Part shown: one piece after another, positions 1 through 32,389 of the stretch
How positions within the stretch are numbered: the stretch's first letter is position 1
How the letters are laid out: every line of letters starts with the position of its first letter
Assembly (NCBI GenBank): GCA_944358855.1
Contig: CALVSC010000007.1
Coordinates: forward strand, 1-32,389
DNA length: 32,389 bases
Direction of reading: 5' to 3'
Source of the DNA: an uncultured Bacilli bacterium
Lineage (GTDB): Bacteria; Bacillota_I; Bacilli_A; RF39; UBA660
Notes under the pieces: model-generated
Database searches by the model: none
What the model was told of the DNA's origin: nothing
The model's input: only the letters and a program-made list of their open reading frames with translations
Translations under genes and position numbers: made by a program

Positions 1-23
1 CACTTGGAGAGATTCTTTTTTCA

Positions 24-1547
24 TTATATTCTGTTAAATTTTGAGTTCTTTTGAACAAATTTAAATCCACCGCCGATAATTGCTAGACCTAGAATAACAA
101 GTAAGAATGAACTTGCTGTACTTGTATTTGGTACATATACTTCTGGGTAGTTTTCAATTGTAATTTGTTGTGATGGATGTTCTGCATCTAATGTAAATGT
201 AATTACTTCATCCGTTTTTTGATATCCAGCTGGAGCTTCTACTTCTTCTACTGTATATGTTCCATCTTTTAATCCAGTTAATACATATGGATCTGTTGTA
301 GTAGTAAATCTTGCTACTTCATTACCATCAGAATCTCTTACAACGATTACAGCACCTGCTAAAGGCTGACCAGTTGATTGATCTACTTTAATAATGTTAA
401 CTACACGTTCTTGTGCTTCATTATAGAATTTTATTTTTTGTTCTCTATTATTATCATCTATTGTAAAAGTTACTACTTCTGTATCTAATTCATATCCTTC
501 TGGTGCTTTTGTTTCTTCTACTGTATATGTTCCATTAGGTAAGTTTTTAATTACGTGACCTAATGTTGTTGATGTCCAACTAGTAATTTCATTACCATCA
601 GAATCTTTTAATACTAACTCTGCACCAGCAATTGCATTTCCTGTTGCTTTATCTACTTTTACAATTGTAATTTTTGATGTAGAAATATTTAAATTAACGG
701 TTGTTTCTACATTCTCTTCTACTGGACTAATAATAGATGGTGTAACATTTTGTTGATTATCACTTTCTGGTTGATATTCATATGCTTTATATATTTTACC
801 AGTACCACTGATCGTTACTGTAATATCTACTAATGCTGTATCTACTTTAGCCACTGGTACACGTACTTTGAATGATTCATTTACACCAAATGTAGTTTTT
901 TCTGTACCATCTGTTGTTACAGCAACAGCTCCATCAGCACCTGATATTTTTACATTATATTCACTCATATTTGTTGCTTTTACAGTAATTTCTCCAGATT
1001 CATAATATTTTCCATCACTTGTAATTTTTAAAGTTTCATTTGCAACACTAGCACTAATCGTTGTTTTTTGATAACCTTGTGCTTTTGCTTCTTTTGCTTT
1101 TGCAACTAAATCTTTAATGTATGGTCTTAAATTATGTGGATCTGAACCTGTTGTTTTAAATGATGCTCCAAGGTTTGTACTTCCTGTTGTATCATCTAAA
1201 TACCACCATAATGCTGTTTGTGTAATGTAATAATCCATTAATCTGTCGCCTGTAAATTCTTTGTTTGGATAACCATTAACCATAATATAAGCGACACCAG
1301 CATCTCTTTCACCTACTAAGTGAGCTACTGTGTTTTGAGCAGTGAATTTCTTCATATCAAGACAATATAATAATTCACCGTCTATTGTTGTTTTCGTGGT
1401 AAATCTTACACCTGCGATATACCCATCTAATTGTTCTGGACTACCAAGTTGAATTGATTGTGGAACAGCGTTAACTGTTGTCTGTAATGTACAGAATGTT
1501 ACAACAGCTACTAATACTGCTACCAAAAATTTTTTAAGACTCTTCAT
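24..1547 (-). CDS. Cell-wall-anchored thioester-domain adhesin / SpaA-type pilin-like protein
   Basis: Secreted surface protein of 507 aa, probably for covalent or tight adhesion to host or neighbouring surfaces. It has a signal peptide (about residues 1-27, basic then hydrophobic). An N-terminal thioester domain follows, with Cys62 in YCLD and Gln110 in YITQTALWW, the Cys/TQxA pair that forms an internal thioester in TED adhesins. Two SpaA/Cna-B repeats follow (about residues 290-380 and 385-465). Each has a Lys in a VKVD or IKVD strand and a Glu in VEETKAPEGY or VEEVEAPAGY, the pattern of intramolecular isopeptide bonds. The C-terminus has VPNTS (about 472-476), a hydrophobic helix and a basic tail, as in sortase substrates; the motif is not canonical LPxTG and no sortase gene is in the window. 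The start was chosen at the ATG after GGAGGGGGAAAGGAAT, not at a TTG six codons upstream. Its promoter closely resembles that of the lipoprotein at 20828. Confidence 0.9.
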   Translation of the reverse strand: MKSLKKFLVAVLVAVVTFCTLQTTVNAVPQSIQLGSPEQLDGYIAGVRFTTKTTIDGELLYCLDMKKFTAQNTVAHLVGERDAGVAYIMVNGYPNKEFTGDRLMDYYITQTALWWYLDDTTGSTNLGASFKTTGSDPHNLRPYIKDLVAKAKEAKAQGYQKTTISASVANETLKITSDGKYYESGEITVKATNMSEYNVKISGADGAVAVTTDGTEKTTFGVNESFKVRVPVAKVDTALVDITVTISGTGKIYKAYEYQPESDNQQNVTPSIISPVEENVETTVNLNISTSKITIVKVDKATGNAIAGAELVLKDSDGNEITSWTSTTLGHVIKNLPNGTYTVEETKAPEGYELDTEVVTFTIDDNNREQKIKFYNEAQERVVNIIKVDQSTGQPLAGAVIVVRDSDGNEVARFTTTTDPYVLTGLKDGTYTVEEVEAPAGYQKTDEVITFTLDAEHPSQQITIENYPEVYVPNTSTASSFLLVILGLAIIGGGFKFVQKNSKFNRI

Positions 1548-1574
1548 ATTCCTTTCCCCCTCCAATGTGGCTAT

Positions 1575-1603
1575 ATTATATCACAAAACCCATGATATTT
1601 CAA
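1575..1603 (-). promoter_or_regulatory. Sigma-A-type promoter of the adhesin gene
   Basis: On the minus strand TTGAAA (1603-1598), a 17-nt spacer ending in TGA, then TATAAT (1580-1575). The -10 lies 27 nt before the ATG. The sequence from TTTTGT in the spacer to the GAGGGGGAA before the start is nearly repeated at the lipoprotein promoter 20856-20884. Confidence 0.85.
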
Positions 1604-1675
1604 GAGAAAATTACGAGTTCTTATAATTTCTCTTTCTACTTGCTATTATATGCCTTTTTTTCTTATTTGAAAAGG

Positions 1676-1697
1676 AAAAAGAGCCTATTTTTGGCTC
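1676..1697 (-). terminator. Intrinsic terminator overlapping the 3' end of the small membrane protein gene
   Basis: GAGCC - 7-nt loop - GGCTC followed by TTTTT on the minus strand. The 5' arm lies inside the last codons and the stop codon TAG lies in the loop, so coding and termination signals are merged. Confidence 0.8.
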
Positions 1698-2128
1698 CAA
1701 ACGATAGCATTTCCAGCATTTGTATTATTATTGTAATTATTTGTTTCATCATTTGTGTTTTCTAGAATAATATTGGTTGGTATTACAATAACTAATGTTA
1801 ATAGAATTGTAAATAATATTGTTTCAATTATATAAAATATTTCTTTTTCTCCATTTTTAAAAATCTCGCTAGGTGAAATGGTTCCACCTTTTGTATATGC
1901 TAGAAAAACAATCGATGCCACAAAACAAAATCCTAATAATATAATGACTAGTATTTGCATAAAACTAAGGGATGGATTTACAGAAATTACTTGATTGATT
2001 CCAAAGCTTTGATATGTCATCTCTCCATTATGAGTAAATGCATAATATAATGTATAGGAAACTCCAACAATTGAAATTACCATGATTAATAAACAGATTC
2101 TTACATAAGTATTCCATCTTTTCTTCAT
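1685..2128 (-). CDS. Small membrane protein of unknown function, three or so transmembrane helices
   Basis: A protein of 147 aa that I do not assign to a family. It has an N-terminal hydrophobic helix after a basic MKKRWN start (about residues 6-28), a second helix (about 56-78) and a third (about 95-118). A hydrophilic Asn/Thr-rich tail follows (NDETNNYNNNTN) and ends in VWSQK. The layout suggests an integral membrane protein with one extracytoplasmic loop between helices 1 and 2. The start was set at the third in-frame ATG because AGGAG then lies 9 nt upstream; the first two ATGs would sit 0-3 nt from that site. The Nudix gene lies directly upstream across a hairpin (2150-2187), and no clear promoter is seen between them. 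Confidence 0.65.
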   Translation of the reverse strand: MKKRWNTYVRICLLIMVISIVGVSYTLYYAFTHNGEMTYQSFGINQVISVNPSLSFMQILVIILLGFCFVASIVFLAYTKGGTISPSEIFKNGEKEIFYIIETILFTILLTLVIVIPTNIILENTNDETNNYNNNTNAGNAIVWSQK

Positions 2129-2149
2129 TTTCATCATCTCCTAATATAG

Positions 2150-2187
2150 AAAAATACACCTTATTTGTGAAAATAAAGTGTATTTTT
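2150..2187 (-). terminator. Bidirectional-type hairpin terminator between the Nudix and membrane protein genes
   Basis: AAAAATACAC and GTGTATTTTT arms with A/T-rich extension form a long stem flanked by T-tracts on both strands. It overlaps the Nudix stop codon at 2186-2188. Confidence 0.7.
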
Positions 2188-2620
2188 AAAAGTTTTCATA
2201 TTCTTTTTTTTGAGCTTTTTCTATATAGGAAATATTAATTGGCAAAATACTAATTCCTTCTTTATTTAAGTCTTGAAGTTTTACTTTTCTAACTTCATAG
2301 TAGTTATCACTATTATTTCTTTCTTTTTCTTCTCCTCCAAGTTTAGGTATTCCTTCTATTATTTTGGCATGGAAATGGTAATCTATACCATTTTTTGTTT
2401 TATTCCCTCCTAAGTATCCAAGTAGTTTTATTCTTACAGAAAATTCTTCTTGTAATTCTCTAATTACAGCTTCTTCTATCGTTTCATTCTCTTCTACTTT
2501 TCCCCCTGGTATTGCGTAATAGGTTTTTATTTCTCCGTTTTCTTTTCTTCTTCTATACATTAACCAAACCGCACTATTATCCTCCGTTAAAATGATTGCT
2601 CTTGCAGTATCTCTTTTCAT
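2186..2620 (-). CDS. Nudix hydrolase
   Basis: Cytoplasmic Mg-dependent hydrolase of a nucleoside-diphosphate-linked substrate, 144 aa, a single Nudix domain. The Nudix box is complete: GGKVEENETIEEAVIRELQEE, spanning about residues 39-60, fits GX5EX7REUXEEXGU with the catalytic REL.EE intact. The N-terminus has an R-A-I-I strand, and the YRRRKENG segment resembles NTP-pyrophosphohydrolases of the YjhB/MutT type. The ATG overlaps the stop of the upstream phosphodiesterase gene (ATGA), so the two are almost certainly co-transcribed and translationally coupled. The substrate cannot be read from sequence; pairing with a phosphodiesterase suggests nucleotide housekeeping or clean-up. Confidence 0.9.
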   Translation of the reverse strand: MKRDTARAIILTEDNSAVWLMYRRRKENGEIKTYYAIPGGKVEENETIEEAVIRELQEEFSVRIKLLGYLGGNKTKNGIDYHFHAKIIEGIPKLGGEEKERNNSDNYYEVRKVKLQDLNKEGISILPINISYIEKAQKKEYENF

Positions 2621-3153
2621 TTAATCTCTTCCTCCATTATAATATTATCTTCTACATCATAAATGGTAGCATATTTTTCATCTAGTACTAAATAAGTAGC
2701 TATATTTTCTCTTGGAAGAGAAATGGATCCTGGATTCATATAATAATTTGTTTCTATCTTTTTAATAAATGGTATGTGAAAATGACCATATATCAAAATA
2801 GAATTTTCTTTATTCCAATTTGTTTCATTATATATGTGTCCATGTGTTATATAAATATCTCTATTTTCCATCATTATTAAACTTAATTTTTCAGTAATAG
2901 GAAAATTAGATACCGATATATCAACTTCAGAATCACAATTTCCTCTCATACAAATTAAGTTGTCTTTCATAGACTCTAAAAAGTTTTTTACGGCTTCTAT
3001 ATCATAACCATCTATCATCTTATTTCTTGGTCCAATATAGTATAAATCTCCTAAAACGACTAATTTATCACAACCTAATTCATTATATTTTTCTTTTACT
3101 TTATCTAGATTTGTTTTTATACCATGAATATCGGATATAAACATTAATTTCAT
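2617..3153 (-). CDS. YfcE/MJ0936-like metallophosphodiesterase
   Basis: Cytoplasmic calcineurin-like phosphoesterase of 178 aa, close to the normal length for the YfcE family. The metal-binding motifs occur in order: SDIHG (DxH, residues 8-10), GDLYY (GD), GNCDS (GNxD/H), THGH and YGHFH (GHxH), so the two-metal centre looks intact. YfcE relatives hydrolyse phosphodiesters in vitro, but the true substrate is not established. It is first in a two-gene operon with the Nudix hydrolase, overlapping by 4 nt. Upstream is an extended -10 (TGTTATAAT, 3195-3190) with GAGAGG before the ATG. GNCD instead of GNHD is normal for this subgroup. Confidence 0.9.
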   Translation of the reverse strand: MKLMFISDIHGIKTNLDKVKEKYNELGCDKLVVLGDLYYIGPRNKMIDGYDIEAVKNFLESMKDNLICMRGNCDSEVDISVSNFPITEKLSLIMMENRDIYITHGHIYNETNWNKENSILIYGHFHIPFIKKIETNYYMNPGSISLPRENIATYLVLDEKYATIYDVEDNIIMEEEIK

Positions 3154-3189
3154 AGGGTGCCTCTCTTTCTTATATTTATCTTTTTATTT

Positions 3190-3198
3190 ATTATAACA
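3190..3198 (-). promoter_or_regulatory. Extended -10 promoter of the phosphodiesterase-Nudix operon
   Basis: TGTTATAAT on the minus strand (3198-3190), 36 nt upstream of the ATG. No good -35 is visible, which is usual for extended -10 promoters. Confidence 0.6.
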
Positions 3199-3220
3199 TT
3201 ATCTAGTACTTTTCTAAATA

Positions 3221-3243
3221 AAAAAGTGACCTAAGTCACTTAA
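3221..3243 (-). terminator. Intrinsic terminator after the SGNH-like gene
   Basis: AAGTGAC-TTAG-GTCACTT followed by TTTT on the minus strand, 23 nt beyond the stop codon at 3266. Confidence 0.85.
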
Positions 3244-3265
3244 TGGAAGATTCTTTGATGAGAAA

Positions 3266-4240
3266 TTATTTTCGCACTTTTTGTATTCCTCTTTGTCCTG
3301 GTTGATCTAGTGAAGTAGTTAATTGTTCTAAATATCCAACTAATGAATTGTATTGTTCTGGTACTGTAGGATGGTTATCGACTTTTAATTTGCCATCATA
3401 GTCTTGAAAAAAAGATAGCATCATTCCATCATAGAAAGTGGTTTTTGGATGGTTAGCTACTGTACTAATAGATTGATTTATTTCTTCAATAATTGGATTT
3501 ACTATATAGCCAGCGATTGTATTAAAATAAGGAAAGTTACCTATTGTTAAATAACTATTATCACTTTGACCGGTAATTAGATCTCTAATTTTTGTTAGAT
3601 ATTTTACTTCTTCTTCATATAATGTTTTTCTTCCTGATTTCGTAAATATAGTTTCTATATCTTTGGGTGTTGGATTATGTAATATTTCATATAAACGTTC
3701 CATTATTAAACCAGAGCAGCCATTGAAAAAAGTAAGGGTCAATTTATCGCTTCCAAAGTTATCTGTAAATCTTAGTTCTCCTTCTGGATAAAATTGCATT
3801 GCTGTTGCTCTATCTACATAGTTTTCAAAAGCTGTATCTCTAAATTCTTCTTTCCATTCATCAAATGATTGTTCAAAGCGCCTTTTTATGTCTGATAAGG
3901 AAGGATTTTGTAATAACATTTCATAGATTTTATCATTAGAATTGTGAGAACATAAAACATAAGAATGTGTTTCTAAATCTAAACCTTGTTGTTCTGCTGT
4001 TTCTAATATATATTCATCTAATTTATTTATTAAAGGATTTACGTTATTACTTACAGCGGACCATCCTGATGCAACAGAATTTCCAATTCCTAGCATTGTT
4101 ACACTTGCAAAGCCTTCTTTTTCTTGAAGTTTTAGTAATTTATCTACTACTTCTTTTGATAGCTTTTTTATTTTTGTTCTAGCTTCTGCTTCACTTAAAA
4201 CGTGATATTTTTTTAATGGTGTTGTTATATTTTTCAACAT
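3266..4240 (-). CDS. Possible SGNH/GDSL-type hydrolase, divergent
   Basis: A cytoplasmic-looking protein of 324 aa with no signal peptide or membrane segment. After a helical N-terminus, the stretch VTMLGIGNSVASGWS (about residues 47-61) resembles block I of SGNH hydrolases, with GNS in place of GDS. A second stretch, YLTIGNFPYFNT (about 231-242), could be block III. KVDNHPTVPEQY near the C-terminus resembles the Asp-His block V, though the spacing is D-x-H, not the usual D-x-x-H. These resemblances are by eye and weak one by one; together they favour an esterase/lipase-like fold. It stands alone between its own promoter and terminator. The start is supported by AGGAGGAAGGAT before the ATG. 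It could also be an unrelated family. Confidence 0.5.
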   Translation of the reverse strand: MLKNITTPLKKYHVLSEAEARTKIKKLSKEVVDKLLKLQEKEGFASVTMLGIGNSVASGWSAVSNNVNPLINKLDEYILETAEQQGLDLETHSYVLCSHNSNDKIYEMLLQNPSLSDIKRRFEQSFDEWKEEFRDTAFENYVDRATAMQFYPEGELRFTDNFGSDKLTLTFFNGCSGLIMERLYEILHNPTPKDIETIFTKSGRKTLYEEEVKYLTKIRDLITGQSDNSYLTIGNFPYFNTIAGYIVNPIIEEINQSISTVANHPKTTFYDGMMLSFFQDYDGKLKVDNHPTVPEQYNSLVGYLEQLTTSLDQPGQRGIQKVRK

Positions 4241-4263
4241 ATCCTTCCTCCTGAGTATGACAT

Positions 4264-4292
4264 ATTATACTATATTTTCTTTCCTTTTTCAA
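4264..4292 (-). promoter_or_regulatory. Sigma-A-type promoter of the SGNH-like gene
   Basis: TTGAAA (4292-4287), 17-nt spacer, TATAAT (4269-4264) on the minus strand. The -35 box lies across the stop codon of the upstream permease gene, and no terminator separates the two genes. Confidence 0.8.
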
Positions 4293-5089
4293 CTTTTACT
4301 TTTTTTCATCAAAACTTCTACTCTATCAATTATAAAATACATGAAGTAGGATATTATTCCTAGTATTACTACTCCTGTTATTACCAAATCAATATTAAAG
4401 ACTTGAGAACCATACATAATTAGATAGCCCAAGCCACTTTTTGATACTAGTAATTCTCCCATGATAACACCAATTAAATTCATTGATATATTTATTTTTA
4501 AGGCACTAATTAAAGTTGGTATATTACTAGGGAGTATGGCCTTTAAAAAGATTTGCTTTTTATTGGCACCTAAAGATTTTAATAAAGTAACATAACTTTG
4601 ATTAGTACTGGAAAATCCTTGATATATAGTTATAATTGTTACAAAGAGACTAATTAATAGTGCCATAAAGATAATGGAGTTTATACTGGCTCCGACCCAG
4701 ATAATAATTAAAGGACCTAATGCCACTTTAGGAAGAGAGTTTAGTATTGTTAAATATGGATCAATTACTTTCGCTATTCTTTTATTACTCCACAGAATAG
4801 TAGCGATTATAAATCCTAATATAGTAGCAATTAAAAAACTAATGATTACTTCATATAAAGTTACTCCTATATGCATAAATAAAGTGTTATCTTTTATTAA
4901 TTGGATTGTTGTTTCTAATACTTCTGTAGGAGAAGAGGATAGAAACGTATTAATTATTTCAAACCTTGATAAGAGTTCCCAGATAATTAAGAAACTAATA
5001 ATTATTAATAGACGAAAAAAGCAAATAAGTCTTTTTTCTTTTTTTTGCTTCTTTAAATACTCTATGTGTTCTTTACTATATGTGGACAT
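4289..5089 (-). CDS. ABC transporter permease, SsuC/TauC/ThiX type
   Basis: Membrane subunit of an importer, 266 aa, about six transmembrane helices after a charged cytoplasmic N-terminus (residues 1-21). The cytoplasmic coupling (EAA-type) loop is recognisable at about 170-190: TLLKSLGANKKQIFLKAILP, with the conserved Gly. The helix with SPTEVLETT after TM1 and the IIWVGAS segment are typical of the SsuC/TauC/ThiX permeases. It is last in the operon; its ATG lies 14 nt inside the ATPase gene and is preceded by GGAGGGATTTAG. The substrate is set by the partner binding protein and is undetermined; taurine, alkanesulfonates, nitrate and pyrimidine thiamine precursors are handled by this family. 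Confidence 0.92.
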   Translation of the reverse strand: MSTYSKEHIEYLKKQKKEKRLICFFRLLIIISFLIIWELLSRFEIINTFLSSSPTEVLETTIQLIKDNTLFMHIGVTLYEVIISFLIATILGFIIATILWSNKRIAKVIDPYLTILNSLPKVALGPLIIIWVGASINSIIFMALLISLFVTIITIYQGFSSTNQSYVTLLKSLGANKKQIFLKAILPSNIPTLISALKINISMNLIGVIMGELLVSKSGLGYLIMYGSQVFNIDLVITGVVILGIISYFMYFIIDRVEVLMKKSKS

Positions 5090-5822
5090 CTAAATCCCTC
5101 CATATTTCATCGTAGTATTTAGAAAACTCTTTACATTTTCTATTATGAATTGGAGTTTTTTTATCGGTTAAGTTTATGTTATATATTTTTTTTACAATTG
5201 CTGGCCTTTTAGATAAAACAACGATTCTATCCGACATACTTATTGCTTCGGCAATATCGTGGGTTACCATAATCGCTGTTTTTCCTTCTTGTTTTATTAT
5301 TTTATAAATATCATCACTAATTGCTAGTCTCGATTGATAATCCAGTGCTGACATTGCTTCATCTAATAATAAAATATCCGGCTTGGTTGCTAGAGTCCTG
5401 ATTAATGCAACTCTTTGTCGCATTCCACCTGATAATCTACTAGGATATTCATAAATAAAGTCTTCTAGTCCATATGTTTTTAATAGTTTTATTACGTATT
5501 CTTTATTTTCTTTTGTTAAATTATTATTGATTTCTAAACCTAATAAACAATTATCTAAAACTGTTCTCCATTCAAATAAAGAATCGTTTTGTAGCATGTA
5601 TCCTATTGTATAGTTTTTTGAAAAGTTTATTTCTCCTTTAGACTTTTCTTCTAGACCAGCTAAAATGGATAATATGGTTGATTTACCACAGCCACTTGGA
5701 CCTACTATAGAAATAAATTCTTTTTCTTTTACATCAAATGATACGGACTCTAATGCTTTTATTTCTCCATCCTGGGTATGAAATAATTTCCCCAAATCAT
5801 GAATGGTTAGTATATTATTCAA
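5076..5822 (-). CDS. ABC transporter ATP-binding protein, SsuB/TauB/ThiZ type
   Basis: Nucleotide-binding subunit of the importer, 248 aa, a single complete ABC domain. Walker A is GPSGCGKST, the Q-loop is MLQND, the signature is SGGMRQR, Walker B is ILLLDEAMSALD and the H-loop is VTHD, so it should hydrolyse ATP. The deduced start is a TTG that overlaps the stop of the binding-protein gene by 8 nt. No strong Shine-Dalgarno lies in front of it, so translation probably depends on coupling to the upstream gene. No ATG is available near the expected N-terminus. Its 3' end overlaps the permease start by 14 nt, giving a tightly coupled three-gene transporter. Confidence 0.93.
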   Translation of the reverse strand: MNNILTIHDLGKLFHTQDGEIKALESVSFDVKEKEFISIVGPSGCGKSTILSILAGLEEKSKGEINFSKNYTIGYMLQNDSLFEWRTVLDNCLLGLEINNNLTKENKEYVIKLLKTYGLEDFIYEYPSRLSGGMRQRVALIRTLATKPDILLLDEAMSALDYQSRLAISDDIYKIIKQEGKTAIMVTHDIAEAISMSDRIVVLSKRPAIVKKIYNINLTDKKTPIHNRKCKEFSKYYDEIWRDLDVHI

Positions 5823-6801
5823 GGTATATTAAATCTTTATATGGAACTTTTTTCTCTATGGCTCCATATTTTATCATGATGTCTTGTAGATGATTAAAAG
5901 AATCTTCCGAAAATTCTGTTGTTGTTGGCCAAGCATCTATTTCACGATATCTCTTAATTACTTTGGTAATATCTTCTAGGGAAGTATCTGGAAATTGATT
6001 GATAATTGCTTTGGCTACTTCTTTATCGGTGTGACTATGTACATAATCTAGACCTTCTTGAATTGCTTCTGTAAAATTTTGAATTAGTTCTTTGTTTTCT
6101 TTAATATAGGACTTTTTAGCAGAGTATGATGTATATGGTACAACTCCACCCAATTCTCCTAGACTTGCTACTACATATCCATATCCTTCTTTTTCTAGTT
6201 CTAGGGCATTTGGCTCAAATAATGTTACAAAGTCTCCTTGACCACCAATAAAAGCGCCTCCCATGGCAGCAAATTCTACTGATGTATCGATTGTTAAATC
6301 TTTCTTTGGATCAATATCGTTTTCAGACAAAGCATATTCTAGAGTCATCTCTGGCATACCACCTGCACGACCACCAAGTATTGTTTTATCTTTTAAGTCT
6401 TCTAATGTAAAGTTTTTAATTTTTTCTCTTGCTACTATAAATGACCCATCTTTTTGAGTTAATTGAGCAAAGGTTTTTAAATAATCTTTTTCTCCTCCAT
6501 TATAAACATATATTGTTCCTTCACTACCACAAAAACCAATATCAGCATCTCCTGATAGAACAGCTGCTGTTACTTTATCTGCTCCACTTGTTAAAATAAG
6601 TTCTACTTCTATTCCTTTTTCTTTAAAAAAACCTTTTTCAATTGCTACATATTGAGGAGCATAAAAAATAGAATGTGTTACTTCAGCTAAAGTAATTTTA
6701 GTTATTTTTTCTTTTTGATTATTAAAATCAAATAATACTAATGCAGCAAGAAAAAATATAAAAACACCACATAGTATTCCAATTATAATTTCCTTTTTCA
6801 T
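5815..6801 (-). CDS. NMT1/THI5-like ABC substrate-binding protein, N-terminally membrane anchored
   Basis: Extracytoplasmic solute-binding subunit, 328 aa. An N-terminal hydrophobic segment (about residues 4-25) follows MKKE. The mature part opens with the SsuA/ThiY fold signature: ITLAEVTHSIFYAPQYVAIE, then KGFFKEKGIEVEL and SGDADIGFCGSEG. Later landmarks are the GGRAGGMPEM loop and GGQGDFVTLFEPNA. There is no clear lipobox: the only early Cys (ILCG) is in the hydrophobic core near residue 11. The protein may therefore stay attached by an uncleaved helix. It is first in the operon with the ATPase and permease. There is no TPP or other riboswitch in the short leader, so a thiamine role is not supported by regulation. 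Substrate unknown. Confidence 0.88.
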   Translation of the reverse strand: MKKEIIIGILCGVFIFFLAALVLFDFNNQKEKITKITLAEVTHSIFYAPQYVAIEKGFFKEKGIEVELILTSGADKVTAAVLSGDADIGFCGSEGTIYVYNGGEKDYLKTFAQLTQKDGSFIVAREKIKNFTLEDLKDKTILGGRAGGMPEMTLEYALSENDIDPKKDLTIDTSVEFAAMGGAFIGGQGDFVTLFEPNALELEKEGYGYVVASLGELGGVVPYTSYSAKKSYIKENKELIQNFTEAIQEGLDYVHSHTDKEVAKAIINQFPDTSLEDITKVIKRYREIDAWPTTTEFSEDSFNHLQDIMIKYGAIEKKVPYKDLIYLE

Positions 6802-6821
6802 ATTTCTCCTTTCACTACGGT

Positions 6822-6850
6822 ATTATATGAAAAAAGGTTTTTTTTGTTAG
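6822..6850 (-). promoter_or_regulatory. Likely promoter of the ABC importer operon
   Basis: TATAAT (6827-6822) with CTAACA 17 nt upstream (6850-6845) on the minus strand. The -10 is strong and the -35 weak. GAAAGGAG precedes the binding-protein ATG. Confidence 0.6.
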
Positions 6851-6869
6851 TTTGTTTATCCGTCCAAAT

Positions 6870-6906
6870 AAAAAGTTCATTTAAAATTTCTCATAATGAA
6901 CTTTTT
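6870..6906 (-). terminator. Bidirectional-type terminator after the nitroreductase gene
   Basis: AAAAAGTTCATT and AATGAACTTTTT arms around a short AT-rich loop. It covers the stop codon of the nitroreductase at 6881-6883. Confidence 0.8.
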
Positions 6907-7375
6907 CTTCATAGTAATTATTATTGGGTTCTTTTGTTATTTCTGAATATCCTAAGGAGATGGTGGCAAAGACTTGGTAATCTTCTGGAATTTTTAATAT
7001 TCTTTTTACTTGCGTGCTTTTTTCCATGTTTGGATATTCTCCTATCCAGCATGAAGCAATTCCCAAGTCAGTTGCTTCTAGTAATATATTTTCTACGACT
7101 GCTCCACAGTCTGCTTGCCAATATGGACATTCTTCGTTTGCTTTTGAACAGGTAATAATGGCTGCTGCTGCATATTCTAACATATGGGAAAATTTTCCTG
7201 TTTCACTTAACCGTTTTAGTGTATCCTTATTTTCTACTACAATTAAATCGTAAGGTTTTAAATTATGAGCAGATGGCGCATTCATACCTGCTTTTAACAA
7301 CATCTTTATCTTTTCTGGTTCTATTTTTTTATCATTATATTTCCTAATACTTCTTCTTTTATAAATAGTTTCCAT
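6881..7375 (-). CDS. Nitroreductase-family FMN oxidoreductase
   Basis: Small cytoplasmic flavoprotein, 164 aa, within the short nitroreductase subgroup. The N-terminal RRSIRKYNDK (residues 7-16) is the FMN-phosphate-binding motif. APSAHNLKPYD (about 33-43) matches the PSxxNxQP-type segment, here NLKP. The C-terminal GIASCWIGEYPN and ATISLGY segments are also typical. The family transfers hydride from NAD(P)H to nitroaromatics, quinones or other acceptors; the physiological substrate is not evident. AAGGAGGAAAAT precedes the ATG. An extended -10 (TGATAAAAT, 7402-7394) starts right at the end of the T-tract of the upstream terminator. It neighbours a DUF362 gene and a flavodoxin, forming a small redox cluster. 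Confidence 0.88.
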   Translation of the reverse strand: METIYKRRSIRKYNDKKIEPEKIKMLLKAGMNAPSAHNLKPYDLIVVENKDTLKRLSETGKFSHMLEYAAAAIITCSKANEECPYWQADCGAVVENILLEATDLGIASCWIGEYPNMEKSTQVKRILKIPEDYQVFATISLGYSEITKEPNNNYYEEKVHYEKF

Positions 7376-7393
7376 ATTTTCCTCCTTATTTCA

Positions 7394-7402
7394 ATTTTAT
7401 CA
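7394..7402 (-). promoter_or_regulatory. Extended -10 promoter of the nitroreductase gene
   Basis: TGATAAAAT on the minus strand directly follows the T-tract of the DUF362 terminator, so terminator and promoter abut. The same TTTTATGATAAAAT string recurs before tsaD (25891-25899). Confidence 0.55.
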
Positions 7403-7443
7403 TAAAAAAACTGCACACTATTTATTTCATGCAGTTTTTTTAT
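7402..7443 (-). terminator. Terminator after the DUF362 gene
   Basis: ATAAAAAAACTGCA and TGCAGTTTTTTTAT arms enclose an AT-rich loop. It can act on both strands. Confidence 0.8.
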
Positions 7444-7455
7444 GATGTTTTTCTC

Positions 7456-8343
7456 TTATTCGTTTATTTCAATTAGTTCATATTCTCTTGTTCCAAAGCC
7501 TAGTTTAGCAGCTGCTTCAACAGTATGTACACCATGAAGAGATTCAATTCTTGCAATTAATTTATCTTTTCCTTCATCTGTTGAATTGTATACTAAATCT
7601 AAGCAAGCTTGGTCTACGGCAATAGGATCAGTACTAGCTAAAATCCCAATATCTTTCATACAAGGTGCAGAAGCGTTTCCATCACAATCACAATCTATTG
7701 AAATGTTCTTCATAACGTTGATATAGGCAGCATTTCCTTTAAAGTAAGCTACTACACTAGATGCTGCATCTGCCATAGCTTCTAAGAAGCGGTCTTGTTC
7801 TGGTAAGTTGTTAAATAGTTCTTTTTGGTCATCTGTTGCTCCGGCAGTATGGATTAATGTTTTTCCAGCTGATGATGCACAACCTATTGATAATTGTTTT
7901 AAAGCTCCACCATAACCACCCATGGCATGTCCTTTAAAATGAGATAGTACTAATAAAGAATCGTAGTTTGCTAAGTCTTTTCCTACATAGTTTTTCTTTA
8001 GTACTTGTCCATTAGGAATATCTAGTTCCATATCTGGTCCTTCTTCATCTAATAAGTCAAATGGAAAATATTTATCCCATTCATGTTCTTTAATTAATTT
8101 TTTATGTTTTTCAGTAGAGTTTCTAGCTCCTTCATAAGCTGTATTACATTCTACTACTGTTCCCTTTACATAATCTACCATATCTTTTACAAATTCTGGT
8201 CTTAGATAGTTTTTATTTCCTTGTTCTCCAGAATGCATTTTTACAGCTACTTTTCCTGGTAATTCTTTTCCTAATGCCTTATAAATTTTTACAATATTTG
8301 TTGGTGTTATATCTTTAATGAAATATACTTTAGCTTTTTCCAT
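7456..8343 (-). CDS. DUF362-domain protein with CxC cysteine cluster
   Basis: A protein of 295 aa matching the DUF362 family. Hallmarks are KVAVKMHSGEQGN near residue 32, the LSHFKGHAMGGYGGALKQLSIG segment (about 133-154), and the C-terminal DCDCDGNASAPCMKDIG followed by LASTDPIAVDQACLDLV. The Cys cluster (CxC then Cys about nine residues on) is conserved in the family and suggests a metal or Fe-S centre, which is unproven. Some family members carry an added ferredoxin domain; this one does not. The biochemical role of DUF362 is not established. The gene sits between a flavodoxin and a nitroreductase, consistent with a redox role. GGAGAGATAAT precedes the ATG, and its own terminator follows. 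Confidence 0.85.
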   Translation of the reverse strand: MEKAKVYFIKDITPTNIVKIYKALGKELPGKVAVKMHSGEQGNKNYLRPEFVKDMVDYVKGTVVECNTAYEGARNSTEKHKKLIKEHEWDKYFPFDLLDEEGPDMELDIPNGQVLKKNYVGKDLANYDSLLVLSHFKGHAMGGYGGALKQLSIGCASSAGKTLIHTAGATDDQKELFNNLPEQDRFLEAMADAASSVVAYFKGNAAYINVMKNISIDCDCDGNASAPCMKDIGILASTDPIAVDQACLDLVYNSTDEGKDKLIARIESLHGVHTVEAAAKLGFGTREYELIEINE

Positions 8344-8386
8344 ATTATCTCTCCTTTCTCTTATAACTTATCATGTAAAGTAAACT

Positions 8387-8896
8387 TTAAGTCAAGTTAA
8401 TTTTCCTAATTTCTTCTATTAAGTGTTCTTTATCTTTTTCATTTGGGTGTGTTTTAGCTTGTTCAAAGTTTTCAAGACTTACTTGTAATTTTCTATCATC
8501 TGGATGTTCTTTGATTAGGTCCACATATCTATCTTTTACTGTATCATTCATCTTACCTTGACAAAAAAACACTCCTAGTATTTGGTTTGTTTTGGAAATA
8601 TATTCTAGTATTCTATTTTTTAATGTTTCATAATATTCTTTACTTCCACCATATCCAGCTGTAAAAAATAAAAATATTTTTTTGTTTTCTAGAGACATTA
8701 ATAAGTCCTCAATCTTTTTTGTGCAGGTACCTTTTATAATAGGACTTCCTATATATAAAATGTTTATATCTTTTATTGTTTCTTTGGTCGTTTCTTTTAT
8801 TTTTTCATATATTATATCTTTCTTTTGTTCTTTTATTGTTTGAGCTAAAGATTCTGTGTTTCCACTTAAAGAATCATAAATAATTGCTTCTTTCAT
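8387..8896 (-). CDS. Flavodoxin-family protein
   Basis: Small FMN-binding electron carrier or flavodoxin-like reductase, 169 aa. The N-terminal strand AIIYDS is followed by LSGNTESLA (about residues 10-18), the phosphate-binding loop (S/T-x-S/T-G-x-T). YIGSPIIKGTCTKKI (about 50-64) and FFTAGYGGS (about 78-86) are the positions where the 50s and 90s loops stack on the isoalloxazine. The C-terminal third is charged and resembles flavodoxins annotated as protoporphyrinogen-oxidase-like (BilS/HemG type), but a specific role is not shown. AAGGTGATAGT lies before the ATG. It may deliver electrons for the neighbouring redox proteins. Confidence 0.85.
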   Translation of the reverse strand: MKEAIIYDSLSGNTESLAQTIKEQKKDIIYEKIKETTKETIKDINILYIGSPIIKGTCTKKIEDLLMSLENKKIFLFFTAGYGGSKEYYETLKNRILEYISKTNQILGVFFCQGKMNDTVKDRYVDLIKEHPDDRKLQVSLENFEQAKTHPNEKDKEHLIEEIRKINLT

Positions 8897-8914
8897 ACTA
8901 TCACCTTCTTTTTT

Positions 8915-8923
8915 ATTATACCA
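8915..8923 (-). promoter_or_regulatory. Extended -10 promoter of the flavodoxin gene, fused to a terminator T-tract
   Basis: On the minus strand eight T's of the upstream terminator run straight into GGTATAATAAAA, giving TGGTATAAT (8923-8915). The same T-tract/TGGTATAATAAAA junction occurs ahead of tsaE. Confidence 0.65.
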
Positions 8924-8950
8924 AAAAAAATAGAAGAGATTCTCCTATTT
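8922..8950 (-). terminator. Terminator of the membrane-protein/phosphoesterase operon
   Basis: AAATAGGAGA-ATC-TCTTCTATTT with one G-U pair, then a run of T's on the minus strand. The phosphoesterase stop codon (8945-8947) lies within the 5' arm. Confidence 0.8.
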
Positions 8951-10129
8951 AAAATTAATATCAATAATTGCGACTTCTGCTTTGGTACCAACTCTCATAT
9001 TTGGTCCATATACACCTACTCCACTAGTTACTATATTATGCATATTTCCTTTTTTTAAGTATCCATAAGAATTTTCCCACATTACTTTTGTCGTAATATT
9101 TCCAGGAAATAATTGCCCATCATGGGTATGTCCACATAAGTCTAAATCCACTCCTGCTTCTGATAGTTCCTCTAGTTCTCTTGGTTCATGGTCTAAGACA
9201 ATAATTGGTTTTGTTTTATCTATATTTTTTGTAATTTGTTTTGGTGTTTTTCGTGTCGTTATTCCTCTTCCGGGTTTACTATAATCTGGTCTTCCATATA
9301 AATAAAAACTGTCATTTATCCATACCCCTTCATCACGTAATAGAGTAATATTAGCATCTTTTAATAATTCATCCATTCTAACATCACTTTGTTTCTTTTC
9401 CCCTTTTTTACTAAATGTAAAACCGGCTAATACCTTTTCTTCTATATCGTGATTACCATATATTGCATAGACTCCATACTTACTTTCTATTTTTCTTAGT
9501 TCTTGTTTTATTGCTTTCGGATTATCTAATGCTTCATATTCATTATCATAAATATCCCCAGCGATTACGACAAGGTCTGGTTCTTGTTCATTAATTTTTT
9601 CAACCATTCTTTTTACTTGAGGAGTTCCTAAGTTATATCCAAGATGAAGATCAGCTACTAACGCAATTCTTAAGTCATCCATTTTCTCTACTTTTTTATC
9701 AATATCTATGGTATAGTTTGTCGTTCTTATGATTCTAGCATTTACTGCTCCCCAGATACTAACTGTTGCGATTATAATAATACAAATTGTTCCAGCGGTT
9801 ACAAATGTTTTATCACTTCGTACATAGTCTTTTTTTACTTTTTTTACTATCAATCTTATAGCATCAGCGATTAGTACTGTTAAAATTACATATAATAATA
9901 CTCCTAACCAATAATTACCTAATAATTTCATTACTCTCTCTAAGTTTCCAGCAGGAAGAAGAAATCCTAATAATAATGTACTAGCAAAAAACGTATAAAT
10001 AATGATGATGAGTGCTCTTACCCATTTGTTTTTAAAGTGTTTATTACAAGTCTGCATCCATCTTAGTAACCATCTGGCTATATAAAAGTTAATTAATATA
10101 TAAAATGGTGATAAAAATACTGCTATCAT
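8945..10129 (-). CDS. Membrane-tethered metallophosphoesterase (YkuE/YaeI-like)
   Basis: A protein of 394 aa with three to four N-terminal transmembrane helices (about residues 1-20, 38-60, 72-92 and 110-130) and a calcineurin-like phosphoesterase domain (about 150-394). All motifs are present: VADLHLG (DxH), AGDIYDN (GD), GNHD, VLDHEP and GHTHDGQLFP (GHxH), so it should bind two metals. Relatives such as YkuE and YaeI act at the membrane; YaeI is a UDP-2,3-diacylglucosamine pyrophosphatase homologue. The lipid- or envelope-related substrate here is inference. The topology predicts a domain close to the membrane. It lies 13 nt downstream of the DUF975-CmpB gene without a promoter between them, with AAGGGATAATC before the ATG. 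The terminator overlaps its end. Confidence 0.88.
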   Translation of the reverse strand: MIAVFLSPFYILINFYIARWLLRWMQTCNKHFKNKWVRALIIIIYTFFASTLLLGFLLPAGNLERVMKLLGNYWLGVLLYVILTVLIADAIRLIVKKVKKDYVRSDKTFVTAGTICIIIIATVSIWGAVNARIIRTTNYTIDIDKKVEKMDDLRIALVADLHLGYNLGTPQVKRMVEKINEQEPDLVVIAGDIYDNEYEALDNPKAIKQELRKIESKYGVYAIYGNHDIEEKVLAGFTFSKKGEKKQSDVRMDELLKDANITLLRDEGVWINDSFYLYGRPDYSKPGRGITTRKTPKQITKNIDKTKPIIVLDHEPRELEELSEAGVDLDLCGHTHDGQLFPGNITTKVMWENSYGYLKKGNMHNIVTSGVGVYGPNMRVGTKAEVAIIDINFK

Positions 10130-10142
10130 GTGATTATCCCTT

Positions 10143-11924
10143 CTATCTTTCTAGTATTACGGTTTCTATATTTGTTATTCCTTTTCCAACATTTGGTGTA
10201 TTTTTTGAATAAATATTATCTAATACAAATAAAGCTATTAATATTGTACAAACAATAATTAATTTTTTTCTATTAATCTTTTGAATTACATTATCTAGTA
10301 GTGGGGCCAAAATATATACAACAGCAATTCCACCTAGACCAAATACTAGTAATCCTTCTGCACAGATTCTACCATGAAGATTTAAGAAGTATCCACTATA
10401 ATCCCACCATTTTTGACCGTTATATACAAATTCCAAGTAAACTCCTGTAAAATATTCAATCGTTCCACATAGAATTACTGCTGCTAGAAACTGGTGAAGT
10501 GGTTTCGCTCTAAATTTGTTTAATACAGTTAAAATTAAGATACAACCAAAACCATATATTGGTAGCCAAGGCCCTTGCAAAACGCCTCTTTTTACTAATT
10601 CCCCATAAGCTATATAATGCGAAATGACTTCCCAAATCCAACCAGCAAAGGAGAATACAAAAAACATTGCTACAAGAGATAAAATAGAATATCTTCGCAT
10701 ATAGTTGATGGTATCTAATTTCTTTCTTTGATGACGTTCTGGAATGGTAAATAAGCGCATTGGATACTCTCTTTGTCTAATTACATTTTTATATGTTTCT
10801 AGACGTTGATTATTTCTTTCTTCTTGTTCTTCTTTTTCTCTTTCTTTGGTATCACTTAATGAGATTCCTAAAAATTCTGCTAAAACTTTTCTTATTCCTT
10901 TTGGCTTTTCTCTTGTTTCTTTTGGTTTATTTAAAGCAGTTAAAACATCTCCATAGGAATTTTCTAAATCTTCTTTTGTCGCTTTTTGATATAGATATTC
11001 ATCATTCAATTTTTCTATTCCAGGGGTACCTTCTTCTTTTTTTAGTTTTCTTAGATTAGCATAATACTCTGTCATTGTTGCTACTTTATATGGATTAGAA
11101 TAAAGAACTTCTGTAATACCTAGTGTGAAAGCTCCTAAAACGCTCCATCCTAAAAAAGAAACTTCTAGTTTAAAACATTCCCATTTATGGCCATCCATCA
11201 TTTTTCTAGATAGCGTAATGGCATCTAATGATTTAATATTAGGATTTTCTGCTACTATATATGGTACAAGAATATAAGAATATCTTTTTACTACAGCTCC
11301 TACAATGGTCAAACACCATAAACTGTAAAAGGCGGTTGTTACAAAACAAGTCCAAGATGTTTTATTCCAACGTTTTATTCGTAATAGAAATAAAAATCGT
11401 TGCATTGGAACCTTTTCATAGGTTCTACCCTCTAAAAATATTCTTCTGGTTATTACTTGGTACATATTGACAAAGAAAAACCAAATAACAAAACTTAGTA
11501 ATAAACTTAAAGCAATGAAAATAAATGATGTAATGTTGGGGTGCCCCACAATTGAATTAATTCCAGCAATAAATGTTACATAAATAGAACCTGAAGAGAA
11601 ACTGTTAATAATTAAAGCAAAAACACCTCTACTCCTACCTAAAATCTCATTTCCATCTTCAGCATCTTTTTTTATAATTTCTTGATTTGCTTCTTTCACA
11701 ATTTCTTTTCCTTTTTTAGTATCACCTTGTAGGGTAACAGCTACTGCCTCATCTGATTTTTTTGGTTCTGTAACTACATTTTCTGAAAAAGTTTTCGATG
11801 TGGCAAAAGATAAAGAATTGGCAAATTCTGTTCCGATAAAAGAAGCAATTAAGCAAGCTACTAGAAAAATGGCATAATGTTTTTTTAAATTTTTTCTTGC
11901 TTTCTTTTTTAGTTTTTTTCTCAT
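10143..11924 (-). CDS. DUF975 - CmpB-like multi-pass membrane fusion protein
   Basis: Integral membrane protein of 593 aa with two recognisable halves. The N-terminal half (about residues 15-300) looks like DUF975: an amphipathic basic start, a TM at about 17-38, and helices around GSIYVTFIAGIN, FVIWFFFVNMYQVITRRIF and GWSVLGAFTLGITEVLYSNPY. A long charged, coiled-coil-prone cytoplasmic linker (about 300-400, rich in EREKEEQEERNNQR) follows. The C-terminal half (about 400-570) matches the CmpB / 'ABC transporter type IV' family: FAGWIWEV, RGVLQGPWLPIYGFG and WDYSGYFLNLHGRIC. No ATPase domain is attached, and CmpB proteins are not proven transporters. It is first in the operon with the membrane phosphoesterase and divergent from essC. 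AAGGAG lies 11 nt before the ATG. Function unknown; an envelope role is inferred. Confidence 0.8.
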   Translation of the reverse strand: MRKKLKKKARKNLKKHYAIFLVACLIASFIGTEFANSLSFATSKTFSENVVTEPKKSDEAVAVTLQGDTKKGKEIVKEANQEIIKKDAEDGNEILGRSRGVFALIINSFSSGSIYVTFIAGINSIVGHPNITSFIFIALSLLLSFVIWFFFVNMYQVITRRIFLEGRTYEKVPMQRFLFLLRIKRWNKTSWTCFVTTAFYSLWCLTIVGAVVKRYSYILVPYIVAENPNIKSLDAITLSRKMMDGHKWECFKLEVSFLGWSVLGAFTLGITEVLYSNPYKVATMTEYYANLRKLKKEEGTPGIEKLNDEYLYQKATKEDLENSYGDVLTALNKPKETREKPKGIRKVLAEFLGISLSDTKEREKEEQEERNNQRLETYKNVIRQREYPMRLFTIPERHQRKKLDTINYMRRYSILSLVAMFFVFSFAGWIWEVISHYIAYGELVKRGVLQGPWLPIYGFGCILILTVLNKFRAKPLHQFLAAVILCGTIEYFTGVYLEFVYNGQKWWDYSGYFLNLHGRICAEGLLVFGLGGIAVVYILAPLLDNVIQKINRKKLIIVCTILIALFVLDNIYSKNTPNVGKGITNIETVILER

Positions 11925-11959
11925 ATCCGGATTTACTCCTTTGTTTTATTGTTATTTTC

Positions 11960-11965
11960 ATTATA
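11960..11965 (-). promoter_or_regulatory. Likely -10 box of the DUF975-CmpB operon
   Basis: TATAAT on the minus strand, about 36 nt before the ATG, with TTTAAC 16 nt further upstream as a weak -35. It is back-to-back with the essC promoter. Confidence 0.5.
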
Positions 11966-12022
11966 CACTATATTCTCTTTTGTTAAAAGTTTTCTCTTTT
12001 GCATTTTTCTTTCTCTAACTTA

Positions 12023-12051
12023 ATGACTTTTTCCGCTAGCTATGATATACT
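12023..12051 (+). promoter_or_regulatory. Likely promoter of essC-esaB
   Basis: An extended -10, TGATATACT (12043-12051), lies 30 nt before the essC start, with only a weak -35 candidate near 12023. The 12052-12081 leader holds GAGG 7 nt before the chosen ATG. Confidence 0.55.
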
Positions 12052-12081
12052 TTATTAGACTAGAGTCAGTGAGGTATGTCT

Positions 12082-15000
12082 ATGAGAGTACTTATTTTAG
12101 ATCAAGAAAAAATTACCCATTTTAATTTACCCAATAAAGTTTCTGGCGTTTATGCTTTTGATTATTTACCAATGGGTTCTAAGATAAAAAGAACCGTCAG
12201 TATTGAAGCAAAAGATGATCAATGGATTCTTAAAAGTAATGAGAGTATTAGTATCGTTGATAATGGAATGATTCAACAGTCTGTTATTTTGACACCATAT
12301 TACTATCAACCTCTTTATATTAACGGAAGACATGATAATATTGGTATTTATTGCATTCCTAACCAGGATGAAAAATTTGGGCGATATGTTATTAATTCCA
12401 ATTCTATTATTGTTGGTAGTTCTAATGATTGCTCTATTACTTATTCTAACGATTTGATTTTACCACAACATTTTGGAATTACAAAAACTGAAAATGGTTG
12501 GTTTATTCAGGCATCTAACGACGTTACTCATTGTACTTATTTAAATGGTAAAAGAGTAATGACTTCTCCTTTAAAAACTGGAGATGTTATATTTGCTTAT
12601 GGATTAAAGATTATTTGGATGGGAACTTTCTTTCAACTTAGTTATCCTTATGAAGTATTTATTAATTCTACACAAATTAGTGGATATATGGAAGAGTTTT
12701 TAGAAGATAATACGAAGTATGACGCTGTTAGTGATGAAGAAGCATCTATTGAATTATATAATGAACATGATTACTTTTTTCATACACCAAGATTAAAGCA
12801 ATCCGTACAACTTGAGCAAATCAATATAGATGGTCCACCTAATTCACAGATGACCGAAGAAATGCCATTCCTTTTAACGATGGGTTCCACATTAACAATG
12901 TTATCTACTTCTGTTGTTACAGGATATACAGCTATTTCTGGTTTAGCAACTGGAGAAAAAGATTTAGGAGATGTAATGCCATCTATCATTATGTGTGCAG
13001 CATTACTAATTGGTACTATTTTAATGCCAAGAATTGCTACTATATATCAAAAAAGAAAAAGAAAGCAAAAAGAAAAATTAAGACAAGAAAAATATACAAA
13101 ATATGTTAAAGATAAAGAAAATGAAATTAATTTAAAATTAGCTAATCAAGCACAAATACTTAGAGATAATAATATTAGTATTGCTGAATGTTATCAATTA
13201 GTGTTTGGAAAAAATAGAACTTTTATTTGGAACAGAGAAATTAGAGATGAAGATTTCTTAACAGTACGTTTAGGAATGGGTACTTGTCCAGCAAAATTAG
13301 AAATCAAGGCTCCACAGGAACATTTTACTTTAGAAGATGATAATCTAGAGCAATTAGTTTTAGATGTTGTTAAAAAGTCTCATGATTTAGAAAATGTTCC
13401 TATTACCTTTTCTTTTTTAGAAAAGAACGTATCAGCATTTATTTGTAATTCTTCTTATAACTTGGAGTTTTTAAATGGTGTATTATTACAGTTATTGACT
13501 TATCATAGTTCTTTAGATGTTAAATTAGTATTTTTACTACCTAGAGAAACCAATGATTTTAATTATGCAAGATATGCTCCTCATTGTATAACAGAGGACA
13601 AAAGCACGCGATTCTTTGCGACAAATATGGAAGATATTAAGAATATCTCTAATTATATTCAAGCAGATTTTGATAAGAGAAAACAAGATTTTTATGGGCG
13701 AACGAACAATACAAGTGATGGTATTCCTAAACAAATTGATCATGATCATGCCTATAAAAACTTCTCCCCTTATTATGTCATTATTACAAACGACTATACA
13801 GCTATTAAGGATATCCCTTTAATTCAAAACGTATTAAAAGCAAAAGATAATTTAGGTTTTTCTTTAACAATCATCGATGACTCTTTACAAAGTTTACCAA
13901 ATGAATGCTCTGCTTTTATTGAAGTGTTAGATAAAGAATGTTGTGTTGTTGAAAAAGAATTAAACAATCAATCACGTTTTTATGCAGATGTTGTTAAAGG
14001 AATGGATATGAGAGCTGTTGTTAATAGATTAGCTAATATTCCTATTGCTTATGCTGATGCTAGTGCTGCTTTACCAAATAGTTTAACCTTTCTTGAAATG
14101 TATCAAGTGGCTAGAATTGAGCAATTAAATATCTTAAACAAATGGAAAGAAAATGATCCAACTGTTTCTCTTCAAGCGCCTATTGGTGTTCATACTAGTG
14201 GAGAGATATTTGAACTTGATTTACATGAAAAAGCACAAGGACCTCATGGATTAATCGCCGGTTCAACTGGTAGTGGTAAATCAGAATTTATTATCACTTA
14301 CGTATTATCTATGGCTGTTAATTATCATCCTGATGAAGTACAGTTCGTATTAATCGACTATAAGGGTGGTGGATTAGCTGGTGCTTTTGAAAATAGAGAA
14401 ACAGGTGTTCGTATTCCACATGTTGTTGGTACAATTACTAACTTGGATACGAGTGATATGAATCGTTCTTTGGTATCTATTAATAGTGAATTAAAGAGAA
14501 GACAAAGAATGTTTAATGAGGCGAAAAATGAAACCGGTGAAAGTACAATTGATATCTATAAATATCAACATTATTATCGAGAAGGTGTTTTAAAAGAGCC
14601 TATTTCTCATTTGTTCATTGTTAGTGATGAGTTTGCTGAGTTAAAAAGCCAACAACCAGAATTTATGAATGAACTTATTTCTACTGCACGTATTGGTCGT
14701 TCCTTAGGGGTTCACCTTATTCTAGCAACCCAGAAACCTAGTGGAGTCGTTAATGATCAGATTTGGTCTAATACTAGATTCCGTGTTTGTTTAAAGGTAC
14801 AAGATCGTAGTGATAGTATGGAAGTTTTGAAAAAACCAGATGCTGCTAGCTTAAAAGAAACTGGTCGGTTCTTCTTACAAGTTGGTTATGATGAATATTT
14901 TGATATTGGTCAATCAGGTTGGTCTGGTGCAAAATATATTCCAGCTGATGCTATTATAAAGAAAACAGATTCTTCCATTAAATTTATTAATAATACTGGT

Positions 15001-16701
15001 AATGTTGTACGTACTGTTGATGATGTTGTGAAAAAGGTAGTAACAAAAGAACATGGAGATCAACTTACTAATATTGTTAAATATTTGGATAATATTGCAA
15101 AATCTGAAAATTATACACCACATAAATTGTGGCTTGATAAAATACCAGCTGAGATTTTCTTAAGTGATTTAGAGAAAAAATATGATTATCAAGCAAAAGA
15201 GTATTATATTAATCCTGTTATTGGTGAATACGATAATCCTGAAGAACAGATGCAAGGTATCCTAACTCTTGATATTACAAATGCTAATACATTAATCTAT
15301 GGTATGGCAGATTCAGGAAAAGAAGACCTTATTTCTTCATTAATCTACTCTTCTATTACTCATCATTCTGTTGAGGAAGTTAATTTTTATATTTTGGATT
15401 TTGGTGCTGAAACTTTAAAAGCATATTCAAAAGATCCTCATGTTGGTGAGGTATGTACAGCAGATGATGGTGATAAAATTTTGAATATGTTTGTCATGAT
15501 TGATAAAGAATTAGACAGACGTAAAGAGCTATTTGTAGATTATGGTGGTAGTTATACAAACTATATTGAGAATAGTGGAGAACACTTACCTCTTATTTCT
15601 ATTATCATTAATAATTATGAAGGCTTTAATGAAACTTTGCCAAAAGTTTCTGATTTAATCGTATCTTTATATCGTGATAGTTTAAAATATGGTATTTCCT
15701 TTGTAGTAGTTGCTGGTAGTGCTAATAGTTTTAGAGTCCGTTTAGCTGAATACTTTAGTAATAAGTTATGTTTACAAATGGCTAATGATGGTGACTATCG
15801 TAGTATTTTAATGTGTGCTAGAAACTTAGTGCCTGCTAAAATATATGGACGTGGTATTACTGGTATTGGAGATTTAAAATATGAATTCCAAACTGCTTAT
15901 ATTTGTAAAAGAAGTGATATTACTAATCAAATAAAAGAAACTGTTACTAAAATTAGTAGTGAAGCTACTTCACATGCTCCTAAAGTTCCAGTTTTACCTA
16001 AAGTTGTTACATTAAATCATGTTATTGATTCTATTCAAGGATTGTCTCACGTACCTATTGGTATAGAAATGAATAGTAAATTACCATATACTTATGATTT
16101 AACTCACGATAAGGCTCATGCCTTTATCTATGATACTTTCCAGACAACAGAGACTTTCTTCTATGCTTTCTTCAAAATACTAAAATCAATTCCTTCTACT
16201 AAGCTAAGAGTACTTGATGTAAAAAATATGTTTGATGTTGCTCAAATGCCAGTAGATTATTATAATGATAAAATTGCCTCTGTAATTAAAGCATTTATTG
16301 ATGAGATGAAAAATCAAGAATATGAACAGATTAAGAGAATTTACTTTATTCATGGCGCTGCTAAATTAAAATCTTGTTTTGATACTAATACAATGCCTAT
16401 TTATCAAGAATTCTTTAAGTTGTTGTCTGAAGTTGACAATACTATAGTTATATTATCTGATGAGTATGAAGATTACAAAACGCTTCAACTTGAAACTTGG
16501 TATCGTGACTTAGTATCTTCTTCATACGGTGTGTGGTTTGGTACTGGTATTGGTAATCAATTAGTATTTAAATTACCTGGATTATCTATGGATATTAGAA
16601 ATGCTAATTATCCAGATATGGCTTTTGCTATTGAAGATGGTAATGCTATTCCTATTAAGAAAGTTACAAATTCTAAGGAGGAAGATGAAAGTGAAAAATA
16701 A
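12082..16701 (+). CDS. essC: EssC/YukBA-type FtsK-SpoIIIE ATPase of a type VIIb secretion system
   Basis: Motor ATPase of the ESX/Ess-type secretion system, 1539 aa, anchored in the cytoplasmic membrane. Regions in order: two FHA-like domains (about residues 1-190, the second with GSSNDCSI near 112); two transmembrane helices (about 262-285 and 295-316); a linker; then three FtsK-type ATPase domains. ATPase 1 has a full Walker A, GSTGSGKSE (about 727-735), and Walker B, LFIVSDEFAE. ATPase 2 has only GMADSGKED (about 1074-1082), with Glu where Ser/Thr should follow the Lys. ATPase 3 (about 1330-1500) shows no Walker A. Loss of function in the distal ATPases is common in EssC proteins, where they bind substrates. 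The start was set at the second ATG (MRVLIL), 7 nt after GAGG; an ATG two codons upstream is too close. The 3' end overlaps esaB. Confidence 0.95.
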   Translation: MRVLILDQEKITHFNLPNKVSGVYAFDYLPMGSKIKRTVSIEAKDDQWILKSNESISIVDNGMIQQSVILTPYYYQPLYINGRHDNIGIYCIPNQDEKFGRYVINSNSIIVGSSNDCSITYSNDLILPQHFGITKTENGWFIQASNDVTHCTYLNGKRVMTSPLKTGDVIFAYGLKIIWMGTFFQLSYPYEVFINSTQISGYMEEFLEDNTKYDAVSDEEASIELYNEHDYFFHTPRLKQSVQLEQINIDGPPNSQMTEEMPFLLTMGSTLTMLSTSVVTGYTAISGLATGEKDLGDVMPSIIMCAALLIGTILMPRIATIYQKRKRKQKEKLRQEKYTKYVKDKENEINLKLANQAQILRDNNISIAECYQLVFGKNRTFIWNREIRDEDFLTVRLGMGTCPAKLEIKAPQEHFTLEDDNLEQLVLDVVKKSHDLENVPITFSFLEKNVSAFICNSSYNLEFLNGVLLQLLTYHSSLDVKLVFLLPRETNDFNYARYAPHCITEDKSTRFFATNMEDIKNISNYIQADFDKRKQDFYGRTNNTSDGIPKQIDHDHAYKNFSPYYVIITNDYTAIKDIPLIQNVLKAKDNLGFSLTIIDDSLQSLPNECSAFIEVLDKECCVVEKELNNQSRFYADVVKGMDMRAVVNRLANIPIAYADASAALPNSLTFLEMYQVARIEQLNILNKWKENDPTVSLQAPIGVHTSGEIFELDLHEKAQGPHGLIAGSTGSGKSEFIITYVLSMAVNYHPDEVQFVLIDYKGGGLAGAFENRETGVRIPHVVGTITNLDTSDMNRSLVSINSELKRRQRMFNEAKNETGESTIDIYKYQHYYREGVLKEPISHLFIVSDEFAELKSQQPEFMNELISTARIGRSLGVHLILATQKPSGVVNDQIWSNTRFRVCLKVQDRSDSMEVLKKPDAASLKETGRFFLQVGYDEYFDIGQSGWSGAKYIPADAIIKKTDSSIKFINNTGNVVRTVDDVVKKVVTKEHGDQLTNIVKYLDNIAKSENYTPHKLWLDKIPAEIFLSDLEKKYDYQAKEYYINPVIGEYDNPEEQMQGILTLDITNANTLIYGMADSGKEDLISSLIYSSITHHSVEEVNFYILDFGAETLKAYSKDPHVGEVCTADDGDKILNMFVMIDKELDRRKELFVDYGGSYTNYIENSGEHLPLISIIINNYEGFNETLPKVSDLIVSLYRDSLKYGISFVVVAGSANSFRVRLAEYFSNKLCLQMANDGDYRSILMCARNLVPAKIYGRGITGIGDLKYEFQTAYICKRSDITNQIKETVTKISSEATSHAPKVPVLPKVVTLNHVIDSIQGLSHVPIGIEMNSKLPYTYDLTHDKAHAFIYDTFQTTETFFYAFFKILKSIPSTKLRVLDVKNMFDVAQMPVDYYNDKIASVIKAFIDEMKNQEYEQIKRIYFIHGAAKLKSCFDTNTMPIYQEFFKLLSEVDNTIVILSDEYEDYKTLQLETWYRDLVSSSYGVWFGTGIGNQLVFKLPGLSMDIRNANYPDMAFAIEDGNAIPIKKVTNSKEEDESEK

Positions 16702-16945
16702 AGTTTTAGTTGAATTAATTGTACCAGAAATAGAAGTTGCTTATGACGTTTATTTACCTATTAATAAACGTATTGGTAATATAATTTGTTTACTTAATAA
16801 AAGTATTGCAGAAATGACTAATGGTGCTTATGTTGGAAGTAATAAAAATGCTTTATATAACCGTTATACAAACGAAAAGTATCATGTTAATGATTTACTA
16901 TATAATACTAATATACGTAATGGTACAACGCTAATATTGCTTTAA
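16685..16945 (+). CDS. esaB: EsaB/YukD-like ubiquitin-fold protein of the type VII system
   Basis: Small cytoplasmic accessory of type VIIb secretion, 86 aa, about the usual EsaB/YukD length. The pattern is ubiquitin-like: KVLVELIVPEIEVAYDVYLP (strands 1-2), a helix IGNIICLLNKSIAEM, then LYNRYTNEKY and the end NIRNGTTLILL, which matches the family's final LxxGxxLxxL strand. It overlaps essC by 17 nt and is preceded by AAGGAGG. From that site the ATG at 16685 is only 3 nt away, while an in-frame GTG at 16691 is 9 nt away, so the real start may be the GTG. A strong terminator follows. In Bacillus and Staphylococcus EsaB tunes or supports secretion, and the exact mechanism differs between species. 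Confidence 0.85.
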   Translation: MKVKNKVLVELIVPEIEVAYDVYLPINKRIGNIICLLNKSIAEMTNGAYVGSNKNALYNRYTNEKYHVNDLLYNTNIRNGTTLILL

Positions 16946-16973
16946 GTCATACTATATAGGTATGACTTTTTTT
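16944..16973 (+). terminator. Terminator of essC-esaB
   Basis: AAGTCATAC-TATATAG-GTATGACTT followed by TTTTT on the plus strand, overlapping the esaB stop codon. Confidence 0.9.
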
Positions 16974-16976
16974 ATG

Positions 16977-17010
16977 CAAAAAAAAATGATAGAATTTTTT
17001 CTATCATTTA
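16977..17010 (-). terminator. Terminator of the WXG100-like operon
   Basis: AATGATAG ... CTATCATT with T-tract on the minus strand, adjacent to the last gene's stop at 17008. Together with 16944-16973 it separates the two converging transcription units. Confidence 0.85.
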
Positions 17011-17304
17011 TTTTCTTTCTATTTTTACGACTTCTAGTGAATTAATATTTTTTTCTATTGTGGATAGAACTCCATCATAGTTTTGATTACTATTTTGAAT
17101 CCAACTTTTTGTTTGTGAGCAAGATTGACTCATAGAACTAAGTTTTCCATTAATAGACCTAAGATATGAAATATAGGCACAGTCTGATGGTATTCTAGCT
17201 CCTGAAATTGAATTTCTGGCATTATTGAAATTTGCTATTGCTCTATCTAGTGCTGGAACTACACTTCTACTTAAACCTGAGTAGTCAAATTTAATTTTTG
17301 TCAT
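17008..17304 (-). CDS. Small helical protein, last gene of the type VII substrate operon
   Basis: A protein of 98 aa with no signal peptide. It appears as two amphipathic helices (about residues 12-36 and 45-92) separated by ISGARIPSDCAY, the general shape of WXG100-like or Lap-type partner proteins. The W-x-G turn is absent; the only Trp (SWIQNS) lies in helix 2. Two Cys (PSDC, QSCSQ) are present. Its ATG overlaps the stop of the preceding WXG100-like gene (ATGA) and has no strong Shine-Dalgarno, so it is probably translated by coupling. It recalls DUF5344-like partners found beside LXG toxins, but I cannot confirm that family. Likely a type VII partner or substrate. Confidence 0.6.
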   Translation of the reverse strand: MTKIKFDYSGLSRSVVPALDRAIANFNNARNSISGARIPSDCAYISYLRSINGKLSSMSQSCSQTKSWIQNSNQNYDGVLSTIEKNINSLEVVKIERK

Positions 17305-17585
17305 ATGATATTTTTATTAGAAGCGATTTCTAAATCGTTTGCTCCTTGTTTTAGTATATTACCATATTTCTGTAGTTCTTTTCCTAGAGCAACATAATCA
17401 GCTTTATTTTTTCTACATATTTCAATAAATTTACTAGCACTTTTTCCATACCATTCATCATTTTCTGATACTTTTTCAAGTCTGTTAAATAACGATTCTA
17501 TTGTTGTTTGATATTCTTTTGTTAATTCTGTAATGTTATTTCCACACTCTCTTACTCTATATGTATCTACTGACATGTCCGCCAT
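17301..17585 (-). CDS. WXG100-family protein with WYG turn
   Basis: Putative type VII secretion substrate of 94 aa. It is a helix-turn-helix hairpin with EWYGKSASKF (about residues 43-52), the W-x-G turn followed by the usual A/S-x-x-F. Helix 1 runs about 10-40 and helix 2 about 48-85. The protein lacks a signal peptide, as expected for this family. No clear YxxxD/E tail motif is present. It is fifth in the operon, with GAGAGGTGATAGT in front of its ATG and its stop overlapping the next gene. It is likely to form a heterodimer with one of the neighbouring small helical proteins; which one cannot be read from sequence. Confidence 0.8.
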   Translation of the reverse strand: MADMSVDTYRVRECGNNITELTKEYQTTIESLFNRLEKVSENDEWYGKSASKFIEICRKNKADYVALGKELQKYGNILKQGANDLEIASNKNII

Positions 17586-17589
17586 ACTA

Positions 17590-17892
17590 TCACCTCTCTG
17601 AAGCTTCTCTTATTTCAGCTTCTTGGATTTGATTATTTAGTAATCGAATTTTATTTTCTATCCAAGGAATTACTTGGTTTCTTAATGTCATTATGATTTG
17701 ATTTGCATCAGCTGCAACACTACCAATTTTATTATGATCAGCTGTAACATCATTTACAACATAATAAGAATTGATACTATTACAATCTCTCATTGCATTG
17801 TATCCATTGTTTAAATATATTAATGTTGTATTTATGCTGTTTAATAATGAATAGTATTGTTGCTTTTTTACTCTCAAACTATATGAAGACAT
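17590..17892 (-). CDS. Small coiled-coil protein of the type VII operon (DUF5082/YwqH-like)
   Basis: A protein of 100 aa, no signal peptide, mostly helical. An N-terminal helix (about residues 5-36, SLRVKKQQYYSLLNSIN) is followed by a Asn/Asp-rich bend with NSYYVVNDVTADHN and a second helix to the end (WIENKIRLLNNQIQEAEIREA). The layout resembles DUF5082 (YwqH) proteins that accompany LXG toxins in Bacillus type VII loci. The match is judged by eye and not secure. It is fourth of six in the operon, with GAGAGGAATTAATTT before the ATG. No Trp-x-Gly turn. Probably a chaperone or partner for secretion. Confidence 0.6.
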   Translation of the reverse strand: MSSYSLRVKKQQYYSLLNSINTTLIYLNNGYNAMRDCNSINSYYVVNDVTADHNKIGSVAADANQIIMTLRNQVIPWIENKIRLLNNQIQEAEIREASER

Positions 17893-17912
17893 AAATTAAT
17901 TCCTCTCTTTTA

Positions 17913-18380
17913 TTATTCAGTATATCTTTGGAAGCTTCCTTCAAGTTCTCCAGCTTGAGACTTGATGTCGCTAGCCATAGTCGTATCTTTCTCTTGATAA
18001 GCTTTGTAAACTTCATCAAGTTTTTGATTAAATTTCAATAAATTACTGATTACACATTCGCATGCAGTACATACAGCTTCAACGAATGCTGTTACTGATG
18101 CAGCATATTCTCCTTTAAATGCTTGTGTTGTGTCTGCAGTTGTTTTTACTTCTTGTAAATGTTGATTTAATTTATCAACATATTCTCTTATTGCTTGTTG
18201 CATAGCTGGTACTTGTGCACCATTAATACCTACAACATCGCCTTGTAATATGGCACCAGCTGCTGCTCCAGCTCTACCAATTACTGATTCAAATAAGCTT
18301 TGCGCATTACTAGTAAGACTTTGAATTGTTGAATTAACATCCCAAGCAACTTTTTGCGCAGCTGTACTTAATGTTCCCAT
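17913..18380 (-). CDS. Helical type VII-associated protein with YxxxD and CxxCxC
   Basis: A protein of 155 aa, the longest of the operon's small proteins, no signal peptide. It has an N-terminal helix (about residues 3-33), an Ala/Gly-rich stretch GRAGAAAGAILQGD (about 35-48), then a helical hairpin (about 58-85 and 94-150) with FKGEY at the turn where WXG100 proteins have WxGxA. YQEKD (about 128-132) fits the YxxxD/E export signal seen after the second helix in type VII substrates. CTACECV (about 104-110) is an odd cysteine cluster for a secreted Gram-positive protein. It could bind a metal or form disulfides. AGGAGGAAATT precedes the ATG. Likely a secreted substrate; family not identified. 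Confidence 0.65.
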   Translation of the reverse strand: MGTLSTAAQKVAWDVNSTIQSLTSNAQSLFESVIGRAGAAAGAILQGDVVGINGAQVPAMQQAIREYVDKLNQHLQEVKTTADTTQAFKGEYAASVTAFVEAVCTACECVISNLLKFNQKLDEVYKAYQEKDTTMASDIKSQAGELEGSFQRYTE

Positions 18381-18396
18381 AATTTCCTCCTATATT

Positions 18397-18708
18397 TTAT
18401 TCAAGTGGTACCATTTCATTATCTTGGTTTGCCCAAGATTCTTCGATTGCAGCAAATTGACCTTCTAATGTACCTTTTAAAGATTCAATTCCTTGCGCAG
18501 TAGTTTCAACAGCTTTTTGTAAGTTACTTACAAAGTTTAACTCTGCTTGACCTTGCCATCCTGCTTCTAGTGCTGTTCTGATTCCATTAATCTCTCTTAA
18601 TAAATTACATGTGTCTGTGATAGCTTTAGTGTTAAGTTCTGCAACATATGCTGCTGCTCCAGTGCGGCTATATCCTTCAGTTAATTCTCCAATACCTAAT
18701 CCGCCCAT
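18397..18708 (-). CDS. WXG100-family protein (EsxA-like)
   Basis: The most typical WXG100 protein of the cluster, 103 aa, presumed type VII substrate. Helix 1 (about residues 20-44), the turn GWQGQAELNF (W-x-G-x-A, about 48-57) and helix 2 (about 54-85) fit the EsxA hairpin. The tail ESWANQDNEMVPLE lacks a clear YxxxD/E. The start was placed at the second in-frame ATG because GGGAGGTG lies 7 nt upstream of it. The first ATG, five codons earlier, precedes that ribosome-binding site and overlaps the previous stop codon. It is second in the operon, directly after the 109-aa helical protein, the usual position for an Esx pair partner. Confidence 0.9.
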   Translation of the reverse strand: MGGLGIGELTEGYSRTGAAAYVAELNTKAITDTCNLLREINGIRTALEAGWQGQAELNFVSNLQKAVETTAQGIESLKGTLEGQFAAIEESWANQDNEMVPLE

Positions 18709-18722
18709 TTTTTCACCTCCCA

Positions 18723-19052
18723 TTATTTTTTATCTGGTATTTCTACCATACCAGCATTTTTGTTAATTTGACTTGCTAAATCTTTTGAGAAATCAATTGT
18801 TTTTTGTTTCGTAGCAATTAATAACTCTGTGATTTTTACAAGGTTATCATTAACAATTGGAAACATGGCTTTTTGATTATTAAATTTTGCTGTTAGGGTT
18901 CTTCCTGCTGAAGTATTTAATATTGTTGATACCTGATCCATTTCATTGGTTATATTGTTAAATATATTATTTATCTTTTCAATATAATCATATAAATCAA
19001 GCACTAACTTATCAATTTTATCTTCAGAGATACCAATAGTGTTTTGTTCCAT
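18723..19052 (-). CDS. Helical WXG100-like protein without the Trp, first gene of the operon
   Basis: A protein of 109 aa made of two long helices (about residues 10-45 and 52-97) with the turn NTSAGRTLTAKF, where S-A-G replaces W-x-G. The spacing and the following aromatic Phe agree with a WXG100-like hairpin. No signal peptide and no Trp at all. As the gene preceding the canonical WXG100 protein it is a good candidate for its heterodimer partner, as EsxB is for EsxA. AGGAG lies 7 nt before the ATG. An inverted repeat and a -10 box lie just upstream, so it opens the six-gene operon. Confidence 0.7.
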   Translation of the reverse strand: MEQNTIGISEDKIDKLVLDLYDYIEKINNIFNNITNEMDQVSTILNTSAGRTLTAKFNNQKAMFPIVNDNLVKITELLIATKQKTIDFSKDLASQINKNAGMVEIPDKK

Positions 19053-19068
19053 ACCATGACTCCTATCT

Positions 19069-19085
19069 ACAGGTAACTACCCTGT
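19069..19085 (-). repeat. Inverted repeat in the leader of the WXG100-like operon
   Basis: ACAGGTAACTACCCTGT (plus strand): 7-nt arms ACAGGTA and TA-CCTGT with one extra base. It lies between the -10 box and the ribosome-binding site, so it could be an operator or an mRNA hairpin. No regulator gene is in the window. Confidence 0.45.
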
Positions 19086-19097
19086 TATCTTACTTGT

Positions 19098-19103
19098 ATC
19101 ATA
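19098..19103 (-). promoter_or_regulatory. Likely -10 box of the WXG100-like operon
   Basis: TATGAT on the minus strand, 45 nt before the first ATG. No convincing -35 is seen, so activation by a regulator is possible. Confidence 0.4.
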
Positions 19104-19152
19104 TTTTTTTTCTTTTTCCTAGTTTATTTCTATAATTTGTCACTTTATTTAC

Positions 19153-19183
19153 AAAAAAAATAGTAGTTTACACTACTATTTTT
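19153..19183 (-). terminator. Terminator of the lipoprotein metalloprotease gene
   Basis: AAAATAGTAGT-gtaa-ACTACTATTTT followed by T's on the minus strand. The gene's TAG stop (19176-19178) is in the 5' arm. It separates this gene from the WXG100-like operon promoter. Confidence 0.9.
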
Positions 19184-20828
19184 GATAGGATCCTGAGTTA
19201 TAGGCTTCATTTGTTGCTCGTAAACTTGCGCTTGCTCTATCGGATACTTCTTCCATTCTTTCAATAATAAAATCTTTTTTGGCACTATCGATTGATAATT
19301 TTTCTGCATTTTCTTGGGTAGGTGTATATGTATTAAATCTTTCTGTTACATCTTCTATTGTTAAACCATTACTATCTGCTAAACTTTGGAAGAAATTATC
19401 TTGAACCCCTACATAATAATCCATAAAGTCTTGATTATGATCTAGTTTTTCAGCATTGGCACAATCTAAGTGACTATTAATATCTCCTTCAAAAGCTCTT
19501 ATTAAGTAGAAGGTATCATCTATCGTTGTTGGATGTTGTTCTAGGTAGTTTGATAAGTTTTCGTAAAACTTCTTTGTTAGAGTTTCACAAACTGATACTT
19601 TGAAGTCTCTTTGTAATTGTACTAACTCATCTTCTGATGCAAGTTCTCCATATACTGGATTATATTGAGCATAGAAGTCATCTCTTTCATTTTGCAATAC
19701 ATCAATTGTATACATCATTTTTATTAATTCTTCTCGTTCTGCTTCACTATCACAACCAAATTGTTCAAATAATTTTTCAGGGTCTTTTTGGAAACATAAA
19801 TATTCCGTAGTATTAGCCGCTACATTATCATCTAGAATGGTTGCCATACTAATACTGTCTAAATAAGATACTAAATATTGATATGTAATTGGTCCGTTTC
19901 CAGTTTGGTTATCCATTGTCTCTTCTGCAGATGCTTCATAAAACCATTGCCAATTTAAAGGATTTACACTTAATTCTCCGTATTCTCTACTAACACCTAC
20001 TTGAATATTATTATCTTTTAGATTATCTTCACAACTTTTTTGAATTAAATGTTTTGCTTCGTGTATCAATACATCACGTTTGGCATCTCTATCTTGATCC
20101 ATTAACTGAACAACATCAAGCATGTTTGGTGAAACAACAAGACAATCATCGTTATTTACATAGGCATTACTTGTTGAAGGTGATGAAAACATTTTTAGGT
20201 TTCCAACAACACAGCGTAATTCGTCCATGTTAATTTCTACTGGTGAGTTTGCTATTTCATAGTTTAACGCTTCCGCTATTACTTCACTAATTGCATTAAT
20301 TTCACTAGTACTTAATTCATTTAAACTAGCTTTTCTATATCCACTTATTGTATCTGAATTTAAATATGCCTCATTGTTTTTTAATACAGCATCCGTAATT
20401 GTTTGGGCATCAAATAAACCTTCACTATTTAAATTAATAGAATGTGTATGTGTTGTTATAGTTTGACGTGGATGTGTATTGGCATAATTTAGAGCTTGTG
20501 GTATTTGATAGAATTCTTCATACGTATATGGTGTTGCTAATTGACTAAGATAAGCTTGGAATTCACTATTCTCTCCATTTGTCATTTGCACTACTGTATT
20601 ATCATATTCTCTACTAGGTGTTTCTTCTAATGTTATTTGTGGTATTTCTTCTTCATAAGTTTGTGTGTATGCTGTACTTTGTGTTAAATCTGGAGCTGTT
20701 TCTGCCTTTTTAGTTCCACAGCCTGGAAAAAATGCTAATCCTGCTACTAATGTTCCTACTAATAAATATTTTGTTTTAAACTTCTTTAATTTAGATAATA
20801 ACTTATCGTTTATAAAATTTAATCTCAT
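19176..20828 (-). CDS. Lipoprotein with HExxH zinc-metalloprotease motif
   Basis: Cell-surface lipoprotein of 550 aa. A basic, long n-region (residues 1-20) is followed by a hydrophobic core and the lipobox FFPGC, with Cys at about residue 37. The mature chain is acidic and Thr/Gln-rich. A gluzincin-type active site is visible: LIHEAKHLIQ (HExxH, about 254-258), and a Glu in EASAEET about 45 residues on that could be the third zinc ligand. The rest shows no family I recognise. It has a near-consensus promoter and its own terminator. It stands directly upstream of the WXG100-like operon, which suggests processing of secreted type VII substrates or of envelope proteins, but no direct evidence links them. 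Confidence 0.75.
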   Translation of the reverse strand: MRLNFINDKLLSKLKKFKTKYLLVGTLVAGLAFFPGCGTKKAETAPDLTQSTAYTQTYEEEIPQITLEETPSREYDNTVVQMTNGENSEFQAYLSQLATPYTYEEFYQIPQALNYANTHPRQTITTHTHSINLNSEGLFDAQTITDAVLKNNEAYLNSDTISGYRKASLNELSTSEINAISEVIAEALNYEIANSPVEINMDELRCVVGNLKMFSSPSTSNAYVNNDDCLVVSPNMLDVVQLMDQDRDAKRDVLIHEAKHLIQKSCEDNLKDNNIQVGVSREYGELSVNPLNWQWFYEASAEETMDNQTGNGPITYQYLVSYLDSISMATILDDNVAANTTEYLCFQKDPEKLFEQFGCDSEAEREELIKMMYTIDVLQNERDDFYAQYNPVYGELASEDELVQLQRDFKVSVCETLTKKFYENLSNYLEQHPTTIDDTFYLIRAFEGDINSHLDCANAEKLDHNQDFMDYYVGVQDNFFQSLADSNGLTIEDVTERFNTYTPTQENAEKLSIDSAKKDFIIERMEEVSDRASASLRATNEAYNSGSYQK

Positions 20829-20855
20829 TCCTATTCCCCCTCTTTATGTTGCTAT

Positions 20856-20884
20856 ATTATACTACAAAATCGTCTATTTGTCAA
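20856..20884 (-). promoter_or_regulatory. Consensus promoter of the lipoprotein gene
   Basis: TTGACA (20884-20879), 17-nt spacer, TATAAT (20861-20856) on the minus strand. The -10 is 27 nt before the ATG, exactly as at the adhesin gene (1575-1603). Both share TTTTGTnnTATAATATAGC, then ACAT and GAGGGGGAA. Confidence 0.9.
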
Positions 20885-20898
20885 TTTGATTTTAGACA

Positions 20899-20935
20899 CA
20901 AAAAAGATAGTTTCATTTTGAAACTACCTTTTTTA
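20899..20935 (-). terminator. Terminator of the Fe-ADH / FIST / ALDH operon
   Basis: AAAAAAGGTAGTTTCA and TGAAACTATCTTTTTT arms (one G-U pair) around a short loop. It is symmetric enough to work on both strands and reaches the aldehyde dehydrogenase stop at 20933. Confidence 0.85.
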
Positions 20936-22369
20936 TTTTAAAACATTTTTTAATACAATTGTTTTGATACGAGACATTTCTTGAAGTGTTGTTGCAATAC
21001 CTTCATTACCAATTCCAGAATGTTTCCATCCTCCAAATGGCATTTCTGCAGAACGGAAGAAACTAGAACCGTTAATTACAGCTCCTCCTACTTCTAATTG
21101 TTCTGCTACTTTCATAGCCTTGTTAATGTCTTTTGTGATGATATTACCACATAATCCAAAACTTGATTGATTAGCAATGTCAATTGCTTCTTCGATATCA
21201 TCAAATCCACATATAGGAATAACAGGTCCAAATACTTCCATATCTTTCATAATGTCCATATCTCTTGTTACATTAATTAGTACAGCTGGTTCATAATATG
21301 CTCCGTTACGACGGCCACCAAAAATAAGTTTTGCTCCTTGTTCTACAGTCTTATTTACTTGTTCTTCAACACGGCGTGCCGCACGTTCATTAATTAAGCA
21401 TCCAATTTCTGTATCTTCATTCATTGGATTTCCAATACGCATTTTACTAATTCTTTCCATTACTCTTTGTGTAAATTCTTCTTTAATATCATTGTGTACT
21501 AAGAAACGTTTACTTGCACAGCATACTTGTCCAGTGTTATATAAACGTCCCCAGACCATTTCTTCAATTGCTAAATCTAAGTCTCCATCTTTATCTAAAA
21601 TAAATGCATCATTTCCACCTAATTCTAACATTACATGAGTTAGATTTTGACTTGCTGTTGCCATTGTTTCCATACCTACAGCAGTTGATCCTGTTACACT
21701 TACTAAGTGTACTCCTTTATGTCTTGCTAGAGCTTGTCCTGTAGTTGGTCCATCTCCTGATAAGCAACTTATAACGCCATCTGGCACTCCTGCTTCTTTT
21801 AATAATAAGCAATATCTATGTAATGTTAATGGATTATAAGTTGATGGTTTTACAATGACAGCATTTCCCATAATTAATGCACTAGGTACTTTTTGTCCAA
21901 ATAAATCACTTGGAAAATTGAATGGAATAATACATGCTACTACTCCTAATGGTTGTCTTATTGTAAATTGAACTGTATTTTCTTGTCCTGGCTCACTACC
22001 TGTTGGAATATTAATTCCATATAGGTGTTTCGCTCTTTCTACATATCCATAAACAAAGTTTCTGATATTACCAATTTCTGTTCTTGCTTCCTTAATTGGT
22101 TTTCCAGTTTCTTTACATAGTAGAACAGCTAAGTCTTCTTTATCTCTTTCTACTAAATCTACAAATTTTTCAAGAATACGACCACGTTCGTGTAATGGCA
22201 CTTTTGCCCAGGCTTTTTGTGCTTCTACTGCTGCTGTTACTGCTATATCTACATCTTCTTCAGTAGAGTTTGGTACAGTATCGATAAGTTCACCTGTCGC
22301 TGGATTTGTAACCTCTATTACTGCTTGGTTACTAGCATCCATATTCATTCCTTTTACTAAATTCTTCAT
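20933..22369 (-). CDS. NAD(P)-dependent aldehyde dehydrogenase
   Basis: Cytoplasmic aldehyde dehydrogenase of 478 aa, full length for the superfamily. It has VTNPATGELI at the N-terminus, the cofactor-binding region IIPFNFP and VKPST, the Rossmann glycine turn VTGSTAVG, the general base in LELGGND and the catalytic nucleophile in GQVCCASKR (first Cys). The C-terminal EVFGPVIPI and PFGGWKHSGIG are also standard. The family oxidises aldehydes to acids; this one resembles succinate-semialdehyde, lactaldehyde or glyceraldehyde-3-phosphate (non-phosphorylating) types, but sequence alone does not decide. It is last of three genes with an Fe-alcohol dehydrogenase and a FIST protein, so alcohol-aldehyde-acid interconversion is likely. 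Its AGGAGG directly follows the FIST stop codon. Confidence 0.92.
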   Translation of the reverse strand: MKNLVKGMNMDASNQAVIEVTNPATGELIDTVPNSTEEDVDIAVTAAVEAQKAWAKVPLHERGRILEKFVDLVERDKEDLAVLLCKETGKPIKEARTEIGNIRNFVYGYVERAKHLYGINIPTGSEPGQENTVQFTIRQPLGVVACIIPFNFPSDLFGQKVPSALIMGNAVIVKPSTYNPLTLHRYCLLLKEAGVPDGVISCLSGDGPTTGQALARHKGVHLVSVTGSTAVGMETMATASQNLTHVMLELGGNDAFILDKDGDLDLAIEEMVWGRLYNTGQVCCASKRFLVHNDIKEEFTQRVMERISKMRIGNPMNEDTEIGCLINERAARRVEEQVNKTVEQGAKLIFGGRRNGAYYEPAVLINVTRDMDIMKDMEVFGPVIPICGFDDIEEAIDIANQSSFGLCGNIITKDINKAMKVAEQLEVGGAVINGSSFFRSAEMPFGGWKHSGIGNEGIATTLQEMSRIKTIVLKNVLK

Positions 22370-22378
22370 TCATACCTC

Positions 22379-23566
22379 CTAATTTTTACCGAATGCGGTA
22401 AATGATAACATTAATCCACCACAGATATTAGCTGAGTGTTCATCATATCCATATTCACCAAAAGTAAAGATTGTAATGAATGGTACGCCTTTTGCTTCTT
22501 TAACTAATTGTTTATGTACTTCACCAATACGGTCACCAATTCCTAATTTTCTTCCACCACAGTGTACTAAGAAATAAGCAGCTGGCTCTGTATATAATTG
22601 TTTTTTAACATCTTTTAATGTGTTTCCAGTAGAATCTATCAATTCATCAACTGTTGCTTCCAATTGAATAATTGCAGTTCCTGGAACAGCTTTATTTCCT
22701 AAAGTAATAGTGTCATCTGTTACTGTTTTTGTTCCTTCATCGTTACCAAACATTGGATGACGAATTACTGTTAAATTTCCTAGTGGATCTTTTACTCCTA
22801 ATGGACGAGTAATTGATGCTACTAAAAGGTTTTGTCCTTGTAATTGTGATGGTGTTGTATTAATCCAACTTGCATATTTTTTAAGAGCAGATACTCCATC
22901 AATAGATACTAAAGTACGGTTGTTTTTAACTTCTGTAATTAAGCCTACATTATTTGTTTCTCTGTATGCTCCTGTATATGAAGTAACAATTTCATTATCA
23001 GTATAGAAGAATGCTACTGCTACTCCATCACTAAATACTTTATCATTACAGAAAATTTTCCATTTTCCTTCTACTGTATCATCAGCAGCACTTCCTCCAA
23101 ACATAGGAACTCTACCAATAACATCTTGAATACCCATTAAATAATCTTCTTCTTCTTTTGGACTTGCAACCATATAGAAATATGCTGGAGCTCGTGTAGT
23201 CTTAGCATTTTCAACTGCTTCGATAGCTACTTTTCTACCAATTGCACGGGCATCCTTTCCTGCTTCATGACATGCAACTCCAACTGTCATATCTTTGTCA
23301 TCTAACATCATCATTCCTGAAAAACCATGATCTGATGAAATGACACCTTCTGGTACCATAATAGCTCCACTACTGGTACAACCAATAATTGGAGCATCTG
23401 TTACACTTCTTGCACCTTTTACTACTTCTTTTACATCACATAAAACGGAAGTATATAACATTCCTAGTTTAGGATGTCTCATATCATGTGATGCGATTTT
23501 GGCAGTTTCAGCACCTGATTTGAAACTGTCCACGTCAATACTAAATCCTGTTTTTGCTTTTAACAT
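22379..23566 (-). CDS. FIST-domain protein (FIST_N + FIST_C)
   Basis: Cytoplasmic protein of 395 aa built only of the FIST sensor domains. The N-terminal FIST domain (about residues 20-215) contains APIIGCTSSGAIM and VPMFGGSAADD. The C-terminal FIST_C domain (about 220-390) ends with GRKLGIGDRIGEV, ITIFTFGEYGY and CGGLMLSFTAFGKN, near the family's G-E-x-G pattern. FIST is proposed to bind small ligands such as amino acids in signal transduction proteins. Here no kinase, cyclase or methyl-accepting domain is attached. The gene lies between an Fe-alcohol dehydrogenase and an aldehyde dehydrogenase, with short gaps, so it probably serves their pathway by binding or sensing a small metabolite. 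AAAGAGGTAAA precedes the ATG. Confidence 0.88.
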   Translation of the reverse strand: MLKAKTGFSIDVDSFKSGAETAKIASHDMRHPKLGMLYTSVLCDVKEVVKGARSVTDAPIIGCTSSGAIMVPEGVISSDHGFSGMMMLDDKDMTVGVACHEAGKDARAIGRKVAIEAVENAKTTRAPAYFYMVASPKEEEDYLMGIQDVIGRVPMFGGSAADDTVEGKWKIFCNDKVFSDGVAVAFFYTDNEIVTSYTGAYRETNNVGLITEVKNNRTLVSIDGVSALKKYASWINTTPSQLQGQNLLVASITRPLGVKDPLGNLTVIRHPMFGNDEGTKTVTDDTITLGNKAVPGTAIIQLEATVDELIDSTGNTLKDVKKQLYTEPAAYFLVHCGGRKLGIGDRIGEVHKQLVKEAKGVPFITIFTFGEYGYDEHSANICGGLMLSFTAFGKN

Positions 23567-23586
23567 TTTACCTCTTTCCTTTCTTT

Positions 23587-24738
23587 TTATTCATAAGCTT
23601 CTTGATAGATAGCTAAGATGTCTTCTTTAGTTACTTCTCTTGGATTTCCTGGTGTACATGCATCATGTAGTGCTTGTTCTGCTAATGTTGGTAACATTTC
23701 TTTTGGAATTCCAATCTCTTTTAATGTTTGTGGAATTTTTAATTCAATTGCTAACTGTTGTACAGCGTCTGCAACTTTGTTTACTGCTTCTTCATCACTT
23801 AATCCCGTCATATCTAAGCCAAATGCTGTTCCCATATTTCTGAATAGTTCTGGGCATACTTTTCCGTTGAATCTTAATACATGTGGTAAAAGTAAGGCAT
23901 TAGCTAACCCATGAGGTGTATCAAAGTATGCACCTAGTGAATGTGCCATTGAATGAACAATTCCTAGACCAACATTTGAAAATCCCATTCCAGCTATATA
24001 TTGAGCATAGCCTATTTTATCAACTGCATCTTCATCTTTATCATTTGCAGCTTTTGCCAAGTTTTTATAAATTAATGACATTGCATTAATATGGAACATA
24101 TCTGTCATTAACCATGCTGCTTTTGTAATATATCCTTCCATAGCATGTGTTAAAGCATCCATTCCAGTAGTTGCTGCAATCTTTTGTGGCATTCCTTGCA
24201 TTAAATCTGGATCAATAATTGCTACAACTGGAATGTCATGTGGATCTACACATACCATTTTTTTTGTTCTTTTTTCATCTGTAATTACATAGTTGATAGT
24301 AACTTCTGCTGCTGTTCCTGCAGTGGTTGGCAATGCAAATAATGGCATCGCTTTATTTTTGGTTGTAGCAGTTTCTAGACTTACTACGTCTTCATGTTCT
24401 GGGTTTGTCATGATAACAGCGATTGCTTTTGCTGTGTCAATTGAACTTCCTCCACCAACTGCAACCACGCAATCTACGTTATTTTCTTTTGCAACTTTTA
24501 GTCCATCTTGTACGTTTTTTACGGATGGATTAGGATGAATATCGCTAAATACTATATATTCAACGTTATCCTTTTCAAGTGCTTTCATTACTAGGTCGAC
24601 AGTGCCTGTTTTTAATAATCCGTTATCTGTGACTAATAATGCTTTATGAAAATTTCTAGCTTTTATTTCTTCTGATAATTTTACTCTAGAACCACGTCCA
24701 AAGTATGATGTTTCATTTAGTATTATTCTATTAATCAT
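23587..24738 (-). CDS. Iron-containing (group III) alcohol dehydrogenase
   Basis: NAD(P)-dependent alcohol dehydrogenase of the Fe-ADH family, 383 aa, the usual length. The N-terminal nucleotide-binding part contains VAVGGGSSIDTAKA. The metal-binding region has PTTAGTAAEVT, then GMDALTHAMEGY (Asp and His ligands), HSMAHSLG and FDTPHGLANA (two further His ligands). Relatives reduce aldehydes such as lactaldehyde, 4-hydroxybutyrate semialdehyde or butanal. It is first in the operon with the FIST protein and aldehyde dehydrogenase, which would let the cell interconvert an alcohol and the matching acid. GGGAGGCTAGTTAA precedes the ATG, with an extended -10 at 24763-24771. Confidence 0.93.
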   Translation of the reverse strand: MINRIILNETSYFGRGSRVKLSEEIKARNFHKALLVTDNGLLKTGTVDLVMKALEKDNVEYIVFSDIHPNPSVKNVQDGLKVAKENNVDCVVAVGGGSSIDTAKAIAVIMTNPEHEDVVSLETATTKNKAMPLFALPTTAGTAAEVTINYVITDEKRTKKMVCVDPHDIPVVAIIDPDLMQGMPQKIAATTGMDALTHAMEGYITKAAWLMTDMFHINAMSLIYKNLAKAANDKDEDAVDKIGYAQYIAGMGFSNVGLGIVHSMAHSLGAYFDTPHGLANALLLPHVLRFNGKVCPELFRNMGTAFGLDMTGLSDEEAVNKVADAVQQLAIELKIPQTLKEIGIPKEMLPTLAEQALHDACTPGNPREVTKEDILAIYQEAYE

Positions 24739-24762
24739 TTAACTAGCCTCCCTATCGTAATA

Positions 24763-24771
24763 ATTATAACA
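24763..24771 (-). promoter_or_regulatory. Extended -10 promoter of the Fe-ADH operon
   Basis: TGTTATAAT on the minus strand (24771-24763), 24 nt before the ATG. The -35 region is a T-run of the preceding hairpin. Confidence 0.6.
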
Positions 24772-24786
24772 TATTTTTTGTTTATA

Positions 24787-24842
24787 AAAAAAGACTTTTC
24801 TTGATTACAAAAGAAAAAAGTATCGTGTTTGATACTTTTTTG
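24787..24842 (-). terminator. Tandem terminators after tsaD
   Basis: The first hairpin, AAAAAGTATC-AAACAC-GATACTTTTTT (24842-24814), starts 7 nt after the tsaD stop. A weaker second hairpin, with TCTT/AAGA and ACTTT/AAAGT arms, ends in seven T's near 24787. Confidence 0.75.
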
Positions 24843-24849
24843 TAAACCT

Positions 24850-25881
24850 TTATTCTAAAGTAGCACTTGAAGTACTATTTAATGATAAATCTGCAATTCT
24901 TCCATCTAAATATGCATAATATCCTGCGGCTGCTATCATAGTTGCATTATCTGTGCAATATTTCATAGGTGGAATTGATATTTCTACATTCATTTCTTGA
25001 CCTAATTTTTCAATTTCTGATCTTAAGCCTTTATTAGCTGCCACTCCTCCAGCAACAATGAGATATTTTATATTTTTGTCTTCTACTGCTTTTTTCGTTT
25101 TATTTATTACAGATTCTACTGCTACTTTTTGGAAAGAAGTTGCTAAATCTTCTTTATTTAATTTATTTCCTCTTTGTTCTTCATTATGTGCTAAGTTTAT
25201 CACGGCACTTTTTAAGCCACTGAATGAGAAATTATAGCTATCATCATGTAAGGGAATTGGTAATTTATAAGTTTGTTTCCCTGTTGCTGCTAATCGATCC
25301 AACTTTGGTCCTCCAGGATATTCTAGGCCGATGACTCTAGCTACTTTGTCATAACATTCTCCAATGGCATCATCTAAGGTACCACCAAGTTTTTTAAATT
25401 TATAATGGTCTGTCATTTCGATTAATTCAGTATGTCCGCCACTTACAACTAAAGCTAATAGAGGAAATTTAAATGGTCTTACAAGACTGTTTGCGTAAAT
25501 ATGACCTGCAATATGATGAACAGGTATTAATGGTTTTTGATATAACCAAGCTAATGTTTTAGCTGCTTCTAAACCAATTAATAGTGAACCAATTAATCCA
25601 GGTCCATATGTTATAGCGATGGCATCTACTTCATCCATTGACATTTCTGCTTTTTCTAAGCATTCCTCTAAAACGATAGTAATATTTTTTACATGATGAC
25701 GACTGGCAATTTCTGGTACAACTCCTCCAAAATCCTTGTGAACATCAATCTGGGATGATATTACAGTTGCAATTTCTTCTGTACCGTTTTTTACGATAGA
25801 AGCACTTGTTTCATCACAGCTACTTTCAATTCCTAAAATGTATATATCTTTTTTTTCTTGCATTTCCACCACTCTTTTCAT
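24850..25881 (-). CDS. tsaD: tRNA N6-adenosine threonylcarbamoyltransferase TsaD
   Basis: Catalytic subunit for t6A37 modification of ANN-decoding tRNAs, 343 aa, standard length. ASKHA-fold landmarks: GIESSCDETSASI at the N-terminus, HHIAGH (about residues 122-127, metal ligands), ALVVSGGHTELI, GECYDKVAR, NFSFSGLKSA and VAGGVAANKGLR. It transfers threonylcarbamoyl from TC-AMP, working with TsaB and TsaE, whose genes lie at 28411-29504 in a separate unit. The ATG at 25881 has AAGGA just upstream; a second in-frame ATG six codons later (MQEKK) is also possible. An extended -10 (TGATAAAAT) lies 10 nt before the ATG; no terminator separates it from the GNAT gene, so read-through from the arginine-leader operon is possible. 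Confidence 0.96.
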   Translation of the reverse strand: MKRVVEMQEKKDIYILGIESSCDETSASIVKNGTEEIATVISSQIDVHKDFGGVVPEIASRHHVKNITIVLEECLEKAEMSMDEVDAIAITYGPGLIGSLLIGLEAAKTLAWLYQKPLIPVHHIAGHIYANSLVRPFKFPLLALVVSGGHTELIEMTDHYKFKKLGGTLDDAIGECYDKVARVIGLEYPGGPKLDRLAATGKQTYKLPIPLHDDSYNFSFSGLKSAVINLAHNEEQRGNKLNKEDLATSFQKVAVESVINKTKKAVEDKNIKYLIVAGGVAANKGLRSEIEKLGQEMNVEISIPPMKYCTDNATMIAAAGYYAYLDGRIADLSLNSTSSATLE

Positions 25882-25890
25882 TTCTTCCTT

Positions 25891-25899
25891 ATTTTATCA
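25891..25899 (-). promoter_or_regulatory. Possible extended -10 of tsaD
   Basis: TGATAAAAT on the minus strand, identical to that before the nitroreductase (7394-7402), in the same TTTTATGATAAAAT context. It is very close to the start codon, so the leader would be only a few bases long. Confidence 0.4.
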
Positions 25900-25922
25900 T
25901 AAAACAGGATTTTTTCATAGTT

Positions 25923-26642
25923 TTAGCAAGCAATTTGTGGTTTCATTTGCAATACTTTTGCGGAAGGCGTTATTATTGCTCTTGTATTTTTATCTGCATA
26001 TACCGCATTTCCTTTTGATATTAATCCAATTCCTTCCTTTAATGGTTTCCACATATGTAATCTGTAATCACCTGTCGTTTCTGTTACATCTACCCATTCG
26101 GCAATTATTGTATCATCTTCTGTACAAATTTCCATTCCTGCTTGCGCCATTAACCATTCTGAATTCGAATTAATTAAATCTGTTCTCGCATATACCAAAT
26201 CAATATTCTTTTTTTGGGCATAATCAATCGCATAATGAATTAAAGTTCTGCACGCCCCTTTCCCCCTATATTCAGGGATTGTAGATAAGCCATAAAAATA
26301 TAAATTACTTGGCGTTTTATCCTGAGAGAAAAACTCCACCGTTTCATTTGGATAGTCATATATGCAACCATTCATAGATACAGGTCTTTTCTTTTCATCT
26401 AGATATAAAAATAGAATTCCCTTTTTATCATATAAAGCAAGTTCTTCCTTAGCTGCTTCTTCATCAATAATTTCTCCATATTGTTCTTCAAATGATTTTA
26501 ATAATGGTAATAGTATTTTGGCATTTTCCTCACTATATTTCATTGTTGCTATAAAGCAACCATTATCTAGGCATTGCAAAATATCAAATGATGTATTTTC
26601 ATTTTTTATTAATTGCATTTCTGTCTTTGGTTTTTGTATCAT
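25923..26642 (-). CDS. GNAT-family N-acetyltransferase, second gene of the arginine-leader operon
   Basis: Cytoplasmic acetyltransferase of 239 aa. The acetyl-CoA-binding motif A is clear: LSTIPEYRGKGACRTLIHYA (about residues 131-150), with R-G-x-G-A in the pyrophosphate loop, followed by ARTDLINSNSEWLMAQAGM (motif B). The N-terminal third is specific to this protein and may form the acceptor site. The substrate is unknown; an amino-acid or peptide amine is plausible given the operon partner. The start was set at the third-codon ATG (MIQKP), which is 9 nt after AGGAGG and one base beyond the M20 stop; the earlier ATG sits directly on the Shine-Dalgarno. It is co-transcribed with the M20 deacylase. 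Confidence 0.82.
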   Translation of the reverse strand: MIQKPKTEMQLIKNENTSFDILQCLDNGCFIATMKYSEENAKILLPLLKSFEEQYGEIIDEEAAKEELALYDKKGILFLYLDEKKRPVSMNGCIYDYPNETVEFFSQDKTPSNLYFYGLSTIPEYRGKGACRTLIHYAIDYAQKKNIDLVYARTDLINSNSEWLMAQAGMEICTEDDTIIAEWVDVTETTGDYRLHMWKPLKEGIGLISKGNAVYADKNTRAIITPSAKVLQMKPQIAC

Positions 26643-26643
26643 T

Positions 26644-27708
26644 TTAATCATCCTCCTTTAATATTTCTTCCCATATACAATACATTTTTAATAAACTTTC
26701 TTTTTCTACATACTCTTTTGGTGCATGAGCATAACCACCACTTGGATTTGTTAAAATTGTTGGTATTTTCTTGTCTGAAAAGTAGATAGCGTCACTTGTT
26801 GCTTCACTTGAAACAATTTCTGGGTACTTTCCTAATATTTTTTTACTAATCTCTATATATTTTTTTACATTTTTATTTTCTAAATCTGTTTTAAATAAAC
26901 TTCCAGCATGAATTGTTTTTATTTCTAGTTTTTTGTTTAGTGACTTTATATAGTTTAAAATGCTTTCTTTAGAATCTTCTGACGTATGACGAATATCGAT
27001 ATACATAGTTGCAGTCGCTGCTACGCTATTTAAGGCTTCTCCTCCTTTTATCATCGATAAGTTTACTGAAGTTTTGTAGTCATCAGATGAGGTTGGTAGT
27101 GGATATTTTTCAATTATTTTTTGATATATTCCATATAGAACTAAAATTGCATTTTCTCCATTGTAAGGTTGAGAGGCATGAGCTGATTTTGTTTTTATTG
27201 AAATTTCTAATTGAAGTTGTCCTTTTTCCTCTTTTACAATTTGTAAATTTTTTCCACCATCTGGAACTATTGCAAAATCTGTATTATAAATTGTTAATAA
27301 TTGTTTTGCACAGTTTCCTGTAATTTCTTCGTCTGATGTAATAAATAAAGCTACTTTCTTGGTAGTATTTAGATTTTTAAATAATTCAATTGCAGTTGCG
27401 ACACTTCCTTTCATGTCAAAAGAGCCGCGTCCTTTTATTTCTTTTTCGATTTCTATGCATTCATATTTCTCAGCTGGTACCACATCAATATGAGTGCAGA
27501 ATACGATATCTAAATTTTTTGATGTTGTATTGGCAATTACAATTGCTTTCTTTCCAGAAAATTCGTATTCTTTTATTTTTAGTTGTTCTGGCATTTCTCC
27601 TTTAATGTAATTAAATATTTTTTCAAATTCTAATTCATTTTTATCCGTAGTTTGATAAGACATTAATTCTTTTAAAATTGTAATGATATTATTTAGTTTA
27701 TTATTCAT
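26644..27708 (-). CDS. M20-family metallohydrolase (ArgE/DapE/ACY1-like deacylase)
   Basis: Zinc-dependent amidohydrolase or peptidase of 354 aa, standard length. Catalytic and metal residues are intact: CTHIDVVPA (His73, Asp75), GRGSFDMKG (bridging Asp98), TSDEEITG (catalytic Glu127, metal Glu128), VPDGGK (Asp150) and YAHAPKEY near the C-terminus (about His328). A lid/dimerisation domain occupies about 170-280 (KTKSAHASQPYNG). The family includes N-acetylornithine deacetylase, succinyl-DAP desuccinylase, carboxypeptidases and aminoacylases. The arginine-codon-rich attenuator directly upstream (27734-27863) favours an arginine- or ornithine-linked substrate such as N-acetylornithine or an Arg-containing peptide; this is inference. 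The start was taken at AGGAGGAAAACA-ATG; a longer reading frame runs into the terminator hairpin and is not credible. Confidence 0.88.
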   Translation of the reverse strand: MNNKLNNIITILKELMSYQTTDKNELEFEKIFNYIKGEMPEQLKIKEYEFSGKKAIVIANTTSKNLDIVFCTHIDVVPAEKYECIEIEKEIKGRGSFDMKGSVATAIELFKNLNTTKKVALFITSDEEITGNCAKQLLTIYNTDFAIVPDGGKNLQIVKEEKGQLQLEISIKTKSAHASQPYNGENAILVLYGIYQKIIEKYPLPTSSDDYKTSVNLSMIKGGEALNSVAATATMYIDIRHTSEDSKESILNYIKSLNKKLEIKTIHAGSLFKTDLENKNVKKYIEISKKILGKYPEIVSSEATSDAIYFSDKKIPTILTNPSGGYAHAPKEYVEKESLLKMYCIWEEILKEDD

Positions 27709-27733
27709 TGTTTTCCTCCTATTTTTTAAAATA

Positions 27734-27765
27734 CAAAAAGACCTATGCTTGTATTGCATAGGTCT
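27734..27765 (-). terminator. Attenuator terminator upstream of the M20 gene
   Basis: AGACCTATGC-AATACAA-GCATAGGTCT (10-bp perfect stem) followed by TTTTT on the minus strand, 26 nt before the M20 start codon. There is no gene between it and the leader peptide, so it can only control read-through. Confidence 0.88.
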
Positions 27766-27863
27766 CATCTATTACCATATATGATAATCCTTTATGACTT
27801 CCGCAGATACAAGCACGACAATAACACTTGCATCTGCGATTTTTTTATCGCGTCCTCAAGTGT
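27746..27863 (-). promoter_or_regulatory. Attenuator with mutually exclusive hairpins, arginine-sensing by inference
   Basis: On the minus strand, segment 1 (ACACTTG, 27863-27857, in leader codons 16-18) can pair with segment 2 (CAAGTGT, 27830-27824). Within that pairing GCGAT (27851-27847) also pairs with ATCGC (27840-27836). Segment 2 can instead form a 12-bp stem with segment 3: CGCAGATGCAAG (27838-27827) with CTTGTATCTGCG (27813-27802). Segment 3 can also pair by TGCTTGTAT (27815-27807) with ATACAAGCA (27754-27746), which occupies the loop and 3' arm of the terminator. So 1:2 allows 3:4 (read-through), while 2:3 frees the terminator. Ribosome stalling at the first Arg codons (10-13) leaves segment 1 free and would favour read-through. 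Pairings are seen in the sequence; the switching model is inferred. Confidence 0.75.
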
Positions 27864-27910
27864 CTTCGCAATCTACGTCTACGGATAATATTAGTCATAA
27901 GTAAAATCAT
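27845..27910 (-). CDS. Arginine-rich leader peptide, 21 aa
   Basis: A short reading frame with a strong ribosome-binding site, AGGAAGG, 6 nt before the ATG (27910-27908), and a TAA stop at 27847-27845. Eight of 21 codons are Arg: codons 10-13 in a row, 15, 16, 19 and 21, using CGT, AGA, CGA and AGG. The N-terminal part (MILLMTNII) is hydrophobic. No homology is claimed; the value of the peptide is its translation. Codon content, position between a consensus promoter and a terminator, and overlap of codons 16-18 with a hairpin arm match amino-acid biosynthesis leader peptides of the trp/his type. A second ATG at codon 5 lacks its own ribosome-binding site. Confidence 0.8.
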   Translation of the reverse strand: MILLMTNIIRRRRLRRHLRTR

Positions 27911-27955
27911 ATATATCCTTCCTTTCTTTTTTCCACACCAAATGTGTGTATGCTG

Positions 27956-27984
27956 ATTTTATCAAAGATTTTCTATTTTGTCAA
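27956..27984 (-). promoter_or_regulatory. Consensus promoter of the leader peptide - M20 - GNAT operon
   Basis: TTGACA (27984-27979), 17-nt spacer ending in TGA, TAAAAT (27961-27956) on the minus strand. A small CACAC/GTGTG hairpin (27948-27934) lies near the expected transcript start, then AAGGAAGG and the leader ATG. Confidence 0.85.
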
Positions 27985-27994
27985 ACATTTTAAA

Positions 27995-28029
27995 ATTAAA
28001 AGAGCAAGATTCTCTATCTATCTTGCTCT
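27995..28029 (-). terminator. Terminator of the tsaE-tsaB-rimI operon
   Basis: AGAGCAAGAT-agatagaga-ATCTTGCTCT followed by TTTAATTTT on the minus strand. The rimI stop codon (28014-28016) lies in the loop. Confidence 0.85.
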
Positions 28030-28421
28030 CTTTCCATTAATATTCCATCTATACCTTGATAATATCCTTTTCGCATTGCTTTTTCCTTAAAATTAAATTT
28101 CTTGTATAAATTAATCGCTGGTATATTATCTTTTTTTACTTCTAAAGTAATATTTTTATCCACAAGTTCTATCATTTTTTTTAGTAGTTTTGTGGCTTTT
28201 CCACAGTTTCTGTTGAAAACTTTTACTTCTATCTGATTAATTTCTGCTCTTTCATAGATATCACTGTAGTATAAATAAGCAATAATTTTATCATTTTCAA
28301 CATCAATTAAATAATGACCAAACGGATTGTTTTCTAAATCTGTTTTAATATTTTCTTTAGGTAAGAATTTGTCATTAGGAAGTTTATTAATTTCTTCTAT
28401 TTTATCAATCTTATGCAACAT
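28014..28421 (-). CDS. rimI: RimI-like GNAT acetyltransferase
   Basis: Small GNAT protein of 135 aa. Motif A is degenerate but recognisable, VFNRNCGKATKLLKKMIE (about residues 67-84; R-N-x-G-x-A loop). It is followed by ITLEVKKDNIPAINLYKKFNF, the N-x-x-A-x-x-x-Y-x-x-x-x-F motif B typical of RimI-type enzymes, and a C-terminal YYQGIDGILMERE. In bacteria rimI commonly follows tsaB; RimI can acetylate the N-terminus of ribosomal protein S18, though the target here is not proven. It overlaps tsaB by 11 nt and closes the operon with a terminator. The gene symbol rests on context plus motifs. Confidence 0.8.
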   Translation of the reverse strand: MLHKIDKIEEINKLPNDKFLPKENIKTDLENNPFGHYLIDVENDKIIAYLYYSDIYERAEINQIEVKVFNRNCGKATKLLKKMIELVDKNITLEVKKDNIPAINLYKKFNFKEKAMRKGYYQGIDGILMEREQDR

Positions 28422-29049
28422 GTTTTTTACTTTCTTCCGCTTCGGTAAGTTTTAAGTAATTTGGATTTACAGCGTGTGGATTGCAGTCTTTTTTATCCTT
28501 ATATTTCTTTACAATTTCTAAAATATTAGGACTGTATGCTTCTATTTTTTTATAATCCACTTTAATTAAATCTTTATCATTTGTAATTACTTTATAAGAA
28601 TCTAATTTATTCAACTCACTTTGTAATTTTTCATAGGTAATGTAAGTTGGAGCTAAATACTCTTCCTCATTTTTTCCATATATCGCTGCATAACAATATC
28701 CTCTTCTAGCATCTATCATAGGTACCTTAATCTCGTCATTTGTTGTTGATGTTGCCATTGCTTCTAAAGCAGTAATTGTTGTGATTGGTACTTTTAAGCT
28801 CCATGCATAAACTTTCGCTATTGTAATTCCTATTCTAATACCTGTAAATGAACCAGGACCATTTACGACAATTATTTTTTTTATATCTTTTGGTGTAATT
28901 CCAGTATTTTCAAACATAGATACAATTTCTGGTAGAGCTACTTGAGATAAATCATGCCCATACTCTTTTTTTATTTCTGTTACTAGTTTGTCTTTATCCA
29001 CAATTCCTGTGTATAAAAAGTTTGATGATGTATCAATGTACAATATCAT
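28411..29049 (-). CDS. tsaB: tRNA t6A modification protein TsaB
   Basis: Non-catalytic ASKHA-fold partner of TsaD in threonylcarbamoyladenosine synthesis, 212 aa, typical length. Recognised by the N-terminal MILYIDTSSNFLYTGIV strand pair, the diagnostic VNGPGSFTGIRIGITIAK (about residues 62-79), ITALEAMA and DARRGYCYAAIY (about 114-125). TsaB dimerises with TsaD and binds TsaE. Its ATG overlaps the tsaE stop (ATGA, 4 nt) and it overlaps rimI, giving a tight tsaE-tsaB-rimI operon. The C-terminus ends in a charged tail with NPNYLKLTEAEE, normal for Firmicutes TsaB proteins. Confidence 0.95.
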   Translation of the reverse strand: MILYIDTSSNFLYTGIVDKDKLVTEIKKEYGHDLSQVALPEIVSMFENTGITPKDIKKIIVVNGPGSFTGIRIGITIAKVYAWSLKVPITTITALEAMATSTTNDEIKVPMIDARRGYCYAAIYGKNEEEYLAPTYITYEKLQSELNKLDSYKVITNDKDLIKVDYKKIEAYSPNILEIVKKYKDKKDCNPHAVNPNYLKLTEAEESKKHVA

Positions 29050-29504
29050 ACAATCGCCTCACATAATTCTTCATATTTCTTTCCGTGAGGAATTAATGTA
29101 ATCGTTCTTTTATTTTCATCTTCTGATGAATTTTTAATTTTAATATCCAATCTTTTTTCTGGTAAGTAATCAGGAATCATATCTGCCCATTCAATGATGG
29201 TAATACCACCACGAGTATAATATTCTTCAATTCCTAAATCTTCTACTTTTCCGTCTAAACGATATACATCCATATGGTATAAAGGTAATTCTCCTGATGT
29301 ATATTCCTTAATAATGTTAAATGTTGGAGAGGTAATTTCTTCTTTTACTTCAAGTGCTTCTGCAAAGCCTTTTGTAAATAATGTTTTTCCACTACCCAAG
29401 TCTCCTTCTAGGCAAATCACCATGTTTGGAAATTTCTCTGATTCAATATTTTGTGCTAATTCAATTGTATCTTCTTCTGAATAAGTTGTTACTTTATAAT
29501 CCAT
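29046..29504 (-). CDS. tsaE: tRNA t6A ATPase TsaE
   Basis: P-loop ATPase needed for turnover of the TsaB-TsaD complex, 152 aa, normal length. The Walker A is GDLGSGKT (about residues 35-42). SPTFNIIKEY (about 58-67) is the switch-like motif with conserved Thr, HMDVYRL (about 76-82) carries the Asp, and IIEWADMIPDYLP (about 102-114) holds the family's E-W motif. First of the tsaE-tsaB-rimI operon. An extended -10 (TGGTATAAT) lies 20 nt before the ATG and abuts the T-tract of the tldD-tldE terminator. Confidence 0.96.
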   Translation of the reverse strand: MDYKVTTYSEEDTIELAQNIESEKFPNMVICLEGDLGSGKTLFTKGFAEALEVKEEITSPTFNIIKEYTSGELPLYHMDVYRLDGKVEDLGIEEYYTRGGITIIEWADMIPDYLPEKRLDIKIKNSSEDENKRTITLIPHGKKYEELCEAIV

Positions 29505-29523
29505 ATTTCTTCACCCATTTTTT

Positions 29524-29532
29524 ATTATACCA
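29524..29532 (-). promoter_or_regulatory. Extended -10 promoter of tsaE, fused to a terminator T-tract
   Basis: Nine T's of the tldD-tldE terminator run directly into GGTATAATAAAA on the minus strand, giving TGGTATAAT. It is nearly identical to the junction at 8915-8930. Confidence 0.7.
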
Positions 29533-29556
29533 AAAAAAAAGAGTTATACAACTCTT
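29532..29556 (-). terminator. Terminator of the tldD-tldE operon
   Basis: AAGAGTT-GTAT-AACTCTT followed by T's on the minus strand, 17 nt past the tldE stop. Confidence 0.88.
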
Positions 29557-29572
29557 ATTCCTTAATTTTTCT

Positions 29573-30871
29573 TTAGTTGTCACTTTCTTTGCTTCCAGCA
29601 ATGGAAATATTGTTGATTAATAGACATGGAGAACCAACACTTTCTTTTGTAAATATTACTTCATTGCTGATGTCCTCTACTTGTGTAAACAACTCATAAA
29701 TTGTTGTTGTCATAATAGATGGAACGATTCCACATTTTATTTTTCCATCTTTTATTATAAATCCAAAGATTTGTAGAGAAATTGTTCCCGTATTTTTATT
29801 TATTGCTGTTTCCATAGATCCCATACAGTCTGTAATATATAGACCATCATTTAGTTCTTTTAATAATTCATCAAAACTTTTATTTCCAGGTTTAATATAC
29901 ATATTTTTTGTAGATATACTTTGATATCCATTTCCTGTTGTCTTTTTATTTTGTTCTTTTGCTTCTTTTATATTATATAAATATGTTTTTAAAACACCAT
30001 TTTTAATTATCTCTTTTCTAGTTGTTGGAGTACCTTCATCATCAAACTTTGTCATTCCTGGATATTTGGTATCTCTAGGATCCTCTATTATTGTAATTTT
30101 GTCAGAAAAAATATTAGCATTTAGTTTATTTTCTAAACATGATAATTTTTGACGTATTGAATCTGCTGATATCATGCTAATCATATTTGATAAGATGACA
30201 GACATTACTGTCGAATCAATAATCATATTATATTTTTTTGTTTGTAATGGCTCTTTTTTGGCTTGCATAATAGCCATTTCTATATCTTTCTTTAGATTAT
30301 ATTCCATATCAAGCTCTTCTTTAGTTGTCTTTAAATATACTCTATCATAATCATTTACACCATCTTCTGATGAAACTGTAATCTCTGGAACAAATCTATA
30401 TTTGTGAGACTCTGTCTCTAGATTTACTCCATTACTATTGAAAATATGTTTTTTAGTATAAATTTCTTCATAAAATAATTTTAAATCTTTTACTTCACTA
30501 TAATTTTTTCGTATATTATCTAATTTCTTTAATACTTCTAAATCTTTATTCATTTCAATCTGAGGAGTGTTTGCTATTTCATTATTATTTTTCGTATCTT
30601 TTAGATAATCATCTTGATATTTTGAATCGGTAATTGTTGCTTCAGTAACTAATAAATCTAGGATACTTTCATCTAAATACTCGGAATCTGCTTTTACTGT
30701 TTTACCATTATATTCTGCTTTTATTTGATATCCCACATGTTGAGATATTTCAAAAGTTTCTAGTTTTTTATTTATTAATTCTATTTGCCCTAAATTACTT
30801 GTTTTTTCCACAATTTGAATATTTGTTATATTTTTTTCTTTCGCTTTTTTTATAAATTCTTGATTTGTCAT
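29573..30871 (-). CDS. tldE: TldE/PmbA-type subunit of the TldD-TldE metalloprotease
   Basis: Non-catalytic subunit, 432 aa. It lacks the HExxxH metal site of TldD. Family signs are the N-terminal helical domain (KAKEKNITNIQIVEKTS), AEYNGKTVKADSE, PLQTKKYNMIIDSTVMSVIL (about residues 205-224), the mid-protein FDDEGTPTTRKEIIKNGVLKTYLYN segment (about 280-304) and GSMETAINKNTGTISLQIFGF near the C-terminus, which matches the glycine-poor PmbA tail. TldD-TldE heterodimers degrade or trim unfolded peptides and mature some RiPPs such as microcin B17. The ATG shares one base with the tldD stop (TAATG), so the two are translated from one mRNA in balance. No RiPP precursor is seen nearby, so a general peptide-clearing role is more likely. 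Confidence 0.92.
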   Translation of the reverse strand: MTNQEFIKKAKEKNITNIQIVEKTSNLGQIELINKKLETFEISQHVGYQIKAEYNGKTVKADSEYLDESILDLLVTEATITDSKYQDDYLKDTKNNNEIANTPQIEMNKDLEVLKKLDNIRKNYSEVKDLKLFYEEIYTKKHIFNSNGVNLETESHKYRFVPEITVSSEDGVNDYDRVYLKTTKEELDMEYNLKKDIEMAIMQAKKEPLQTKKYNMIIDSTVMSVILSNMISMISADSIRQKLSCLENKLNANIFSDKITIIEDPRDTKYPGMTKFDDEGTPTTRKEIIKNGVLKTYLYNIKEAKEQNKKTTGNGYQSISTKNMYIKPGNKSFDELLKELNDGLYITDCMGSMETAINKNTGTISLQIFGFIIKDGKIKCGIVPSIMTTTIYELFTQVEDISNEVIFTKESVGSPCLLINNISIAGSKESDN

Positions 30872-32241
30872 TATGCCTTACCTCCTACTAAGATTTTAGA
30901 TACCTTAATGGTTGGTTGACCGATAGTAACATAGATAGATCCACTTTTACTTCCACAATAACCACTTTCAAGTTTTAAATCAGAAGAAATCATTTCAACA
31001 TTTTTTAAAATGTCTTTACTATTTCCTATTAGTGTTATACCTTTTATCATTTTGGTTAATTTTCCATTTTCTATTAATCTAGCTGTTGCGACTGCAAAAT
31101 TAAAATCACCTGTTGCTGGATTAACACTTCCTCCTGACATTCTTTGACAATAAACACCAAGTTTAATACTTTTAATCATATCTTCTACTTTATCTGTTCC
31201 TGGTTTAAGGTATGTATTACTCATTCTTGAAGTTGGGGCGTATTGATAACTTTCTCTTCGTCCACAACCATTTGATGTCATATTCATTGTTTTTTCATGA
31301 ATTTTATCTACAAGGAAATTTTTTAATACCCCATTTTCAATTAAAATATTCTTTTTTGTTCTATTTCCTTCATCATCTATTAAATTGCTGCCCCAAGCAT
31401 TTGGTATTGTTCCATCATCAATCAATGTTACCTGAGGAGCTGCAACAACATTTCCTAGGTCGTTAGAAAAAACAGATATTTTTGGTGCAACACTTGTTGC
31501 TTCTAGTCCATGCCCACATGCTTCATGAAAAATAACCGCACCAAATCCAGAATTAAGTACTATTGGTAGTTCTCCTCCCTTAAAATCAATTGCATCTAAT
31601 TTTTCTATTGTGGTACGAGCTGTTTCTAGACTTTTAGATTCTAAATCTTCTTTCAATATTTCATATCCTTGACCCTGTCCATAACAATAAAACTCATTGG
31701 CTTTTGTTTTTTTATTGTCAGCATACACATTACATAAATATCTTGTAATACAATGTTTAGATTTAATATATTTACCATTAGAATTTGCAACTAAAAAGTC
31801 TTTATCATCCTCAAGTAACGATACTGATACTTGAGATATTAATTTTGAAACTTTTCTTATCTTTTTATCCATATCTAGTAAATATTCTTTCTTCTTTTCT
31901 ATTGGAAAATTATCATGAGGAATTTCAATTTCAGGATAAACTTCTTCTAAATCATTAAGCTTAACTTTTGTATCACTTTTACCTTTTAAATTTGAGATTA
32001 AATTTTTAATTACTTTTTCAATGTTGGCATATGTTAAAACATTGGTAGAAGTATAATAATAGTCATTATCTTTTATTATTCTAATACCAATCCCTTTTGT
32101 ATTAAATGTATTCATACCATCCAACATGGAATTTAAAACATTAAATCTTGTTGTTTTACCATTTTCTTCATAAATTTCCGCAAAGTCTGCACCTGTAGAC
32201 ATTGCTAAAGAAAGTAGTTTTTCATAATCTTTTTTTTCCAT
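30871..32241 (-). CDS. tldD: TldD catalytic subunit of the TldD-TldE metalloprotease
   Basis: Zinc protease subunit of 456 aa, near standard length. The metal site HEACGH is at residues 239-244, within VIFHEACGHGLEA; the third ligand is expected to be a Cys further along, and C-terminal GGSVNPATGDFNF and SGYCGSKSGSIYVTIGQP contain the family's conserved Gly/Cys pattern. N-terminal SLAMSTGADFAEIYEE is also typical. It acts in the cytoplasm with TldE, feeding unfolded or leader-peptide chains through a narrow active site. It is first in the operon, with AGGTGATTTT before the ATG and an extended -10 (TGCTATAAT) at 32259-32267, just downstream of the rRNA terminator. Confidence 0.94.
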   Translation of the reverse strand: MEKKDYEKLLSLAMSTGADFAEIYEENGKTTRFNVLNSMLDGMNTFNTKGIGIRIIKDNDYYYTSTNVLTYANIEKVIKNLISNLKGKSDTKVKLNDLEEVYPEIEIPHDNFPIEKKKEYLLDMDKKIRKVSKLISQVSVSLLEDDKDFLVANSNGKYIKSKHCITRYLCNVYADNKKTKANEFYCYGQGQGYEILKEDLESKSLETARTTIEKLDAIDFKGGELPIVLNSGFGAVIFHEACGHGLEATSVAPKISVFSNDLGNVVAAPQVTLIDDGTIPNAWGSNLIDDEGNRTKKNILIENGVLKNFLVDKIHEKTMNMTSNGCGRRESYQYAPTSRMSNTYLKPGTDKVEDMIKSIKLGVYCQRMSGGSVNPATGDFNFAVATARLIENGKLTKMIKGITLIGNSKDILKNVEMISSDLKLESGYCGSKSGSIYVTIGQPTIKVSKILVGGKA

Positions 32242-32258
32242 AAAATCACCTAGTTAAT

Positions 32259-32267
32259 ATTATAGCA
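32259..32267 (-). promoter_or_regulatory. Extended -10 promoter of tldD-tldE
   Basis: TGCTATAAT on the minus strand, 17 nt before the tldD ATG, starting 16 nt after the rRNA terminator region. The -35 region is the terminator's T-tract. Confidence 0.65.
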
Positions 32268-32282
32268 TAATTGTTTGCAAAG

Positions 32283-32318
32283 AAAAAAGAGCTCATCTTT
32301 CTAATTTGCTCTTTTTTT
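32283..32318 (-). terminator. Terminator after the 5S rRNA gene
   Basis: AAAAAAGAGC ... GCTCTTTTTT arms with a 15-nt loop and T-tract on the minus strand, 15 nt after the predicted 5S 3' end. Confidence 0.8.
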
Positions 32319-32332
32319 TCACAAAAAAAATT

Positions 32333-32389
32333 CTTGGCAACTTCCTATCTTCGCTTACACTATTGTCGGCGTTAAGTGGCTTAACTTCT
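32333..32389 (-). rRNA. rrf: 5S ribosomal RNA, 3' part (cut by the window end)
   Basis: Read on the minus strand, the end of the window gives AGAAGTTAAGCCACTTAACG, then CCGACAATAGTG, an AAGCGAAGATAGGA region and a final TTGCCAAG. GAAGTTAAGC and CGCCGA are the universal 5S core, AGATAGGA sits where loop E (AGAGUAGGA) belongs, and GCCAAG is the 3' arm of the terminal helix. Only about half of the gene (57 nt) is inside the window; the rest, probably with 23S and 16S rRNA, lies beyond 32389. The 3' end position is approximate. Confidence 0.9.

What the first reader, a model, noticed from the sequence alone, without database searches (positions are those of the whole stretch)
17008..19052. Six different WXG100-like proteins in one operon, without a toxin
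Two have a W-x-G turn (18397-18708, 17301-17585), one has SAG and one FKG at the turn, and two recall the DUF5082/DUF5344 type partners that normally accompany LXG toxins. No LXG or polymorphic toxin and no immunity gene is present. The set may be a structural or effector complex by itself, or orphan partners of toxins encoded elsewhere.
Basis: partly seen in the sequence, partly recalled or inferred. Interest (0 to 1): 0.62.

Follow-up and report, generated by a model that had tools for sequence, protein, structure and literature searches.

The report
Toxin-free type VII secretion gene set
An uncultured gut bacterium carries a stripped-down type VII secretion machine with six different small hairpin proteins, no toxin, and usually a predicted surface-anchored zinc peptidase; the same set recurs in many related genomes, so it looks like a working system of a kind not described in the papers searched.

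Summary
The six proteins are real and are more than a list of orphans. They form a conserved cassette beside a type VII ATPase (EssC, FHA domain) and a small YukD-like protein. 38 loci with the cassette were found in related gut Bacilli, although single members share only about 17-33% identity. The genes behave as modules: e-d (always adjacent), c-b-a, and a mobile f. b and e carry W-x-G. The a-domain is the N-terminal domain of large effectors elsewhere (one with a TNT domain, one with YkuD and NlpC/P60), and b and a are fused in some proteins. So c-b-a is a type VII targeting module, here without payload. In 30 cassette genomes the a-domain is almost always single and stand-alone, and no LXG domain passes cut-off, so "orphan partners of toxins elsewhere" is unlikely. 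EssB is absent from all 30. A peptidase of this kind accompanies 27 of 35 cassette systems and none of 84 other EssC loci (phylogeny not corrected). Best reading: an EssB-less, toxin-free type VII variant that exports hairpin complexes with help from a surface metallopeptidase. Export, peptidase activity and partnership are inferred.

The parts
12076..16701 (+). EssC-type ATPase with an N-terminal FHA domain
   Evidence: TIGR03928 933.4 bits, cut-off 778.4; FHA PF00498 3.1e-8
16685..16945 (+). small YukD/EsaB-like protein (about 86 aa)
   Evidence: position directly after EssC and homology among loci; no Pfam or NCBIfam hit; the name YukD-like rests on position, size and recall
16944..16968 (+). 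terminator-like hairpin between the two convergent operons
   Evidence: 5 found in the region, 1.7 expected in shuffles
17008..17304 (-). a: 98-aa helical hairpin, stand-alone version of an effector N-terminal targeting domain
17301..17585 (-). b: 94-aa WXG100-like hairpin (WYG)
   Evidence: TIGR03930 3.7e-5, below cut-off
17590..17892 (-). c: 100-aa Lap-like partner protein
   Evidence: PF16888 in 1 of 24 members, weak
17913..18380 (-). d: 155-aa hairpin-like protein with FKG turn and C-terminal YQEKD (YxxxD)
18397..18708 (-). e: WXG100-like hairpin (WQG) with C-terminal WANQD
   Evidence: TIGR03930 1.8e-4, below cut-off
18723..19052 (-). f: 109-aa hairpin-like protein
   Evidence: ESAT6_2 NF035934 1.6e-3, below cut-off
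19176..20828 (-). MP: lipoprotein (FPGC lipobox) with HEAKH...E zinc-peptidase signature, same strand and upstream of f
20856..20884 (-). promoter TTGACA-17-TATAAT (12 of 12) upstream of MP
   Evidence: promoter-like sites overall are not above chance; this is the only perfect one

Best explanation
A self-contained, toxin-free variant of the type VII secretion system. EssC (ATPase) and a YukD-like protein form the inner-membrane engine; EssB is missing and canonical EsaA was not found. The e-d pair (W-x-G in e, YxxxD/E-like tail in both) is the core ESX substrate pair. c-b-a is a targeting module homologous to the partners and N-terminal domain that carry large effectors in other type VII clusters, here with no payload. 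f joins one or the other module. The six hairpins are therefore most likely exported as complexes that are themselves the product, or the shuttle. The surface-anchored metallopeptidase, exported by Sec and made from the same strand just upstream of f, acts at the exit: it processes the exported hairpins or an envelope protein so that they can leave or assemble. Shown here: gene content, conservation, module structure, a-domain homology to effectors, EssB absence, peptidase signature and association. Inferred: export, pairing, peptidase activity and its target.
For: The six-gene cassette recurs in 38 loci: order fedcba in 29, cbafed in 4 (b and a fused in L143), edMfcba in 3, other in 2; e-d adjacent in 38 of 38. 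All 34 cassette-labelled EssCs in a 120-leaf tree fall in one 45-leaf clade, support 0.971. a is the N-terminal domain of 8 larger proteins and is internal after b in 2 more: TNT in L186, YkuD+NLPC_P60 in L198, Hydrolase_2 in L084; CHAP on an extra e in L102. b-a fusions in L104, L202 and L143. Single stand-alone a in nearly all of 30 cassette genomes; LXG over cut-off in 0 of 30; EssB in 0 of 30, found in G025 as positive control. Aromatic or Met at the YxxxD first position of d in 27 of 27, D at the last in 13; D in 22 of 26 e. Peptidase: H256, E257, H260, E298 invariant in 13 aligned sequences at 20-33% identity to the window; model pLDDT 82.3, VIA ranks 1-27 all zinc peptidases, Z 7.1-6.3. 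Linkage by unique EssC: 26 of 34 versus 0 of 83 (27 of 35 versus 0 of 84 after assigning the L090/L125/L129 group and L038); 18 of 19 full-length MP1 genomes also have d, of 386. A perfect promoter precedes MP.
Against: Eight of 35 cassette systems show no such peptidase: L082, L088, L089, L103, L105, L134, L141, and L083, which has a transglutaminase-like lipoprotein instead; some of these are cut by contig ends. One full-length MP1 (G063, L115) and six distant ones (L119-L124) have no type VII neighbour. L111 has a shifted motif, HESGGH. MP's closest folds are middling (Z about 7) and Foldseek gives none at E <= 0.001. Peptidase models were built from cassette neighbours, and the loci share ancestry, so the linkage statistics are not independent draws. 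Counting any HExxH ORF of 300 aa or more gives 25 of 34 versus 12 of 83, a weaker contrast. EssA was not tested. No export or activity was observed.
Confidence: 0.55

Rival explanations
1. Wall-remodelling reading: the system serves cell-wall opening or remodelling. The peptidase (or, in relatives, a wall hydrolase fused to a hairpin) is the active enzyme, and the hairpins are its type VII carriers or positioners, comparable in role to the S. aureus wall hydrolase EssH.
For: L084 a carries Hydrolase_2 and an extra e in L102 carries CHAP; L198 a-domain protein carries YkuD and NLPC_P60. EssH is a Sec-exported hydrolase needed for T7SSb export (PMC13059805, passages).
Against: MP is a gluzincin-like peptidase by signature and fold, a group not known (recalled) for peptidoglycan; most cassettes have no wall-hydrolase domain.
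Confidence: 0.2
2. Domesticated remnant: an effector module that lost its toxin and is kept for another cytosolic task or is decaying.
For: a and c-b-a are homologous to payload-carrying modules.
Against: Intact ORFs, conserved order and turn motifs in 38 loci at very low identity; an own EssC clade.
Confidence: 0.1
3. Orphan partners of toxins encoded elsewhere in the genome.
For: The own genome is 74% complete, so a toxin could be missing.
Against: Single stand-alone a-domain in nearly all of 30 cassette genomes, no LXG over cut-off in 30.
Confidence: 0.06
4. The peptidase-like lipoprotein is an unrelated neighbour inherited by descent, and the six hairpins work without it.
For: 8 of 35 cassettes lack it; the wider family exists away from type VII genes.
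Against: Three sequence groups with HExxH keep the place (MP1, MP2, and the L032/L143 type), in changing positions and strands around the cassette; 0 of 84 other EssC loci have MP1 or MP2 (after moving the L129 row).
Confidence: 0.15

Closest known systems
Type VIIb secretion system (S. aureus, B. subtilis)
   Same: EssC with FHA domain over the T7_EssCb_Firm cut-off, YukD/EsaB-like protein, WXG100-like proteins
   Different: no EssB in 30 cassette genomes, no EsaA over cut-off, six hairpins instead of one EsxA, no LXG toxin, linked surface peptidase
LXG toxin - Lap1 - Lap2 complexes (PMC9600955, passages read)
   Same: small hairpin partners encoded directly before an N-terminal effector domain; c-(b)-a order with large a-domain effectors in other clusters
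   Different: no payload on a in the cassette; no LXG domain by Pfam; b and a are separate small proteins that are fused in some relatives
T7SSc to T7SSj, especially T7SSg (PMC11217815, abstract, Results and Discussion read)
   Same: EssB-less, few components, ATPase plus ubiquitin-like protein plus WXG100 proteins
   Different: T7SSg ATPase lacks FHA, has two WXG100 proteins and a beta-propeller TsgL; none of the eight described subtypes lists a peptidase or six hairpins
Mycobacterial ESX systems with mycosin (recalled)
   Same: ESX pair plus a membrane-anchored protease linked to the locus
   Different: mycosin is a subtilisin-like serine protease; here a predicted zinc peptidase lipoprotein, different fold, no EccB/D/E looked for
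EssH, dedicated wall hydrolase of S. aureus T7SSb (PMC13059805, passages read)
   Same: Sec-exported enzyme coded with the system and acting outside the membrane
   Different: CHAP amidase, not a zinc peptidase; no sequence relation tested

Membership tests
WXG100 / ESAT-6 family | about 100 aa with W-x-G in the turn | tested here: met
   b and e only: 37 of 39 and 35 of 39; a, c, d, f lack it
WXG100 / ESAT-6 family | score over curated cut-off (PF06013 27.3, TIGR03930 44.85) | tested here: not met
   best 20.3 and 23.8 bits
WXG100 / ESAT-6 family | helical hairpin fold | tested here: met
   a only: helices 9-34 and 45-88, pLDDT 86.6; the other five not modelled
Type VIIb secretion system | EssC ATPase | tested here: met
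   933.4 bits over 778.4
Type VIIb secretion system | EssB/YukC | tested here: not met
   0 of 30 cassette genomes; found in control G025
Type VIIb secretion system | EsaA | tested here: not met
   0 of 30 over cut-off; four weak matches in two genera, one of them with a stop inside
Type VIIb secretion system | EssA | not tested
   no search made
Type VIIb secretion system | YukD/EsaB | tested here: inconclusive
   right size and place, conserved among loci; no Pfam or NCBIfam hit
LXG toxin system | LXG domain PF04740 | tested here: not met
   0 of 30 over cut-off; 0 of 1 own genome
LXG toxin system | DUF5082/DUF5344 partners | tested here: inconclusive
   1 of 24 c members at 0.012, not listed for a
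T7SSg | ATPase without FHA domain | tested here: not met
   FHA at 3.1e-8
Gluzincin zinc peptidase | HExxH plus downstream Glu | tested here: met
   12 of 13 aligned MP1 have HExxH, L111 HESGGH; E298 in 13 of 13
Gluzincin zinc peptidase | fold | tested here: inconclusive
   VIA ranks 1-27 zinc peptidases, Z 7.1-6.3; Foldseek no E <= 0.001
Gluzincin zinc peptidase | zinc-dependent proteolysis | not testable with these tools
   needs bench work

The most novel reading that the evidence does not exclude
A type VII secretion system whose product is not a toxin but a six-part hairpin assembly, matured at the cell surface by its own membrane-anchored zinc metallopeptidase: an independent counterpart, in EssB-less gut Bacilli, of the mycobacterial ESX-plus-mycosin arrangement, and an additional T7SS subtype.
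Probability: 0.3. Interest if true: 0.8.

Novelty: new variant of a known kind. Interest (0 to 1): 0.6.

Why it matters
Whether secreted WXG100 proteins do anything by themselves, apart from shepherding toxins, is an open question in the field. This cassette keeps six different hairpins with a private EssC and no recognised payload, across many genera of gut Bacilli, so the question could be tested directly. It would also add an EssB-less layout and a surface peptidase to the described T7SS subtypes, and the b-a fusions suggest how effector targeting domains could have arisen from two separate hairpins.

Tried and rejected
DUF5082/DUF5344 for c and a: Pfam scans of 24 and 23 members gave one weak PF16888 match and no consistent family. 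Toxin elsewhere: LXG in the own genome and in 30 cassette genomes and a-domain copies: not supported. Sequence search of MP1 against solved structures: only chance-level matches, although the second (E 1.4) is titled a zincin-like metalloprotease. Foldseek of MP and of a: nothing at E <= 0.001. The list for a includes WXG100, PE25 and the TelA-LXG/Lap complex among unrelated hairpins, so it is not specific. The iterated family profiles drifted into the hairpins of other clusters; counts in the report use the core profiles instead. Considered and left: EspC/ESX-secretion-like weak Pfam hits of d, all below cut-off. Literature: searches brought no paper listing a peptidase or six hairpins at an EssC locus, or T7SS in RF39 (one unrelated hit, listing only); most subscription papers are not held.

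Rows moved or dropped before counts: L038 (four of six families, large toxin cluster) was not counted as a cassette; the L090/L125/L129 EssC group was first filed as non-cassette because L129 ends at a contig end, and was moved by hand (L090 and L093 show the cassette); L085 and L127 second EssCs share the cassette of the first and were not counted twice. The Fisher figures (26 of 34, 0 of 83; p 2.5e-19) were made without the L090 group; the hypergeometric figure there (p 6.4e-23) ignores phylogeny.
Full report
1. What is in the window. The six ORFs are present as described. They lie on the minus strand in the order f-e-d-c-b-a (19052 down to 17008), nearly touching. Convergent to them is EssC (12076-16701, TIGR03928 933.4 bits against a cut-off of 778.4, FHA domain), followed by a small protein at 16685-16945 that has the size and place of YukD/EsaB but no database hit. 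A terminator-like hairpin separates the two units (16944-16968). Upstream of f on the same strand is a 550-residue lipoprotein (19176-20828), and upstream of it the only perfect TTGACA-17-TATAAT of the region. The operon is therefore probably MP-f-e-d-c-b-a; this was not tested by RNA.

2. Are they WXG100 proteins? By single-sequence search barely: b and e match TIGR03930 at 3.7e-5 and 1.8e-4, under the curated cut-off, f matches ESAT6_2 at 1.6e-3, and the others have nothing above cut-off. Comparison settles it. Two loci in related genomes, L032 and L035, hold the same six proteins at 17-33% identity. A profile of c found matches in 49 of 386 genomes of the family at E <= 0.01. I fetched 34 places from that list, and 24 of the 34 hold the cassette. 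Searching with the lipoprotein gave three more cassette loci, and EssC-based retrieval of 79 named loci gave nine more that were new. In all, 38 loci are in the order table; L095 was left out there as a near copy of L094, and some others are near-identical or share a genus. A d-profile finds strong matches (E < 1e-25) in 28 of 386 sampled genomes, so the cassette is patchy in the family, not universal.

3. Modules. In the 38 loci e-d are always adjacent; c-b-a are adjacent in 36, and the two others have b and a fused (L143) or a c below threshold (L118). The order fedcba occurs in 29, cbafed in 4 (b and a fused in L143), edMfcba in 3, other in 2. f sits next to e in most loci and next to c in three. 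L140 and L187, which lie in a sister group inside the same EssC clade, have EssC, YukD, e and d only, which marks e-d as the minimal pair. e has W-x-G and an Asp near its C-terminus in 22 of 26; d has an aromatic residue or Met four positions before that place in 27 of 27 and Asp in 13. [quoted passage not shown]

4. What a is. The a-domain is the first ~95 residues of eight larger proteins and follows a b-domain in two more. They lie beside c in other type VII clusters of related bacteria. Their C-terminal parts include a TNT domain (L186, E 3e-6), YkuD plus NLPC_P60 (L198, 1e-17) and a wall hydrolase domain (L084, 1.8e-8), besides several without a Pfam domain. In L104, L202 and L143 b and a are one protein. 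So c-b-a is the partner-plus-targeting module of type VII effectors, with b and a as two halves of one targeting domain, and in the window a ends after its hairpin (model: two helices). In 30 cassette genomes a occurs once, stand-alone, in nearly all; exceptions are G359 (327 residues), G303 (a further 1184-residue frame) and a few weak or partial matches. LXG reaches its cut-off in none of the 30.

5. The machine. All 34 EssCs labelled cassette in a 120-leaf tree sit in one clade of 45, support 0.971; the 11 others in that clade are contig-end cases (L128, L204), a group of seven of which L140, L150, L176 and L187 carry only e-d, and L135 and L158. EssB is not over cut-off in 30 cassette genomes or in 25 sampled family genomes, but is found next to EssC in G025 of another family with the same search. 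EsaA is never over cut-off. EssA was not searched. This differs from T7SSb. None of the eight subtypes T7SSc-j in Garrett et al. 2024 (PMC11217815; abstract, Results, Discussion read) lists six hairpins or a peptidase, and the nearest simple one, T7SSg, lacks FHA.

6. The peptidase-like lipoprotein. Thirteen MP1 sequences (20-33% identity to the window) keep H256, E257, H260 and E298 (L111 with one extra residue in the motif), and 11 of 13 have a lipobox Cys. A second group, MP2 (469-575 aa in the four aligned), matches MP1 by profile comparison around the motif (probability 95.9). L032 and L143 have a third type, related to each other. By unique EssC, one search gives 34 cassette systems, 25 with an MP1/MP2 match plus L143; with the L090 group it is 27 of 35. 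Among the other 84, none. The statistics are overstated, because the models were made from cassette neighbours and the loci share ancestry. Any HExxH ORF of at least 300 aa: 25 of 34 versus 12 of 83. From the other side, 19 of 386 genomes have a full-length MP1 (E < 1e-80), and 18 of those also have a strong d. MP1 relatives without type VII neighbours exist: L115 (full-length) and L119-L124 (distant). The MP1 model (pLDDT 82.3, pTM 0.82) has no significant Foldseek match. In the VIA second look ranks 1-27 are all zinc peptidases (M1 aminopeptidases and LTA4 hydrolases, one M30), Z 7.1 to 6.3, which is suggestive and not proof.

7. Reading. I take this as an EssB-less, toxin-free type VII variant: e-d as substrate pair, c-b-a as payload-free targeting module, f as a third partner, and a surface metallopeptidase that helps at the exit. 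The nearest functional parallels are mycosin (recalled) and EssH (PMC13059805, passages). Export, complex formation, proteolysis and its substrate are inferred. Eight cassette systems without the peptidase are the main point against its being essential; one of these (L083) has a transglutaminase-like lipoprotein in its place.

8. Host. Related named records are MAGs called uncultured Bacilli, Erysipelotrichaceae or Clostridia from rabbit, goat, sheep, chicken and rumen samples, as read from their titles, one of them Candidatus Onthousia (L159). That this is GTDB order RF39 is recalled, not tested.

Noticed in passing
L031 (G000:C43) 2996-8242: The own genome has a second, minimal system: EssC, YukD-like, then 65- and 71-residue proteins, conserved in the genus (L034, L040, L043, L049, L050; the 65-residue ORF was not called in L040 and L049).
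   Followed up: partly
L083:4076-5461: In place of the peptidase, a lipoprotein with leucine-rich repeats and a transglutaminase-like domain (PF04473, PF01841) sits next to the cassette.
   Followed up: partly
L084:9264-10247 and L102:9263-10906: Cassette a with a C-terminal wall hydrolase domain, and an extra e with a C-terminal CHAP domain.
   Followed up: yes
L085, L086, L090, L103 downstream of a: DUF4176 proteins followed by repeats of the type FDENGVV.
   Followed up: partly
L085 and L127: Two EssC systems in tandem; in L085 the second carries a 1179-residue a-domain protein with an HD-like C-terminal part.
   Followed up: partly
G335:C25:8266-8694: A second strong d match, probably a second cassette, in one genome.
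   Followed up: no
window 19069-19085: A short hairpin just before the ribosome site of f, between MP and f; might regulate the cassette.
   Followed up: no
window 24-1565: Surface protein with thioester (TED) and SpaA domains, adhesin-like.
   Followed up: no

Follow-up and report, generated by a model that had tools for sequence, protein, structure and literature searches.

The attenuators of the proteobacterial his, trp and leu operons (RF00514, Trp_leader and others) couple a short open reading frame (ORF), equipped with a Shine-Dalgarno (SD) sequence and a run of regulatory codons, to a stall-dependent choice between an antiterminator and an intrinsic terminator, and their untranslated RNA terminates. 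Gram-positive bacteria are generally taught to rely instead on T-boxes, riboswitches and ArgR. T-boxes (RF00230) likewise provide amino-acid-specific control of transcription termination, although they read tRNA directly, without translation. Leader peptides for histidine were nevertheless proposed in Firmicutes in 2010 (Naville and Gautheret; PMC2965389) and extended in 2022 (Rodionov et al.; PMC9413887), covering Bacilli, Peptostreptococcaceae and Erysipelotrichales, where His-codon leaders stand in front of hisS/hisZ and his operons. Neither an arginine version nor a scaffold common to two amino acids was found in the relevant sections of these two papers, supplementary alignments excluded. 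Consecutive Arg codons in the leader ORF orf34 of Salmonella speF sense arginine and alter mRNA folding (PMC6386406), but this gammaproteobacterial system has a single target and works through Rho, sequestration of the ribosome-binding site and RNase G decay, with no intrinsic terminator. A Gram-positive leader peptide, rbfL of S. aureus, also senses arginine through Arg codons (PMC13009471); it acts, however, on translation by blocking the rbf ribosome-binding site, has eight codons and no attenuator fold, and represses when arginine is low.

The window, a contig of 32,389 nt from an uncultured Bacilli bacterium (CALVSC010000007.1, assembly GCA_944358855.1; source genome 1.25 Mb, 74% complete), contains on its minus strand, from 27984 to 27734, a leader that is likely (probability about 0.86, in the absence of transcript or expression data) to be an arginine-specific, ribosome-mediated transcription attenuator controlling an M20 deacylase operon. 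An earlier, sequence-only reading had proposed such an arginine-sensing attenuator, and all of the elements that it claimed are present. The promoter (TTGACA-17-TAAAAT; 27956..27984) matches at 11/12 positions and is followed by the SD sequence AGGAAGG (27917..27923) and the leader ORF MILLMTNIIRRRRLRRHLRTR (27845..27910), which contains eight Arg codons, four of them consecutive at codons 10-13 (CGT AGA CGT AGA; 27872..27883). Downstream are a middle hairpin of 12 pairs, one of them G-U (CGCAGATGCAAG/CTTGTATCTGCG; 27838-27827 with 27813-27802), and an intrinsic terminator hairpin followed by a U-tract (27738..27766), which ends 26 nt before the ATG of the M20 gene (27708). The terminator was counted at 11 pairs. 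Of the features expected of a trp/his-type attenuator, an SD sequence and an ORF with a regulatory codon run are represented, as is, beyond the ORF, an antiterminator that cannot form together with the intrinsic terminator; this anatomy is shown computationally. The leader RNA fold has a z score of -8.0, with none of 200 shuffled sequences equally stable, and in 200,000 shuffles of the leader ORF RRRR arose 59 times (0.03%) and eight or more Arg codons twice; neither the fold nor the Arg run is a product of chance. At the presumed 5' end of the transcript (27930-27950) is a small hairpin whose form is constant between species while its sequence varies (CACAC/GTGTG, ACACGCG/TGCGTG and CACGAGA/TCTCGTG, as read by eye), and it could conceivably protect the transcript. 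A second small ORF further downstream, MQVLLSCLYLRKS, was considered and rejected, being unconserved and broken by a stop codon in G009 (read by eye).

The two alternative folds that had been claimed also held, and their pairings could be located. Segment 1 (ACACTTG; 27857..27863), within the leader ORF, pairs with segment 2 at 27830-27824 (ACACTTG:CAAGTGT). Segment 2 (CGCAGATGCAAG; 27827..27838) has segments 1 and 3 as alternative partners, and segment 3 (TGCTTGTATCTGCG; 27802..27815) can pair with segment 2 or with segment 4 (ATACAAGCA; 27746..27754), which lies in the terminator loop and 3' arm; the latter pairing is the 9-bp antiterminator TGCTTGTAT:ATACAAGCA (27815-27807 with 27754-27746). 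A third partner of segment 3, absent from the earlier reading, is segment 1' (TCCGTAGA; 27878..27885), which occupies codons 9-11 inside the codon run and pairs with it when the RNA is ribosome-free (TCCGTAGA:TCTGCGGA; 27885-27878 with 27807-27800). In the untranslated leader this produces a nested fold (27792..27900) consisting of TTATGAC/GTCATAA, then TCCGTAGA/TCTGCGGA (1':3) and then ACACTTG/CAAGTGT (1:2). The additional segment capturing segment 3 distinguishes the leader from the proteobacterial attenuators, as do its Arg codons, host lineage, targets and lack of any sequence or model match.

It is proposed that when Arg-tRNA is ample the ribosome would pass the Arg codons, reach the stop codon and mask segment 1, so that 2:3 would pair, segment 4 would remain unpaired, the terminator would form and transcription would be switched off. 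When Arg-tRNA is scarce, the ribosome would stall at Arg codons 10-12, masking segment 1' and not segment 1; the exposed segment 1 would pair with segment 2 and release segment 3, which would trap segment 4 before the 3' arm of the terminator is made, and the deacylase would be transcribed. In untranslated RNA the 1':3 fold would sequester the antiterminator strand and lead to termination. Translation of the peptide, termination and the role of arginine as the signal are inferred.

The switching of folds on which this scheme depends was modelled by folding each leader as far as the terminator loop while a ribosome footprint was stepped along it codon by codon. A truncated transcript lacking the terminator 3' arm was taken as the decision point because a constrained full-length fold always favours the terminator. 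For the window leader, modelled as a transcript ending with segment 4, the antiterminator is predicted with a probability of 0.93-0.95 as long as the A site lies at any of codons 9-12; the value falls to 0.08 at codon 13 and is zero further along or without translation. All 20 Arg leaders of the comparative set described below had at least five expected antiterminator pairs with the ribosome awaiting the first Arg, compared with 4/20 at the stop codon and 8/20 when ribosome-free. Along the scan the antiterminator was favoured until the ribosome had reached the first two codons of the run and was lost 3-4 codons later, and this loss at the run end was robust to a footprint of 11, 14 or 16 nt. 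The order of control inferred in the earlier reading, in which a stall at early Arg codons gives read-through, is therefore supported by predicted folding. Its reservation that the logic may differ from trp, taken to mean that untranslated RNA would antiterminate, was not borne out for the Arg leaders, which are predicted mostly to terminate when untranslated because segment 1' captures segment 3, whereas it was borne out for most His-codon relatives, 34/37 of which reach at least five expected antiterminator pairs untranslated. Stall-dependent antitermination is thus clear in the Arg leaders and graded in the His leaders, by computed folding only. Wherever the ribosome is placed, with few exceptions, the equilibrium fold of the full-length RNA favours the terminator, so that the choice must fall during transcription; a kinetic switch, as in trp, is accordingly an assumption of the scheme, and the folding model omits RNA polymerase pausing and co-transcriptional kinetics.

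DNA searches detected a second copy of the leader in the source genome, also absent from the earlier reading, upstream of an unrelated gene, and three further copies divided between two congeneric species. Homologues at 85-87% identity exist, this second copy among them, and about 90 nt are almost invariant within the genus, loops included. Copies located before orthologous genes are the most alike (ACAACAAT, for example, is common to both copies before the unknown gene), and the duplication therefore appears to predate the species split. The second Arg leader copy (G000:C1:42513-42673, L002 and L019; G009:C1:354747-354911, L010 and L018) precedes proteins of approximately 290-300 aa without a Pfam match, for which a tie to arginine supply is predicted from the leader. 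That the copy in the source genome is followed by a protein belonging to no known family counts against the arginine explanation.

A covariance model trained on five Arg leaders of this one genus (R1) matched members in other genera and one His leader. A second model (R2), trained on 14 sequences of which 13 were Arg leaders and one a His leader, matched in 41/386 genomes of the family and in 28/385 genomes of the order, every one of the latter within the window's own family, and added 36 His leaders. The exchange of Arg for His codons was not built in by hand, since R1 contained Arg leaders only and R2 a single His leader. With a third model (R3) no member was found outside the family among 296 genomes of the class, bar one match (L093, E 1e-3) that lacks a leader ORF and is attributed to chance; L008, a 55-nt match in the valS region, and L028 were also rejected as homologous leaders. 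In the genomes searched, the RNA family is so far known from one Bacilli-like taxonomic family, and its His-codon members precede histidine genes. The leader had no match in phages or plasmids when these were searched at distant sensitivity, and there is consequently no sign of a mobile origin; four matches in an exact-pattern scan of viral contigs lie inside unrelated sequence and were dismissed as chance.

The comparative set consists of 57 distinct aligned leaders, all from the window's taxonomic family. A promoter-like site with at least 10/12 matches is located upstream of 95% of them versus 6% of control segments, an SD-like motif precedes the start codon in 55/57, and U-rich tails are found in 57/57. 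Standard pairs make up 92.5% of the nested fold and terminator in 14 sequences and 88.2% in all 57, with two-sided changes at 29/48 and 36/48 pairs, respectively, and the covariation score of 0.474 compares with 0.164 for shuffled and at most 0.114 for slid controls. The alignments (A5 included) were fitted to the model structure, so that pair counts lean towards that structure, and kinship among the sequences inflates the shuffle statistics. Helix 7, the terminator, is 95.5% paired with two-sided changes in 11/11 pairs, and helix 5 (1:2) is 98.7% paired with such changes in 3/7. For sequences less than 75% identical, duplexes formed within a sequence were more stable than those formed across sequences, both for 2:3 (-12.7 versus -10.6 kcal/mol) and for 3:4 (-15.1 versus -11.8 kcal/mol). 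This comparative sequence evidence shows a real cis-regulatory RNA, without an in vivo test.

Every one of the 57 leaders encodes a short peptide in which Arg is repeated in a run (20 leaders, e.g., MKLFQTNNRRRLS, MNYFMNRRRRYNILTLESR and MSYLILNIRRRGMITLVMR) or His is (37 leaders, e.g., MNLFTRQHHHNNLHLLIRH and MLNQIIKFNHHHNSLHLLIRH), the run beginning at codon 7-12; these counts include L037, whose leader ORF was hand-picked for the ribosome-folding analysis, and L033, a His leader with HVH and no unbroken run. All 20 Arg leaders, which come from many genera, retain the Arg run, with synonymous CGN/AGA exchange. The sequence-only reading would have been refuted if relatives failed to conserve the Arg codons or the stems; the outcome, which includes the 36/48 pairs showing two-sided change, was the opposite; arginine dependence itself remains an inference without measurement.

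The conservation of the codons could in principle have another source. If the RNA were a constitutive 5' leader whose hairpins merely set the transcript level, Arg codons might be kept for their pairing in 1', and in the window they do sit in the 1':3 helix, so that pairing alone could keep CGTAGACGT. The Arg run is, however, kept with other nucleotides (AGA-AGA-CGC, CGA-AGA-AGA-CGT, AGA-CGA-AGA), and because ten distinct codon strings write it over the 20 leaders, a base-pairing constraint alone is insufficient. Moreover, most rows of the alignment have no letters in helix 2 (1':3; gaps in 32-44/57), and the His leaders are among them, yet HHH is kept. This explanation is considered very improbable. 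A metabolite-binding riboswitch or protein-binding leader, in which the ORF would be incidental and the conserved core a ligand pocket, is favoured by the near-invariance of the core within the genus and by a weak resemblance of some His relatives, in their core hairpin, to RF04312 (E 0.1, below cut-off). Between genera, though, the invariant core is lost while the ORF, codon run and stems are kept; the run in 57/57, the SD-like motif in 55/57, the synonymous exchange at Arg codons and the absence of any Rfam match also speak against this alternative, for which little room is left.

The genes downstream of the leaders follow the codons. One clade of M20 deacylases is found downstream of 17/20 Arg leaders. 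His leaders are located upstream of hisS (TIGR00442, E 4e-103) in 16 cases and hisG (TIGR00070, E 4e-38) in two, where the regulatory codon agrees with the metabolism of the target, as well as upstream of another M20 clade (three directly, two with M20 as the second gene), a phosphoribosyltransferase-like/TIGR00725 operon (eight) and other genes besides. The his genes occur exclusively behind His leaders (Fisher p = 7e-5), and the M20 proteins split on a tree into two clades, one belonging to Arg leaders and the other to His leaders (SH-aLRT 100). On this comparative evidence, a single RNA scaffold carries exchangeable sensor codons that track the target gene, and because His codons replace Arg codons on the same scaffold before histidine genes, ribosome-sensed attenuation is the likely mechanism. 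The same exchange bears on a third alternative, a leader of the macrolide +X+ type that senses a drug or the nascent peptide, in which an Arg-X-Arg stall would induce the downstream genes in response to ribosome-targeting antibiotics and not to arginine shortage. In its favour, the peptide contains RRR, RLR and R-H-L-R and is highly conserved within the genus, and Arg-Leu-Arg leaders with structured RNA are known before hflX (PMC8632094). Against it, HHH replaces RRR on the same scaffold before hisS and hisG, the targets are deacylases and not resistance genes, the +X+ criterion of a conserved Arg/Lys-X-Arg/Lys stall motif preceding a resistance gene is not fulfilled, residues flanking the run differ between genera (MKLFQTNNRRRLS versus MNYFMNRRRRYNILTLESR) and the Leu of RLR is absent in most leaders, making this alternative highly unlikely.

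Several further loci behind these leaders were recorded. The eight His leaders of the phosphoribosyltransferase-like/TIGR00725 set (L039, L041, L046, L051, L061, L062, L071 and L073) precede genes for a protein of about 85 aa, a phosphoribosyltransferase-like protein and a TIGR00725 family protein, a set without an assigned role that is presumably histidine-linked. Four His leaders (L045, L052, L057 and L059) are upstream of a 466-484-aa protein with no Pfam match, and another (L068) is followed by a 259-aa protein without a Pfam match and then hisS. An Arg leader, MKNIINLIRRRYK (L058; G531:C44), is located upstream of a B3/4-domain protein (PF03483) and not M20. In two species of one genus (L025 and L026; G178 and G281) the Arg leader is followed by an M20 gene that is divided at the same place into 88-89 and 251 aa, for which a shared frameshift or recoding is one possibility.

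In the window, the regulated gene encodes an M20 family deacylase/peptidase (ArgE/DapE-like; 26644..27708, minus strand) and overlaps by 8 nt a GNAT acetyltransferase gene (25923..26651, minus strand) with which it is presumably co-transcribed. The leader and the M20-GNAT genes are flanked by tsaE-tsaB-rimI-like genes and tsaD (24850-29504). Of the genomes in the genus, exactly the three that bear the leader, and no others, were found to have the M20 orthologue. The closest solved relatives of the protein are M20 enzymes, several of them named acetylornithine deacetylase or succinyl-diaminopimelate desuccinylase, and it falls below the curated cut-offs for both names. Its substrate is unknown, the link to arginine resting on the leader itself; that the enzyme yields arginine is predicted from the leader alone, and release of arginine by it is inferred.

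Comparison with known RNA families gave no Rfam match for the leader, and His_leader (RF00514) and the other curated leaders gave none at the gathering score or at E values up to 5. T-boxes (RF00230) were not detected in the window, although they occur elsewhere in its genome, and in the genus there are 10-16 matches per genome. ArgR was detected in none of 16 genomes of the genus by a search that was positive in 8/14 control genomes. The trpB motif (RF04312; PMC11109978) resembles the leader in having a hairpin and a terminator, with the antiterminator strand in the right shoulder of the hairpin; its authors described it as a candidate riboswitch that lacks a leader peptide and did not exclude classic attenuation. 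The window leader does not match it, and two His leaders score 33-35 bits against a gathering score of 59 (E 0.1-0.25). Searches for the motif across the class and phylum gave sub-threshold matches only. Three of these (L094, L095 and L096, at ~1425-1640) lie behind short Tyr/Phe-rich ORFs (MKNINITSSNRSYFFSYFR, MNSTLTNLYDYSYYC and MNSNLTTRFYYSYYC) and upstream of transporter-like genes. That the riboswitch candidate is itself a leader-peptide attenuator is no more than a possibility.

The principle of leader-peptide attenuation is known, and the His branch shares it with the Firmicutes His attenuators. The sequence-only reading had held a classical Arg leader peptide to be unusual in Gram-positives; His leader peptides are known in Firmicutes, and no arginine leader-peptide transcription attenuator in Gram-positives was found in the full-text literature searched, most subscription journals lying outside it. 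On that literature, an RNA family that targets M20 and whose sensor codons can be exchanged between Arg and His is likely to be new. A bolder reading, which stands or falls as one claim and for which the odds are slightly less than even, is that a modular attenuator scaffold, swappable between Arg and His, has been copied in front of numerous genes within a single uncultured Bacilli-like family, where it would work beside T-boxes and replace ArgR; that its leader codons would reveal the products of otherwise unassigned enzymes, namely two M20 hydrolases, one yielding arginine and the other histidine, and of several unknown proteins; and that the design may have a third, aromatic branch in the orphan trpB motif. 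The finding would mean that a leader-peptide attenuator whose sensor codons can be exchanged has arisen and spread in a lineage that has T-boxes and lacks detectable ArgR, and the leader family would constitute a natural experiment on change of attenuator specificity. As each leader names the relevant amino acid, it may also provide a functional clue for M20 hydrolases and other unassigned genes in uncultured bacteria with small genomes.
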